Part shown: positions 1 to 64,000 of the stretch, in pieces
Layout: each line of letters begins with the position of its first letter
Numbering within the stretch: position 1 is the first letter of the stretch
Assembly (NCBI GenBank): GCA_012064415.1
Contig: SSNU01000002.1
Coordinates: 48,147 to 112,146, forward strand
Length of the DNA: 64,000 nucleotides
From: Gyrodactylus bullatarudis
Lineage: Eukaryota > Platyhelminthes > Monogenea > Gyrodactylidea > Gyrodactylidae
Reading direction: 5' to 3'
Notes under the pieces: generated by a model
Database searches by the model: none
Told to the model about the DNA's origin: nothing
What the model saw: the letters and a program-made list of their open reading frames with translations, nothing else
Position numbers and translations under genes: made by a program

Positions 1-735
1 TCGAAAGTCAAACTTTTCCAAAATCCATCTGGCTTAATGTCAAAAAATCAAAAATGAAGAAATCAGTACAAAATGCAACTCATCTTTCCCTCGACAATAT
101 CCACGAAGTAGAAGAACGAATCAGAGGAATGAACAAATACTTATAACGCATGCACGCCTCGGTTGACGACCTACCACGCAATTTGAGGGACTCCTTCATG
201 GACTAGCTTGAAACTGTCAGTAAAGCACGGGTCAATTCTAAATCAATAACGGTCAATCAAGAAATCGTTCAAACTGCCGATGATATCTCTTTCCCAACTT
301 GTCCTCAACATTTCGTATACAATTTAAACGACATTTCCCTATCCAAAAAAGCCATAAAGTTCTGAGCCTAGGTCCAAAATTCTATGCCAAAAAAACTCGA
401 CTCAGACATTGAAACAGACATGGGCTTCGAGCTCTTTCACGATCAATTGAAGGGTGTTCAGGCGTCGTCGAAGGAGTTGAAAGAAAGATTCGACGTTGTT
501 CTGAATGACACTATAATTCAATTCAAACAACAAAAGATAGATTTTCCATACCTCTCAATCAAACACTATCAAGCTCTCTCAGCAATCAGAAAAAAACCAG
601 AATGTCCTCCTGTCCGAACTTGACAAAGGGACGGGAAAAGCAGTTATCAACTCAGAAGAATATTACAGTAAAGGAAGACGTCTCATAAGTGATCCACGCA
701 CTTTCAGACAAGTCAGCAAAGCTGAAAACGACATC
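1..735 (+). pseudogene. Penelope-like element RT, N-terminal remnant
   Basis: Broken N-terminal part of a Penelope-like element (PLE) reverse transcriptase, cut by the window edge. Read across frames, the usual PLE landmarks appear in order: a VYNLNDISLS-like block (about 308-340), VLSLGPKFYA (about 358-390), a helical stretch ending ALSAIRK (about 570-592), then DKGTGKAVINSEEY and SDPRTFRQV (about 620-715). In PLEs these lie upstream of the RT palm. The frame changes near 355 and 590, and stops fall inside the conserved blocks, so the copy is dead. The RT core and the GIY-YIG endonuclease are absent; the fragment ends where a dispersed AT-rich repeat begins. Family resemblance is inferred from motif order only. 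Confidence 0.65.
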
Positions 736-767
736 TGAGCAAAGAACTTTCTAACTTCGGTCAATAA

Positions 768-942
768 TGAAATGAAAAATTTATTGAACAACACATATGT
801 TCTGCTTTACAGTTTTCATTTTCATATAAATAAGTTGATAGTAATCAATTTTCTCACAAAATATGTATACTGATTTAATATTTATAACTCTATGTTTTTA
901 TATAAGAATAATAAAATAAATGCATCTTGTTAATATGTTTGT
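768..942. repeat. Dispersed direct repeat R1, copy 1
   Basis: About 175 bp, closely matching 4089-4267 in direct orientation (both contain TTGAACAACACATATGTTCT and end in AATGCATCTTGTTAATATG plus a T run). The first copy directly follows the PLE RT remnant, so it could be that element's 3' end. No coding content seen. Confidence 0.75.
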
Positions 943-1335
943 TTTTTTTTCTTTCGTTGATAAAGAGTTGGAACATATATGATAACTAGTATCAAAGCAT
1001 TTGTAATTTACGGTCAGGCATCATACCTTATGAAGATAATTATTATTTTGTAACAATCTGTTCATTACTTTCTCTTCATTTATAGTGTTTCTCTTCCATA
1101 AACAATCACTTTATATCAGTTAATAGTTCATTATGAATTACATTTAATCTACATGTCCCTTTTTTAATTTTTTGATAATAACAATAACTTCAGTTTGTTT
1201 TTATTTTAGAAATATTTTCCCAAGCTGATAGAGAAGATTCCCACAGCAATAGACAGCCTTTTATTCTGTGTATTTAATTTTTTTTTGTAATTAATAATGG
1301 GCTGAAAAATATCATGAGGAGAGCAGTTTATTATT
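943..1335. other. AT-rich spacer
   Basis: No ORF, RNA motif or transposon end recognised. Confidence 0.4.
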
Positions 1336-1474
1336 ACAGTTGTACCTCTATAAAAAATGTAACAAACCTATCCCTCTCCTCCTTGCCCCTTTTAAGTTGA
1401 GTAAAATAATGTATAGCTACTATAAAGTAGGTTTATGAGTGTCAAACTTTCCAAAAATATGAAATTCAGTTAAG
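1336..1474. repeat. Dispersed repeat R2, copy 1
   Basis: About 139 bp nearly identical to 10216-10354 (ACAGTTGTACCTCTATAAAA to AAATTCAGTTAA). In the 10.2 kb copy R2 runs straight into the foldback arm; here about 120 bp of other sequence (1475-1595) separates them, so the two sequences probably belong to one element with an indel. Confidence 0.75.
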
Positions 1475-1599
1475 TTTGATTCATTTGATAGATAATTTTC
1501 TGTTGATTCTTTCTAACTAATAAAAATACCAGATTCGTTAATTTCTTGTCTCATAAAATACTATCAAACATTGGAGCACTCTTGATTTTGGATTAAAAA

Positions 1600-2413
1600 A
1601 ATATTTTTTCTCCTTTTCGTCTTTTCACACTTTTGACCTATATCCCTTCCCCTTATTAACACCCACAATTGGGGAACAACTGTAATTATAGCTTACATCA
1701 CTCTTTTCCCTATAATCACACTGAGTTATTCAACGATTAACTCGAAATATTAATGAGTGATCAATCCATCTTATACAACTACAAATTTCAACGTGCAAAG
1801 AATCGGCATTTGGTATTTTATTCTCCTGAACGGGTCCCATTTTATATCCTCTGGATCATTAATTCCCAATGTTCATCAAAAGGAATCGGTCTTTCAAATT
1901 CAATTAAAAATAGTCCGATTTCATCATAAAATCTTTGATATGCTGACTTGATCACTTTTGTTCTTCGAAAATATTTTACTCGTGCCAGACTAATTCCCAA
2001 TTGAGAGGAAATTTCTTTGAAAGTTTTGCCTTCCGCAACAATTAATATCGGTCCTCAGATCATGTTTCATGGTTGATGACAGTGAAAATGAAATTTTAAT
2101 TGAATTGTTGATCAAATTGAAATTAAGAGTGTTCTCATTGGAAAAAAAAATAATTGAAAGGTGTAGAGGATATGGAATGGGACCCTTTCAGGAGAATAAA
2201 ATACCAAATGCCGATTCTTTGCACGTTGAAATTTGTAGTTGTATAAGATGGATTGATCACTCATTAATATTTCGAGTTAATCGTTGAATAACTCAGTGTG
2301 ATTATAGGGAAAAGAGTGATGTAAGCTATAATTACAGTTGTTCCCCAATTGTGGGTGTTAATAAGGGGAGAGGGTATAGGTCAAAAGTGTGAAAAGACGA
2401 AAAGGAGAAAAAT
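1600..2413. mobile_element. Foldback element with ~250-bp inverted arms
   Basis: Arms 1600-1852 and 2166-2413 are near-perfect reverse complements (for example CCTTTTCGTCTTTTCACAC against its complement near 2390), enclosing a 313-bp centre. A third single arm lies at 10355-10592. No target duplication was identified. On the minus strand the centre can be read as an open stretch containing FKEISSQLGISLARVKYF, a plausible helix-turn-helix, so the centre may be a transposase or host gene scrap. Superfamily unknown. Confidence 0.7.
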
Positions 2414-2474
2414 TGCTAATGGTTCAGATGGGAATAGTCAAATATTTCCGAATGTTTTTTCATTAGCTCCAACA

Positions 2475-2700
2475 GAATTAGAATATGCGGAAAGTAGTGC
2501 CGGACTTCTTCAAAGATATTTGGTGGCGATGAAGGAATCATCTAGAGGAATTTGAAGTCAAGTGAATAGTTAGTGATAAAGCTTATATTTCATCGGATCT
2601 CGTCAGACTATTACACCGGCTCGATATTTATAGAGAAAATAAAGAAATTTTACAAGTTCCTCTGATTGGTTATAATCTCATTGGATTTGAATTAGAATTG
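2475..2700 (-). repeat. PLE family A pseudo-LTR, solo
   Basis: Minus-strand family A end: CCAATCAGAGG box (about 2660), AT-rich TATA-like segment, hammerhead ribozyme (2566-2620), then an ORF start at ATG 2541 reading MIPSSPPNIFEEVRHYFP, the family A N-terminal signature. It is truncated after about 20 codons. The plus-strand homologue lies at 7190-7430. Confidence 0.65.
2566..2620 (-). ncRNA. Hammerhead ribozyme, PLE family A
   Basis: Minus-strand order: CCGGT, stem I UAGU, core CUGACGA, short stem II region GAUCCGAU, GAAA, stem III AUAAGCUUUAU, U-C cleavage site, ACUA closing stem I. Predicted cleavage between 2575 and 2574, 33 nt upstream of the ATG. The upstream CCGG pairing with the stem II loop is only about 3 bp here. 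Confidence 0.65.
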
Positions 2701-4082
2701 TATTGAAAATTTTTTTTCAAAAATTTGAACACTGCCTTGGCGTTACAAGCTCGAACAGATGTTGTTATCCTTCCAGATCGAAAAAAAGGACTCATCAGTG
2801 CTCTAAAAATTGTAATACCGATAAGCTCTCATTCTTAATAGATGCGAAATTTAATTTTCTTACCAATGAGTGGCTGCTTCAACTATATTTAGACTGTTTA
2901 AAATTAAAAATTTCGAGTTGCCTTATTAGTGAAGAACTGAGAAGATGATCTTAGTGATATATGTGACATTTAGGAGATCAACGTATATTGTATAAAAATT
3001 TTATTTACAGTTCATCAATTAAAAAAACATAACAACTTTATATTCCATTTAAAGGCTTTTGAAGTGAGTATTTAAAATTATGGATACTTATAGAATTATT
3101 TTATAGAAGAACTCTTTCTGTTGAAGTTTTTATATATTCAGATGACAAGTCTTCTTTCAGGCCTTGGCACCACAGATAGATGAAATTTCATTGTTCTTTG
3201 AATTCAATCGTAGGAATTGAGGAGTGTTGATCGATTCTGATTTGCTGACAAATACACAATTGCTATTGGCCTATTTTTCATGAGTTTTGGGTTAGAAATG
3301 GAATATAAATAACGTATACTTGAATATTCAGATAATTTTCTCCACTTTCTTTTTAGGAATTAGCAGTATTAGATAGACTTTGTTTACTAAAACGTTGGGT
3401 GGAATATTTACTATCTCAAGATGGAAAAAAAATTCGAAAAAATGATTCTCAATTGAATATAAAAAATCAAATTCAAAATTACATCATAAAAATCATTAGA
3501 GTAAACAATCATTCAAGTTCGTAATGATAAATGAATACACTGTTCTGCAATTCACTTCATACATAAATTATGAAGTTTGCTACTAAATCAATTCTAAACA
3601 GTAGAACTTTTGTTAATAGATCTGTATTCATGAATACAGTGGTTGCAAAAACAATGCGTTTAATTATAAAATATAAATCTTCCAAGTTATTTTTATGATG
3701 AATTTTTAAAACATACATGATTCGACAGATAAAAAATTCTTTATCAGTTAATTGACCAGTAAATTGTTATACGATTTCAGTTACATTACTATTCTATTAC
3801 TTTTGATATCTAAAACGACAAAAAATCCGTCAACTTTTGGACTGAGTTGTTTTACAATAGAAGTTAATCCATTTAACTCTGATTACAATTTCATTTCAAT
3901 AACTCTTCACATCAGATATTATTTTTTAAAAAGTAATTTGAAAAACCCTGGAAATTGATCGTCATTAATGGCTCTTCAAAAATGTGCGATTTAATGAAAT
4001 AAAATGCTAAAAAATGGAGAAATCTTAAACAGAGAAATTTCAAGTTTATTCAGTTCTGTTAAAGAAACTAAGAAAGATATGC
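2700..4082. other. Unassigned AT-rich region with exon-like scraps
   Basis: No gene can be supported. Two short open stretches look exon-like: 2715-2836 (+), containing TDVVILPDRKKGLISALK, and 3358-3505 (+), preceded by a good 3' splice site (TTTCTTTTTAG) and containing ELAVLDRLCLLKRWVEYLL. A strong 5' splice-like GTGAGTATT occurs at about 3066. I do not recognise the peptides; they may be captured or decayed host exons. Confidence 0.25.
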
Positions 4083-4267
4083 TTTTGAAATGAAATGAAA
4101 AATCTATTGAACAACACATATGTTCTGCTTTACAATTTTCATTTTCATATAAAAAAGTTGATAGAAATTAATCTTCTCACAAAATATGTATAGTAATTTA
4201 ATATTTATAACTCTATGTTTTTATATAAGAATAATAAAATAAATGCATCTTGTTAATATGTTTTTTT
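4083..4267. repeat. Dispersed direct repeat R1, copy 2
   Basis: Second copy of the repeat at 768-942, same orientation, with a few substitutions and the same terminal T run. Confidence 0.75.
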
Positions 4268-5170
4268 TTCTTGATATGATTTCTTGAGAAATAACTATTG
4301 TGGAAATGACCATGAATAGAATTTGAAAGATCATAAAACTCTTAGTTAAATAGATAGTTGAATACATATTTTGAAATCGTCTTAACAAGCTCAGTACGGT
4401 AAAGTAATATTAAGTTTGTTTCTTTTTAGCTCAGCTCAAGCTTGAAAATTATTATTATCAATTATCACCATTCAATTATTTAAAGAACCGTCAACCAAAC
4501 CAAAAAGTTAAAAAAAATGAGTTATACTTTTTTAATTCGTATCTCTACGACTAAATATTCAGAGAATTTTTTTTTGAAATATGATTGAGGCCTCACCGAA
4601 AAAACTGGTTAATATAACAATTTGAAATGTTGAATTATTATATTATGTCCAAAAGATACCTCTAGTAAGTTATTCCAATAATATGAAAAATATAAAAGCA
4701 TAACGGATTTTGGATCGAAAATATTGAAAAAACATTAGATCACATCGTTCTTTCTAATAATAATGATTAATTACATAATTAAATTATATAATAGGACAGT
4801 AAGAGAAAAAACTTATATTTATTTAACTTTACTGTACAAGAATATTTATATCATAATTACAGTCAATTTCAGAAATTTTATTCCTATAGTAAATGACCCC
4901 TTAGCAATTTTATACATTATCACATGGATTCCAATTTATTGTAATATGAAGATCTCTTCCAGTATTCTCAAATCTACTTTCATCTGAAAGGAAATCTTTT
5001 ACCCTGCCTTATAATAATCATTCTTATACGTAATTAATATCCCTTGTCAGATTTGTTAAGAATATGCTCTTATTTGATTTAAGTTCTTTAAGAGCTTCAA
5101 AATATTTCTTAGTAAGTAAACTAGATGGTTTACTTACGTTCAGATGATTCACGTAGGTGTCCAATATGTG
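4268..5170. other. AT-rich spacer
   Basis: Only low-complexity AT-rich sequence; the open frame at 4763-4987 has no recognisable protein signal. Confidence 0.4.
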
Positions 5171-5185
5171 AAAAAAAAATTTTTA

Positions 5186-5233
5186 TAACCAAATGCGCAT
5201 TTCTCAAAGGATCATCAGTGGTCTCTCTTTGAA
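5186..5233 (-). ncRNA. Hammerhead ribozyme, PLE family C
   Basis: Minus-strand order: UCAAAG, GAGAG, stem I ACCA, CUGAUGA, UCCUUUGA, GAAA, stem III AUGCGCAU, U cleavage site, UGGU. UCAAAG pairs perfectly with CUUUGA in the stem II loop, giving a 6-bp pseudoknot. All core bases are intact; the best-preserved family C copy. Flanking sequence to about 5370 matches the family C 3' end near 38.5 and 55.5 kb (shared GGTGTTTTT block). Confidence 0.72.
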
Positions 5234-5371
5234 AATGATATAAGTTTAAGTTTGAATGAAAAATAATAATTTACAATTTACAAAGAAATAGGATAAGTTA
5301 AAGAATATAAGAATCATAAATGGAAATTAGAATATTATGTAAACTGAAAAAAACACCAAATAGTATATCAA

Positions 5372-5620
5372 AACCCCCTTTTTCCTATTTCACGTTGTGA
5401 GGATTAACACTAGAGCCCCAATCGGTTGTATAGAAGACCCCCTTTTTTCCTTCTTCATGTTGTGAGAAGCTAACACTGGAGAACCGCTCTATAGTTTTTA
5501 CACTGTTTTCATTGGTTTGTTAAGGCTAAACGTCATCGAATGAACCCATCGATTGGGGCTCTAGTGTTAATCCTCACAACGTGAAATAGGAAAAAAGGGG
5601 GTCTGATATACGATGACTCA
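5372..5620. repeat. Short inverted repeat
   Basis: Segment 5372-5425 (containing CACGTTGTGAGGATTAACAC) is repeated inverted at 5566-5620, about 140 bp apart. The right arm begins repeat R3. The same segment occurs singly at 33290-33345. Confidence 0.7.
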
Positions 5621-6369
5621 GTTAGGAAGAGTACGACGTGGTTGTTTGGCTTGGTAAATAGAGGGGTCTCTCTCAATTGTGAAAACGAATTTTCGTATAG
5701 ATTTTCCAAAAATATAGAAATGAGTTTAAAAAATAAGAAGTGGGGTTTAAGCTCGGTTAAAACTGTCACCAGGCAATATTTTGGAATGGAAATTACGCAG
5801 CTGACTCAACTTTTGATTCTGCATAAATGGTGTTCAATTCAATGAGCTAAGATCAAAAATAGTGAACTCTGTTGTTTTAAGAGATATGAATTAGAAAATT
5901 ATTCTGGTAATAGAAGAATAGACATAGGTGACATATTCAAATTTTCAACACATATGAGCTTGAAATGAGAGAGATAGAAGCACTCAAAGTGGATAGACTT
6001 AGGGAGAAAAAATCTTAAATTCATCTCATTACTCAATAGTAAAGAGGTTAAAATATTTTAGTCAGATCCTCTTCTTTATATACTTTTTTAGGAAGTTCAC
6101 TGTATATTCCTTTATGATATATCATATCTACCTTATAAAGGAGAAACTTGAAAAGGCTTGTCTCTCCATTCTTGTATACTATTCTTGTCCATCAATTATT
6201 AATACGAGTATTTTTCTCTTATACGATAGTGTTCTGGCGATAGACCAACACCGGCATGTGGAAACTTGATCTTTTCAAGAAGAGATTGGTATTTCTCCTG
6301 AGTTAGTAGACAATTGTTATCGGCTTTGGTCAGTTCCTTTAAACGCTTATAGAATAATTCACGTGTCAT
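5533..6369. repeat. Repeat R3, copy 1
   Basis: About 840 bp that recurs at 33.0-33.9 kb, partly inverted (5533-5845 against 33045-33357) and partly direct (5828-6338 against 33358-33870). The plus strand encodes an open stretch (5642-5845) beginning FGLVNRGVSLNCENEF that is conserved intact in the other copy. The minus strand carries the small ORF at 6199-6369. No terminal repeats or target duplication found. Confidence 0.7.
6199..6369 (-). pseudogene. Integrase-type N-terminal fragment (Ginger/KRBA2-like?)
   Basis: Minus-strand ORF of 56 codons starting MTRELFYKRLKELTKADN, then LLTQEKYQSLLEKIKFP and LSPEHYRIREKYSY before a stop. Reading past it with a frame change gives IDGQE and a GIYSELPKK-like block near 6100. 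The pattern (amphipathic start, LL.QEKY...L, reYxiL) resembles the N-terminus of integrase-like proteins related to Ginger transposons and KRBA2, but this is weak. A truncated direct copy sits at about 33730-33870. No catalytic D,D,E region follows, so if the assignment is right it is only a stub. Confidence 0.3.
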
Positions 6370-6399
6370 CTTGAAAGTAAGAAAACAAAAATCTTCTTA

Positions 6400-7189
6400 C
6401 GTACTCCTCAATTGAAAATTTTCAATCATATATTAACCATTCAAGCCCCATTATTATATTCTACTGTATAACTTTTGACCTTAAAGTCCAATTTAAAAAA
6501 ATAGGATACCATCAAAACAAAAGGTAGGGCAATCTATCAACACCTACACATATATTTACAGAATTTACATGGTCTATTCTTTCTACTAACGATCTTGATT
6601 TGACATATGATCAAAACTCTCTGGGAGAATTTGTTATCCGGCTCAAAAGAGTACAAAGCACACATTGAACCGGACGATAGCTTACAACACTCGTGGAGGC
6701 ACTCAATAGTAGTTAGATAAAACTGCCAGATAAAATATGCTTTTCAAGACATTTTGAGGCCCTAAAAAATAGACAAGTTAAATTTTGAAGTGATATGATT
6801 TTTAGCTTTCAAATGAACTTGACAAAATTATTCTGTTTTTAGTGACAAAACCCGTTTATTTTGCTGATGAAGTAATGGAAACATATCTCGTAGGAAGACC
6901 TTCTCGTTAATATTTTGAAGTGGAAGATATTTGGCAGAGGGGTAAAGAAAATCAACACCTCAACTGTATTTCTTGAATTATTTTTTCTGAAAATGCACAT
7001 CGATAAATTTTTTATTCATTAGTAACTCTAAATTCATCATTTGCTGGATCCCAAATAACATTGACTTACTTTTGGATTTTTTTAAAGCTTGAGTCTGTGA
7101 GTATTTGAAATTGTTATTTATCTACTATTTCTTTCTCTCTATGTAAAATATGAATTTATTACATTTTTGACTACACTTAATTAGCCTTA
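6400..7189. other. Unassigned region with one exon-like stretch
   Basis: Mostly AT-rich. At 6841-6910 a 3' splice-like TTCTGTTTTTAG is followed by an open stretch reading TKPVYFADEVMETYLVGRPS and a stop. I do not recognise it. A GTGAGTATTT donor-like site lies at about 7098. Confidence 0.25.
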
Positions 7190-7430
7190 GGGACAAATTT
7201 TAACTTGTTAACCCAATGAGATTTTAACCAATCAGAGGAACTTTTACATTTTCTTTATTTTCACTATACATAAATATAAAGCAGGTGTAATAGTCTGAGG
7301 ATATCCGGTGAAATATAAGCTTAGTCACTAATTATTCACTTGACTTCAAATTCCTCTAGATGATTCCTTCATCGCCACAAAATATTTTTAAAGAAGTCCG
7401 GCACTATTTTCCGCAAAATAAACTTTTTAA
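7190..7430 (+). repeat. PLE family A pseudo-LTR, solo
   Basis: Plus-strand family A end homologous to 2475-2700: CCAATCAGAGG (about 7229), AT-rich TATA-like stretch, hammerhead at 7281-7330, ATG at 7360 reading MIPSSPQNIFKEVRHYFPQN, then truncation. The upstream C-terminal coding part is missing. Confidence 0.65.
7281..7330 (+). ncRNA. Hammerhead ribozyme, PLE family A
   Basis: Stem I UAGU/ACUA, core CUGAGGA, loop UAUCCGGU, GAAA, palindromic stem III around UAAGCUUA, cleavage after C7326, 34 nt before the ATG at 7360. The upstream pseudoknot strand is mutated (CAGGT), weakening the CCGG pairing. Confidence 0.65.
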
Positions 7431-8030
7431 TTCATGTCCAGTGTACACATGTTTTCTGATTTTTTTTCCTGCATCTTGTGTTATCTGTATGTTATTTTAC
7501 ACAATTCAATACACACCAGTGAGTTGGGCTTCTTTTTGACAAATAAAGAATTAAAAAAAAACAAGAAATTCAATGAAAAAATAGCTCATTGAAAACAAAA
7601 ATCACTGTTGTTACTTAGCAAATTCAACAGGGATTTTGGATAATTAGATCATATCAAGTCGATCTCCAACTGGTTTTGTTAGTTTCACGCCTCACACAAA
7701 AGCAAGACAGTTGTTACTCCAATCAAACACTTAGATTGTAAGTTTCAAAGTTTCAATAAATACAAATAAACTCTTGCATTTCATAATTTATTAATTTTAA
7801 CAATCCTAAAGTCAAATCAAATCAATTCTAGTGAAACCATCGAATCTGTAAATAAGCAACATGTAGAAATTACAGTGTTTTTAGACAATTAACCTACTAG
7901 CAAAGTGTGGTCACTGGTAATTACTATATCCTTATGAACTCTAACTTGATGGAGATTGTCTTCTCTCACCTAGATGTTAGAAATTCAGATAAGCAAGTGT
8001 CAATTCCATAAGAGAGTAAAATAACTCACG
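7431..8030. other. AT-rich spacer
   Basis: No gene or mobile-element end recognised. TGTAAATAAGCAACATGTA at about 7848 recurs near 8207, a short local duplication. Confidence 0.4.
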
Positions 8031-8038
8031 TTGGCAGA

Positions 8039-8077
8039 TGTAGACGCGTTTTGTCCTTATTAGGACTCGTCAGTACA
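8039..8077 (-). ncRNA. Hammerhead ribozyme in SINE
   Basis: Stem I UGUA/UACA; core CUGACGA; perfect stem II GUCC-UAAUAA-GGAC; then AAAA where GAAA is expected (one core base changed, probably inactivating); stem III ACGCGU; cleavage expected after C at 8043. Different sequence and a longer stem II than the PLE hammerheads. Confidence 0.65.
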
Positions 8078-8150
8078 CCATAGCTAGGATTCGTACCCAG
8101 GTCTTCAACGTTGTGAGGCAACGCTTCTAACCACTAGGCCAGAACCCCGT
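8039..8150 (-). mobile_element. tRNA-derived SINE with hammerhead ribozyme
   Basis: On the minus strand a tRNA-like head (about 8149-8090) has an A box (TGGCCTAGTGG) and a B box (GGTACGAATCC), the internal RNA polymerase III promoter. A hammerhead fold follows directly (8077-8039). tRNA-headed SINEs with a hammerhead are known from schistosomes (Sm-alpha type); this looks analogous. The 3' limit is unclear. Confidence 0.65.
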
Positions 8151-8175
8151 TCGTCTCCTATTACTCAACACTCCC

Positions 8176-8406
8176 ATGGTATTGACACCACTTACACACT
8201 GGTTTTTTGTAAATAAGCAACATGTATATCCATATGAACCTGCAATTTTTCAAATCGTCAAGTCTTTTACATGGACGATCAAAATTCCTGATAAGAGATT
8301 GTCCAACGAGCAAAGAATCATTGAAAAGAGTTACAAAGAGAAAGTTGAACTAGAATGGGAAGTAGCTAGAAATTTTGATTTAGTAGACAAATTTAAACTT
8401 CGTTAA
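8176..8406 (+). CDS. Hypothetical ORF, 76 codons
   Basis: Open frame with a charged C-terminal half (KSYKEKVELEWEVARNF) after a more hydrophobic start. No family recognised. It lies between a SINE and a LINE rem­nant without promoter or splice evidence, so it may be chance or a decayed exon. Confidence 0.2.
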   Translation: MVLTPLTHWFFVNKQHVYPYEPAIFQIVKSFTWTIKIPDKRLSNEQRIIEKSYKEKVELEWEVARNFDLVDKFKLR

Positions 8407-8722
8407 AAAAATAGAAAAACAAGCGAAAAAAGAGGCGATAAAGAAAACTATATTCTAAAGAATTTTTTATTAGTTGAAAAAATCTTTGATTGAACTTCGA
8501 TTTCATCTTCATCAAAAGTTAAACATGAGTATGAGTTTTCATCTTGAGAGATGATATCGAATATTTTAGAAGAAAACATAGATAGAATTCTGATTTTTTT
8601 ACTAGACGCTATATAGTATAATTTTTCGAAAAATAAAGAATATTCCATTGGGGGGAGATTTTTTTTGGAAATCCATGAGTACTAGTTTTTCTCCTTCAGA
8701 AAATTAAAGAATTTATTCCAAT

Positions 8723-9870
8723 GTGCGGCAATCCTCTTTTTTATTTTTCTTTCCTTGTTTTAATATCATTAAGTTTAAATTTTCATTAAGTTTAAATTTT
8801 CATCGAAACTCAATGTCTTCAAAGCCAAAAAGAACTACTCGTTTGCCTGAAAAAAGTCATCGCATTTCTACTGATGGATCCATCTCTGACAATCCATATC
8901 CAAAATATATTACTGTTGAAGGATTATTTGAACTAATGAACATACTCAAACAGATCAATACTCGCATTACAGACGAAAACACTTCAATGAAAACAGAAAT
9001 AAACCAACTCAAGAAACAAATGAATATTTGTGAGTCCTTTTATAGTTTTCCCTTTGCTAATAAACAAGAGGACTCCAATTATTCGCTAAATGATCTTAAA
9101 ATAGTTGATTAAAAAATAAATTCTATGGTCAATGTGATTAATCAACGGAATGAAAAATCAAAAAACCTCATTATCTATAACCTGCCTGAAACCGAAAATG
9201 ATATTCCTAATGTTCATGGTTACTTAGATAAACTTGAAAATAAAATTGAGAATATCATAAAAATAACTCGAATTGGCAAACATTCTACATGACTCCTGTC
9301 ACAACAACTCCTATCAACAATAATATACGTATTAATGATAAAATAATAAACCCCAAATTCACGGTTCGTGATTTAGGAGTTAAATCAGTAATTTTCTTGA
9401 TTTTACAGAACATTATAAGGAAATCTATAGGTCTTTTGTCAGTAGATGTATACAAATACACAAATGTATCAAAAATAACTTTATGAAGGTATTCTTATAC
9501 AAAATGGTGGCCCGAACTGTTGTCGAGTTCTGCTCTGGATGTTGGAAGCCAGAAAAAATTGAATGGTCCAAGAAGTTTTTAGAGAGTCACCAGAACTTTT
9601 CGAAACAAACTATCTGCCCAGTACAGAAAACAACTTGGTTAACCCTCAGAGTCTATCAAAATTCGAAGAGATATAAAAAGTCTCATACTTATTAGAAAAT
9701 CCCTGAGGCCCCAGAGAATCTCTAGACTTAGAGAACGCTACAGAATTGAAGGTCATGTAAAAAATCTAGCTATTTTAAATCGATGTAAAAAACACTTTGA
9801 TAAACTACCTAACTCTTTAAAGAGAAAAAACTTGGAAGAGTTCTCTCAAGAAATTAAAACCAGATTATAA
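8723..9870 (+). pseudogene. LINE (CR1/Jockey-like) remnant, ORF1 joined to ORF2 tail
   Basis: ORF1 starts best at ATG 8813 (MSSKPKRTTRLPEKS), has a coiled-coil-like heptad region ending QLKKQMN, a stop near 9110, then in the same frame NLIIYNLPETENDIP, the typical start of the RRM-like domain of LINE ORF1. At about 9285 sequence jumps to the end of ORF2: INPKFTVRDLGV, then KVFLYKMVARTVVEFCSGCW (the post-RT block usually seen as RPILEYCSxVW), and a final NLAILNRCKKHFDKLPNSL before the stop near 9868. The endonuclease and RT palm are missing. The same family recurs at 31.7-32.7, 33.9-37.8, 52.2 and 61.6-62.2 kb. Confidence 0.65.
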
Positions 9871-10215
9871 ACTAAAAAAAACGAAAAGAAGTTATTATTA
9901 TTAAATGTATATACAATACCAGGTTTTTCTTGAAGTATATTTTAAAGACCAAGATATATATATATACTAGTGTCAAAATATTTAGTAAATCAACATCAAA
10001 TTACTCAAAATATTTCTTGTGAAGATATTTATTGTTTTGCTAATCATTTTTCATATTTATTCATTTTTATTCTTCTCAACTGACTCTTCATAAATATCAA
10101 AGTCTTCACTGATCATTAGAATTAAAAAGTTAAAATTTACCAGTCTAAAACTAATTTGTTGAAAGTAGCTTGAAATACCATGTATCTAGAGCCATTGCAA
10201 AGACAAAAAAATAAT
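9871..10215. other. AT-rich spacer with short (TA)n
   Basis: Contains a short alternating AT run near 9950-9968. Nothing else recognised. Confidence 0.45.
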
Positions 10216-10592
10216 ACAGTTGTACCTCTATAAAAAATGTAACAAACCTATCCCTCTCCTCCTTGCCCCTTTTAAGTTGAGTAAAATAATGTATAGCTAC
10301 TATAAAGTAGGTTTATGAGTGTCAAACTTTCCAAAAATATAAAATTCAGTTAAAAAATATTTTTCCTCCTTTTCGTCTTTTCACACTTTTGACCTATACC
10401 CTCTCCCCTTATTAACACCCACAATTGGGGAACAACTGTAATTATAGCTTACATCACTCTTTTCCCTATAATCACACTGAGTTATTCAACGATTAACTCG
10501 AAATATTAATGAGTGATCAATCCATCTTATACAACTACAAATTTCAACGTTCAAAGAATCGGCATTTGGTATTTTATTCTCCTGAAAGGGTC
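10216..10592. repeat. Repeat R2 plus single foldback arm
   Basis: 10216-10354 matches R2 copy 1 and 10355-10592 matches the left arm of the foldback element at 1600-1852. The second arm is replaced abruptly at 10593 by PLE GIY-YIG sequence, so this copy is half an element. Confidence 0.7.
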
Positions 10593-10775
10593 ATGTATCG
10601 GCTTGGTACAAGAAACTGAAATTGGTCACATCAGCAGTGTGACTTATATTGCAAAGGTGCTCCGCTGAACCGACGTTGACTACTCGCAGATGTTCCTTAA
10701 TTCTTACTTTCACTGGTTTGACAGTCTGTTCCACATACTTCGAGCCACAAGAACAGTTGAATAGGTACAGTTGTA
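10593..10775 (-). pseudogene. PLE GIY-YIG endonuclease fragment
   Basis: Minus-strand open stretch containing YLFNCSCGSKYVEQTVKPVK, then VRIKEHLRVVNVGSAEHL and ADVTNFSFLYQ. It aligns with the GIY-YIG domain at 49.85-50.04 kb (YLFKCKCGSTYVGQT, ARIKEHL, ADVTNFSILFQ), keeping the CxC, the Y and the Arg-bearing helix but with VEQ in place of VGQ. Family A. Truncated at both ends. Confidence 0.65.
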
Positions 10776-11076
10776 TCATAAAGTAAAGTCTCGTTATCAT
10801 ATTCATCATCTCATGGAATATCATAACTATACTTTTATGTATATGGGTTTATTAATTTATAAATATAAGCTATTAATATTAACTAAACATCTAAACTTTA
10901 ATTTGATCACATCCTAAGCAAGTAAAAATCACGTATTTTTTAACACTTTCAAATCTCACTTAATAAATAGAATAAGAATTAAAAGTTGTTCTATATGAAG
11001 TTGATAATTGCTAAATGTTTCATTTTTCGTTTGAAAAACTTGAATTATTATTCATTAGGAGAGGATATACGAGTTG

Positions 11077-12834
11077 GAGTCATTGGCTAAAGTTAAGATC
11101 AGTTCCCCGCTCATAAATTCTTTATTACTCAAAAGTAATCACTGAGACTTTAAAATATTAAATATATGGATAAATTATTATGATTGACTCACTTCTTAAC
11201 AATTTTGATCCATCTCTTCAATTCCAGGTCTCCACATGTGAAAAAGGCTAAAAGTTTAGTATATCCATTTATATTCCCGCGAAATTCAAAAAATTCATCA
11301 TTAAAAACAAAATCTGTCTTCTTACTATGCATTGTTTGAATACATCAATTCAAAACACAAGTATTTTACAAATATTCAACATGACTCTAACTATTGATGG
11401 CATAACTATCCTCAATTTGGAGAAACTCTCATGCAATTTAATTGTATCAAACATGAATAATACCATTGGTATTATTCGTCTATGCCAAAGAGTTGGTCTT
11501 ATTGCCAAACTGATCCCTCATTCTTGTTCTGGAGTATCGAGATTTCTTAATCTCCAGAAACTAAACCGTTTCAAAGATGGTTATTGCTTTAAATGTCCTA
11601 AGTGCAAGTACTTAAAATCAATAAGGAAAAGTATGTTTTTTTCTATAAAATAATTTAATTCAGATACATTCTTTGAAGGATCCAAACTCGAGCTATGGAA
11701 GATCCTACAAATTATCAGAATGGTTTCAAAGAAAACTGATAATCTAGAAAGTATGATGGAAGAGCTCAATATAGGAAAGCCCACTGCCGTAGACTGGCGT
11801 AATTTCATGAGAGATATCTACACTGAGAGTGTGATACTTGAGGATGTAAAGATTGGTGGAGATAAGGTCGTTTGTCAAATTGACGAGTCACACTTTGTTT
11901 CGAGGAAATCCCATCGAGGACATACCCCATACTTGTGGGTTTTTGGTGGCGTTGACGAAAAGGGCAATTGCTTCATGACAACTGTTCGAGATCGAAAAAA
12001 GGAAACACTCCTAGCTATCATCAAGAAAAGAATATTACCTGGATCGATAATTATTTCTGATGAATTCAAGTCCTACAAATGTCTACAAAATGAAGGATAC
12101 GAACATCATACAGTTTGTCATAAGTATGAGTTTGTCAGTGACAAGGGCCATCATACCCAGCGTATCGAAGCAATATGGGGAGCAGCAAAAAGATCCTGCT
12201 ACAAAGTTAGAAATAAAAGGAAAGGCTTGCTAGACTCATACCTTAACCAATATCTATTCGAAAGAAAGAATAGAGAATCCATGTTTAGTGCGAGTATAAA
12301 AAAACTCGCAATAATATATCCTTTGTAAATTAACATTTATTATTTTAAATCAAGATTTCTGTTTTATTCATTGAAAAAGAAAGTCTTAAATTATATAAGT
12401 TTTATTGAGACATGGTAAATAGATCTGTTGACAAAAGGAAAGATTGTTCAGAATAGTGATGTCATCAATGGTGAGAAGCAATAAGACCAAATCCTTGGCA
12501 TAGTATAATAGTATCACGAATAGTACCAGCAATGAATATTTGTAAAATACTTGTGTTTTGAATTGTTGTATTCAAACAATGCATAGTAAGAAGACAGATT
12601 TTGTTTTTAATGATGAATTTTTTGAATTTTGCGGGAATATAAATGGATATACTAAACTTTTAGCCTTTTTCACATGTGGAGACCTGGAATTGAAGAGATG
12701 GATCAAAATTGTTAAGAAGTGAGTCAATCATAATAATTTATCCATATATTTAATATTTTAAAGTCTCAGTGATTACTTTTGAGTAATAAAGAATTTATGA
12801 GGGGGGAACTGATCTTAACTTTAGCCGAGTCATT
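11077..12834 (+). mobile_element. Merlin transposon Merlin-1, complete
   Basis: Element 11085-12826 (1742 bp) with about 290-bp near-identical terminal inverted repeats starting GGCTAAAGTTAAGATCAG, flanked by the perfect 8-bp direct repeat GAGTCATT (11077-11084 and 12827-12834). An 8-9 bp duplication, GG-starting ends and an IS1016/ISXO2-type DDE transposase define the Merlin superfamily. Arms differ at only a few positions, so the insertion looks young. Confidence 0.85.
11381..12328 (+). CDS. Merlin (ISXO2/IS1595-type) DDE transposase
   Basis: Cut-and-paste transposase for its own inverted repeats. I join exons 11381-11630 and 11664-12328 across a 33-nt GT...AG intron; without splicing an in-frame TAA follows at once. 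The product is about 304 residues. Order: N-terminal region with CQRVGLIAKLIP, a zinc ribbon (CFKCPKC near residues 72-78), the family motif SIRKNTFFEGSKLELW over the splice junction, then the DDE domain: CQIDESHF (first Asp), WVFGGVDEKGNCF, ILPGSIIISDEFKSY (second Asp) and QRIEAIWGAAKRS (Glu region). It ends LAIIYPL, before the right inverted repeat. The ATG sits at the inner edge of the left repeat. No disruption seen after splicing; probably functional if the intron is removed. Confidence 0.8.
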
Positions 12835-12941
12835 TTACACTAAAATCAAAAATGTGCTAATAATTTTTAAACAACATCAAGGAATACAGTAGTAATTTGT
12901 TTAGTCAATGTGTGAAAATCACTATTAAAATCCCCACAAAT

Positions 12942-13985
12942 ATGAAAAGATGAAAAACGTGTTATCGAAAACCTCCTCCAATCAAATCTCACTTTGAAAG
13001 AGATAGCGAATCATTGTGGGGTATCTCTAAAAACTGTGAGCAGAATTAAAAATGATAAGCACACTCTTCGTGCTCCAGTCTCTGGTCGCCCGAAAAAGTT
13101 TTCCCTTCAAGAGGATATACGGCTTAAAACTATTGTGAAGAGAAATCGTACTGAAACCATTCGGTGTATACAAAAGACTTACTATCCTGATTTCAGCTAT
13201 TCGTAAGTACCTATTTTAATTCAATGAACAGAACTCTTTATACGACAATGACAAGAATAGGAATAAACCAGGTGAATGCAAGACAAGTTCCCAATCTTAC
13301 TGAACGACATAAAAGAGAGAGGTTGGAATTCGCCTTGAACAACATTGATATTGGCCTCTTGAATATTGGCTCGGAATGTATTTCACTGATGAAGTAACTT
13401 TCTCAAACCAAAAGTTCTCAGGATGGGAAAGAGTCCTTTTATGTGATGATCTGACTATTGCAAGAACCAGACCCATCCGAGAAGAAAAGTTTCCAAAAAA
13501 GGTTATGTTTTTTGCAAGTATAAAGTATAACAATGGAATACAGTTAACCCCAGCATCTGGTAATATTGATGGAAGTAAATTTATCCAACTCTCCAATCAG
13601 AATTTCAGATCATATGATGGATTCCGAAGGGAATGGCTTGATGTGCTTATGGACCATGCCCCAGTTCATGATGCAGGTCATGTCAAAGCTTGTTTAAGAA
13701 GAGCTAGGATCAACGTCATTGATTTCCCTGCTAAAAGCCCTGATATTAATGTCATTGAAAATGTTTTTGGGATAATGAAACGATTTTGGTAAGAAAAAGC
13801 ATATTACTAACATTAACTTTACTCAAGTTTAGTTCTGGTGACGATTCCACCAATGATATCAACAAAAAAGTTCAGAGATTGGCAAATTTCCCTGAAGTGA
13901 AGGAAGCCATAAATCAGTGTATTTTATCAATTCCTCGTCGGCTCCAGAAAATAATAGATCTAAGAGGAGAGATGTCAGATTATTA
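12942..13985 (+). pseudogene. Tc1/mariner-like DD34E transposase with two micro-introns
   Basis: N-terminal helix-turn-helix (LKEIANHCGVSLKTVSRIKN) and GRPKKF; then an intron 13203-13231 (GTAAGT...ACAG, 29 nt); catalytic block MYFTDEVTFS (first Asp), MDHAPVHDA (second Asp) and SPDINVIENVFG (Glu) with 34 residues between the last two; then an intron 13789-13832 (44 nt, with ACTAAC branch-like sequence); C-terminal ILSIPRRLQKII and stop at 13985. The ATG at 12942 is followed by a one-base frameshift in an A run, and another frame change lies near 13350, so the copy is damaged by about two indels. No terminal inverted repeats found. Confidence 0.75.
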
Positions 13986-14634
13986 ATTATTATTATATAT
14001 TAATGTACACAGATGTTCAATAAATTTTTACTTTAAATAGATGTTAATAATTAATTACACAATGTTATCACTAGGTGTCAAACCCCTTTCAATATTAGTT
14101 ATTAGGTAATCCAAGAAGAAAATTGAATATTAAGGCATATTTTTATCAATAGAAACCATAAATACGTGAAATCTGTTGATAGATAAAGTATTGATGGGAA
14201 TAACCGCACAGTCTGTGTGACCTTGAAATGACCTTGAATCCTATTGGCTAGAATACCACGATAATAGAAAAAATACCAATTCAAATATATTATACTAGAA
14301 ATTATGTTTTCAGGTGAAAAAATTTAACAGAAATGTAATTTTTAAAAGAAATTTTTATCTATTTGTTTACAGCTTAATAATATCCTTCGAATAGCGAAAC
14401 CATAATTTGGTTACTACGATTTAAAAAAATGCAATTGTAATTTGCAATTTTGTAAATTTATTCTCCTTCTTTCTAATTTTAATAAAACGTTATTGATGCA
14501 AAATAAGGTACTCTAATAATAAACCACTTGCGGCAAATTTATTAATCTTCCAAATACCGAAAAAACTTTACATTTATTGTGTATTTTGAAAAAGTTATTG
14601 TGTTATGTTCAGACTCTATATTTTTGATACGACT
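13986..14634. other. AT-rich spacer
   Basis: No coding or structural signal recognised. Confidence 0.4.
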
Positions 14635-15835
14635 TTACTTTCTGATACAACTGTATATAACCTCATTTCTTTCCAACCAAGGAATCGGGTCTTTGTTCAG
14701 TTCAGGAATCAACTTGGTTGTTTTTTGAATCTTCAAATAAATAGGAGTTAAATCCTCAACTTCTTTTTCAACCTTAGTTCTCAGATTAGAATATTTGTTA
14801 ATAAATAATTCAGGGTACCCATCTTTCATGAGAAACTCCTTCAACAATTCTTTGTCAGACGCTTTACTTACCTCGGAAGATAGGAGTTCAATTTTGAGAA
14901 ATTTATTTCTAACCAGACTCTTCTTCTGGCACACCGGACTGAAGCTCAGAAAGGGAATGATTGTGATGAAACCGAAGCTTTCCTGTGCATCCTTGTTTAG
15001 GCAACCTGATTATTTTTGGTCACGAGAACATCTAGGAAATTTAACGACTCGTCATTTTCATCTTCCTTTAAGAAACCAATGTTTGGGTGCATTGCATTCA
15101 AGTTGGAAAGAATCTCATCAACATCGTTACTACCATCAAGGACCAAAAACGTATCGTCAATATAACGTGTATACAGGCGGCTGCCAGCGATTAGACTGTT
15201 CATCTTACCGGATTCAAGAAAGGCAAAAAACAAGTCAGCAAGCAAAGAGCCAATTGGACTTCCCATTGCGACACCATCTATTTGTTTGGAATAGCATCCA
15301 CCAAATCGAAAATCACCGTCATCATGATAAGTTCCGAGACTAAGTTTGAAGGGATTCTGCAATTAGACGGAAATTCATTAAGTTTCTCACCAATAAACTT
15401 AACGGTTTCCCCTAGCGGGACATTAGTAAACAGGGAGTTAACATCGAATGACACCATTTAGGACGATTCAAAATTGATCTCCCGGAGCTTTGATACGAAT
15501 TCCATCGAATTCTTGACAGAGTGTTTGCATACTTCTTTTCGTAATGGGGTCAAAATTTCAGGTAGCCATTTGACAATCTTGTGCTGGGGTGTAGCAGATA
15601 TGTCAAGAATTGGTCTATATTGCAAACCTTTTGATAAATCCTTATGAATCTTGGGGAGTAGGTACAATCTGCCAATTTCATTTGATGTTGGTCTCTAGCC
15701 GTCGTCTAATTGATGTGCCCTGCCAAAAGTAGGGAATCAACTTTCTTAGTTAAGGCAATTTCAAATCCTTTGTTTCTTGTTTGGGCTTTGGCTGCATCAA
15801 TAGGTCGAAATCTCTTCATATCAGAGAGATAAAAT
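14635..15835 (-). pseudogene. PLE family A reverse transcriptase, 3' truncated
   Basis: Minus-strand PLE polyprotein in several frames. In order: RLYLLPKIHKDL (about 15668), SFDVNSLFTNVPLGETV (about 15440), DGVAMGSPIGSLLADLFFAF (about 15270) and the catalytic YIDDTF (about 15150), then FGFITIIPFLSFSP and a linker ending KLIPELNKDPIPWLERNEVIY at 14645, exactly where the GIY-YIG domain should start. The linker matches the family A copy at 49.8 kb. Frame changes near 15460, 15360 and 14990 inactivate it; the endonuclease and C-terminus are missing. Confidence 0.75.
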
Positions 15836-16430
15836 ATGTGTAAAATATGAAAGAAAGTGTAGTCAAAAGTGAGATATTTTTTCAGAATAGTAAAAAGTTA
15901 AAGTGTAGTCAAAAATGTAAAAAATGAAATAACTATAGTCGAAATTGTAATTTACTCATAAAATATTGATATATTCAGCTTAAAATATTATTTTTATTCA
16001 TTCAAATACATGAAACAGCAAAGTAAATATTCAAAATCTGTATTTTAGTTCTAGTAAATCCGATGAAAGTTTACCAGAAAACCAGTTTCCTTCACCCTTG
16101 TTTAATGAGTTTTTCACTGTTTCTAGAATGATCTAAACATATAGATTTATCAGTTTCACCAAATATCACTTGATATCAAGCAAAGATAATTATGTGCTCA
16201 AAATTCTACAGATTTTTTAAATTTGTTTTATATTTCAGTTCGAATCAAAAGTTAGCAGCTATTGAATATTTTAAAAACAGTTATACTTTTAAAAAATTCA
16301 TTTTGAAAATTATTTTCAAAAACAAAAAATTAGTCCACTTGATAATTTGTTATCGAAAGTTTATTGAAACTATAATTTTAAGGTTTTAAAGTATAATTTT
16401 AAAAAATAATATAATTCTGTGGAACGATAA
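15836..16430. other. AT-rich spacer
   Basis: Very AT-rich; the open frame 16192-16389 looks compositional. Nothing recognised. Confidence 0.4.
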
Positions 16431-16502
16431 TGTTGCCGAACCTCATCAAGTATATTATTATTACTGAAGTCTACACCCATAAGGAAGATTGGAGAACGAA
16501 CG

Positions 16503-16557
16503 AATAATAAGTGATAAACGTTTTATTTCGCCGGGTCTTCTCAGACTTAATTCCGGG
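16503..16557 (-). ncRNA. Hammerhead ribozyme, PLE family A
   Basis: Stem I AAGU/ACUU (UAAGU/ACUUA as 5 bp), core CUGAGAA, loop GACCCGGC, GAAA, stem III AUAAA-ACG-UUUAU, U-C site, cleavage between 16513 and 16512, 32 nt from ATG 16480. The upstream CCGG pairs with CCGG in the stem II loop. Confidence 0.7.
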
Positions 16558-16589
16558 CTTTGATTATATACTATTACATTGCAAATTTT

Positions 16590-16888
16590 TCTACTCTTCC
16601 ATTGGATAGAAAGGAACTCAGGAAGGGGAGTGAAAATCAAAATGAAAATCCAGAGAAGTTGGCTGTAGCCAATAATCACCAATCACAAGCGCAAAGTTCA
16701 GCCCCAGTAACCAATTTAGAGTTGGCAATCAATGAACAATCCGAGAAATCAACTGTTGCTAATAATCAAATTATGAGCCTACAATTAGTACAAATAACGA
16801 GATGAAAAAGAATCCATCAACTAAACGTAAGCGAAAAAGACACAGCGGTCAGTTACTAATAGATGGATTTCTAAAGCGAAAAAAATGA
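16590..16888 (+). pseudogene. PLE family A C-terminal tail with PIP-box-like end
   Basis: Remnant of the region after the GIY-YIG domain: a polar, Asn/Ser-rich linker (KLAVANNHQ, QSEKSTVANN), then after a one-base frame change near 16800 a basic stretch (KRKRKRHS) followed by GQLLIDGFLKRKK and TGA at 16886. The linker matches the tail at 50.3-50.5 kb (EKSTV repeated motif). The end fits the PCNA-interaction consensus Q-x-x-hydrophobic-x-x-aromatic with L at the last position. Upstream domains are gone. Confidence 0.65.
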
Positions 16889-16971
16889 AGCAGCCTTTAA
16901 ACAGGATCATCAAAAAATGAAAACCAATAGAAGAGCAGAAAAATTTGCAATGTAATAGTATATAATCAAAG

Positions 16972-17026
16972 TCCGGGATTCAGTCTGAAAAGACCCGGCC
17001 AAATAAAACGGTTATCACCTATTATT
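16972..17026 (+). ncRNA. Hammerhead ribozyme, PLE family A, mutated
   Basis: CCGGG upstream pairs with CCCGG in the loop; core CUGAAAA; GAAA is changed to CAAA and stem I is weaker (AGU/ACC), so probably inactive. Expected cleavage after C17016, 32 nt before ATG 17049. Confidence 0.6.
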
Positions 17027-17090
17027 CGTTCGTTCTCCTATCATCCTTATGGGTGTAGACTCCAGTAATAATAATATAATTCTCGGTAAA

Positions 17091-17756
17091 AAATTTCCAA
17101 AAACGAAACTAATATTTTTGAGGGTTGTTATAATTCAAAATTAAAGTATAGCTGTAATAAAAGTTGTATTCGTCAATCTGGTAGAAATTTTAAAACAATT
17201 ATCAAAAACATAAAATCTGTAGTTTAAGAAATGATAAATCACATGTTTCTCAACAATAGTGGGCATAAAATAAATTTTGAAGAGGTTTAAATTCTTAGTG
17301 CACAGAAAAACGTTAGAAAGAGGTTAATTCATGAAACTCTTGAAATTGGCGATAATGGTTCTTTTAATGGAGATGTTGGTTGAGTGGACATTGAGCATTC
17401 TTGTCAAAATCATTAGCAATTAACAAAAAATGTGAAAAGAAGTCGTCAAAAATGGATTATATGGAAGATGAAATTTGAGATTTTCAAGTCTGCTACTTTT
17501 TGTACCGAAAAAAATACAGAAATGAGTTTTTGTGGTGTAGATCGTAAACTCAACCTACAAACAAAACAAAACCTATTACGAATTGTATCCTTAATCAGCA
17601 TCGAAAATAAGAAGCTTATCCAGAATTGACACGGTTAAATCTTTTCATTAATTGGAACTAGAAGAAAAATCAATAGAAATGAAGAACAGTTGAACAATAC
17701 ATGGCCTCAATTTTTCAATAAAGGAATATTTAATATGCATTGATGACATTATTATT
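17091..17756. other. Spacer without recognised genes
   Basis: The open frame at 17432-17629 and the charged stretches near 17300 match nothing I recognise. Confidence 0.35.
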
Positions 17757-17809
17757 TCAGATACAGTAGCACTAGTTGAACCTCAAATGACTAACTCAAT
17801 GAGACTTAC
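17757..17809 (+). repeat. Duplicated 50-bp segment
   Basis: GATACAGTAGCACTAGTTGA and the following 30 bp recur at 23018-23067 (one or two differences). The two copies flank the SINE plus gypsy-1 insertion, and the downstream copy lies inside the small ORF 22918-23100. Confidence 0.7.
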
Positions 17810-17818
17810 AATAAATTT

Positions 17819-17914
17819 CACACATCCAAGACCAAGCGAGAACTTATACTATAGTTTCACCCTCATTAGGGATCGTCAGTAAGCCTTACGCCTGCTCCGA
17901 GAATCGAACCTCAA
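17819..17914 (-). mobile_element. Hammerhead tRNA-SINE, 3' part (split by gypsy-1)
   Basis: Minus-strand SINE continuing from 22792-22736. It holds a B box (GAGGTTCGATTCTC at about 17909) and the hammerhead at 17843-17883. Gypsy-1 inserted between the A-box and B-box parts with the 4-bp duplication TCAA. Confidence 0.65.
17843..17883 (-). ncRNA. Hammerhead ribozyme in SINE, intact core
   Basis: Stem I CUUA/UAAG; core CUGACGA; stem II CCCU-AAUG-AGGG; GAAA; stem III ACUAUAGU; cleavage after A17847. Stem I and stem III differ in sequence from the SINE at 8.0 kb but pair equally well, which supports the fold. Confidence 0.72.
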
Positions 17915-18274
17915 TGTAGCAGACAGTTTATCATGCTAACAAAAATATGAATTTTCATTTATTAACTTTAAATATTTCTTATGTAACTACTCATTAGCAA
18001 TAACCCAAAAACATTATTGTTCATTTGTACATACCTACTATTAGCCAATCAGAGAACAGAACCTTCATCAACCAATAGAAATGAAGAAGGTTAATTTGTA
18101 TAATCACGTGGGTACACATTTCATATTTCTCGGTGTAAACCTCGTGGTAAGTCATAAAAACTCAATTCTCATATGTTCAATTTGACTCATGTAAATCTTT
18201 ATTAGCCTTTATTCTACTATTGTCAATACATGTCTCTGCCACCTACAACATCTTCATTTAATCCTATCACCACA
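17915..18274 (+). repeat. gypsy-1 5' LTR
   Basis: 360 bp, TG...CA. It contains two CCAAT boxes (GCCAATCAGAGAAC, ACCAATAGAAATG) and, unusually, the gag start codon at 18230, so the last 45 bp encode the first 15 gag residues. Confidence 0.88.
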
Positions 18275-19351
18275 AATTGGTCCGGTGATGGCGACGTCAA
18301 ATCTTCAACAATGGCATGCTCAAACACAACTACTTCCCTTTGTTGATCAAACACACTACTTCGTTCGGGCCACGATACGAACACATCAACTACAACAAGC
18401 ACCACAAATTGGATCTCTTCAGCACAAATGACATCGACCAATCCTCCCATGACAGCTACCTGCACGTTTCAACCAATGTTCGCAGCACAAAGCCTTCCTT
18501 CGATGTTTTCAATAGGCAATACCACTATGCCACACGCATCATCACCTGCCGCACTTCAAAGCGAATCTAATCTACCAAACAAACAGTCATTCATTGACTT
18601 ATCCAAACAGATTACCTTCAACCCAGATAACTTCGAATCATGGAAGACGGAAATAGACATATACACAACGTGCTTAAACATACCAACAGAAAAAAAGTTC
18701 CTAGCAGCATGGACGACAATACCTCAAAAGTACAAACAGAAACTCACTCCGACTTTAGATTGTCATGGTCCAGAGGCATTCAACAGACTTCACGAAGCAC
18801 TAAAACAAATTACAATGGAATCCAAATACGAGATGTTTACACAGGTTCAATCACAATCAAAATTGGGTTTACTAAAACCTTCAGAAACATACAATAAACT
18901 GCACAATATCTATGCTGGGAGTGAAGAAGCCACAATAAACACATTTGAGCAAGTGTTACCAGACAGACTACGCCCAAGATTTGCGGAACATAGAATACTC
19001 TGCACTCCATTGAACAAGATCATCAACATCCTTGACCACGACAATCCTGATCAGTTAGTCAACCAGTCGACAAATCAACCAACGGTAGATTTTCAAACGC
19101 AAGTTCTATCATAACTAGCTACCATGATGGAAAAACTCAATGCCCAAGATCAAGAAATTAAACAACTCAAAGGCGCAAAAGAGACAAACTGGGTCAGAAC
19201 GCGATCCAAAACCCCATCCTACAGAAGAAGCTCCACTCCGTCCAGAAGACCGAATCATAATAAAGATGGTGTATGTTACTACCATGAGAAATATGGAAAT
19301 CAAGCCAGAAAATGTAATCTACCATGCACATTCGAAAATCAAAAAAACTAA
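18230..19351 (+). pseudogene. gag: gypsy-1 gag, broken
   Basis: Start at ATG 18230 inside the 5' LTR (MSLPPTTSSFNPITT, matching MAPPTTTSSSLIPTTT of gypsy-2). An in-frame TGA interrupts at 18344 and a TAA at 19112; otherwise it is collinear with the gypsy-2 gag: FIDLSKQITFNPDNFESWK (capsid-like start), LLKPSETYNKL, then a basic region and the zinc-binding CYYHEKYGNQARKCNLPC, a C-x2-H-x9-C-x3-C pattern known as CHCC and typical of CsRn1-clade elements. It ends at TAA 19349 directly after the A AAA AAC frameshift site. Confidence 0.85.
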
Positions 19352-19398
19352 AGTCCTGTATGCAGACGACGGTAAACCATACAGGAAAGAAATCCGTC
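19342..19398 (+). promoter_or_regulatory. -1 ribosomal frameshift signal, gypsy-1 gag-pol
   Basis: Slippery heptamer A AAA AAC (19342-19348) in the gag frame, gag stop next, 6-nt spacer, then an H-type pseudoknot: stem 1 CCTGTATG (19355-19362) with CATACAGG (19378-19385); stem 2 GACGG (19368-19372) with CCGTC (19394-19398). Pol lies in the -1 frame. The same layout is present in gypsy-2. Confidence 0.8.
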
Positions 19399-22377
19399 AA
19401 ATTCACATCATCCCTTATAAAAATCTTTGATCCTATTTTAAACATTCCTCATCGACAGTGGTTCGGAACTCTCGATCATCTCCAATCGTCTTAGGAGAAA
19501 ATTTATAAATCTACAAGACTTAAACTCAGAACTCTATGCAGCAAACAACCAAATAATCAAAAAATTTGGAACCACGCTCGCAACTGTATCTCTTGGTCTG
19601 TCAAAACCTATGTCATGGAAATTCATTATAGCCGACACAAAAATCAACATCATTGGCTTCCTACAAAACTATGACATAAAAATCGACCCAAAAAACAGAA
19701 CCATATGTGATTCAACAGGACGCACATCAAAGTCTATCAAATGTGATGATTCTCCTATAATCCACAGTATATCCATTAAGAAAAAAGATGACGAATTACC
19801 AGCCGAGATAAACTCAATACTACAGGAGTACGAAAACAACCTCAAAAGCAAATCCAAAGCTCCAAGTTCGGCATGTAAATAAAAAATCAGTCTCAAAAAT
19901 GAACAACCAATTGTTTGTAAGAAGCCTTTTCCACTAGAACGATCTAAAGAAAGAATGGCAAAACAATTATTCCAAGAACTTGTCAATAATGGAATATGCA
20001 GAAGATCCAGTTCAAGGTTCTCCAGCCCGTTAATATGTGTACCAAAGAAAGAAACAAATGAACTGAGACTATGCGGTGACTATCGAAAATTAAATGCTGC
20101 AACCATCAAAGATGAATACTGTATTCCCAATCCAGATGAAATAATTCAAGCAGCGTCCAAAGGAAAAATCTTCTCAAAAATTGACCTGGTCAAAGCATTT
20201 CATCAGATTGAGCTTGACGAAGAATCAATCCCATTAACCGCAACAAAAACAACATTTGGTCTATTTGAATTCACCAGAATGCCTTATGGATTGAAGAACA
20301 GTTCCCCCGCATTTCAACGATATATGGACTCCATACTCCAAGAAAAGGAATATCTAAGATGCTACATCGATGATATCATCATCTTTAGCCAATCCGTACA
20401 CGAGCACATCCAACATCTCAAAGAGCTATTCATGATCCTTGGTCAAAACAATGTACAAGTAAAGATGACGAAATGCCAATTCATGAAAACTGAAATAACT
20501 CTCCTCGGACACAATATCACGCACTCCAAAATTGAACATGATGCATCAAACCTTAAAGCGGTTCAAGAAATTGAAGTCCCAAAGACAGTTAGAAGTCTCA
20601 GAAAACTACTAGGCATGTTTTCATTTTACCGACATTACGTGAAGGATTACGCAAAAATAACCTCGTCATTATATGCTTCCTTAGAATCAGAATCGCGGAA
20701 GAAGAGGAATTCAAAACCCATCAATCTAACCAAAGAACAACTCGAAGATCTTACAACTCTGAAAGAACGGTTCACAAACATCCCAAAACTACACTCTCCA
20801 GACTTTACACGAAAATTTCATATGTTCACAGACACATCGGAGAAAGCCATTGGTACCAGTTTAGAACAATTTTTTGAAGAGAAAAGATTACCAATTCGTT
20901 TCTACTCGAGATCACTGAACAAAACAGAAAGAGACTATTGGATTTTTGACAAAGAATTACTCGCAATCATTGAAGCTGTATCCAAAAAGTTCCATCACTA
21001 CCTCGAACACAACAAATTCACGATTCACACTGAAAATATGGCCTTAGTTCATGCTATTCAAAAACCCTCAGACAAGCACTCTTCTCGAGTAAGGAAACAA
21101 CTACAAAAACTCTCAGAATATGATTTTGAAATCCAACACATCAAAGGCAACGATAACAAAACTGCTGATATCCTAAGTCGAACAACTTGCTACCTCACAT
21201 ATTTGGGAACCACCTGCATCTCGGAAGAAGAAATCAGCAGAGAGCAAAAGAAAGATGAAAACTTCAACCAGGTAATGATCATGAACCCAGAACGGTACAA
21301 TTACCAAAAATGGCAGAACGAGTTTATCTATGTAACCAACAAAACACCCGCAACTCCTATCATACCCAAATCGCTGAGAAAAAAATGCTTCCACCAAGTA
21401 CACGATCTAAATCACCCTGGTCGAAAAGCCTCACTAAGTGCAATCAAGGAACACTACTCCTGGCCAAGAATGAGTTCAGATATACATAAATGGACGAAAG
21501 AATGCCAACAGTGTCAAAAATCAAAAGTAATCCGTCACACCAAATCTGCTCCAGTAACAATTCCCGTACCGACAGAAAGATTTAGAGTAATCCACATCGA
21601 CGTCACAGATCTTCCAGAATCGAGAAAGGTGAAACACCTTCTGACAGCAACCGATAGAATGACTAGATGGACAGAAGTGATACCTCTCCAAGACCTATCC
21701 ACACAAACAATAATCCTCAACCTCGACCTACATTGGATAGGAAGATTCGGAATCCCAGAAAAGATAATATCGGATAGAGGACCACAATTCACATCTGAGG
21801 AATTCAAAAAATACTGTACAAACCTGGGAATCAAACATCAAACCACCACTGCTTACAATCCAAAATGCAATGGCATGGATGAACGTTTTCACAGATCGCT
21901 TAAGAACAGCCTCAGAGCAGCTTGCAACGGAGACTGGATGCCACACCTCGGTCTAACTCTACTCGGAATAAGAAACTGCAAACGAGCCAACTCAGACTAC
22001 TCACCTGCACAAATGGTAAATGGCGAAAGTCTACCTGGCACATTGATCCCAAGATCCAAAGAAGACTAAGACGAAGAGATTCGATGGTACATGGCCAGAA
22101 TGCTTGAAACAGTTGCACCTGAAGAAACGCGACTAGGAAAGTCAAAAACCTACATACCAGAAAGCCTGGAAAAATTGTGATTATGTATACGTACGCGAAG
22201 ACAGCTGGTCGAATAGTCTAGTCCCTAAGTACAAAGGCCCATTCAAAGTTATCGAAAGGCACGAGAAACACTTCAGGATCCAGACGGACAAGAGACAAGA
22301 ACACGTTTCAATCGACAGGATCAAGCCAAGTTTCATCCCCGATGAAGACGAACAAAGACGCCCCGTTGAAATGTAGC
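19349..22377 (+). pseudogene. pol: gypsy-1 pol, broken
   Basis: Protease (FLIDSGSELS near 19445 after a small deletion), then RT, RNase H and integrase. The longest intact part (19955-22069, 704 codons) has RT with YIDDIIIF, RNase H with FTDTSEKAIG (gypsy-2 has YTDASELAIG), and integrase with the HHCC finger (LNHPGRKAS...CQQC) and catalytic core HIDVTDL, SDRGPQF and the Glu in NGMDERFH. After a frame change near 22068 the C-terminus continues to PVEM and a TAG that overlaps the first bases of the 3' LTR. TGA/TAA and indels make it non-functional. Confidence 0.85.
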
Positions 22378-22731
22378 AGACAGTTTATCATGCTAACAAA
22401 AATATGAATTTTCATTTATTAACTTTAAATATTTCTTATGTAACTACTCATTAGCAATAACCCAAAAACATTATTGTTCATTTGTACATACCTACTATTA
22501 GCCAATCAGAGAACAGAACCTTCATCAACCAATAGAAATGAAGAAGGTTAATTTGTATAATCACGTGGGTACACATTTCATATTTCTCGGTGTAAACCTC
22601 GTGGTAAGTCATAAAAACTCAATTCTCATATGTTCAATTTGACTCATGTAAATCTTTATTAGCCTTTATTCTACTATTGTCAATACATGTCTCTGCCACC
22701 TACAACATCTTCATTTAATCCTATCACCACA
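22372..22731 (+). repeat. gypsy-1 3' LTR
   Basis: Identical by eye to 17915-18274. It carries the gag start codon and first 15 codons again, here reading out into the interrupted SINE. Confidence 0.88.
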
Positions 22732-22735
22732 TCAA

Positions 22736-22792
22736 GTTTTATGCTCGCTGGGCAAGCACTCAACCATTTAGTCCAACCCAGGTTATTTTTGA
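22736..22792 (-). mobile_element. Hammerhead tRNA-SINE, tRNA-like head
   Basis: Minus strand starts CCTGGGTTGGACTAAATGG, with A-box TGGACTAAATGG and an anticodon-arm-like GCTTGCCCAGCGAGC. Continues across gypsy-1 at 17914. A related head lies at 39953 (+). Confidence 0.6.
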
Positions 22793-22917
22793 TTATGTGA
22801 GATTTTTTTATCCTAGCTACTTACACTAAGCTTAATTATTCAACATCGAGCTTTGCTAGACTCTAAGGAGTCTTCTGCTTGTTTTCTGTAACATACAATC
22901 CTGAATAGTGCTAGAGT

Positions 22918-23100
22918 ATGTCGATAAGAAGAAGAATCCCTATTAGTCCACTATCAGCCTTATCTAGAACTGCCGAGGGGATGCTAGTCTCTAATGAGAC
23001 TTCTGCTTATATTTCTGATACAGTAGCTCTAGTTGAACCTCAAATGACTAACTCAATGAGACTTACACAGAGACAGAAGATTAACGAATTCGACACCTGA
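22918..23100 (+). CDS. Hypothetical ORF, 60 codons
   Basis: MSIRRRIPISPLSALSRTAE to a TGA at 23098. Its part DTVALVEPQMTNSMRLT is duplicated at 17757-17809. No family recognised. The duplication across an insertion suggests an older exon or element, but coding is not proven. Confidence 0.3.
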   Translation: MSIRRRIPISPLSALSRTAEGMLVSNETSAYISDTVALVEPQMTNSMRLTQRQKINEFDT

Positions 23101-23540
23101 GAGATTTCTTAAGAGTTAATTTAAAATGATAAAATGTAATTTCTTGAAAAATTAAATCACTTTCTTGTGACAAAAAATCGCTGACACACAATAGAATTTA
23201 TCACTTCAAGAAAAATTAAGATTTAGATTACTCTGATAAAAATAGTTTGAGCTTACACAATATTTCCAGTACATGTCGTATTCTTCTTCTGAAAATGCAG
23301 GATGAAAAATAAAATTCTAATATATTCAACAGATACTTCAACACAAATAAAGTCGAATTTTAATGGTAATGTTTTGGATTTAAGATTTTCATCGCTCAGA
23401 AGATCAGAAAAACTAATTAAATCATCAGTTCTAATGAATTCTAGAGAAGAAAGAATTTATTTTAGATTATAAAATTATTTTTTGTGTTGAATGATTTTTA
23501 ATATCACTAGTTAATTGAGCAAACGTTAAGAGGATGCCGA
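23101..23540. other. AT-rich spacer
   Basis: Nothing recognised before the family B hammerhead. Confidence 0.4.
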
Positions 23541-23588
23541 AAGTGGGAGGCTTTATTTTAGGCATACTCATCAGCCCATTACATGCTA
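23541..23588 (-). ncRNA. Hammerhead ribozyme, PLE family B
   Basis: Minus strand: AGCAU, stem I UGGG, CUGAUGAG, loop UAUGCCU, AAAA (one core change), shortened stem III, CCCA closing stem I. GCAU pairs with AUGC in the loop. The flanking GGCATCC after the motif matches 39.42 kb. Upstream, about 23660, an NFQM stop resembles the family B C-terminus. Confidence 0.62.
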
Positions 23589-23599
23589 GACATATAGTA

Positions 23600-24425
23600 A
23601 AATACAAAGAAAAAATATTAGTTAATCTTATTGGCTCTCTCTTTGTGTTTGGTTACATCTGAAAATTTATCACACTGTCATGTGGTACTTGATATTTCCC
23701 ACCCTAGGGTGGAATACATTCTGATTACATATATGATATATGTTGTGAATCTTTGCCATAATCAGCTTGATTTATCTTAGAATCGTTATCTCCTTCGAAT
23801 AACTCTCTAACGAATTCTTCTCCAGCCACTAAGTAATAAAAATAAGTCACATTTTTTAACTTTATTGAATTTTAAGAACTCTGGTATTTATTGATAATTT
23901 AAACAATCTCTATCACCTATTTTTAATTGTTCAATCTTAATTTTGTTTAAATATTACACTTTTATAATTCAACCTTATTACTAGGGTCTCAAAAATAGTA
24001 CAAAATGAAATAAAAATAGAATCTCATAATCTAAAAAAAAATAACAATATTCAATTCATTCATTACTTTAACTAAAAGCTCCCGGTTTATCAAGATTAAC
24101 TAGGGATTTTTCATATTCCCTAATTCATTACTTTAACTGTAACATATACATTAAAATAAGTTTAACTTTGAAAACATATATTCATCATTAAGTAAATTCT
24201 ATTATTGAAACCATAGAGAATGAATTACGGTGAAATAATTAGAACAATTCAAAGAAAAAAGACATTCACCGGTAAAATTATGAATCACGATTCTTTTTCT
24301 CTGTTTTCCAGAACCAGGAAACTCACATCTGAAAGAATAAGGGAAGATGAAAAAGAGAAACTCATGAGAATCTTCATGACCAACAAATTTATTAAGATAC
24401 AAAACGCAATATTTATGTTTTCACT
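23600..24425. other. Probable PLE B flank, otherwise AT-rich
   Basis: 23600-23800 shares blocks with 39500-39700 upstream of another family B hammerhead (CAGTGTGATAA, CCTAGGGTGGGAA against CCTTGGGTAGGAA). The rest is uninformative. Confidence 0.4.
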
Positions 24426-24429
24426 TTTT

Positions 24430-24773
24430 TAATTCGAGAAATCCCTTTTATTTTCAATGACATCAATACATCTTTGATACATTTGACAGAAGATAGGGAT
24501 AAAGTTCATATTTTTTTAAAGAATCCCACTCTTTAGTGATGGCATCTTTTAGTTCTTGTATATTTCTGTATTGCTTCCCATTTTTTAAACTTTCTGAGAT
24601 AGAGTCCCCCATATGATCTCAATTGGGTTGAGATCAGGAATTCTAGGGGACCAGTCTATGGTATTTATACCAGCTTGGTCTAAGTACTCTTTAGTAGATT
24701 TAGATCGATGACGAGGCGCGTTATCATGCTGAAAAATCAATCCATTTTCTAATTTATTAAATGGCATTATGGA
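24430..24773 (-). pseudogene. Tc1-like DD34E transposase fragment, split by gypsy-2
   Basis: Minus strand: LENGLIFQHDNAPRH (second catalytic Asp), SPRIPDLNPIEIIW (Glu, 34 residues later), then in another frame NGKQYRNIQELKDAITKEW and YLLSNVSKMY to the stop. Continuing upstream across the gypsy-2 insertion, 29526-29555 reads KFLENS in frame with IMPFNKLENG, so gypsy-2 landed in this gene at TSD TGGA (plus strand). N-terminal parts are absent. Confidence 0.72.
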
Positions 24774-24821
24774 TGTGGTGGTCGGTATTAATGAAGAAGA
24801 GGTTGTAGTTGGAGGAGCCAT
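24585..24821 (-). CDS. Chimeric ORF: gypsy LTR-encoded gag leader fused to Tc1 transposase end
   Basis: A 78-codon ORF begins at the gag ATG in the 3' LTR of gypsy-2 (MAPPTTTSSSLIPTTT, 16 codons) and runs in frame into the interrupted Tc1 gene (SIMPFNKLENG, HDNAPRHRS, LNPIEIIWG). It keeps the second Asp and Glu of the DDE core but not the first Asp or DNA-binding domain, so it cannot be an active transposase. The LTR supplies promoter and start codon; expression is inferred, not shown. Confidence 0.5.
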   Translation of the reverse strand: MAPPTTTSSSLIPTTTSIMPFNKLENGLIFQHDNAPRHRSKSTKEYLDQAGINTIDWSPRIPDLNPIEIIWGTLSQKV

Positions 24822-25137
24822 ATATTGTTATTAAAGGACTGTATAGTTGTGTTGTGTGAATATAATAAAGGCTAATAAAATTATGTTACAGAGAATGACA
24901 AGATAAAGTTATGATTTTGATGACTTACCACGAGGTGTACACAGAGAAATATGAACTGTGTACCCACGTGATTAAACAAATTAACCTCCTTCATTTCTAT
25001 TGGTTAAGGAAGGTTCTGTTCTCTGATTGGTTAATAAAGAATTTGTACAAAATGGATTATTGAATTGATGTTACTATTGGTTAGTAGTATTATAAATAAT
25101 AATATAAATGTTTCATGATTGTAACATTGCTGTTACA
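24774..25137 (-). repeat. gypsy-2 3' LTR
   Basis: 364 bp. On the minus strand it starts TGTAACAGCAATG and ends CCACCACA. Contains CCAAT-type boxes (TTAACCAATCAGAGAAC) and CACGTGGGTACACAG, and the embedded gag start. Confidence 0.9.
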
Positions 25138-25139
25138 TT

Positions 25140-28100
25140 TCACCCCGTGGGCGAAGAAATTAAACAAGGTTTAAGTCTGTCTAGGGAGATATTGTCCGGG
25201 CCTTTGTCAGTCTCGATTGTGTAGTATTTCTCGTGCCTTTGAATTATGGGATATGGGCCTTTGTATTTCGGGATGAGACAGTTTGACCAAACGTCTTGTC
25301 TTATGTAAACCTCTTTACATGATTCGAGTTCTTTCGGGATGTAGATTTTGGTGTCATCCTTGATCCTCGTCGGTTGTGGGTCAATATGTTTCAACAATTG
25401 TGCCAGATAGAATTTGATTTCCTCTTCATTTTGTTCTCTAGTACTTGGGATCACTGTACCTGGGATTCTCATACTTTCTCCATAGACTAATTGGGCGGGG
25501 GAGAATTTTTGGTCTGATCCTTTCGCATTTCTCATGCCTAGTAGTACCATTGGCAGATGTTCAATCCAGTTCATATCTTCTGCTGCTCTCAGTGCATTTT
25601 TCAATGTTCTGTGTGCTCTTTCGTCCAGGCCATTGCATTTCGGGTTATATGCTGTGGTTGTTTGATGTTTTATGCCCATTCTTTTGCAAAATATTTTGAA
25701 TTCATTTGAGGTAAATTGTCTGCCTCTGTCTGTGATGATCTTTTCTGGGGTTCCAAAGCGTGCGATCCATTGAAGTTCTAGCTGTTTGATTACCGTACTC
25801 GATGTCATGTTCTCTATAGGAATGGCTTCTGTCCATCTGGTGTATCTATCAGTGATTGTGAAGAGATGCTTGAAACCTTGAGATTCGGGTAGGTCTGTGA
25901 TGTCAGCGTGGATAACTTTGAACCTTTCGGTGGGCATAGGAATTTGACCTGGTTGAGAAATTGTGTGTCTCGTGACTTTTGCTGTTTGGCATGCGTGACA
26001 TTCTTTGCACCAGTTTATGATGTCAGCGTTCATCCTAGGCCAATTATACCTTTCTTTGATCATTCTCAGAGTTGCTTTTCTTCCTGGGTGATGTAGACTA
26101 TGGATCTGAGTGAAGCATTTTTCTCTGAGGGCCTTTGGTAGGACTGGAACAGGAGTTTTTTCTTTGGTTACATAAATCTCTTCGTCTTTCCATTTCTTTC
26201 TCTCGAATTTGCCTGAATTGTTGCTCATTATTGACAGGAATTGGGCGTCGTCCTGTTGAGCTTTGAGTATCTCCTTCTCTGTGAGGATTTCCAGGTTTTG
26301 ATACGTGGCGTTGCAGGTTCTTCGGCTTAGTATATCTGCTGTTTTATTGTCTTCACCTTTTATGTGCAGTATTTCAAAGTCAAATTCTGATAACTTTTGT
26401 AGTTGTTTTCTGATTCGACTCGAGTTTTTTTCTGTCGGATTTTTGATCGCTTGAGTCAAAGCCTTGTTGTCAGTATGAATGTGGAATTTGTTGTGTAGGA
26501 GGTAGTGCGGGAATTTTTTCGTGACTGCCTCGAATACTGCTAGGAGTTCTTTATCGAAGATCCAATAGTTTAGCTCTGCTTGTTTTAGACATCTGGAGAA
26601 AAATTTTATGGGTACTCTTTTTTCTCCTACGTGCTGTTCCAGGCTTGCTCCGATTGCGAGTTCCGATGCGTCGGTGTAGAGATGGAAAGGAATTTCAAAA
26701 TTAGGTGGAGCTAGTTTCGGGATCTGCTTGAATCGTTCTTTTATTTCTTTGATGTCGTTGAGTTGGTTCTCTTTCAGAGTTATTGGTTTTGATATGCGTT
26801 TCTTCTTTGATTCTGGTACAAGTTCGCTGTACAGGGATGATGATATTTTTGCATAGTCTTTGATGTAGCTTCTGTAGAATGAAAACATTCCTAGCATTTT
26901 TCTCAGTCCTCTTACAGTCGTTGGAGGTTGTACAGTGTCGATTGCTGCTAGGTTTTGCGGATCTGGTTCGATGGATTTGTGTCGAATCTTATGGCCAAGG
27001 AATGTTATTTCGTCTTTCATTAGTTCACATTTAGCTAGCTTTATCTGTATTTTGTTCTCTTTCAAGATGTTGAATAGGTCTTGTAGGTGTGTGATGTGTT
27101 CCTCTTTGTCAGCGCTGAAGATGATGATGTCATCGATGTAACAACGTAGGAATGATTTACCTTGCAAGATGGAGTCCATATATCTTTGAAATGCTGGTGA
27201 ACTGTTTTTGAGACCATAAGGCATTCGCATGTATTCGAACAGTCCGAAAGTTGTTTTTATGGCAGTGTACGGAATGGATTTTTCATCAAGTTCAATCTGG
27301 TGAAATGCTTTGACTAGATCAATTTTGGAGAATACTTTGCCATTTGAAGCTGCTTGTGTGATTTCATCTGGATTTGGGATGCAATATTCATCTTTTGTCG
27401 TGATTTGGTTCAATTTTCTGTAGTCGCCACACAATCTGAGTTCGTTGGTGTCTTTTTTTGGAACACAAATTAGAGGTGATGCATATGGAGAGTTCGACCG
27501 TCTACAAATTCCATTTTCAATGAGTTCTTCAAACATTTGCTTGGCTAGGCTTTCTGTTTTTGGATCTAGAGGAAATGGTTTTTTGCATGATATTGATTGG
27601 TTGTGCTCAAGGAGGATTTGGTATTTCGGTGCTGAGTTTGGAAGGCATTTATTGCTGCACATTTGTTTGTTGTAGTCATCCAGTATCTTTTGTAGTCGTT
27701 CATCTAAGTTTTGGTTTGGTTTGACAATTTTGATGCTGTGTACTGTGTTTGAGTCATCGGTTGTTGTTGATTTGGCTGTCTTTCCTCTTTTATTGTCTCT
27801 GATAGAACGGCTCTTAGGATCAATGGATATGTCGAAGTGAGTTAAGAAGTCAATTCCTATGATATTGACGTTTGTGTCTGCTATTATAAATTTCCAAGAC
27901 ATCTTTGTATCAAGACTGAGTTCTACTGAGGCTAGGGTTAGACCGTAAGTCTTTATAGTCTGGTTATTGGCGGCATAGATTTCGGAGTTGAAATCTTGTA
28001 TGATATTGAATTTGGTCTTCAGTCGCTTCGATAATATGGATATTTCAGAACCTGAGTCGATGAGGAAAGTTGTATTGAGGATGTTATCATATACATGTAT

Positions 28101-28157
28101 TAGTGATGATGAAAATTTGACGGTTTTATTACCTGCATGGTTAACCGTCTTTACCAT
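25140..28157 (-). CDS. pol: gypsy-2 pol: protease-RT-RNase H-integrase
   Basis: Polyprotein that copies the genomic RNA and integrates the cDNA. 1005 codons from ATG 28157, but the likely mode is -1 frameshifting from gag at 28169-28175, so the true protein starts upstream. Domains: aspartic protease FLIDSGSEIS (D34-S35-G36), RT with YIDDIIIF (Y340-D343), RNase H YTDASELAIG (D496), integrase with HHCC zinc finger (HHPG near 689-692, CKECHAC) and catalytic triad D752 (IHADITDL), D810 (ITDRGRQF) and E846 (NGLDERAH) with the D35E spacing, and C-terminal domain LIPKYKGPYPI. The stop lies 2 bases before the 3' LTR. No broken motif found. Confidence 0.92.
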   Translation of the reverse strand: MVKTVNHAGNKTVKFSSSLIHVYDNILNTTFLIDSGSEISILSKRLKTKFNIIQDFNSEIYAANNQTIKTYGLTLASVELSLDTKMSWKFIIADTNVNIIGIDFLTHFDISIDPKSRSIRDNKRGKTAKSTTTDDSNTVHSIKIVKPNQNLDERLQKILDDYNKQMCSNKCLPNSAPKYQILLEHNQSISCKKPFPLDPKTESLAKQMFEELIENGICRRSNSPYASPLICVPKKDTNELRLCGDYRKLNQITTKDEYCIPNPDEITQAASNGKVFSKIDLVKAFHQIELDEKSIPYTAIKTTFGLFEYMRMPYGLKNSSPAFQRYMDSILQGKSFLRCYIDDIIIFSADKEEHITHLQDLFNILKENKIQIKLAKCELMKDEITFLGHKIRHKSIEPDPQNLAAIDTVQPPTTVRGLRKMLGMFSFYRSYIKDYAKISSSLYSELVPESKKKRISKPITLKENQLNDIKEIKERFKQIPKLAPPNFEIPFHLYTDASELAIGASLEQHVGEKRVPIKFFSRCLKQAELNYWIFDKELLAVFEAVTKKFPHYLLHNKFHIHTDNKALTQAIKNPTEKNSSRIRKQLQKLSEFDFEILHIKGEDNKTADILSRRTCNATYQNLEILTEKEILKAQQDDAQFLSIMSNNSGKFERKKWKDEEIYVTKEKTPVPVLPKALREKCFTQIHSLHHPGRKATLRMIKERYNWPRMNADIINWCKECHACQTAKVTRHTISQPGQIPMPTERFKVIHADITDLPESQGFKHLFTITDRYTRWTEAIPIENMTSSTVIKQLELQWIARFGTPEKIITDRGRQFTSNEFKIFCKRMGIKHQTTTAYNPKCNGLDERAHRTLKNALRAAEDMNWIEHLPMVLLGMRNAKGSDQKFSPAQLVYGESMRIPGTVIPSTREQNEEEIKFYLAQLLKHIDPQPTRIKDDTKIYIPKELESCKEVYIRQDVWSNCLIPKYKGPYPIIQRHEKYYTIETDKGPDNISLDRLKPCLISSPTG

Positions 28158-28175
28158 ACAGGATTTTAGTTTTTT
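28119..28175 (-). promoter_or_regulatory. -1 ribosomal frameshift signal, gypsy-2 gag-pol
   Basis: A AAA AAC (28175-28169) followed by the gag TAA, 6-nt spacer, stem 1 CCTGTATGGT (28162-28153) with ACCATGCAGG (28141-28132, one G-U pair), stem 2 GACGGTT (28149-28143) with AACCGTC (28125-28119). An H-type pseudoknot at canonical distance. Stem 1 changes against gypsy-1 keep pairing. Confidence 0.85.
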
Positions 28176-29209
28176 GGCTTGTCAAAGTTGCATGGGAGGT
28201 TGCATTTTCTAGCTTCTGTCCCGAACTTCTCGTGATAGTAGCATATGCCGTTGTTGTTATGTGTCGATCTTCTTCTGCTAAGACTTCGTTTTTTTGGTGG
28301 ACTTCTTGATCTGGATCTCATCCAATTCACTTGGTTTCGATTGGTGTCTAGTTCTCTGATCTTCTCTTCGTGAAAGGTGAGCTTTTGGAGTATTAATGCC
28401 AGTTGTGCCGAAATTTGAGCTTCTAAGTTGTTGTTGGTGTGCTGAGTTGGAGAAGGCATTGTGTAACTTGGTGTTGTTGGTTTTATTTGATCTAATATCG
28501 TGATGAGTTTGTCCATTGGGGTTTCTAGTATCTTATGCTCAATGTACTGCGGTTTCAGTGTTTCAGGAAGGGCTTGTTCAAATGCATAGTTGACTGCTTC
28601 TGGGCTTGATGCGTATATGTTCTTTAGCTTTGTGTATACTTCCGACGGTTTGAGGAGGCCACTCTTGGCTTGTGCTTGTATTTTCTGGATGTTTTCGAAT
28701 TTAGCTTCTATTGTGATCTGCGACAGTGCTGTACAAAGTTGTTCGAAAGCATTTGGAGCATTGACGTTGAGGGAGTGGGTTACTTTGTCCCTGTATGAGT
28801 GTGGAATAGTAGTCCAAGCGGCGAGACATTTCAGGGTGGGAGGAATGCTGAAGCATGAGCTGTATAGTTCTATCTCAGTCTTCCACGTTTCGAATCTGTC
28901 TGGATTGAATGTGATGTGCTTTGAGAGATCGAAAAATGGCATTTTTACGTTTGAATCATTATGTTGCATGCTTTGACTGGTAAATGGCGTGGGGTGTTGA
29001 AAGTCGAAAACGTTGGGCTGACTAGATGTGTTTGTAGTGGTGTTGTTATCAGTTTTTGTGATGGTGTTTCTACCTGACCTCGTGATCACGCTGAAGGATG
29101 ATGCGTCTGCTATTGTTGTTGGGTCTGCCGTTACATGTTGACTAGCCTCACTGGACCAAATTGTGGTGGTCGGTATTAATGAAGAAGAGGTTGTAGTTGG
29201 AGGAGCCAT
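28166..29209 (-). CDS. gag: gypsy-2 Gag with CHCC zinc motif
   Basis: Structural protein of the intracellular particle, 347 residues. Start ATG 29209 lies in the 5' LTR, so residues 1-16 are LTR-encoded and the next codons (IWSSEAS) cover the presumed primer-binding site TGGTCCAGTGAGG. A Thr/Ser-rich N-terminus precedes the capsid-like region (FFDLSKHITFNPDRFETWK, LLKPSEVYTKLKN, LPETLKPQYIEHK), a coiled-coil-like segment (LALILQKLTFHEEKIREL), an Arg/Ser-rich stretch (RSRSRSPPKKRS) and the zinc motif CYYHEKFGTEARKCNLPC (C-x2-H-x9-C-x3-C). The stop abuts the slippery heptamer. Close relative of the gypsy-1 gag; CHCC points to the CsRn1 clade. Confidence 0.9.
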   Translation of the reverse strand: MAPPTTTSSSLIPTTTIWSSEASQHVTADPTTIADASSFSVITRSGRNTITKTDNNTTTNTSSQPNVFDFQHPTPFTSQSMQHNDSNVKMPFFDLSKHITFNPDRFETWKTEIELYSSCFSIPPTLKCLAAWTTIPHSYRDKVTHSLNVNAPNAFEQLCTALSQITIEAKFENIQKIQAQAKSGLLKPSEVYTKLKNIYASSPEAVNYAFEQALPETLKPQYIEHKILETPMDKLITILDQIKPTTPSYTMPSPTQHTNNNLEAQISAQLALILQKLTFHEEKIRELDTNRNQVNWMRSRSRSPPKKRSLSRRRSTHNNNGICYYHEKFGTEARKCNLPCNFDKPKN

Positions 29210-29525
29210 ATATTGTTATTAAAGGACTGTATAGTTGTGTTGTGTGAATATAATAAAGGCTAATAAAATTATGTTACAGAGAATGACAAGATAAAGTTAT
29301 GATTTTGATGACTTACCACGAGGTGTACACAGAGAAATATGAACTGTGTACCCACGTGATTAAACAAATTAACCTCCTTCATTTCTATTGGTTAAGGAAG
29401 GTTCTGTTCTCTGATTGGTTAATAAAGAATTTGTACAAAATGGATTATTGAATTGATGTCACTATTGGTTAGTAGTATTATAAATAATAATATAAATGTT
29501 TCATGATTGTAACATTGCTGTTACA
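29162..29525 (-). repeat. gypsy-2 5' LTR
   Basis: Upstream LTR in minus orientation, one difference from the 3' LTR. Supplies promoter and gag ATG (29209). Confidence 0.9.
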
Positions 29526-29554
29526 TGGAGTTTTCAAGAAATTTTTGTTATAAT

Positions 29555-29640
29555 AAATGAATAGTGCAGCAACAATACTTACAAAGGTTACTAGAAATAT
29601 TTCTTTCTAGGTGCTTATATGTGGGATATATTACCTAAGC
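29555..29640. repeat. Repeat R4, copy 1
   Basis: ATGAATAGTGCAGCAACAAT and following sequence to TTTCTAGGTGCTTA match 57085-57165. It also carries a local inverted pair TAGGTGCTTA...TAAGCACCTA. Confidence 0.65.
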
Positions 29641-30955
29641 ACCTAATATAATATTGCTTGGTTGCTTAAATATCGATTTTTGAGCTTAAAAAGCTCATTC
29701 AAACGATCTTTTGTGAATAGCCCATTTCAATTAGGCATGAAATTTTTTTTAAGTAGTTGAGCTAGAGAAATTTCATGAAAATTAATTTATCATACTTGAG
29801 AAAATGGGACGCTTACTTACCGATAGAATCAATTATGAAAAAGTGAAAACATAAATATTACGTTTTGTATCTTAATAAAATATATATGGTGCATATACAA
29901 GCGTGCATATATATATATATTGTGCATTTTATGATATTCTTGAAGAAGATCATGTAGAGTATCAAAATTAATCAACTGAGGATGAATTTGTAATTATTTC
30001 CCAGCCAGTTCATCTCCATTCATAAAATGTATCCTGATAGACCACCCTATTTGAATCAAACCCTATACAAAATTTGATCAATCTTACGGAGTGTTAAAAA
30101 ATTGATTCATTCATTTTTCAATGCAAGTAGGACAGTAACTTGTGATAATTTTTTCACGGAGTATGATTTAGCCCAAAATCTTGTAGCTCATATTGTGGGC
30201 ACATACAGCCTAAAATCACTGAATATATAGAAATTTTCTAGAAGAGAATTCTTGAAAGTTTTGAGTATGCAGTTGATGAAGAAGCCAGAAAATATCACCA
30301 GAGAGAATAGATAATGCAGCACAAACGGATTAGATAGGAAAAAATTAGTCAAAGCTCACTATTATATATGCTCAAGATCAGTTGACAGAAGGACACAAAT
30401 AAATTGCAATATGATTTGTGAAAATTGTCATCTAAAAACTCTTAATATAATCGACTTATTCGTTCTTTATTTCTTTCAGCAATAAAAACGTGAAGAAATG
30501 ACGAAAAATATACAGATTCACACTTGGGTTCTAAAAGACCCCATTTGTCAAATATGCAATTTTCGTGATTTGAAATGCAAGGGTTAAATACTTACAAAGA
30601 CATGAAATTTCTTAAGAATCTTCAATTATCCAATGAATTAAATTTGATTTAAATTGCCTTTTGTAATTATCCCTATTTTATCTTTTTATACTTTCATTCT
30701 AGGAATATATATTGAAGACGGTATGTTTTAATTATCAAAAATATTTTTTTAAATTTAACATATTACCATATGGAAAAAAAATTTTTTTAAAGAAGAAATT
30801 TTAAAGAATCATCCTCCACAGGCAAGCTCTCAAATTATTAGTTATTCCCTAAAAAATAAACCAAAAGAGAATTAATAACTTAAATGTTTCAATGTGGGAA
30901 GAGAAAAAAGTAAAATTTAAATAAATCTTTGACGAAAATAATCATCCGAGGATAT
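29641..30955. other. AT-rich spacer
   Basis: No ORF, repeat end or RNA motif recognised in 1.3 kb apart from a short (AT)n run near 29900-29925. Confidence 0.45.
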
Positions 30956-30957
30956 TC

Positions 30958-31250
30958 ATTACGAAGAAACTAGAAAAATGTGTAAAAATGAACAAAATCG
31001 AACAAAACAGAGAACAAGAGGAAAAAAAGGCCAACACATATCTACCATTTAAAGGGAACCAAAAATGCCAAATATAAAAGAAAATACTTCAAGAAGTTTT
31101 CAAATTGAAGAAGTGAAAATATTTTTCAAAACTAAAAAAATACTCACTAACCAATTGAAAGTAAAACTAGTCCCACAAACTCATGTTGTCTACAAATTCT
31201 GTAGGAAGACGTATAAACTTTTCTTGAAATCAACATTATAAGAACAAGTA
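30958..31250 (+). pseudogene. PLE family B fragment before GIY-YIG
   Basis: Contains NKIEQNREQEEKKANTYLPF and KGNQKCQI, then KILQEVF and a frame-broken HVVYKFC start of the GIY-YIG domain. It matches the linker of the family B copy on the minus strand at 44.6-44.7 kb (YLPFKGDQKCQICKKRLQEVF). Several stops; truncated both sides. Confidence 0.6.
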
Positions 31251-31339
31251 ATGCTGAAATCAATAGAAAACATTTTTGTGACTGAAATATTCACGTAAAT
31301 TTTCAAATACGTCCGAAAATCCTCTTAAAATCATATTTG

Positions 31340-31385
31340 GAAAATTAAAAAAAAGATATATATTGGGGCCATATGTACATTTTAT
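31340..31385 (-). repeat. PLE family C terminus scrap
   Basis: Minus-strand ATGTACATATGGCCC plus following sequence equals the part of the family C pseudo-LTR downstream of the hammerhead (38667-38710); the ribozyme core itself is missing. Confidence 0.5.
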
Positions 31386-31389
31386 ATAT

Positions 31390-31620
31390 TTATATATTAT
31401 TGTTAGATTCTAAACTCATGTGGAAGGTTAGAGAACAACAAGCGTAAATTTGAGTGATAAACGTATTTCGCCGGGTCTCTTCAGACTCTACCCCGGTTAA
31501 TATATAAATACTATTACAATGCTCTATTTGGGACCTTCCATTGGTTCATTTTGGCTTCGCAACTTCTTTCAGCTCTCAACCCTTAGAATCTAACAATAAT
31601 ATTCTTGATGAGTTCGACAA
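31390..31620 (-). repeat. PLE family A pseudo-LTR with inverted N-terminal scrap
   Basis: Minus strand: box CCAATGGAAG (about 31546), TATATATTAA, hammerhead (31497-31446), ATG 31419 reading MSLESNNN, then truncated into family C sequence. On the plus strand 31590-31620 carries the same N-terminus (SNNNILDEFDN), so two opposite-facing family A ends meet here. Confidence 0.65.
31446..31497 (-). ncRNA. Hammerhead ribozyme, PLE family A
   Basis: Stem I GAGU/ACUC (compensatory to AAGU/ACUU and UAGU/ACUA in other copies), core CUGAAGA, loop GACCCGGC pairing with upstream CCGGG, GAAA, shortened stem III, cleavage between 31456 and 31455, 36 nt from ATG 31419. Confidence 0.68.
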
Positions 31621-31693
31621 TATTATCGTAAAAATATTTATATATATTTAACAATACATATGTTATCTTAATAAGCATAAATAATTCTTCAGA

Positions 31694-32728
31694 TTATAAG
31701 ATATTATAGCATTTTTTAAGTTCTTTTTTGAATTCGATTAAGTTTGGGTTTTTGACTGAGCGGTTAAGTTTTTTGAAAATTTTTTTGCATCTGTTAAAAA
31801 TGGCAAGTTTCTTCATCTGACCGAATTCTGGAATATTATTGCGTCGGTTCGAGTAGACTAGCGGGGATGATTTAATAAGAGTGAGCGGGTAATGGTGTAG
31901 ATTAGCTGACAAAAAAGTCTCCCTGCCCCAAAATTTTTCTAAGTTAAAAAATGCATGTCTGTCACACATTCCCTCTCTGGCCTTCTTTGTTTGATTATGC
32001 AATCCTTGTCATTATTTATCCTACGAATTATGGAAGTTTAGTATTTTCAAAGAACGATAACTTCGGTTTAAAATAAGATATTTAATAAATTCAAAATGCA
32101 AAAATGCTTAAAATTTTCCGCTTAACAAGATAGTATTAGTTGTAAGATTATATCTTAAGAAACAAAAAAGCTAATTATTCGGAAAATAGTTAAATTAACT
32201 TTAGCATATTATTTTTCCCTTTTAAAGCTGATCAAAGAATAATTTTAAAATCTAGATTACTCAGCATCTTCTGTGCAGTAAAACGGTTCGAGCTTTATTT
32301 TCTGAAATTACAAAATAAAATTTTTTTTAAATATCTTATTTTAAACCGAAGTTATCGTTCTTTGAAAATACTAAACTTCCATAATTCGTAGGATAAATAA
32401 TGACAAGGATTGCATAATCAAACAAAGAAGGCCAGAGAGGGAATGTGTGACAGACATGCATTTTTTAACTTAGAAAAATTTTGGGGCAGGGAGACTTTTT
32501 TGTCAGCTAATCTACACCATTACCAGTGAGCGATTTTAATTCTTTTCTAAGTCTTAAACAGTTTTTAGATGATTTCAGGTCAGTTTGGAACGGGGCTGAA
32601 AGTCTGCTTATGAACCTTTTAAATGCAGTCTGAATTTTCTTTGACCATTTATCACATTCTGGATTACATACTGCAGAGCAGTATTCAATTATTGGTCGAA
32701 TATATGCTTTGAAGAGAAGAACCTTCAT
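31694..32728 (-). pseudogene. LINE ORF2 C-terminal part, split by a MITE
   Basis: Minus strand: MKVLLFKAYIRPIIEYCSAV, CNPECDKWSKKIQTAFKRF (post-RT block of CR1/Jockey-like LINEs), LRLRKELKS; the reading then resumes beyond the MITE with TLIKSSPLVYSNRRNNIPEF, GQMKKLAIFNRCKKIFKKL and a stop at 31694. Removing 31888-32524 and one TSD copy restores a continuous frame, so the MITE entered an open or recently open ORF. Same family as the LINE pieces at 9.5, 37 and 62 kb. Confidence 0.72.
31880..32532. mobile_element. Merlin-like MITE in LINE
   Basis: Element 31888-32524 (637 bp), inverted repeats of about 195 bp starting GGTAATGGTGTAGATTAGC, TSD AGTGAGCG (31880-31887 and 32525-32532). No coding capacity. 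The 8-bp TSD and GG ends fit Merlin, though hAT or P cannot be excluded. Confidence 0.78.
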
Positions 32729-32789
32729 GCTGTCAATTTTAATACATTTATGAATATGAAAAAGTCTCCTAATGAATTTATTGATTACA

Positions 32790-33870
32790 GTGAACTTTCT
32801 AAAAAAGTATATAAAGAAGAGGATCTGACTAAAATATTTTAACCTCTTTACTATTGAGTAATGAGATGAATTTAAGATTTTTTCTTCCTAAGTCTATCCA
32901 CTTTGAGTGCTTCTATCTCTCTCATTTCAAGCTCATATGTGTTGAAAATTTGAATATGTCACCTATGTCTATCCTTCTATTACCAGAATAATTTTCTAAT
33001 TCATATCTCTTAAAACAACAGAGTTCACTATTTTTGATCTTAGCTCATTGAATTGAACACCATTTATGCAGAATCAAAAGTTGAGTCAGCTGCGTAATTT
33101 CCATTCCAAAATATTGCCTGGTGACAGTTTTAACCGAGCTTAAACCCCACTTCTTATTTTTTAAACTCATTTCAATATTTTTGGAAAATCTATACGAAAA
33201 TTCGTTTTCACAATTGAGAGAGACCCCTCTATTTACCAAGCCAAACAACCACGTCATACTCTTCCTAACTGAGTCATCGTATATCAGACCCCCTTTTTTC
33301 CTATTTCACGTTGTGAGGATTAACACTAGCGCCCCAATCGATGGGTTCATTGTATAGAATGGTGTTCAATTCAATGAGCTAAGATCAAAAATAGTGAACT
33401 CTGTTGTTTTAAGAGATATGAATTAGAAAATTATTCTGGTAATAGAAGGATAGACATAGGTGACATATTCAAATTTTCAACACATATGAGCTTGAAATGA
33501 GAGAGATAGAAGCACTCAAAGTGGATAGACTTAGGGAGAAAAAATCTTAAATTCATCTCATTACTCAATAGTAAAGAGGTTAAAATATTTTAGTCAGATC
33601 CTCTTCTTTATATACTTTTTTAGGAAGTTCACTGTATATTCCTTTATGATATATCATATCTACCTTATAAAGGAGAAACTTGAAAAGGCTTGTCTCTCCA
33701 TTCTTGTATACTATTCTTGTCCATCAATTATTAATACGAGTATTTTTCTCTTATACGATAGTGTTCTGGCGATAGACCAACACCGGCATGTGGAAACTTG
33801 ATCTTTTCAAGAAGAGATTGGTATTTCTCCTGAGTTAGTAGACAATTGTTATCGGCTTTGGTCAGTTCCT
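32790..33870. repeat. Repeat R3, copy 2, palindromic
   Basis: Left arm 32790-33064 is the inverse complement of 33358-33640; the centre 33065-33357 is the inverse of 5533-5830; and 33358-33870 is a direct copy of 5828-6338. The minus-strand ORF 33045-33257 encodes the same product as 5642-5845 (FGLVNRGVSLNCENEF onward) without change. R3 ends at 33870 against LINE sequence. Confidence 0.7.
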
Positions 33871-34034
33871 CTATATTTGTCTATATTTGGCGTTAATCTA
33901 ATTATGATGGATAGTTCTGAGTTGGTAATACTACCATCATAGGTATTGTTGAAATGAAAGACTATCATGTGAACTATGTCGTCAGCATATTTGAAGATTT
34001 TGTATGTTGAGGAATTAATTTCAGCAAAGACTAT
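33862..34034 (-). pseudogene. LINE RT fragment, 3' side of gypsy-3
   Basis: Minus strand: FAEINSSTYKIFKYADDIVH with the catalytic YADD box of a LINE RT. It joins the RT segment at 37272-37790 once gypsy-3 and one TSD copy are removed. Continues to 33870, then breaks into R3. Confidence 0.72.
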
Positions 34035-34114
34035 TGGTTTGTATGTATTAGAAATAATTATTAACATTGTCATATTAACGCCAAAAGAATAGTTTTAAAC
34101 ACGGCCCATAAAGA

Positions 34115-34405
34115 TTGTTGAGACTCGCAGGCAAGATTACGAAAGACAACGTGATGGACAAACCTCAAGTGATCAGAGACAAACAGAAAATGAGTTTGGC
34201 CAATAGAATTGGACAACACAAGCATAAGGTCAGAAGAGACCGTAGGCCAAGCAACAAAGGCAGGACTTGTTTCGCATGCGGGTCAAGTCGACATCTGTTG
34301 GTAGATTGCCCGGATAAAGGAAAGAAATGCACGATATGTGACAGATTTGGTCACACCAACTGTCGCCGCAGAAAGGTGAAAACAATAAGGAGGCTCCTCT
34401 ACTGA
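34115..34405 (+). pseudogene. gag: gypsy-3 Gag C-terminus, zinc knuckles
   Basis: Basic region followed by CFACGSSRHLLVDC (a C-x2-C-x4-H-x4-C knuckle) and a second, imperfect CTICDRFGHTNC. Nucleocapsid-like RNA-binding end of Gag; N-terminus lost to the deletion at 34119. Confidence 0.68.
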
Positions 34406-34425
34406 TTCTTCAAATAAATCCACTG

Positions 34426-37009
34426 ATGACCATTGCTTGTGCTCTTTTAAAATATCTAGAAGTAGATTTTAATGGCAGACGAGCCAAATTTTTGATAGAT
34501 ACAGGTTCTCAAGTTACCGTGGTACCGCTTAAGATGTTAAGCGAAGACGAAAAAGATCGACTGATTAGAGGTCAAGTAGTCGAGGTAGAAGGATTCGGAG
34601 GCGGTATCCTCAAATCAGAAGGCACATTAAAAGCCAAAATATGCAAGAAGGGCGGACAATGTATAGAGTGTATGGCCACGGTAATCAAGGGTAATTTCAC
34701 GCCCATACTAGGCCTAGAGGAAAGCGAGAAATTAGAAGTAGTCAAGTTCTGCTCACCAGTCAAGATAGCTGATGGCAAATTCGTAGACTCATTTAGATTG
34801 AAGAAAGATATCTCAATGTCAGGCATGATATTTCCTAGCAGACGTCTTGGATACTCAATGAAAGACTTAGTTGAAAAGGAGCTAGACGAATTGATGTCTA
34901 AGGGCATAGTCGAGAAGGTAGACGAACCTTTGGTAGCTGCACCAATCGTACCAGTTTTTAAAAAGGAGAACGCCAGAAGACCAATTCGCATTTGCGGAGA
35001 CTAGAGTCTCACGATCAACAGATTGTTGGATCAAAAGTCATACACAATGCCTACAGTTTCGGAGATACTGCATGAAATGCCAAAGTATACACCGTGAAAA
35101 TACACGACAATTTTCACCAACATAGGATATTTTAATTACAAGACCCTCCAATTCGGCACTGCTTGCTCGCCATTACTATTCCAAGAAATCATGGATCGCA
35201 TTCTGGTACGAAAGCTCAGGAAAGAGAGAGTCAAAATAGCAGTGTATCAGGACGACATCATAGTTGGGTCCAGTAGGGAGGAGGAGAACAGGAGTGACGT
35301 GGGCAAAGTGTTGGACATTCTGAGGAGATACAACTTCAAACATAATGAAAGCAAGTCTCAAATGTACAAAGAAGAAGTCTCATACCTGGGATTCGTATGG
35401 AAGGAAGGGAAGTTGTGGCCCGAAAATGGAAAACTAAAAGCGTTTGATCAGTTGAGATCACCTAAGGACGCTAAAGAGCTGGGAAAATTTTGGCGACCAT
35501 AAGACATTTTCAGTGTGTTTTGTAAAAATTTCCAAACGAGGTCAGCTGAACTCAACAGACTGATGAAAAAGGACTCAGAGTGGGTCTGGACCGACAGAGA
35601 AGAAAAGATCTTCAGAGGGTTGATTGGAAGCATAGCACAGGGCTCCTTAACACACTACGATGAGAAGAAAAAGTTGTACATAATCACGGATGCTTCAGAA
35701 AGTGGTATCGAGCACATCTTGTCGCACGACGCAGAGGCCTCTGACGTTCATTTTCAAGCCAGGAACACACCCTAAGATGACAACGAATAGGCTCATCAGA
35801 TGGAGGTTGAAGTTAATGCCTTTCGATTTCGAAATTGAACACATCAAAGGGGACAACAACTACCTACCCGACTTACTCTCAAGGTTCACCATCAACTGTG
35901 CTAAAGCCAAGGTGGCTGACGAGAATTACGACACCATCACGAATCTCTCAGATGCGGGTAAAATGGCTAAGGAGATCAGCAGGGAAGTCAAAGACCTCAG
36001 ACTGGAGAAGGTAAAGCGGTACATAAAAAAGGGTTGGCCAAGGAAGGTGGAACAAGGCCTCCGCAGATTCAAGGCCGTGAAGGACGAGTTGGCAATCTAT
36101 CAGGGCATTCTATACCGAGGAAAAAGGGTAGTGGTGCCCACAGAGCTCAGAAAAGAATTGCTGAGAAAGTTGCACGAGGGGCATGATGGCATAGTGAAGA
36201 TAAAGCAGTTAGCTAGAACGGCAGTTTGGTCGCCGCTAATTGATCAAGAAATAGAAACCTTCAGTCAGAACTGTGAAACGTGCATTAAGAAAAGCAGAGT
36301 GTTCCATAAGAAGGACTTGATATCATGGCCGGAGACCACGGGACCTCTAGAGAGACTTCATGCAGACGTAGCGCACCTTGGTAGCAAACGTATACTGGTG
36401 ATTGTCGACGCATATTCGAAGTGGATCTACGCTGAAGAGCTGGCTAATCTGTCTGCGGAAGAGATGAAGAAGAAACTAATGAAGTTCGCTGCACTCTATG
36501 GCTATCTAAAGAATCTAGTGACGGATAACGACAGAAATTTCGTGTCCAGAGTGGTCTCGGACATGTTACTGTCTCAAGGCACGAGACTCATAAACTCGCC
36601 AGCAGGGCATCACGAGTCCAATGGACCAGCGGAAGCAGCGGTAAGAATTGTCAAGGAATTCTTAGACAAAAGTCAGAAGACGCTTTTGCAGTTTATGGCC
36701 CACTACAATCACAGACCCACAACGAAAGGGCATGTTCCGGCGAGACTGTTCATCGGGGAGCATGTGGCCAGTGGCTGGAACGGACTGAGAGATGGCTCAA
36801 CCCAACTTGAGGCATGGGTGAGGAAGGAGGGAAAGGAACCTCAGAAGTCACAAGTCAGGCCGCACTCAGAAAGCACTGTAAAGGACTCGGATGATCGAAC
36901 TGTTCACAATCGGACGTCTACCTGGCAAGGCAGGACGCAGATGTGCTGGCAGAATCACCTCAGATGCAGCTCAAACCTAAACGAAGATGCAAGGCACCTA
37001 AAAGACTAG
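34426..37009 (+). pseudogene. pol: gypsy-3 pol, broken
   Basis: Protease FLIDTGSQVTVVP (about 34486), RT start (VEKELDELMSKGIV, RRPIRICGD), stop at 35002, internal deletion near 35090, RT active site VYQDDIIVG (35240; Gln at the x of YxDD), RNase H YIITDASESGIEHILS, then after a frame change DNNYLPDLLSRF and integrase: LHEGHDG and CETC finger remnants, HADVAHLG (Asp), VTDNDRNFVS (Asp), HESNGPAEAAV (Glu). Stops and frameshifts at 35002, 35095, 35500 and 35775 make it dead. Relative of gypsy-5. Confidence 0.8.
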
Positions 37010-37045
37010 TTGAAGAATAGCCTCAAGTTACTATCGAGGGGGAAG

Positions 37046-37266
37046 TGGTTTGTATGTATTAGAAATTATTATTAACATTGTCATATTAACGCCAAAAGAA
37101 TAGTTTTAAACACGGCCCATAAAGATTGTTTTATTTTGTAAATAAACATATAATATGAATGTCAACAACCGTGTTATGATTTAGAACAGAAGTAAGCTGG
37201 ACAGGCATACAGTACAGCAGACCGAGGCTCATAAGGTTACTGGCACGGCTCCGGCAAGACAAATCA
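37046..37266 (+). repeat. gypsy-3 3' LTR
   Basis: 221 bp, TG...CA, directly after the PPT and directly before TSD ACTAT. Contains a TTGTTTTATTTTGTAAATAA stretch usable as polyadenylation region. Confidence 0.8.
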
Positions 37267-37271
37267 ACTAT

Positions 37272-37790
37272 ATTAAAAAGTTATGGCCCAATTCTTGATC
37301 CTTGAGGAACTCCAGAGTAGATCATTTGGTAATCTGACCGTTGCGTATTATACTCCACAGATAGTTCTCTAGATATTTAAGGAGTTTTGAGCAAACTCCT
37401 TGCTTGTGGCAGGCTTCAAGAATTGTGTATACTTTATCAAATGCTTTGCTAAGATCAATACAACAACAATTTTTTGATTCTTGCTTTTTAAATATGAGGC
37501 ATAATTAGGAATTGATAGATATTGGATTCGCATGATCTTCCTCAACAGAAGCCACGTTGATTAGGGTCAATAGCTGCAATATTGATTATTTTGCTTATCT
37601 GGAGAAAGAGGAAGGAGTCAATGATTCTCATGAATGTAGATTGCAGTGAAATTGGTCTGAATTCATTGGATTCTTTTCTTGGAAGTGGTATGACTTTTGT
37701 GATCAGGAATTCTTTAGGAATAGAGTTGTTGTTAAATGACTTTTTAAATAGATTAAATATATTACTTAAGATTTAAGTGAATGTTCACTT
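37272..37790 (-). pseudogene. LINE RT fragment, 5' side of gypsy-3
   Basis: Minus-strand RT fingers and palm: FLITKVIPLPRKESNEFRPI, SLQSTFMRIIDSFL, AIDPNQRGF, frame-shifted IDLSKAFDKVYT (first palm Asp), YSGVPQGSRIGP. Collinear with the YADD part at 33.9-34.0 kb, and the same family as 52.2 kb. Stops and indels present. Confidence 0.72.
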
Positions 37791-37828
37791 ATATTTAACA
37801 AAGCATCATCAGTGGCAATACTTTAAAA
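37775..37828 (-). ncRNA. Hammerhead ribozyme, PLE family C, degenerate
   Basis: Minus strand GCCA-CUGAUGA-UGCUUUGU, then UAAA in place of GAAA and an altered stem III. Forms an inverted pair with the 38.64 kb copy (37800-37940 against 38513-38665). Confidence 0.45.
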
Positions 37829-38079
37829 ATAATATAAGTTGAGAATTCATTAAAAATAATATTTTACAAATTATGAAAGAAATAGTAAATGTCAAAGAAA
37901 GTAAATGTAAGCTAAAAAAACACCAAAACTCTCCAATAAGTAGAGTTATCCTAAAATATTTGTGGACAAATTTATCAACTTGTCAGATGATAGAGATGCC
38001 GTTGAAAACACAGATGAAGTGGAGAAGACCAAAATTTTCATGAAATCTAATTTCAAAGGAGATTGTTTTAGTAAGATTT

Positions 38080-38490
38080 AAGGAGAAAGTTAACTGATCT
38101 TATCAATCAACATTTTAACAACATACAATTGAAAATTGTATTTACAACTCAGAGATTGTTTAACCTAATTCATAAAGATTTACTGAAACCTGAAGAGAAA
38201 ACTCTATTGATTTATAAATTCCAATGTGACTGTGGAGCTACATATATATGACGTACAATTAGGAAGTTGTCAACTAGAGGGAACGATCATCTTAAGAAAG
38301 ACACAGCGGTGACCAGGCATCTAAGACAGTAAAGGAATAAAGCTTCAATCTCAAACTTTTCAATTTTATACAAAAATACAGGGGATGACAGTTCAGACGT
38401 TTGGGTGAAGGAGAAATTCTTTATAAATAGATATAAACCAAACTTATGTGTTCAAAAAAACTATTCTTATAATCTTGAACTACCTTGACC
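38080..38490 (+). pseudogene. PLE family C GIY-YIG endonuclease, C-terminal part
   Basis: Reads TTQRLFNLIHKDLLKPEEK, then LLIYKFQCDCGATYI (GIY-YIG equivalent: IYKF and TYI, with CxC), KLSTRGNDHLKKDTAVTRHL, and a C-terminus FINRYKPNLCVQKNYSYN ending ELP at 38488. One TGA inside the YIG region and small frame changes. Followed 150 bp downstream by the family C hammerhead. No PIP-like motif at this terminus. Confidence 0.65.
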
Positions 38491-38639
38491 TATGAGAGTT
38501 TTTTCACTCTTCTCTCCACTGTTGCTACTTATTGGAGAGTTTTGGTGTTTTTTTAGCTTACATTACTTTCTTTGACATTTACTATTTCTTTCATAATTTG
38601 TAAAATATTATTTTTAATGAATTCTCAACTTATATTATT

Positions 38640-38687
38640 TTTAAAGTATTGCCACTGATGATGTTTTGTGAAATGTACATATGGCCC
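38640..38687 (+). ncRNA. Hammerhead ribozyme, PLE family C
   Basis: Stem I GCCA/UGGC, core CUGAUGA, loop UGUUUUGU, GAAA, stem III AUGUACAU, cleavage after the A preceding UGGC. GCCA/UGGC is compensatory to ACCA/UGGU at 5.2 kb. The pseudoknot strand is weak here (AAAG with UUUU). Confidence 0.68.
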
Positions 38688-38699
38688 AAATATATATCT

Positions 38700-39222
38700 T
38701 TTTTTCAAATTTTCCAAATAGAAAAATTAACAGAATCAATGAATTTCAACTGCTAGTGAGGGTCCAAGGGGAGAGAACCCATCCCAAAATCTTCCTTCTG
38801 AATATAAATTTGGTTGTTGAATGAAATTTCTATGTTTTCACAACACTCTGCTGAAGCTTTATTGAACAAACTTAACAAAATATCTTTTCCGGAAGTCGAT
38901 ATGACGAGACTAATAATTGAGAGATTCGCGGAAAATGTATACATATATATAAACCTAGATCACACAGAAAAATAAATACTCTCTTGGGGCCTTTCTCTCT
39001 GTATCCCCAACTTAAAGAATATATTGTTAAATTTATAATAAAATTAATTAAAACTTAGGTCAATATTAGAATTCTCACCCATGGTCATCCAAACGTTTCG
39101 ACGGTGATTGTCTTCGCACGCCTTCTTCAGTTGTACAAAAATTTAATCAAAAACAAAATACTATTTATATACTTTCATGATCTCATCCCTATCAGTTTTG
39201 TCCAATCAGATTTTAAAAAAAC
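38700..39222. other. Spacer without recognised genes
   Basis: Nothing supportable. Confidence 0.4.
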
Positions 39223-39410
39223 AAGAGTCTGACCTATGATAATAAGGTATTGATAATCAGAAAAGAATATTTATAATTTTTCATCAGATTTAATTTAACT
39301 TCCTTCTTTTGTTGGATTCAGCATTTTAACAAATTTTAAATTAAATCTGATGAAAAATTATAAATATTCTTTTCTGATTATCAATACTTTATTATTAAAG
39401 GTCAGACTCT
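39223..39410. repeat. Inverted repeat, ~75-bp arms
   Basis: 39223-39298 and 39335-39410 are near-perfect inverse complements (CAAGAGTCTGACC to GATTTAATTT) around a 36-bp loop. Likely a short foldback or MITE remnant; no TSD defined. Confidence 0.7.
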
Positions 39411-39439
39411 TGTATTATTAAGTAAAAAAGGATGCCGAA

Positions 39440-39494
39440 AGTGTGAGGAATAAGCGCTTTATTTCAGACATACTCATCAGTCTCTTACATGCCA
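39440..39494 (-). ncRNA. Hammerhead ribozyme, PLE family B
   Basis: Minus strand: GGCAU, GUAAGAGA, CUGAUGAG, loop UAUGUCU, GAAA, stem III AUAA...UUAU around AGCGC. GGCAU pairs with AUGUC (one G-U). Stem I is imperfect (GAGA against UCCUC). Flank to 39700 resembles 23.6-23.8 kb. Confidence 0.62.
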
Positions 39495-39952
39495 GATATA
39501 TACAAATAGGTGTTTGGGGCGGGGTAATCTGTATATTATCACACTGACAATTGTTTTCTGAATGTTATGTATGTTAATTGGTATTCCTACCCAAGGGTGA
39601 GAGTACCATTGGAATATACATATTACATAAAAGATATTCATACATCTCTGATGTAGTACAAGATATGCATAGCATATGTTCATGATTACAGATAAATGAG
39701 TTCATTTTCATACACTTTGTGAAAAGGTTTGAAAAAAGGAGATAAATTATTTCAAATAATAAATATAAATTAATTCTGAAATAATAGCAATTTCTTTTTG
39801 ATTATTGGCTTGAATTCAAGTATTTTGTGATTTTATTATTTTTTGTAATAATATCTGAATCTACAGGAAGACTAATGCTCCTCCACAGTTTTTACCCTTT
39901 TATAGCTTATCTCGTAAAGAACAATAAATCTCAAACAAACTTAGATAACATA

Positions 39953-40215
39953 GGTCGGGCTAAATGGTTGAGTGCTTGCCCAGCGAGCATAATACCTGAG
40001 GTTCTATTCTCAAATGGATAGACAATGCTGGAACCCCCCCTTTTTTTGTTTCAAGACAGAGATTTTAAAAAAACATTCCCAATGTGGGAAGATTTTCCCA
40101 CTACATTATGTCATGACTCATAACTAAAATTAAAATCTGTCAATCAATATCACAGTGAGAACCTTCTTTCCCTTCTGTCCTATCATTTACTGTCATCCAA
40201 CATTAGTATTTTGAG
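39953..40215 (+). mobile_element. tRNA-headed SINE without hammerhead
   Basis: Head GGTCGGGCTAAATGGTTGAG with the same GCTTGCCCAGCGAGC arm as the SINE at 22.75 kb and a B-box-like GAGGTTCTATTCTC (one change), then a body from AATGGATAGACAATGCTGGA to about 40215. The body recurs at 53403-53610. No CTGANGA/GAAA core follows. Confidence 0.55.
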
Positions 40216-40568
40216 CCTTCTAGACTATGTAAATCCGTCTTTCCATGCCATTAAAAATGATTTATTAGACTTGGAAATAACGAATAATTTTCATCTTACT
40301 ATTTTAGAGAAAGCTAAATTTGCTACTAGCAACCCAAAATAAATCATTTCTTATTACTCGATTCTAGATTCATAAGGAAGGTTTAATAACCAGCAAATAA
40401 TAATCATTTTTTATTATTTTGATTTTTTTAATCAGAAAAATAAAACTAACTTCCCTGTCAAACAGCTACCGGTAAGTATTATTCAGTTTTATTTTATTTA
40501 ATTAATTAAAAAAATGAATTACGTTTTGTCCCTAAAAAACTTCATTAGCATATATTTTTTTCTGTATA
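40216..40568. other. AT-rich spacer
   Basis: Nothing recognised. Confidence 0.4.
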
Positions 40569-41855
40569 TTGGTCGACAAAATGAATTTATTCACGTAAAA
40601 TTGCTTCTAGCTCATTATTAAAAAATACCTTCAAGATGTAAAATATACCATTAAAAAAGAAATCTCTTACTCTTCTAGATATGATTACTTCCGAACTTAT
40701 TGGTTCATTGATATTCTCAAACATACAAATTTACGATTTTTCATTGAATTAGAAAACGACAAAAAATATTTGTTTCCATTCTCTTGAAACCATGTTTTTG
40801 TTGATAAAGAACGATGACACGGTGCATTATCTTGTTGAAAAATTATTTGGGATTTTTCCATTTCTTCTTTAAACGGTAACAATTGATCTTCTAAAAGTTG
40901 TTGGTATGTTTTCGAATTAAATCTTTCTTCTATGAAAACAAGGTTACCAGTTCCTTCTTTTGTGATGTACCCCCATACCACGACACTGCCTCCACCAAAT
41001 CCTCGCTTTATCTTGGTAGGTTTGGGAAGAGATTTGTCTATCCAACAAAACGAGAGTCCATCAGGCCCATCCAAATTGAACTTTTTTTGTCCGAGAATAT
41101 TGTTTTATTCCAATCATAGTTTTGAACAATTTTTTCATAAGCCCAGCAATACCTTATTTCTTTATCCGTGGTACTCAGATTAGGGACTATTTTAGGTTTA
41201 CCGCAATAGATGTTAGGATTATTTCTTATGCAGCGTTGAACAGTTCAGACAGAGGTATTCAGATTCAATTCAGCTTTAATTTTGGAAGCTGTCGCTTTCT
41301 TCCGAATAGCTAAATAACAATTTTTTTCATGAGACAATTAGGTATTGCTCTCTTTCGGCCGCATTTTTTTCGATTTTTTCTCTTGTTTGTTTTTGGAAAA
41401 TAAATAATTTATCGCACATCCAACAGTTTTTGCAATTTTTCAATTGCTTGGACCTTCATTTTTAAGTTTATTGACAAAATGTTTGTTATAATCAGTGAGT
41501 CTTGAATATTTCGGTTTCTTAGCAAGCATCCTGTAGATTCTAGAAAAGATCAAGTTCAAATTTTAATATGAATACCTACTAGATTATCTGACAAAAATTC
41601 TGTAAAAAAAACTATAAAATTAAGTTATAAACTAAAGTTTAAAAGTTAACAAATATTTTTTGTCGTTTTCTAATTCAATGAAAAATCGTAAATTTGTATG
41701 TTTGAGAATATCAATGAACCAATAAGTTCGGAAGTAATCATATCTAGAAGAGTAAGAGATTTCTTTTTTAATGGTATATTTTACATCTTGAAGGTATTTT
41801 TTAATAATGAGCTAGAAGCAATTTTACGTGAATAAATTCATTTTGTCGACCACTA
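40567..41855 (-). mobile_element. Tc1-like element with ~205-bp inverted repeats
   Basis: Element 40569-41853, TA on both sides, inverted repeats 40569-40774 and 41648-41853 nearly identical, ends (G/T)TGGTCGACAAAATGAATTT. Contains a decayed transposase. Its outermost ~16 bp match those of the MITE at 42884-43320. Confidence 0.8.
40697..41529 (-). pseudogene. Tc1-like transposase, damaged and 3'-deleted
   Basis: Start ATG 41529 (MLAKKPKYSRLTDYNKHF), helix-turn-helix KIAKTVGCAINYLFSK, a premature TGA in between, NKTIFSDKK (first catalytic Asp), frame change, FNLDGPDGLSFCW, KRGFGGGSVVVWGYI, IIFQQDNAPCHRS (second Asp). The third catalytic region (PDLNPIE) is absent: the ORF runs into the left inverted repeat after TWFQENGNK. 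Non-functional. Confidence 0.75.
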
Positions 41856-41859
41856 TATA

Positions 41860-42881
41860 TCTCGTGATACTACAGTTAGAACTGTGACTTGTGAAACAAA
41901 AATTACCTTCTTCCCTCTGCCCCTTTCAAATTTATTTTATGAATTCATCACCATACATAAGAGTAATTTTTCCACTTGATTTTTTGAGCATCCAATCATA
42001 AAAATTAGAAATGCCACAATCCTCAGCAAGAAAGAAAACGAAGATAATGGTCTAAAAAGAAAGAAAGCGAGGGAATTCATACTTCATTTGAAGAAACTTC
42101 TACAGATGAAGATGTTAATAAAAAGAAATATATTACTCTTATTCTATTGATTATTTCACGAAAAACTCATTATTAATGAGAAAGTTGTTAGCTTCTTAGT
42201 AGTAAAGAGTTCAAATTGTGAACTTTAATGCAAATAAAAACCGTATAACAGATTTTTCTGGTAACATAATTAACATTATTGACACTGTAAAGAATATCGA
42301 ATTAAAGAGATTGAATGGTTCCCCGGTAAGTGCTGATTTATTGTTTATCAGCAGAAGAAAAATTTGAGAAGCTCACGTACATCTGGGATATTCAGAAGGA
42401 TAGACTAACAGCCTTATGTATTCTATAACACCTATCACTCACGAGTTAGCAAGGGCGGAGCTAGAAAATCTGTCTGGGTACAAAAGCCACACCACCCTAT
42501 GTAAGGTTTGTGAAAGCATTTGAAAATAAACTGGGGGATCTGATATCCTTGCATTGTTTATTTAACTCTAGTTTCTCTCACATTTATATGGGGAGGGTGT
42601 CTTCCTTTCCATTCATTTTTTTCGATTTGAATCATTATTTATTTTATTTTAAATCTTGGATGATTTTCATTTTCGAATAAAATCTACTGATAAAAAATTA
42701 TAAACATGAAAAGATACCTAAAATTTTCTCCTCTATCTAACAGGGCTTTTTTATTTGACAACTAGTTCAACTAACGGAGACACAGTATCTTCACTATAAA
42801 AAGTGATACGATAATAATTTTTATTGCATCACAAACTAATAGAAAAAAATTAAATCTAATAATGTAAAAATATTATATATA
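41860..42881. other. AT-rich region, possible DNA-transposon scrap
   Basis: GCAAGGGCGGAGCTAGAAAA at about 42443 resembles the end of hAT or piggyBac MITEs, but no partner end or TSD was found. Otherwise nothing. Confidence 0.3.
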
Positions 42882-43322
42882 TAGTGGTTGACAAAATAAA
42901 GGTTTTCACATAAAAATCCATTTTTCTCAGCTATCTAATATGCTAGAAAGATTTAACACACAACAGTCGAAAGAAGAAAAAAATTACTATTAAATCATAT
43001 GAAAAGTTATATTAACAATGTATTCATAAATTAAAAAATATAAATTTAGGTTTTTCCATTCATACGTAAAACGACAAAATAAAGTTCCCAGATCTATTTT
43101 GTGAAATTGCCTTCGCACAAGACAACATTTAAACATCTTTTGAATCATTAAGGAATCTGTATAAGTTTATGATAAAAAGGTGTTTAAATGTTGTTTTGTG
43201 CGAAGGCAATTTCACAAAATAGTGAATTTTCTTCTCTTTCGACTGTTGTGTCTTTCTAGCATATTAGATAACTGAGAAAAAAAGGGATTTTTGAGTTAAA
43301 ACTTTTATTTTGTCGACCACTA
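42882..43322. mobile_element. Tc1-type MITE with internal palindrome
   Basis: Element 42884-43320 (437 bp), TA TSD, ~100-bp inverted repeats starting GTGG(T/C)(T/C)GACAAAATAAA as in the Tc1-like element 1 kb upstream. Inside, 43096-43142 and 43175-43221 form a second inverted repeat (TTGCCTTCGCACAA...), so nearly the whole element could fold into one hairpin. No ORF. Confidence 0.78.
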
Positions 43323-43446
43323 GTTGATTTTGGAGGATATATAAAGTCGTGGACAGAGCTAGTGGAGTAGGACATTCCGAGGAATATTATTAAGAACTAT
43401 ATATAAATGATTAATGGATTTTGAGCAAAGTAAGAAGATGCCAGAT

Positions 43447-43502
43447 TGTTTCACAAATCAAGATCTCTATTTCGGGCATACTCATCAGTGTGATACATGC
43501 CA
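43447..43502 (-). ncRNA. Hammerhead ribozyme, PLE family B, intact core
   Basis: Minus strand: GGCAU, stem I CACA, CUGAUGAG, loop UAUGCCC, GAAA, stem III AUAGAG...UUGAU, U cleavage site, UGUG. GGCAU/AUGCC pseudoknot is perfect and stem I CACA/UGUG is perfect. Best family B copy. Confidence 0.72.
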
Positions 43503-43982
43503 TATAAAAACAGGTTTAACAAATTTGAAAGAGATGGCCTTATTGGTCCAAATTTTAATAGCTATACAATTGGCTCCTCCCTGTTACCAGGTCAGAGAAA
43601 TTAATGTAAGAGATCTGAATTATGATTATTCGAAATTTGTACAATGAAAGTAATAATTATTATTGTAGTCAGCATTAAGTGGAAAGAAAATTTAGTTCTG
43701 TTAGCGAATCAGGATTATTAGGGTTTGATCATTGTGTTGCTACGATGAACTTGCTTAAATTTCTTATGTCATCGGTAGCTCAGTTCAAAACCAATCTCGA
43801 AGAACACTTACCTCAGATTAATGGATGTTCTGAAAGACCCCTGTCAGTAATCATAAGCTTAAAATAAAATTTTTCCAAGTCTCCAAAGTTAAAAAATTGG
43901 ATCAAACGATGTTAATAATGAGCTGTTAAACAGGTTGATTATGGAAAATACTTGATTTTATGAGTAATAAGGGTTGAAGCCA
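43503..43982. other. Unassigned region between two family B hammerheads
   Basis: Open frames at 43503-43647 and 43679-43867 show no recognisable domain. May be PLE B N-terminal or unrelated sequence. Confidence 0.3.
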
Positions 43983-44036
43983 GTTATAAGAATATAGCGC
44001 TTTTATATCGTGGCATACTCATCAGCTTTTACATGC
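43983..44036 (-). ncRNA. Hammerhead ribozyme, PLE family B, 3' of its element
   Basis: Minus strand: UUGCAU, stem I AAAG, CUGAUGAG, loop UAUGCCAC, GAUA (core change), stem III AU-rich, CUUA. GCAU pairs with AUGC. Lies 120 bp after the stop of the PLE B ORF, the expected pseudo-LTR position. Confidence 0.6.
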
Positions 44037-44153
44037 AAGAGTGGTTTATATCCCTATCACATTTGACTCTGTAATATGACTTATAGAAATTATGTACAAG
44101 GGGATGGGTAGTGTTATAGTAATTGAAAGTACAAAGTAATTTGAATATAATGG

Positions 44154-45560
44154 TTACATCTGGGAAAAATATTTGGTGATCTTGTTTTGTCCTATTTCAT
44201 CGTTTGATCTGTTTCTTTTGGGGATAAAAGTGTTGGTTGCGAATTCATTAGTGTTGGCCTTGGTAATACCAGTGGTTTCATGAATTTCTTTTAGATACAT
44301 AGATTTGGCTTTTGTTTTTCTGTGTATAATGCCTCAGCGGTTTTAAGAGCTACCACGTTGTTTGTAAATAATTTCAAAGTTTAATGGGGAAACTTTTTCT
44401 GGACAGGTTCTCGTATGCTCCCTTATGGCTGTTGTCCCTGTTTAAAGATGTTCGTTGATAAGAGTGTCCGATTCAGCTTGACATAAACATCTGAATTTGT
44501 AGATAACATGAGTTTGTTTTAGTGTGTCTGATTTGTCTCTTAACTGATTAGGGAATATTTTCGCTTCTTCGTTCGGAAAAGTAGATTTGAAAACTTCTTG
44601 GAGTCTTTTCTTGCATATTTGGCATTTTTGGTCTCCTTTAAATGGTAGATACAAACACTTTTTGGCCTTTTCTCCCTCTCGTTCTCTGTTTTGTTCGATC
44701 TCGATCGTTTCTACACATTTTTCTAGAGTCTTCGAATATACTCAGATAATTGTTTTCTTCGAAGATTTTAGTCAGTTTTTCTTTTTCCTCTTCCCAAAAT
44801 TCTTCCGAAACGATTTTCTTTGAATAATGAGATTATTAATCCTCTTTTGGAGGAAATGAATAATAATTTTAAAGCTTGCCCGTGAAAGATGATTTTCTAA
44901 AAATTCTTCTTTTAAGTTTTCCTTCTTGGTTTCTTTCTAGTTGTACTTCTAGAAAAGGTAGTGTCTGGTTAGATTCGTTTTCCATAGTGAATTTTAGATT
45001 TCGATGGGCCTTATTGAAGGAATTGAGGATTTCTTCTCGGTCATATGTATCTTTGATCAGAAGAAAGGTGTCATCCGCGTATCTAATATAGTGTTTTGTG
45101 TTTTTAATTTTTTACTTCAGGTTTTGGGTTTCCATCTTTTCCATGAAAGCTTCCGCTTATAATGGGCCGAGTGGTGATCCCATTGTTACTCCGTCTTTTT
45201 GTACGTATATATATTGAATGAAAAAATTATATTTCTGAAACATTAGTTTATCAGTCTTCTTGTCCGTTTTGATTATTAGAATAGGTAGGTCCACTTTTGT
45301 GTGTTGCTGATAGACTCATGTCTACTATTGGTCTGAATTTCATATTTCTTGAATTTTTGCTTCTTTCCTTTTATGAATCTTCGGAAGACCGTACATTATA
45401 TTCGGTTTGCTGTTTGTAGTTCTTAGTTCCTCAAACTGTCTTTTGTCTATGGAAGAGTAATAGCTTCAATTCTGTTTTACATTTAAGCTCTAAAGATTTC
45501 GGGTTGAAGTCAGTGATCTTTAGTGATGCTCTTTTGAATTTAGTTCTGTCAGATATTATA
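44154..45560 (-). pseudogene. PLE family B polyprotein: RT, GIY-YIG, PIP-box-like C-terminus
   Basis: Minus-strand retroelement protein in several frames. RT: IMYGLPKIHKRKEAK (about 45370), DGVTMGSPLGPL (45170), YIRYADDTFLLI (45080, catalytic DD), FTMENESNQTLPFLEV. Linker: EEFWEEEKEKLTKIF, YLPFKGDQKCQICKKRL, IFPNQLRDKSDTLKQTHVIYKFRCLC (split here: the last part is the GIY half of the endonuclease). The YIG half is partly deleted, then TAIREHTRTCPEKV. After a frame change: KANTNEFATNTFIPKRNRSN and the terminal GQNKITKYFSQM stop at 44154. QNKITKYF matches the canonical PIP box exactly. Several stops and frameshifts; not functional as read. Confidence 0.7.
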
Positions 45561-45587
45561 TTCCATGTATATAGTCACACTTATTTA

Positions 45588-46233
45588 TTAGGGCAAGACC
45601 CGTTCTGTAATTTTAGTTGCTCTATCGAACTTATTCATACTCGAATAACAAGCCTTCTCTAAGTTCTCTTTAATAATATCTGAGCAATCTAATAATTTCC
45701 CTGGTAGGCTTGCATTATTATAACTTATATAGAGCTTGAAAATATATAAATATAAAAACACACTAATTAATCTTGGAAGATTCTCCACAACCTGACTCCT
45801 ATTATTTGACCTGTTTATGGAAGAAAAGAAGAAAAAATTCACAGATTTTTAAAATTTTGAGTTTTACTTTTAACTTAACATGTGTAAATTTTTAAATATA
45901 AATTTTCAAAAGGAGAAATTTTTCAATTCCAAACTTTACTAATTTCAATCGATAAAAGATCCCTGTTATCCCCGAAAATGTATATTATAATATTTCCATT
46001 TCTTCAATATAACTTTTTCCTATCTTTGATTTATAATATTAATCAAACTAAAGATTTCGTCTTCTCCATTCTCTTTATTTAAGACAAAACTGAGTTTTAT
46101 TAAGATAAAAATTATTAAAAGAAGCATACTTTATAATGATTATGTATGAAATAACATTGAATATTAATTCATTTATAATTTATCTTGCAATCTAAAATTC
46201 ACGATTTTTACATAGTGTTCTAAGACTTTTATC
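45588..46233. other. Spacer without recognised genes
   Basis: The minus-strand open frame 45588-45842 has no known motif and adjoins the PLE B RT; it might be PLE B N-terminal sequence. The rest is AT-rich. Confidence 0.3.
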
Positions 46234-47370
46234 GGCTAAACTTTACTTTAGGGGCACCGTGATTTTATATAATAAATTTCCGTTACTACTCATGAGTAAA
46301 CGTGAAAATTAATAAACTAAATTAACTAAGATGTGATTTATTCCATAAATTTTCGAAATGCTTAACTTCTCAAGGTCAATCAAAGATTTGAAACGAAAGT
46401 TCTATTGAGAAATAAATATTTTTATTGAAAAGTATAAATTTCTGAGATTGCATGGAGGGTAGCCTGAAAAATATTAAGTGGACTGTTCCTTCGGAATAGA
46501 TACATCATCAAATAACTATCTAATAAATTCTTCCTTTTTTTACGGAAATTTCCAGCGTCTCTCTTGGCTGCTCCCCAAATAAACTCAATGCGGTTGATAC
46601 GGTATCCATCTCTATTCACAAACTCATATTCATGACAAACTGTTTTGTGGTCGTATCCCTCTTGACTGAGTTTCTTATAGGATTTATGTTGATCCGAGAC
46701 AATGATGGAGCCAGGAACAATTCTTCTTGTTATGAACTTGAGGTTGTATCAATATCAGCTTTGTAGCACACAACTCTAATAATAACCAAGATTTTCCATA
46801 TTTGAAGATGTGATCTTGCAAAGAATGTTCCTTAAAAATAAATTAATTAGAATTACCATCTCGAATTGATTTTCTTCTTTTGCAAGTCGAGCACCGAAAA
46901 ACATATCCATCAATAGATGAACTGTATTCTCCGAGATACATTTCACCATCCCAGTCATCGTGGGACATAGTTAGAGGAATGAGTTTAAGTCGTTGACACA
47001 CTTCGACTATTCCCTTTTTATCTTCATTAGCTCTTGCAAGAGTGATTATATTTAGGCTTTCAACATTATCGAGGGTAATATCGTTTATAGATGACATGTT
47101 GTTATAATTAATTTGGTCTTTGCGGTTTTTGAATCAAATTAACAAAATAGTTTTATTTTTCTTTATTTTTGTTAAAATTGACCGGTTTTATAAAAAATAT
47201 AATCTATTATATACAAGTTTTGGAATTTTACTTGTACATTCTTAAATTGTGAGTATTTGATAAATTTATGAAATAATTATGCTTTCATCATGTTTTATTA
47301 TGTTTTTCTACTGTTCTACTTTTTCCTATATATATATATACAGCCGGTGCCCCTAAAGTATAGTTTAGCC
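46234..47370 (-). mobile_element. Merlin-2, internally deleted
   Basis: Ends GGCTAAACT(T/A)TACTTTAGG (about 24 bp inverted repeat at 46234 and 47370), similar to Merlin-1 in the first seven bases. No matching 8-bp TSD (CTTTTATC against CTTCCGAA). Contains a transposase gene with its middle missing. Confidence 0.72.
46422..47097 (-). pseudogene. Merlin transposase, catalytic middle deleted
   Basis: Start ATG 47097; VCQRLKLIPLTMSHDDW, zinc ribbon CSTCKRRKSIRD, then a 26-nt GT...AG intron (46856-46831) at the same site as the Merlin-1 intron, giving SIRDGTFFARSHLQIWKIL. About 46760 the sequence jumps to RRIVPGSIIVSDQHKSY (second Asp), HEYEFVNRDGYR and RIEFIWGAAKRD, ending ISEIYTFQ at 46422. The first catalytic Asp block is missing, so the copy is non-autonomous. 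Confidence 0.75.
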
Positions 47371-47547
47371 CTTCCGAAAATTAACGAATCCATATGTTTT
47401 TTCTTATCAATATACCGATAATACATCAGGATATATTGAAAATATTCACGCAATTTCTCGCGGAGGTTCACTCCACCAACTTTGTCCACTGTATTACATT
47501 CAAAAACATTCAAAATTTTACCATCATTTTACACTTGAATTTGATTG

Positions 47548-47663
47548 GTTGGACCCTTCTACACCCTCATTGGTTAATATTATTGGGGCAGAGAGGTGTA
47601 AAAGACATTTGCTCATGAAATAAATACCTATCTGGCGTCATTATGTGTGTAATTGACTGTACT
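47548..47663 (-). mobile_element. pogo/Tigger-like terminus, solo
   Basis: Minus strand starts CAGTCAATTACACACATAA next to a TA, then TTTTACACCTCTCTGCCCC and CCAAT(GAG). Same end as the element at 52947 and those at 61630 and 63241. Confidence 0.6.
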
Positions 47664-47879
47664 TAAAAATAGAAATGAGTTAAGATCAATCATGGGAAGT
47701 ATTCGTCATTACGGCATATTCTGTAAAAAAATTTTGATCAAGACTTAAATTGTGTACGATCTGATCGTAGTTCAGCTCATGATGAAAAAAAATTTTTTAG
47801 CTGAAATTTAAGAAGAAATTATTACTCCTCACAATATTGAAAAGGACATTTACCTCAGTACTAAAGCGTAATAATTTTT

Positions 47880-48960
47880 TCTAGAGTTGAGAACAGAAAA
47901 ATGGCGATTCGATTTACTTGAATATGATTTTATTATCAAGTACAATTATGGTTATGGATGGCCAAATTATATTCCAGACATGATGCGAGAGTACTCAAAG
48001 AACATCAAGGTAAACCAGTAGTTCCATCAGATGTAAGAAAACTAATTCTTGAGAAATCGCATGATCAGCCTCAAGGACAGAGTCTGATGTTGGAATTTAC
48101 TCGCAGATAGGTTTATTGACCAAATATGCCCAAGAACATAGCTACATACATTGGCAGATGCAGAGTATGTCAAGAGAATAAGAGACATTGAATTGAAAGA
48201 GAATTAAAGCCCTGGCAAGAAAAATTGTTTTTTTTGATTGAGTTCATTTGGACATAGCCCAGCAAGATTCCAAAATGTTGTTGTTGATGGTGTATGCGCA
48301 CACAAACTGGATTCATGTGAGCGAGGTGAAAGATTTATCATCTAATGAGGCGATGAAAGTTTTAAACATGGATTTCAAGAATTTCTAAAACTGAATAAAA
48401 TTGAAAATAGGCCCACACCTCCAGGTCATCATAATTTAAACGCTCAAGTTTGGAGCAGTTCATGCGAGATTTCAAAGTCTGAAGTTTCAAAACCCAAGGT
48501 GGGCTGGTCTCTAAAAAATTTGCAGAATTTTAATAATAGAGAGCCAAGGGCATACGCCAGAAGATATAATACTCATGTGCAGGAGATTTACCCCTTAAGA
48601 AACGTAGGTAAATACGGAGAACAAAAAGCCGGTCTACAAATTTGCGGAAGTACAAGGGTATGTGGAAGGTCAGATTACCAAAAAAATATCCAAGCTAGTC
48701 GGCATAGATGTGAGAGGTCGAAAGGTACACAGGGCAGATGTTATGGCCAGACCAAAGGGCATTCAGCTGGATTAAAGTGAGTACGAGAAATAGAATATCT
48801 TTGAGGCGATAGAAAAATCCTGCGAAGAAGAAAGGCCAACTTAGCGACCAGCAGAGACACAACAGCTGGAACTGAAGAGGTCGGACAGAATCAGAAACGC
48901 GCTAGATCGGTTGGATCTATGAATCTTGAAGGGGCTTGATATAGTATTCGATCATAATCA
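47880..48960 (+). pseudogene. gypsy-4 pol debris
   Basis: Heavily decayed Ty3/gypsy pol. Recognisable pieces in shifting frames: KWRFDLLEYDFIIKY and YIPDMMREYS (RNase H end and pre-integrase), VHLDIAQQDSKMLLLMVYAH (first integrase Asp), SSNEAMKVLNMDF and RPTPPGHHNLNAQV (Glu region). The order and the PPGHHxLN block match gypsy-5. No LTRs found. Confidence 0.6.
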
Positions 48961-49685
48961 AATTGTACTAAATTGATTATATGAACATTTTGACAATGAT
49001 AATTTAAAGATTCCTGTTTAATTTGTTCAACCAGATATATGAACATTCTCTCTTGTATTTAATAGAGAATTTACTTATTAAAACACTTATATTAGATAGC
49101 TGAGACAACGAGATTCTTATCGACCACCATACATGAGAATTCAGAATGTATTTTTTGCTGCTTTTTTGTTTCACTGATAGCAATCATTTAAAACTATTTT
49201 TTTGTCATAAGAATCTTTTTTGAATAGAATTTTAGTTATATAAATTTTAAAAGGTCAACCTTTGTGTAAGTTTAGAAAAAAGTAAATTAATTTGACATTT
49301 GATTGTAGTTGATAAAATATATTCATGTTTATAATCCGATTTTTTGATAATCTTGAAAATCTCCTTTATAATCTACATATGGCTTATTAGAAGACCAATT
49401 GACATATGAAATTGAAATAAGCATTTTTTTCATACTTTATAATAAAAAAATAGCCGTTTATGTGGATCTCGCTGTCATCATTCACTAACTTGCAATAATA
49501 AGTTTGATTGACTTTTATTTGAAAAAAATAACTAATTAATAAATTCCCCTTTCCCTGTATTTATTTATTTGAGCATATATAGTATGTGTATGACATATAT
49601 GATAGTTTATATTATTTAACCATATTTCTGGAATAGATAATACACTTGATATACGATTTAAGGGAAAACCCAGTGAAAATTAGGG
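48961..49685. other. AT-rich spacer
   Basis: Nothing recognised. Confidence 0.4.
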
Positions 49686-50647
49686 GTCCCCTTAAGAGTT
49701 CCCTTCAAAGGGGATGCAGCTCACCAAATATTAAACAACAAGCTCTTTGAAATAACCAAGAGAGCATTCCCAGGCCACAAACTACAGATACTGCCGAGAA
49801 CAACTTAACTTATACCTGATCTCAACAAGGATCCTGTCCCATGGCTTGAGAAGAAAGGCGTTATATATTTGTTCAAGTGCAAATGTGGATCGACGTATGT
49901 GGGCCAAACAGTGAGACCAGTAAAGGCAAGAATCAAAGAACACTTGAGCCCAGGTAACAAAGGTTCTGCTGTCCAAGAACACCTTCGTGATACAAATCAC
50001 ATGGCTGATGTGACTAACTTCAGCATCCTGTTTCAAGTAAACCCTAGTGACACGCGCAAGATGAAAGCAGATCCTTGGACAAAGCTGAGGCCCACTTCAT
50101 TAAGAAATTAAATCCAGTCTTATGTAAACAGAAGATTCTTGCAACCAAGCAAAGACTTACAGGTAAAAGTCGATTTACAAACAAAAGTAAGCTTGTAAGA
50201 GCGGCAAAGCTACTTAAAGATTTTCCCATTGCTAGTTCAACTCAGAAACAAAATGGAAATGAAGTCGGAGTAATAATTGAACCCAAACAGCAAGTAGTTG
50301 AAACTACGTCTCATTATAATCAACTCCAATCTTCTGCCCCAACAACAATTATGATTGAGAATGAAAGTGCAAATACAGAAAAGTCAACGGTAGTTGATAG
50401 TCGAATTAGTTCTCAACCTATAATTAGCAGTATCGGAAATGTGAAAAAGGCTTCACCTGCAAATGGTAAAAGAGGTAGAAAACGTAAAAGTCTGAGTGGG
50501 CAACCAACATTGGACAGATACGTAAAAGAAAACAATGACCATGGATACAAGCCATCAGCCCTGGCACCCCTTTTCTTTCAATACTTCAAATTGAATGGAC
50601 CAATCAGAGGATTTCGATTTTTCAAACATTTTGCTATATATATCTAG
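49686..50647 (+). pseudogene. PLE family A GIY-YIG endonuclease and C-terminal tail
   Basis: 3' half of a PLE ORF. GDAAHQILNNKLFEITKRAF, a stop near 49810, then IPDLNKDPVPWLEKKGVIYL, the GIY-YIG domain (GVIYLFKCKCGSTYVGQT, ARIKEHL, VQEHLRDTNHMADVTNF), a frameshift near 50072, AEAHFIKKLNPVLCKQK (usual end of the nuclease), and a polar tail ending GKRGRKRKSLSGQPTLDRYV, a likely nuclear-localisation stretch followed by a PIP-box-like motif at 50501-50527. The frame stays open 40 codons beyond it to TAG 50645, but homologues stop just after the motif, so the extension is probably secondary. Confidence 0.78.
50600..50646 (+). promoter_or_regulatory. CCAAT and TATA boxes of PLE A pseudo-LTR
   Basis: CCAATCAGAGG (50600) and CTATATATATCT (50634) directly upstream of the hammerhead. 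The CCAAT box recurs at the same distance in the other family A ends (for example CCAATGGAAG at 16.6 and 31.5 kb, CCAATCAGAGG at 7.2 kb). Promoter function is inferred. Confidence 0.5.
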
Positions 50648-50696
50648 CCGGTGTAATAGTCTGATGCGAACCGGTGAAATATAAGCTTTATAACTA
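50648..50696 (+). ncRNA. Hammerhead ribozyme, PLE family A
   Basis: CCGGU (50648) pairs with ACCGG (50670); stem I UAGU/ACUA; core CUGAUGC; GAAA; stem III around UAAGCUUUA; cleavage after A50692. ATG at 50726 (MNSSLESENIFEEARQYFPN) opens the next ORF copy 34 nt downstream. Confidence 0.7.
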
Positions 50697-50725
50697 AATA
50701 TTCACTCGTCTTCTAAATCCTCTTA

Positions 50726-50800
50726 ATGAATAGCTCATTAGAATCAGAAAATATTTTCGAAGAAGCTCGGCAATACTTTCCAAACAATCAAAATGGGAAA
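50726..50800 (+). pseudogene. PLE family A ORF start, truncated
   Basis: MNSSLESENIFEEARQYFPN continues about 25 codons and breaks off near 50800. Homologous starts follow the hammerheads at 2541 (-), 7360 (+), 16480 (-), 31419 (-) and 62659 (+). Shared motif N-I-F/L-x-E-V/A-R-x-Y. Confidence 0.6.
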
Positions 50801-50879
50801 TGAAATTAATTTTTCCCTTTTTCACTGGGTTTTCCCTGGTTTCCCACTTTCACTAGTGTTTTCTTTCTACTCATTGATT

Positions 50880-51250
50880 TCCCATTTTCACTGTAACATA
50901 TATATAGTAAAATTTTAACAGATAAATCCTCTGATTTGTTGGATCAATATCATGCACTAACAAAGCGTAAGGAGGGAACCACACTGCTAATCTCCAGGGT
51001 CATTATTTTCTCTTTACGTATCTGTCCATCAATGATTGACCACCTAAACTTTTACGTTCTCTACCAGGTGTATAATCGTTAGAAATTTTTGATTTACTCA
51101 GGATGCTAATTACTGGTTGAGAGTTAATTTGATTATCAACATTCAATAACTTTACTGAATAGACAATTTTGCTCTCATTAGTATTAGTTGCTGGGACAGA
51201 GGATTGGATTTGATTGAGACGTAGATTTAACTACTTGCTCTTATTGTTCA
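50880..51250 (-). pseudogene. PLE family A C-terminal tail, inverted copy
   Basis: Minus-strand homologue of 50330-50640. Reads QSSVPATNTNESKIVYSV, NQINSQPVISILSK, RERKSLGGQSLMDRYVKRK and TAA at 51003. The PIP-like motif is at 51012-51038. Downstream the sequence matches the plus copy through the CCAATCAGAGG-like block to TATATATA, but the hammerhead is lost. With the plus copy it forms a head-to-head inverted pair around 50650-50880. Confidence 0.7.
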
Positions 51251-51290
51251 CTGATGTAATCAATCTCACTTTAATCTCACTTTTTTTCCT

Positions 51291-51608
51291 ATGAAGATAA
51301 AACGGGGACTGAGAACTGCTCTAGTCAAAAGAACCCGAAGAATTGCATCTGATTCAACGTGGGAGGACGAAATGAAAAAAATGATTAGTATATTCCTTGC
51401 TAATGATTACTTAATTGAGCTGATCAATGACCGGTTGTTGAAGCTTTACACCCCTAAAGAAAAACCAAAAGAGAAGGATGGCGCAACAGTAACTCAGGAC
51501 CTGTTATTTGAAGAAGACAAAGTTGCATCTAAGTTTCAGAAAAAAATTAAACAAACTTTTAGTGAAAATTATCCGAAAGGGATTCTCCGTATAATCTTTA
51601 AAAATTGA
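51291..51608 (+). pseudogene. PLE RT C-terminal segment
   Basis: MKIKRGLRTALVKRTRRIAS, DSTWEDEMKKMISIFLANDY: the GLxxxLVxRxxxI block and following helices between RT and GIY-YIG in PLEs. Ends at a stop after LRIIFKN at 51608. Open throughout, but only a fragment. Confidence 0.6.
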
Positions 51609-51609
51609 A

Positions 51610-52180
51610 GACATCTTATGCAAGAATTGAAGCTGCTCTTGATTAAACTCAGTCAACATTATGGTAGGATTATCGAACTGATATTTTGACTTTTCTTCAG
51701 AGTTATTTAAAACAAATATCGTATGAATTGTTAATGTTTTTAATTTTTTATAAAAACCAAATTTGTGTCGTATCTACTAGATTTCCCCCTATCAGGATGA
51801 CTTACTTACTTATTCACTGATTTTAATAAATTATAGAAACAGCGATTCTGCTTCGCATAATCCTGAAATTCTGTAAATAACATTTGCAAAATATGGACTG
51901 CTGAAAAGTCAATGGTGTTAATTCATGTTATAATGCCAGTTATAAAGTTTTCTTTTCAACTAAATGTATAAAATTCGTATTGTTTAATTAAGAAATGATT
52001 TTATTTATTTAAGAACTCAACCTGTCATAGCACATCTGACAGCAACTACAGAAATGTAGGAGTGCTTGGGTCTAGCTCACTTGAGTCTGGCCCTCTCAGG
52101 TGAATCGAATTCGGGATGAAGCTGCTGTCGTGATCTGGTTATCTATGAGCGTGAATTAGGAAGGAAGTACAGAAATTCAG
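51610..52180. other. Spacer without recognised genes
   Basis: Nothing supportable. Confidence 0.4.
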
Positions 52181-52183
52181 TAA

Positions 52184-52640
52184 ATGAGCATCTATAAAAA
52201 TATTTTCATTAAAGATTCAATGCACAAATTAATTACTTCAGAAGATCCACAAGGCTCCAGAGTAGGATCTCTACTATTTAACATCGTATTCTCAAAAATC
52301 AATGTTAACGGAGCTATGATTTTTAAATATGCTGATGATATGAAGGAAGTCTTTAAATTCGATGATGTTATCGATAGCAATTTTATAAACTCATCATTAA
52401 AAACATTTACAAATGATCTGTTAACTCTAGGGCTGAGCATAAATGAAAACAAAACATTATACAACAAATCCAATCAACAATAATATATGTATTAAAGGTT
52501 GAATAATAAACCCCAAATTCACAGTTTAGGGTTTAAATAACATAATTTTCTCGACTTTACAGAGCATTATTAAGAAATCTACAGGTCTTTTTGTCAACAG
52601 ATGTATACAAATACACAAATGAATCGAAAATTAATTGATG
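52184..52640 (+). pseudogene. LINE RT fragment
   Basis: SEDPQGSRVGSLLFNIVFSK (PQG block), AMIFKYADDMKEVF (catalytic YADD), LLTLGLSINENKTL, then frame-broken IINPKFTV and STGLFVNRCIQIHK. Same family as 33.9-37.8 kb and the 9.3 kb tail (NNNIRINDKIINPKFTV). Only about 150 codons remain. Confidence 0.7.
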
Positions 52641-53402
52641 GAGGTCAAATGAATACAGAGTAATCTCCTTGAAAGCTGCTTACTTGGAGGCAAGACTCTT
52701 CTTTCGTGAAATTTTTCGATCCTGGTCAATTGGTCAATTCCCGGCCTGTAATATCTAAATAAAACATATTTTGGAAAAATGTATTTATAAACTAGAAATC
52801 GAAAGTTTTCTTTTTTTTGCCAGTTCCCTATTCTCCAATAAGCTATGAAAGATCATTGTTAATTTAATTATGATTTGAGCGGAGTTTGTAACCGGGTACT
52901 TTACCTGTAAATCACTGTTTGAAATATCAGTATTTTATTAAATATACAGTCAATTTCACACATGATGACTCGAGAAAAATTTAATTTTTCACGGAGGTTT
53001 TGTTTTATACCTCTATGCCCCAAAATTCCGACCAATCAGCGCTGAGCACTCATTAGCAATAAGGAATAAGCAGTTTTTCACCTCATCCTCAAACTTTCTT
53101 AAAATTAATATACTTTAACTAGGTTTTGCTCATTATATATCATTCGAAAGAGGATTTTCTCCTCTTTTCGATACATTAACAAAAAATTGTCTAGGATGAA
53201 TAATAACAAAGATAAAATAACTATGTTATTTCAACTTTTTACATAAAGAGACTTACACCATTCGAAAGAGCATAAAATTTTATGCATTCTTTAAAAAAAT
53301 CAAACTTTAATCACAAGATTTTCCAGAAAAGTTTGAAAAATAAAATTTGAACCAAAAAAAAAGAATATTGAGAAATATCATCCTAAAATCTTTATCTAAC
53401 CA

Positions 53403-53610
53403 AAACGGATAGACAGAATGCTGGAGCCCCTCCCCTCTGGTGTTTTCAAGTCAAAGGTTAAAATAACATCTCTAACGTGTCAAGATTTTTCCACTACATT
53501 GCGTCATGACTCATAAACACTGCATGTATTTGTGTTATAATCTGTAAATCAATGTCACAGTGAGAAACCTCCTCTCTCTTCTGTCTAATTATTTACTGTG
53601 ATTCAACATT
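53403..53610 (+). repeat. SINE body-like repeat
   Basis: AACGGATAGACAGAATGCTG onward matches 40012-40215 (shared CACTACATT, GTCATGACTCATAA, CACAGTGAGAA, CAACATTAGTATTT). No tRNA-like head here. Confidence 0.6.
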
Positions 53611-53649
53611 AGTATTTCTAGCGTTTCAACTGAAAAAAATATATTTTGA

Positions 53650-53960
53650 AAATAATTTTTTATTCAAAATAATAAACATATTTTTCGCGCTTCTCATAAT
53701 CTTTGAAAAAATTTCAAGTATTTAGTTCTCCTAGCATACCAAATCTTATTTGGTTCTTCAGGAATTTTTCCAATATTTCTGAATGGTTGTAAACCTCTTC
53801 TTTTCGCATGAAATCTTCTATAAATTTCTCAGTGAATTTCACATTCGTAAAACAGTTGACAATGGTCTTCACCTCCACTTCGTCCCAGACCTGCTTCGCT
53901 ATGTATAGTCACTGTCGTAGATCTATCTTCTTATTTACCTCATACATCTTAATTTTGTTT
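53650..53960 (-). pseudogene. pogo/Tigger-like DDE_1 transposase C-terminal scrap
   Basis: Minus strand: KMYEVNKKIDLRQ, stop, LYIAKQVWDEVEVKTIVNCF, then FTEKFIEDFMRKEEV. The AWxxVxxxTIxNCF pattern marks the region after the catalytic core in Tigger/jerky-type (DDE_1) transposases. The catalytic residues are not present. Confidence 0.6.
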
Positions 53961-54149
53961 TCATAAATTCTCAAATTGAGGAGTCGTCTATAATTGCATT
54001 TGAAGGACCTTATAATGCCTTTCGAATGGTGTAAGTCTCTTTATGTAAAAAGTTGAAATAACATAGTTATTTTATCTTTGTTATTATTCATCCTAGACAA
54101 TTTTTTGTTAATGTATCGAAAAGAGGAGAAAATCCTCTTTCGAATGATA

Positions 54150-54970
54150 TACAGGTAAAAGCTCTGTAAAGTGACGAGAGCTGTGTGAATTTGGAAGTAC
54201 ACGTTACTTATATACCATTTCTACACCAAAACTCATGAATTATAGACCAATAGAAATTGAGCATTTGTCGGCCAATCAGAATCTAGCAATATTCCTCCCA
54301 CAAAATTGCTACGGTTCCAAATATATTTTGCTACTAGAATATCAAATTTTACGAAAGGTTGATGAAATATTGTAGATAGTCCACTTCGAATTTTCTCTCT
54401 ATCATATCAGGAAGAGGCTGTAGCAAAAATAGCTTAAGCAATGGTCAGTCATACTTAAATTTAGTATCATTATATTTAGCATAAAATTTTGAGTAAACTT
54501 GGAAATTTTCAAGCTTCTATTCAGAAATATATGGCTAAAATTCGATTTTTAAATCGGTCTCAGATTTTGAATGATTTTAGATGAATAATCAAAAAAGTCA
54601 TTTTTCGTTTTCCCAATCCCATACCCCTCCCCATGATTAGTCATGGGGTTGACCATTTGTACATACATACTATGTATTACATAGGTGTGAATACAAACAT
54701 GTCAATCAAAACTATCACACTGTTCTCCTCATTTTACATACAATAGGGGTTTCTACTAACACATACGCACTCACTATCCCAATGAACAGAGAGTGGGTCA
54801 CACACACACTTTCTATAGAATGTAATCCTACCACGCCATATTTGGATATGAATTTATAATAAACATTATTCTGATCATCACTTTTTCAAGCACAGTAAAG
54901 ATGAACTACATCTGTACGTGTACTTCCAAATTCACACAACTCTCGTCACTTTACAGAGCTTTTACCTGTA
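54150..54970. mobile_element. TA-flanked MITE nested in pogo-like element
   Basis: Element 54152-54968 (817 bp) with 53-bp inverted repeats CAGGTAAAAGCTCTGTAAAG..., TA duplicated at 54150-54151 and 54969-54970. The empty site is preserved in the left arm of the host element (GAATGATATA...), which confirms the boundaries. No ORF. Confidence 0.82.
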
Positions 54971-55369
54971 TGATGAGCAAAACCTAGTTAAAGTATATTA
55001 ATTTTAAGAAAGTTTGAGGATGAGGTGAAAAACTGCTTATTCCTTATTGCTAATGAGTGCTCAGCGCTGATTGGTCGGAATTTTGGGGCATAGAGGTATA
55101 AAACAAAACCTCCGTGAAAAATCAAAATTTTCTCGAGTCATCATGTGTTCTATTTTACTTTTAAAATCTACTTCAATATATCTTGAAGGCTTTATCTTTC
55201 TTAAAAAAATGATGTTACTTCAACAATGTTCCTAGCTTTATATTGTGAGTTTATTAAAAATTAAAAAAAATTTATTTCAGAAATAGGCTAGTTTACCTAA
55301 GGCATCGTTCTTTTCCTCAGGTAATGGTGTTAAGAAGATTTCATTTTGGATAATTTACTCTTTCTACCC

Positions 55370-55578
55370 CGAATAATAAACCAGACTTATGTTTTCAAAA
55401 GAATTATTCTTATAACCTTCAAATACCTTGGCCTATGTAACCTTTCTCTCCACTGTTGCTATTTATTTTGGAGAGTTTTGGTGTTTTTCAGCTTACATTT
55501 ATTCTAATTTTCTTCAACTTTTACTATTTCTTTCATATTTGTAAATGAATTTTCATTCATCTTTTAACTTTTATCATT
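55370..55578 (+). pseudogene. PLE family C C-terminal scrap
   Basis: PDLCFQKNYSYNLQIPWPM resembles the end of the family C ORF at 38.4 kb (PNLCVQKNYSYNLELP); following GGAGAGTTTTGGTGTTTTT also matches. Upstream coding is lost. Confidence 0.5.
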
Positions 55579-55627
55579 ATCAAAGAGACACTACTGATGA
55601 ACCATTGAGAAATGTACATTTGGTGTT
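55579..55627 (+). ncRNA. Hammerhead ribozyme, PLE family C
   Basis: UCAA pairs with UUGA in the loop; stem I CACUA/UGGUG; CUGAUGA; loop ACCAUUGA; GAAA; stem III AUGUACAU; U cleavage site. Complete core. Confidence 0.7.
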
Positions 55628-55652
55628 AATATTTCTAGATTTGCTGTTTGTT

Positions 55653-56654
55653 ATTTTTACTGGGACTGGGTCGATTTTATTAATTCGATATGTTAGTAGA
55701 AATACTTGTTACATTATTTTAAGGTTCTCTGCCCTCAGGTTTCATATGATTGATGTTCAAATGAATTTGATAGGAAATTACATTATAATTCCCAGTTAAA
55801 TTAGGGGTAGAGAGGAATATACGGAGTGTGCGTAGGTATATACTGCGACTTTTTATTATTTTTCAACCCATCAAAGTTCTAAAGTAATCTATCTTTAAAA
55901 TGATCAAGAAACCGTTCAAAAACTCGTAGAGCCACAATCAACCCCTCAAATTGAAGGTAAACATCTTCGGATTTTTGTATAAGAATTCAATTTTATCGTA
56001 CAAAATACATCTATTTATATTCCAAAGAGTTTATGTGAGCATTAGCTCTAGATAAATGAGTTTTCAGTTTCATATTAAAGTTATTGGTGAAAATTACAAG
56101 TCTCTCGTAGCCTTGAAACTTTGATACTCTTTGATAATGATCTTCTTAATTCACGCCATACACGCTCTATTGTATTTGTATGGGCTCCTGTTCTATGGTC
56201 TTTGAACCCTCTCTTATGGTTCACAGTGAAGTGTATGAATGGAATTCCTCGATACGACTTCCATTCATCTGTTATCACAACAATACCCGGAGCTACGTAT
56301 TCACTGAACGATAAAATTGAATTCTTATACAAAAATCCGAAGATGTTTACCTTCAATTTGAGGGGTTGATTGTGGCTCTACGAGTTTTTGAACGGTTTCT
56401 TGATCATTTTAAAGATAGATTACTTTAGAACTTTGATGGGTTGAAAAATAATAAAAAGTCGCAGTATATACCTACGCACACTCCGTATATTCCTCTCTAC
56501 CCCTAATTTAACTGGGAATTATAATGTAATTTCCTATCAAATTCATTTGAACATCAATCATATGAAACCTGAGGGCAGAGAACCTTAAAATAATGTAACA
56601 AGTATTTCTACTAACATATCGAATTAATAAAATCGACCCAGTCCCAGTAAAAAT
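55653..56654. mobile_element. Large inverted repeat with Merlin-3 transposase end
   Basis: Arms 55653-55998 and 56309-56654 (about 346 bp each) are almost perfect inverse complements around a 310-bp centre. A Merlin transposase fragment spans the centre and enters the right arm. No TSD identified; the left end adjoins the family C hammerhead. Confidence 0.75.
56081..56356 (-). pseudogene. Merlin (ISXO2-type) transposase C-terminal fragment
   Basis: Minus strand: YVAPGIVVITDEWKSYRGI (second catalytic Asp), FTVNHKRGFKDHRTGAHTNT, IERVWRELRRSLSKS (Glu region). A more bacterial-like HTNTIE signature than Merlin-1, so a different subfamily. The first Asp region and zinc ribbon are missing; the first 16 codons lie within the inverted repeat arm. 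Confidence 0.72.
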
Positions 56655-56659
56655 ATAAC

Positions 56660-57080
56660 TATATTTAATACTCTTAAATATGATTAGGTTCTGTCATTGG
56701 CTTGAGTACCAACATTTTTAAAAATAAACAAAACATATTTTTCAAAGGAACACTTTTGTTGATTGAAATTCATTTATCTATCTTAAAAAAATATCGAACT
56801 CGATATCCATTCTAAACATATTAACCCTTGAAGTGCCACAGTGATAGTTCTATCATTATAATCCTTTCAAGCCTCAGTACATCGTTTACCACCCATTCGA
56901 AAAGGAGTTTATTAATCTCCTGGTTCTATCATTCGTAAAACTTGGGCTATACCCACAATAGAACGGCCTCCTCAGCTCACAATAGTAGCCAACCTCAAGG
57001 AAAAGGATGAGGCTTTCAGATTTAGAAAATAACTCTAACAAAATTACCAAATACTTTAGCCAATATAAATTGATTGTGAA
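56660..57080. other. Spacer without recognised genes
   Basis: Nothing supportable. Confidence 0.4.
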
Positions 57081-57084
57081 ATCA

Positions 57085-57165
57085 ATGAATAGTGCAGCAG
57101 CTATACTTAAAAAGGTTAACTAGAAATATTTCGTTCTAGGTGCTTAGGTGATATATCCATTTTTT
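57085..57165. repeat. Repeat R4, copy 2
   Basis: Matches 29555-29640 (AATGAATAGTGCAGCA to TCTAGGTGCTTA). Confidence 0.65.
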
Positions 57166-57284
57166 TATAATTGTGAATTTCAACCAATAGAATTTAAGGT
57201 CATTTGAATTTTGAGTTATTACTTGTTTTCTAAATGGACTTGCTAAATAATAATGAGCTCTGTTGGATCTTATAAATAATATCT

Positions 57285-59350
57285 TCATGTACACCACACC
57301 AAATCATCCCCTTTTGAAGTACTTTTACAGACCTCTATTAGTCTTTCTCGTGGACATTTCAGCTTGATAGATTTTTTTGTTGCTATCCTTTGGGGGTCAT
57401 CAGCCGATTCAGTGGGATCACGATCAAGGATAATGGGGGAAGAAACTTTCTTGTCCACTTTGATAGTGTTCGCATCATGGATCAATCGACCATTGTTGTC
57501 TTTCCAGGTGCGTGTCGAGTTTATTTGAGCGAAAGAGGTCCTTCCCACCCAGAAGATTCCAAATATACCAGTGCTTCTTTCTTTTCGGCCATTTGTTCAG
57601 CCTTGAGTTTCAGGAGTAAGTCAGTTATTCGACGGAATGAGAACACCAACTGATTGGGGATTATCCCCTTCGAATTCAGTTGAGAGTTCCTAATTGCCAA
57701 AAATTCCTTGATAGTTTTGCTTGACGATAATATGCTGGTTTTGGCCATGAAAATTCGTATATCTCGAATTAAGGAATCAACTAGACCATTCAACTGATGA
57801 TGTCCAGGTGGGATCTGAACCAAGAGAATTCCTTTGCCCTCAGCATAGTCCTTCATACGTTGGTCCCATTATCTGAGTGGGTGTCAATCGTGGGATCCGC
57901 TGATAGGGACGATAAGAGTTTGACTTGAACCCACTTCGAATAAGCATATATTAGTACCAGGAGCTTTGAGCCATCAAGGTGAGCAACATCAACATGAACT
58001 CTTTCAAGGCAGGCTTGCGGTTCACTCCGGGATCCAAGGTTGGCATTTAGGGGCCTCCGACGATTTTTCTGACAAGTTAAGCAGGAGTTAGCAAATTCCA
58101 TTACATCAGCGTACATAACTGGCCATCAACAATATAGCTTCGCTAACTCATACATGGTTTTCTGAGCTGAGTGATTCGCATGCAGCAACTGTAACACCTC
58201 CAACCGAATCTCGCGAGGAATGACAGGTTTTTGGGCCAGATAAGCTACCTTGTTGTCAACATAATGATCATCATTTAACGGTAGGAATTGTCTCACCAAC
58301 TTTTTTTTACCCTTTCCCGATCGATCAATTTGCTTTAATAATAATACATACAGGGTGTCAGTTGTATTTCTAATTTTATTGAGTATATGATCTGATTCCT
58401 CCGTAACAAGGTTGACCTAAAGTATAACATGGTAATCATCAGAAATAAAATCTTGTTCTTAAGACAGGCCAATCCTAGAGAGTGCATCAGGAAATGCCAT
58501 GAGTTGTCCTTTTGTGTACTGGATATCAAAGTTGAATAGCGAAAGCCACTGTCTCCAGCCATCAATGCGGAATAAGATCGGCTTGTTCTCCGTAATACAA
58601 GAAAATATGAATCTAAGGGGTTCGTGATTTGTTTGGATGATGAACTTCTGACCAATTAAGAATCTATAGAATTTTCTCACACCATACACAATAGTCAGGT
58701 CCTCTCAATATAGAGTATTTCTTCTCGGCTGGGCGTAGCGTGTGACTAGCATTTTGCACTACCGATTTCATTTCAGCGTCGTATGAGATTACCGATCCCG
58801 AACCATTTGCAGATGTGTCAGTGCTGAGATACAGCGTTCTATTGGGGTCGAAGAAGTGCAGGGATGTCTTCGCAATCTTAACCAAATTGTCCTTTAAAGC
58901 TTTCGTGAATTCAGGTTTCCAGGTCCTGGGAGCCTCGTTCTATAGTAACTCAAAAACCTTTTTAAGTGTGGGTGAATAATCCTTGCAAAGGATACCATAG
59001 TATTGCAACATTCCAAACAAACTTTGCAGCTCCGTTTTGTCCTTGGGTTCACCTTACGCCTTAGAAATTCTTTCCGGATCTGGGAACATTTGACCATTCT
59101 CAGTGATAAATTCCATAAACTTGATCTGCTTTTGACACTGTTGGAGTTTGAGCAAGTTCATTTGAAACCCATGCAGTTGAAGCCTCTTCTTAACTTGTTC
59201 AAATACACGGTCGTGCTCAGCCATATTTGACCTACCCACAATAATGTCGTCTTGGAATACAGCAGTTTTAGGGATGCCGTTTAAGGTTCTGTTCATGACC
59301 TCCTGGAATATTATGGGAGGAGGAGACAGGCCAAATTGCAACTTGGGAAC
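57285..59350 (-). pseudogene. pol: gypsy-5 pol, broken
   Basis: Minus-strand Ty3/gypsy pol lacking gag, protease and LTRs. RT: MQFGLSPPPIIFQEVMNRTL, active site VFQDDIIVGRS (59240; FQDD), RNase H: TLYLSTDTSANGSGSVISYD (58810), FIIQTNHEPLRFI, LMAFPDALSRIG; integrase: CLTCQKNRR finger part, VHVDVAHLDGSKLL (Asp, 58000), THSDNGTNV (Asp, 57860), PPGHHQLNGLVDSLIR (Glu replaced by Asp in the usual xxAE position), then WEGPTSFAQINSTRTW (57540). Frame changes at about 59060, 58890, 58680, 58440, 57853 and 57540. Relative of gypsy-3 and gypsy-4. Confidence 0.8.
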
Positions 59351-59354
59351 TGAA

Positions 59355-59960
59355 AATACTCCTATGTGTGTAGAGATTCACGTCAAATATTGTCCATGTT
59401 ATGCCCATGTAGCCATGTTTTAATGAGTAAGAGCAATCATGTCACTGAGAGGATTCAAAAGTAGTATATTTTTTATGATTCGAATTTATGGTCCAAATTT
59501 TTCAAAAACTGATTTGCCACTGATGAATCAAAGAGAGTGAGAAAGTAAGAGTGTTCTTCACCTTTATATGTATGAAATACCAAATCTTAAATAGAATTTT
59601 TTTTAAAACCATTTCATGCTGCCTTTTTGATCTTCCACTTTGAAATGAATAAAATTTTCAGCTCAAAAGTCAAAATGAATATAAAATTTCATATTTTTGT
59701 TTTTATAATTCTTTTTAATATTTGCTTCAAATGGTGAAAATATGAATATATCTTGGAGGCTCATTTTGGTGTGAGTTTTAATTAAAATCTTTTCTGACCA
59801 TCATCCATTCAATCGAATTATTTTTAATCGATGAAAAAAATTGATAAACGACCTAACTCCTCTAAAACAAAATCTTGAGAGGATAAATTTAAGAAGTTTT
59901 AACCTTATTTACAAAATAAAAATCATTATATTCTTCATGTAGAATCAAAAAAACAAAACT
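59355..59960. other. Spacer without recognised genes
   Basis: Nothing supportable. Confidence 0.4.
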
Positions 59961-59963
59961 AAA

Positions 59964-61150
59964 TACAGTTTTTTTTCAAGGTAACAAATTTTCCTGGATG
60001 CTCCTAAAAAAGGACCGTAACCTTTTGATATCTGTTTACATAATTATTTTATCATGTCAACGTGAATAGCCAAATAAAAATCTAATTCAAAGACATGGGG
60101 AAGCGTAAATTTTTGTCTGTCTAACCATGTATACACTACCCCCACCCTGTCATGTCAGCTTTGTGCAAAATTTTCATGTATACAAGGATGTCTTCCCAGA
60201 TCAACGAAAAGGAAATTTCGACTTAAAAAAACATTATTTTTAAGAGTGGGACTCTGTAAACTGGTCTCAGATTTTTATTCTAAATTTGTTCTCTGACTTT
60301 TCTAGATTTCCTCATTTCTCAAACATGTTTATCACAAATTAAGTTAAGATAAAATAAAAATTAATCAAAACATTAATGAAAACTCTGTTTAACATCTTTG
60401 ATTATTGTGCAAGGCATCAGCAACATCCTGGCAATTGATACTATACCAAGCATCACACAAAAAGGAAACGTCCTCAGCAGCAGAGAAAGAGATTTCACCT
60501 TAACGTTCAAGAGCCTTGATCTTTTCAGTTCTCCTGTTAAAATATCTCTTCTTCAATTTAGATATCAAAGGGCAGTTCTTGACGAATTCGCATTGAAGTT
60601 CCCGGCGCTCTCTGTAGCTTATTCCGACAATTCTCTGGCCAGTAGGACAATTTCTGATTAGAACTTTGGAGTTTGGTGGAATTCTTCTCGTGGCTTCATA
60701 AACCAAATCTTCAATTTGTTCTCCACTCGATATACGAAGCAGCTCTATAACTGGGTTGTTGAAATTTCCTAGAATGTAAATTTCGTTAATTAAGTTTAAA
60801 AGAAATTGTCAAGAATCTTACCCAAATTTTTCATTGGAGTTATCATGTATTTTTCTGTTCATACCTTCAGCAAAATTTTTTTTTAAGTCGAAATTTCCTT
60901 TTCGTTGATCTGGGAAGACATCCTTGTATACATGAAAATTTTGCACAAAGCTGACATGACAGGGTGGGGGTAGTGTATACATGGTTAGACAGACAAAAAT
61001 TTACGCTTCCCCATGTCTTTGAATTAGATTTTTATTTGGCTATTCACGTTGACATGATAAAATAATTATGTAAACAGATATCAAAAGGTTACGGTCCTTT
61101 TTTAGGAGCATCCAGGAAAATTTGTTACCTTGAAAAAATTTTTTACTGTA
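59964..61150 (-). mobile_element. TA-flanked element with 265-bp inverted repeats and cargo ORF
   Basis: Element 59966-61148 (1183 bp). Inverted repeats about 59966-60235 and 60875-61148, ends CAGTTTTTTTTCAAGGTAAC and its complement, TA at 59964-59965 and 61149-61150: a Tc1/mariner-superfamily signature. The internal part encodes a spliced ORF that does not look like a transposase. Confidence 0.78.
60500..60846 (-). CDS. Spliced ORF of unknown function inside a TIR element
   Basis: Two exons on the minus strand: 60846-60822 and 60768-60500, joined over a 53-nt intron (GTAAG...TTCTAG); in-frame stop just upstream of ATG 60846 sets the start. About 97 residues: MITPMKNLGNFNNPVIELL, RISSGEQIEDLVYEATRRIP, KVLIRNCPTGQRIVGISYRE, then a basic C-terminus (LISKLKKRYFNRRTEKIKAL). 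No DDE, zinc finger or helix-turn-helix seen. Open throughout. It may be a captured host gene fragment or an uncharacterised element protein. Confidence 0.45.
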
Positions 61151-61431
61151 TATATAAATAATCATCTCAGGCTATAACATTAAACTATATCATATGTTTC
61201 ACTAACTTCTCACAAATTTCCCAGCCAAAGAAACAGTAAACTTTATCCTCGACGAGTTAGCTAAATATTCTTCACTTTATTCGGAGTGTCTGCCTCTATT
61301 ATTAATTTGTTCTTTATCTTCAGAGACGTCACTCCTATCTCTTTTCCTAACCTCTTAAAATAAATAAATTTCATAGTGTTTGCTCTTATTGAACTATTTA
61401 TGAGGAATTCATTGAGAGGATTGAAAGACTA

Positions 61432-61486
61432 GTGAATATATATTTATAAAGCATTTAATTCACCGGATCTCATTAGACCGACTTGA
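61432..61486 (-). ncRNA. Hammerhead ribozyme, PLE family A, degenerate
   Basis: Minus strand: CGG upstream, core CUAAUGA, loop GAUCCGGU, GAAU, stem III AUGCUUUAU-like. Two core bases changed, so inactive. An ATG (61412, MNSS then stop) follows at the usual spacing, and a CCAATCAGAGG box lies upstream at about 61520. Confidence 0.5.
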
Positions 61487-61559
61487 TGTACATAAAATAA
61501 TGAAAAATTAGAAATCCTCTGATTGGACTAACAGGAATTGAATCCTCTCATTTCTAAAT

Positions 61560-62230
61560 TGTGCAGGAGACACACGATCCACGTTAGAGAACACAGAAGC
61601 TCTCAATCAAGCGTACGATGTTTAAGTTAATTACACACATGATGACACATTGGATAAATCATTTTACATAACTCCATGTGAAACAGACATCGTTGATCTG
61701 AACATTTTTATTGGGGAAACAAAGATTCTTCCAAAAGAGCTTGTATAAGACCTAGGGGTGGTATATAATTGGAAGTTTGAAATCACATAGCATTACTAAG
61801 ACATCATTTAAAAGTTCATTGGCAGATTAATTCATATTTACAAGTATGTTAAAACTGATTCAATTAAAATCCTTCTGTATAAAATATGCCAGACCAGTAA
61901 TAGAATATTGCTCAGCCATGTGGAATCCAAAAGAAGAAAATTGGTCTAAAAAGATTGATACAGCACTCAGGAAATTCAGGAGAAGGATTTCTCCTTATTC
62001 CCAGGACGAATCGGGTTTTTGGAAAGAGAACTTAAAAGCATATCTCTGATCAAATCTTCGCCAATGTTATAACCGCCCAGGAATAAAATCCAATATTTCT
62101 GAATTTGGACAGCTAAAAAAAGTTATATTTAATAAATATATAAATGTTTTCCCACATTAAACAGAAAAATTAAAATTGAGTTTAAATGAATTAAAAAAAG
62201 AACTTGAAGAAGAACATAATAAAGAATAAT
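61560..62230 (+). pseudogene. LINE ORF2 C-terminal part
   Basis: Scattered frames: ETDIVDLNIFIGETKILPKE, DLGVVYNWKFEI, then after frame changes ICQTSNRILLSHVESKRRK / ARPVIEYCSAMWNPKEENW (61870-61935), GIKSNISEFGQLKKVIFNKY and a C-terminus LNELKKELEEEHNKE stop at 62229. Same family as 9.5 and 32 kb. A pogo-like end (TTAATTACACACATGATGAC) is embedded at about 61628-61650. Confidence 0.68.
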
Positions 62231-62231
62231 C

Positions 62232-62477
62232 TTTGATAGACAACCCCAAAACAGTTGTGACGAAGCACTCACCCCAGCAACCATGGTCCCCCAGAATGAC
62301 AACCAGTACACACACACAGGAATTAGTAGAACTCGTTTCTTTTCACAACCAGAAAAATCCACCCCATCAAGGAGAAGAAACGCATCAATATCGCCCCAGC
62401 AACAAAAAGGAAACCAGAGAAAAAAGATCCCGAACAACAACAGGACCATACATGATTACTTCAAGCCTAATACATGA
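62232..62477 (+). pseudogene. PLE family A-like C-terminal tail with PIP-box-like end
   Basis: Frame continuous from 62232: FDRQPQNSCDEALTPAT, a Ser/Gln/basic linker (SQPEKSTPSRRRNASISPQ), then QRKKIPNNNRTIHDYFKPNT and TGA at 62475. NRTIHDYF fits the PIP consensus with Asn replacing Gln. Directly follows the LINE 3' end and precedes the hammerhead at 62582 and a new ORF start at 62659. Confidence 0.62.
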
Positions 62478-62581
62478 GGAACACACCTCAATCCGATTGG
62501 CAAATCGAAGGGGAATGAAAGCAATTGGTCAAAATTGAGAAGTGTACTTTATTCATTGATAATTATGCATAAATATTACGT

Positions 62582-62635
62582 GTCGGTGTAAGTTTTGATG
62601 AGAACCGACGAAAATAAAAGCTTTTATTCACTTTA
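62582..62635 (+). ncRNA. Hammerhead ribozyme, PLE family A
   Basis: GUCGGU pairs with ACCGAC (62604-62609), a compensatory variant of CCGGU/ACCGG; core UUGAUGA (first C to U); GAAA; long perfect stem III AUAAAAGCUUUUAU; U-C site, cleavage after C62629; stem I AAGU/ACUU with one extra U. Confidence 0.65.
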
Positions 62636-62658
62636 AACTCGTCGTTCTACTAACCAGC

Positions 62659-62710
62659 ATGACTAGCAGTCAGCAACAAACAAGCATTTTCCAAGATATA
62701 AGGCAGCTTA
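62659..62710 (+). pseudogene. PLE family A ORF start, truncated
   Basis: MTSSQQQTSIFQDIRQLM, then KEE stop at about 62730. Shares the I-F-x-D/E-I/V-R-Q core of the family A N-terminus; starts 30 nt after the predicted ribozyme cut. Confidence 0.5.
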
Positions 62711-62734
62711 TGATCATAAAGGAAGAATAATCTA

Positions 62735-63238
62735 TATTAACTTAACACATGTATTGTTTATAAATTATTTTTATTATATTTATACCTCACAGTTATTCTT
62801 CAGGTGGACCAAAAATATTTCACTTCTCAGCAACTCTCAGTGGCCGCTTTTAAACATCAACCAGAACCACGGTCTTAGTTGACAAAATTATATTCTTAAA
62901 TATCAATCATTTATCATGAAAAAATAATAAATTCAAGATATGTTCAACTGTAAGTATACGATTATTGTCTAAGGGAATACGATTATGTTTCAAAATTTAA
63001 AGCATTAAAGAATTAATCACCTTCAAAGATGTCAACATTTGTGAGTTATATTTATCCTCATTGTAATATAAATTATTCATAACCATCCGTACGCTTCTAA
63101 CACGGTATACATAGTTATTCCAGAAACACATACTTGAGCAAAAACTTAATTAAGAACTTGGTCTATTAATCATAACAGACATAATTGTGTAACAAAATCA
63201 TTATACGGGTAATGCTTGAAAAGTTTTTATGTCATACA
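62735..63238. other. AT-rich spacer
   Basis: Nothing recognised. Confidence 0.4.
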
Positions 63239-63350
63239 CAGTTAATTACGCACATGATGACTCACTGGATGAATATATTTCCTACTAAAATTAAATTTCA
63301 TACCTCTCTCCACCTGTACAGGTGACCAATAATATGCATAAAAACCAACA
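63239..63350 (+). mobile_element. pogo/Tigger-like terminus
   Basis: CAGTTAATTACGCACATGAT GACTC then TTTCATACCTCTCTCCACC and GACCAATAATATG: same layout as the ends at 47.6 and 52.95 kb. The other end is not visible before the window closes. Confidence 0.55.
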
Positions 63351-63639
63351 ATCAATAGAATTTGATTACTCTCCTAAACAATTCTTCTTCCGCTTCTCAC
63401 CAACTCTAAGGCTAAGCTATGCAGGAAAGATTTTTTTATGTAACATGAATTTTATTCATTCATTATAATCAATATTTTCTTTCTCAAATTTTAGTATTTA
63501 AGATACTTGATACTGGAGTTTTACATTTTTTAGTTTAAAGTTTTAGTTCAAAATTGATTGAGGTGTTTTATAAAGTTTAAATTTATTTCTCGATTGATTG
63601 AAATCAGATTTCCTTCATCTAAATTTTACACGAATTTAC

Positions 63640-63990
63640 CTATCTAAAGCAGTTTATTATTGTCTCATTCATAAAATTATCCTGGGTCAAATGCTTAGTT
63701 TTAGTAGTTAATATAATATTTTATGGTAAGCAAGAATATCAGGAGGTTAATCATAAAAAGGAACGTTCTGCTCTGATTTCTTATTTGAATATTCAAAGAG
63801 TTCTAGTATTTCACTTACCATCTAAATGTTTGATTGGAGTTGGAAGCAGTTTATAATTGTCTCATTCATAAAATTATTCTGGCAAAGGCAATTTTATTTT
63901 TTCGGAATTGAAAAATTTATATTTATTAATTAAAATTATGACCTATACATGTTAGGGAACAGGGTAAAAGTGTTCAATGTGTCAGTATTT
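63640..63990 (+). repeat. Short direct duplication, ~190-bp period
   Basis: GTCTCATTCATAAAATTAT at 63661 recurs at 63857, and AGTATTTCACTTACCA at 63806 recurs at 63982, consistent with two partial tandem copies of about 180-195 bp. Confidence 0.5.
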
Positions 63991-64000
63991 CACTTACCAC

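Follow-up and report, generated by a model that had tools for sequence, protein, structure and literature searches.

In Gyrodactylus bullatarudis, two groups of Penelope-like elements (PLEs) carry a lineage-restricted C-terminal tail that joins a nuclear localization signal (NLS) to a putative PIP-like peptide, and these elements probably recruit PCNA through it. Five such peptides had been predicted in the 64,000-nucleotide window analyzed here, and all five are present in the sequence. GQLLIDGFLK (16847-16876, + strand), followed by RKK and the stop, lies in a decayed family A copy with broken frames and KRKRKR upstream. QNKITKYF (44166-44189, - strand), canonical in its PIP-like form and followed by SQM and the stop, lies in a decayed family B copy. 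Family A also contributes GQPTLDRYVK (50498-50527, +), which is followed by 39 further residues, and GGQSLMDRYVK (51012-51044, -), followed by RK and the stop in a 5'-truncated copy with 55% identity to the tail of L012, an open copy elsewhere in the genome. NRTIHDYFK (62439-62465, +) is followed by PNT and the stop. The original prediction counted two PLE families; we found three, the peptide at 62439 representing the third, family C. It was right that a basic stretch precedes the family A motif and that the stop comes close behind the motif in four of the five cases, at a distance of 2-3 residues. In the remaining case, at 50498, the frame leaves that of other family A copies just past YVK and misses the usual stop of the family.

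All five window copies are dead: their frames are shifted, interrupted by internal stops or truncated at the 5' end. From the window by itself, the motif could therefore not be shown to end a working protein. The family B peptide belongs to a reading-frame end with in-frame stops that comprises the stretch before GIY-YIG, GIY-YIG and the tail (44157-44735, -; tblastn, L044/L046), and the RT fragment of this family B copy was mapped at 44848-45246 (-; tblastn, L012 and L064). A GIY-YIG region in frame 3 (49686-50084, +; 88% identity to L012 residues 373-503) and a tail in frame 2 (50051-50647, +), shifted relative to the GIY-YIG frame and overrunning the usual stop, belong to one family A copy. 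The family C tail frame (62223-62474, +) is a 5'-truncated copy with 78-79% identity to L064 (78% over residues 501-581). Just upstream of its motif, 61831-62046 resembles what we take to be an unrelated LINE end; assigning 62439 to a LINE because of this LINE-like frame was rejected, its relatives being PLEs with RT and GIY-YIG (L064). The window further contains RT pieces from one more decayed copy of family A (14650-15834, -), another family B fragment with the stretch before GIY-YIG and the start of GIY-YIG (30892-31214, +), and, as a counter-example, a family D GIY-YIG end without a PIP-like tail (38087-38491, +).

Copies elsewhere in the genome (L009, L010 and L012) show the motif as the end of long open frames. 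These family A frames of 656, 656 and 654 codons encode RT, GIY-YIG and a tail of ~105 residues that ends in SLSGQPTMDRYVKRKQ directly before the stop. In family C, L064 comprises RT, GIY-YIG and tail in 581 codons and is likewise motif-terminated. Open members of families A, B and C, checked for absence of the motif, have it, which leaves this part of the prediction intact. The RT of L012 matches RVT_1 (E=8.4e-10), in keeping with the telomerase-related RT of PLEs; in a fold search with the L012 model, the best eight PDB matches were telomerase RTs (E ~1e-8 to 5e-8), at TM-scores of only ~0.3 and with other polymerases close behind. Pfam GIY-YIG (PF01541) was above cut-off in families A (L012, E=2.8e-6) and C (L064, E=9e-5); family B (L044) did not reach the Pfam cut-off but still aligns with PLE GIY-YIG ends.

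Six further groups (C2-C4, B2, E and F) likewise end in [QNT]xx[ILM][DTH]x[YF][FYLV]. The terminal sequences are NRQITDFYPPTQ in family E and NQQITQFFSATQ in family F, each before the stop, and both families flank family C loci. Counting an end as found when 7 or more of the 12 terminal residues agreed, we located it at 27 of 30 family A loci (motif kept in 24), 29 of 30 family B loci (24, the window copy 44166-44189 among them) and 25 of 30 family C loci (21). The 30 loci per family take in the window copies (L001, L031, L061) and overlaps such as L022/L028, L079/L088 and L085/L086, and are therefore not 30 independent copies. Families A, B and C were picked from the window on account of the motif, C2-C4 came from a tail-homology rather than a motif search, and B2, E and F were first spotted by motif patterns. 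A later profile scan, which made no use of the motif, recovered D and D2 as well as E, F and, for B2, an upstream piece. Of the five flank families that no query had brought in and whose end is readable, three (B2, E, F) carry the box; two further flank pieces (L082, L062) stop short of their ends. The genome has at least 19 more open PLE loci of 500 or more codons beyond those whose tails were surveyed.

The peptides had been proposed to follow the consensus Q-x-x-h-x-x-a-a (h, hydrophobic; a, aromatic). Within the window this holds strictly for family B, and for the others if N or T is admitted at position 1 and/or L or V at position 8. Across the 11 tails compared, position 4 is I, L or M and position 7 is Y or F throughout; the tails were aligned on this very pattern, and the real content is its occurrence 3-5 residues ahead of the stop in each of them. 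Position 1 is Q in four tails (three A forms and B), N in E, F, C1 and C3, and T in B2, C2 and C4. Position 8, reportedly half of the two-pronged plug of the PIP box (PMC10787639), is F or Y in five of the 11 (B, E, F, C1, C4) and L or V in six (the A forms, B2, C2, C3). Basic residues, said to disfavor binding when inside the box (PMC7225939), occur as K3 and K6 in B and as R6 in A1. Human PCNA is reported to bind in vitro both the Pol iota PIP KGLIDYYL, with no Q and with L at position 8 (0.39, apparently μM), and the TRAIP PIP QAKLDTFL, again with L at position 8 (30.7, apparently μM; PMC7225939). Judged by sequence, only family B satisfies the whole canonical QxxhxxAA, and the set as a whole is best described as PIP-like.

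A rival reading is a real, selected short linear motif that binds another hub with a taste for similar Phe/Tyr peptides (the MLH1 ‘MIP’ or REV1 ‘RIR’ pockets), or several, instead of PCNA. PIP, RIR and MIP motifs reportedly overlap (PMC7225939); E, F, B2 and C lack Q, yet retain hydrophobic residues at positions 4, 7 and 8; and a second conserved paired-aromatic block (RxRF[FY]SQPE or RKRYFSQPE) lies upstream in the family C tails. We nevertheless consider another partner unlikely, given the full canonical PIP of family B and the Q kept in A, and because the motif's position at the terminus, its basic flank and the aliphatic residue three positions ahead of the aromatic suit PIP better than the RIR and MIP patterns. 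A PIP degron, through which CRL4-Cdt2 would degrade the protein of the element during S phase on PCNA bound to chromatin, would fit the TD ahead of the aromatic pair in family E (NRQITDFY). The degron QxxhTDaaxxxB, however, is reported to need Q and TD as well as a basic residue at the fourth position past the pair (PMC9570017), a combination found in none of the 11 tails, and a selfish element would hardly keep such a tag. Degron identity was rejected on these grounds, and we regard this reading as extremely improbable.

Compared with shuffled tails, the real tails of families A, B and C lie far above expectation. Within the last 30 residues, [QN]xxhxxa[ah] appeared at 0.0006-0.0083 per shuffled tail and in 11 of 13 real representatives (absent from those of C2 and C4), while the broad form [QNTSKM]xxhxxa[ah] appeared at 0.0009-0.0257 and in all 13. 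The strict consensus form was present in two of the 13, both from family B; B2, E and F were not part of this test. Between A1 and A2, the last 16 codons showed dN 0.026 and dS 1.38, versus dN 0.153 and dS 0.935 in the linker (Fisher test on rounded counts, p=1.1e-4), and L003 and L004 do not differ within the last 16 codons. Of the three segments of the family A tail, this one is the best conserved, in a test based on three copies (L003, L009 and L012), and the motif is under purifying selection in this family. In C and B/E/F, dN reached 0.31-0.86 in the last 16 codons and 0.23-0.75 in the box, roughly as divergent as the remaining tail. The whole box is conserved in A, and in C and B/E/F only the residue class of anchors 4, 7 and 8 is kept; a check for neutral decay accordingly revealed none in A and a mixed picture in the other two.

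The family C values also bear on whether the terminus is the mere end of a nuclear-localization tail, with hydrophobic residues that are structural or import-related and no PCNA partner. In family C the upstream basic block is better preserved than the terminus, codons 17-45 from the end having a dN of 0.13-0.36, compared with 0.31-0.86 in the last 16, as such a tail would predict. Family A runs the other way, its last 16 codons being the best conserved, and an NLS has no need of an xx[ILM]xx[YF][FYLV] pattern whose spacing to the stop is fixed, as it is in the 11 tails compared; we therefore give this explanation little weight.

The motif is absent from the examined PLE proteins of other genomes. 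Its Q/N form occurred in the last 40 residues of none of the 86 external PLE proteins with a recognizable GIY-YIG end, a set that covers flukes, tapeworms and a coral (among 120 matches listed of 349). The end mark was a simple P-x-L-[CNG] pattern with at least one doubtful inclusion (P0003), and the 86 marked proteins among these 120 end a median of 18.5 residues past it. The Q/N form does occur in two proteins that lack the end mark, P0030 and P0103, which break off in or near the RT region. The broad form additionally occurs in P0098 and P0113, of which P0113 has the end mark and matches with its last residues. Among other proteins, 218 candidate relatives of the family C tail (exact 5-residue word sharers only) included none at E<=0.01. 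In the same genome, families D and D2 lack a PIP-like tail; D ends in LPWPM before the stop in L016, L048 and L071, and D2 is a single weak match (L066, E=1e-4). A motif universal in PLEs is rejected by the 86 marked proteins together with D and D2, and that D and D2 manage without the box also counts against PCNA recruitment through it. The earlier interpretation therefore does not extend to PLEs in general, and it stands where it describes a motif that is terminal in open copies, flanked by basic residues, above shuffled expectation and selected in family A.

The 41 external proteins in the alignment share 27-38% identity with L012. A GIY-YIG tree with 60 of the 98 matching external rows, from which D_L066 was dropped as too short, joined A and C in one clade (97/91) and B, E and F in another (98/97), so that the 11 tails do not represent 11 independent events; on one versus two origins of the tail, the tree gave a value of 81/83 from few columns. 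These two clades, and an SQP...RKRN-like piece common to B and C tails, would fit chance combined with shared descent, in which one or two ancestral PIP-resembling tails were simply inherited. However, B/E/F have a dS of 3.9 or saturated over GIY-YIG and of 0.77-1.28 over the linker, the C pairs have at least 0.78 over their linkers (the last 16 codons of the C2-C3 pair have 0.28), and positions 4, 7 and 8 held their class through that divergence. This explanation, already weakened, appears very unlikely.

In the AlphaFold2 model of L012, RT and GIY-YIG are mostly confident, residues 549-654 have a pLDDT under 50, and a low-confidence helix (646-653) spans the second half of the box, which is thus predicted, for family A only, to lie in an accessible, disordered context. 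Host PCNA is represented by a single match in the genome with an open 261-codon frame. Its loop KLMDLDVDHLGIPDTDYKC is identical to that of two flukes, and the YLAPKIED stretch is identical in all six PCNAs compared; the protein appears normal, intact and conserved in its pocket stretches.

Returning to PCNA as the partner, we infer that the tail probably binds it and may thereby bring the element to forks and act in insertion. In groups A+C and B+B2+E+F, the extension past GIY-YIG comprises a linker, a basic NLS-like stretch and the PIP-like peptide, which may dock on host PCNA with residues 4, 7 and 8 as hydrophobic anchors and residue 1, where it is Q, in the Q pocket. Docking would hold the RT/nuclease on loaded clamps. 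Target-primed reverse transcription could then begin where DNA is being replicated or repaired, or close to such places, with RNase H2, FEN1 and ligase close by to complete insertion. Against this reading stand the strict consensus in family B alone, V or L at position 8 in A, B2, C2 and C3, the basic residues inside the A1 and B boxes, the divergent terminal codons of C and B/E/F, and the decay of all five window copies. The chances seem evenly balanced that at least two PLE clades of one animal lineage, with relatives elsewhere that stop shortly past the nuclease, gained, or alone retained, a disordered NLS tail with a terminal PCNA hook that ties insertion to loaded clamps; the hook would then be a counterpart of the LINE-1 PIP box, placed independently of it. 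Little is known of how PLEs find targets and complete insertion. If the proposal is true, clamp dependence among target-priming retroelements would seem to have arisen more than once; the eight-residue peptide offers a simple mutable handle on clamp recruitment in PLE insertion, and the box-free D and D2 of the same genome are natural controls.

The endonuclease PLEs of flukes, tapeworms and a coral, Adineta vaga Penelope and Anolis PAc share the RT and C-terminal GIY-YIG of the elements described here. A term search found neither ‘PCNA’ nor ‘nuclear localization’ in the papers on Adineta Penelope and Anolis PAc (main text), and our PMC literature search found no PLE paper mentioning PCNA. The R2 retrotransposon shares target-primed reverse transcription; it reportedly lacks a PIP box, and PCNA has no known role in it (PMC10830420). 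FEN1, PolD3 and TRAIP, like the PLE tails, carry a short PIP peptide at or near the C-terminus, and TRAIP reportedly shares an L at position 8 with several PLE families; all three are host proteins with Q at position 1, where N or T stands in families E, F, B2 and C. Pol iota, which reportedly binds PCNA without Q, is a host Y-family polymerase and not a retroelement. Another parallel is human LINE-1 ORF2p, likewise a retrotransposon RT protein with a PCNA-interacting-type motif, putative in the PLEs and reported in LINE-1 as needed for retrotransposition (PMC10830420). PLEs are another retroelement class, and the placement differs: the LINE-1 box reportedly lies between endonuclease and RT (tower region, residues 404-419), whereas the PLE box follows the GIY-YIG nuclease at the extreme C-terminus.

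The five PIP-like (PCNA-interacting) peptides placed by the original prediction at the ends of Penelope-like elements (PLEs), at window positions 16847, 44166, 50498, 51012 and 62439, are all present in the sequence; the 62 kb site, then assigned to family A, belongs instead to a third family, C (relative L064). All five PLE copies are broken: at 16.8 kb only a damaged tail piece is present, the 44 kb copy is interrupted by stops, the one at 50 kb carries its GIY-YIG nuclease domain and tail in different frames, and those at 51 kb and 62 kb lack their 5' parts. The motif can thus be seen in the window, but not a working protein ending in it. Evidence for a working frame came from the rest of the genome, where three family A loci (L009, L010 and L012) are stop-free through RT, GIY-YIG and tail, with the stop codon directly after SLSGQPTMDRYV[KR]RKQ. 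Searching the genome with the tail of the 50 kb copy (161 residues) produced at least 156 matches. The genome is compact (77 Mb) and rich in diverse PLE copies, whose open frames reach 875 codons; some are tailed and some tailless, which makes it a good system for PLE biology.

Tails were found in A1, A2, two more A forms (in the window), B, B2, E, F, C1, C2, C3 and C4. Directly before the stop codon, family A reads GQPT[LM]DRYVKRKQ, GQLLIDGFLKRKK or GQSLMDRYVKRK, family B GQNKITKYFSQM, B2 GTNKITKYLSASQ, E VNRQITDFYPPTQ, F TNQQITQFFSATQ, C1 NNKSIHDYFKPNT, C2 GTRTLDEFLTVPRA, C3 NNQTIDVFLTAPRV and C4 GTQQIHKFFTANKQ. When these 11 tails (A1 and A2 taken as one end) were aligned on the pattern [ILM][DTH]x[YF][FYLV], the box lay 3-5 residues from the stop in every case, and its first position was Q, N or T. 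Family D, with a decayed copy at window 38087-38491, ends without a box in LPWPM (L016, L048, L071), as does D2 in LELSWPN (one weak match, L066). Among 30 loci per family, which include the window copies and are not independent, the box is kept at 24 loci in A (end located in 27), 24 in B (29) and 21 in C (25).

Other tail segments are also conserved. A [TK]ST[LV]VD block stands out amid variable sequence in family A (L009, L012) and several C tails; C tails (L064, L091, L093, L094) share RF[FY]SQPE or RYFSQPE followed by RKRNxSxSPxQQ, and an SQP...RKRN piece is common to B and C tails. From their sequence, these blocks look like further short linear motifs. In L092, a C2 tail, a run of N interrupts the middle of the motif, and its open frame of 1338 is probably an artefact of that run.

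The window contains further mobile-element sequence. The truncated family C PLE is immediately preceded by a fragment (61831-62046, +; ARPVIEYCSAMWNPKEENW...) that we take to be a LINE-like C-terminus. Long stop-free frames of LTR-retrotransposon pol type occupy 25140-28181 (-) and 19883-22069 (+); an RT scoring as high as that of the former occurs in another 1013-codon frame at a different place in the genome (C455), suggesting recent copying. A 224-codon frame (11654-12328, +) presumably resembles an IS1595/ISXO2-type transposase.

Comparison with shuffled tails, the check proposed at the outset, favoured the motif: in 20,000 shuffles of the last 30 residues of each of 13 representatives (a set without B2, E and F), [QN]xxhxxa[ah] arose in 0.06-0.83% of shuffles versus 11/13 real tails, C2 and C4 being the two without it. 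The strict form QxxhxxAA occurred in two of the 13, both family B. Across 426 distinct stop-ended frames (>=80 codons, window and loci), 27 bore the Q/N form within the last 20 residues, 22 of them PLE tails and five other ends by our reading.

Selection on the tail differed between families. Between A1 (L003) and A2 (L009), the last 16 codons showed dN 0.026 and dS 1.38, versus 0.222 and 0.399 in codons 17-45 from the end and 0.153 and 0.935 in the remaining linker. On rounded counts, the synonymous excess in these 16 codons was significant (Fisher p=1.1e-4), and their replacement rate lay below that of the upstream tail (p=0.04). L003-L012 (dN/dS 0.054/0.878) and L009-L012 (0.026/0.41) pointed in the same direction, and L003-L004 had no changes there. 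In six C pairs, dN in the last 16 codons (0.31-0.86) roughly equalled that of the linker (0.37-0.81), the upstream basic block being better conserved (0.13-0.36). For B/E/F, box dN was 0.23-0.75 versus 0.34-0.47 in the linker, a comparison of seven codons adjoining an alignment gap, and synonymous divergence was large (GIY-YIG dS 3.9 or saturated, linker 0.77-1.28). Conservation in C and B/E/F is limited to residue class at positions 4, 7 and 8, and the high dN at these ends counts against a simple selection story.

The AlphaFold2 model of L012 (43 sequences) had a mean pLDDT of 80.1, with 370/654 residues at >=90; residues 549-654 scored below 50 and include a helix predicted at low confidence (646-653) that spans the box's second half. 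Its best eight fold matches were telomerase RTs at low TM-scores, as expected of a PLE. Pfam GIY-YIG scored above cut-off in families A and C and below it in B. Of 349 relatives of L012, 120 were examined, including by protein name flukes (Dicrocoelium, Paragonimus, Trichobilharzia), tapeworms (Sparganum, Schistocephalus) and a coral (Pocillopora). Within the last 40 residues of the 86 carrying the P-x-L-[CNG] end mark, neither the strict nor the Q/N form occurred, and the broad form [QNTSKM]xxhxxa[ah] occurred once. These proteins extend a median of 18.5 residues beyond the mark (maximum 69); the corresponding lengths here, from the residue before L-C, are 181 (L064), 140 (L012) and 52 (L044, family B). 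With just the family C tail as query, no relative turned up among the sequences sharing exact 5-residue words with it. The GIY-YIG tree groups A+C (97/91) and B+E+F (98/97), leaving these clades, D and six external proteins in unsettled order (81/83); one gain with loss in D and two gains both fit.

The genome has one PCNA match, an open frame of 261 codons. Among the best 15 of 2998 database matches, 13 are flatworms at 71-82% identity (Fasciolopsis and Opisthorchis at the top, 82%), one is a plant and one is unnamed; one flatworm known by gene code only we take to be Taenia solium. The monogenean Cichlidogyrus is 66% identical (among 120 of the 2998 matches listed). These matches make a flatworm the most likely host. 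The stretches LQAMDSAHVSLV, KLMDLDVDHLGIPDTDYKC and YLAPKIED, which form the PCNA pocket, match or nearly match their counterparts in the six PCNAs compared, from flatworms, arthropods and molluscs.

The tail would most likely serve as a putative address to nucleus and PCNA, its basic stretch carrying the RT/nuclease into the nucleus and its box bringing it to PCNA. Two features weaken this reading: several families have lost the Q or have an aliphatic residue at position 8. Each has precedents among human PIPs: the affinity table of PMC7225939 gives Pol iota KGLIDYYL at 0.39 and TRAIP QAKLDTFL at 30.7, and in CAF-1 p150, as described in PMC9570017, K replaces Q. Basic flanks reportedly increase PIP affinity and basic residues within the box reduce it (PMC7225939). 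In the PMC library searched, outside which most subscription papers and preprints lie, we found no literature joining Penelope-like elements or Penelope retroelements with PCNA; four papers there link PCNA and the PIP box with LINE and non-LTR retrotransposon, and judged by title and abstract start each concerns LINE-1. R2 is reportedly without a PIP box, whereas LINE-1 ORF2p has an internal one that is reportedly needed for retrotransposition (PMC10830420).
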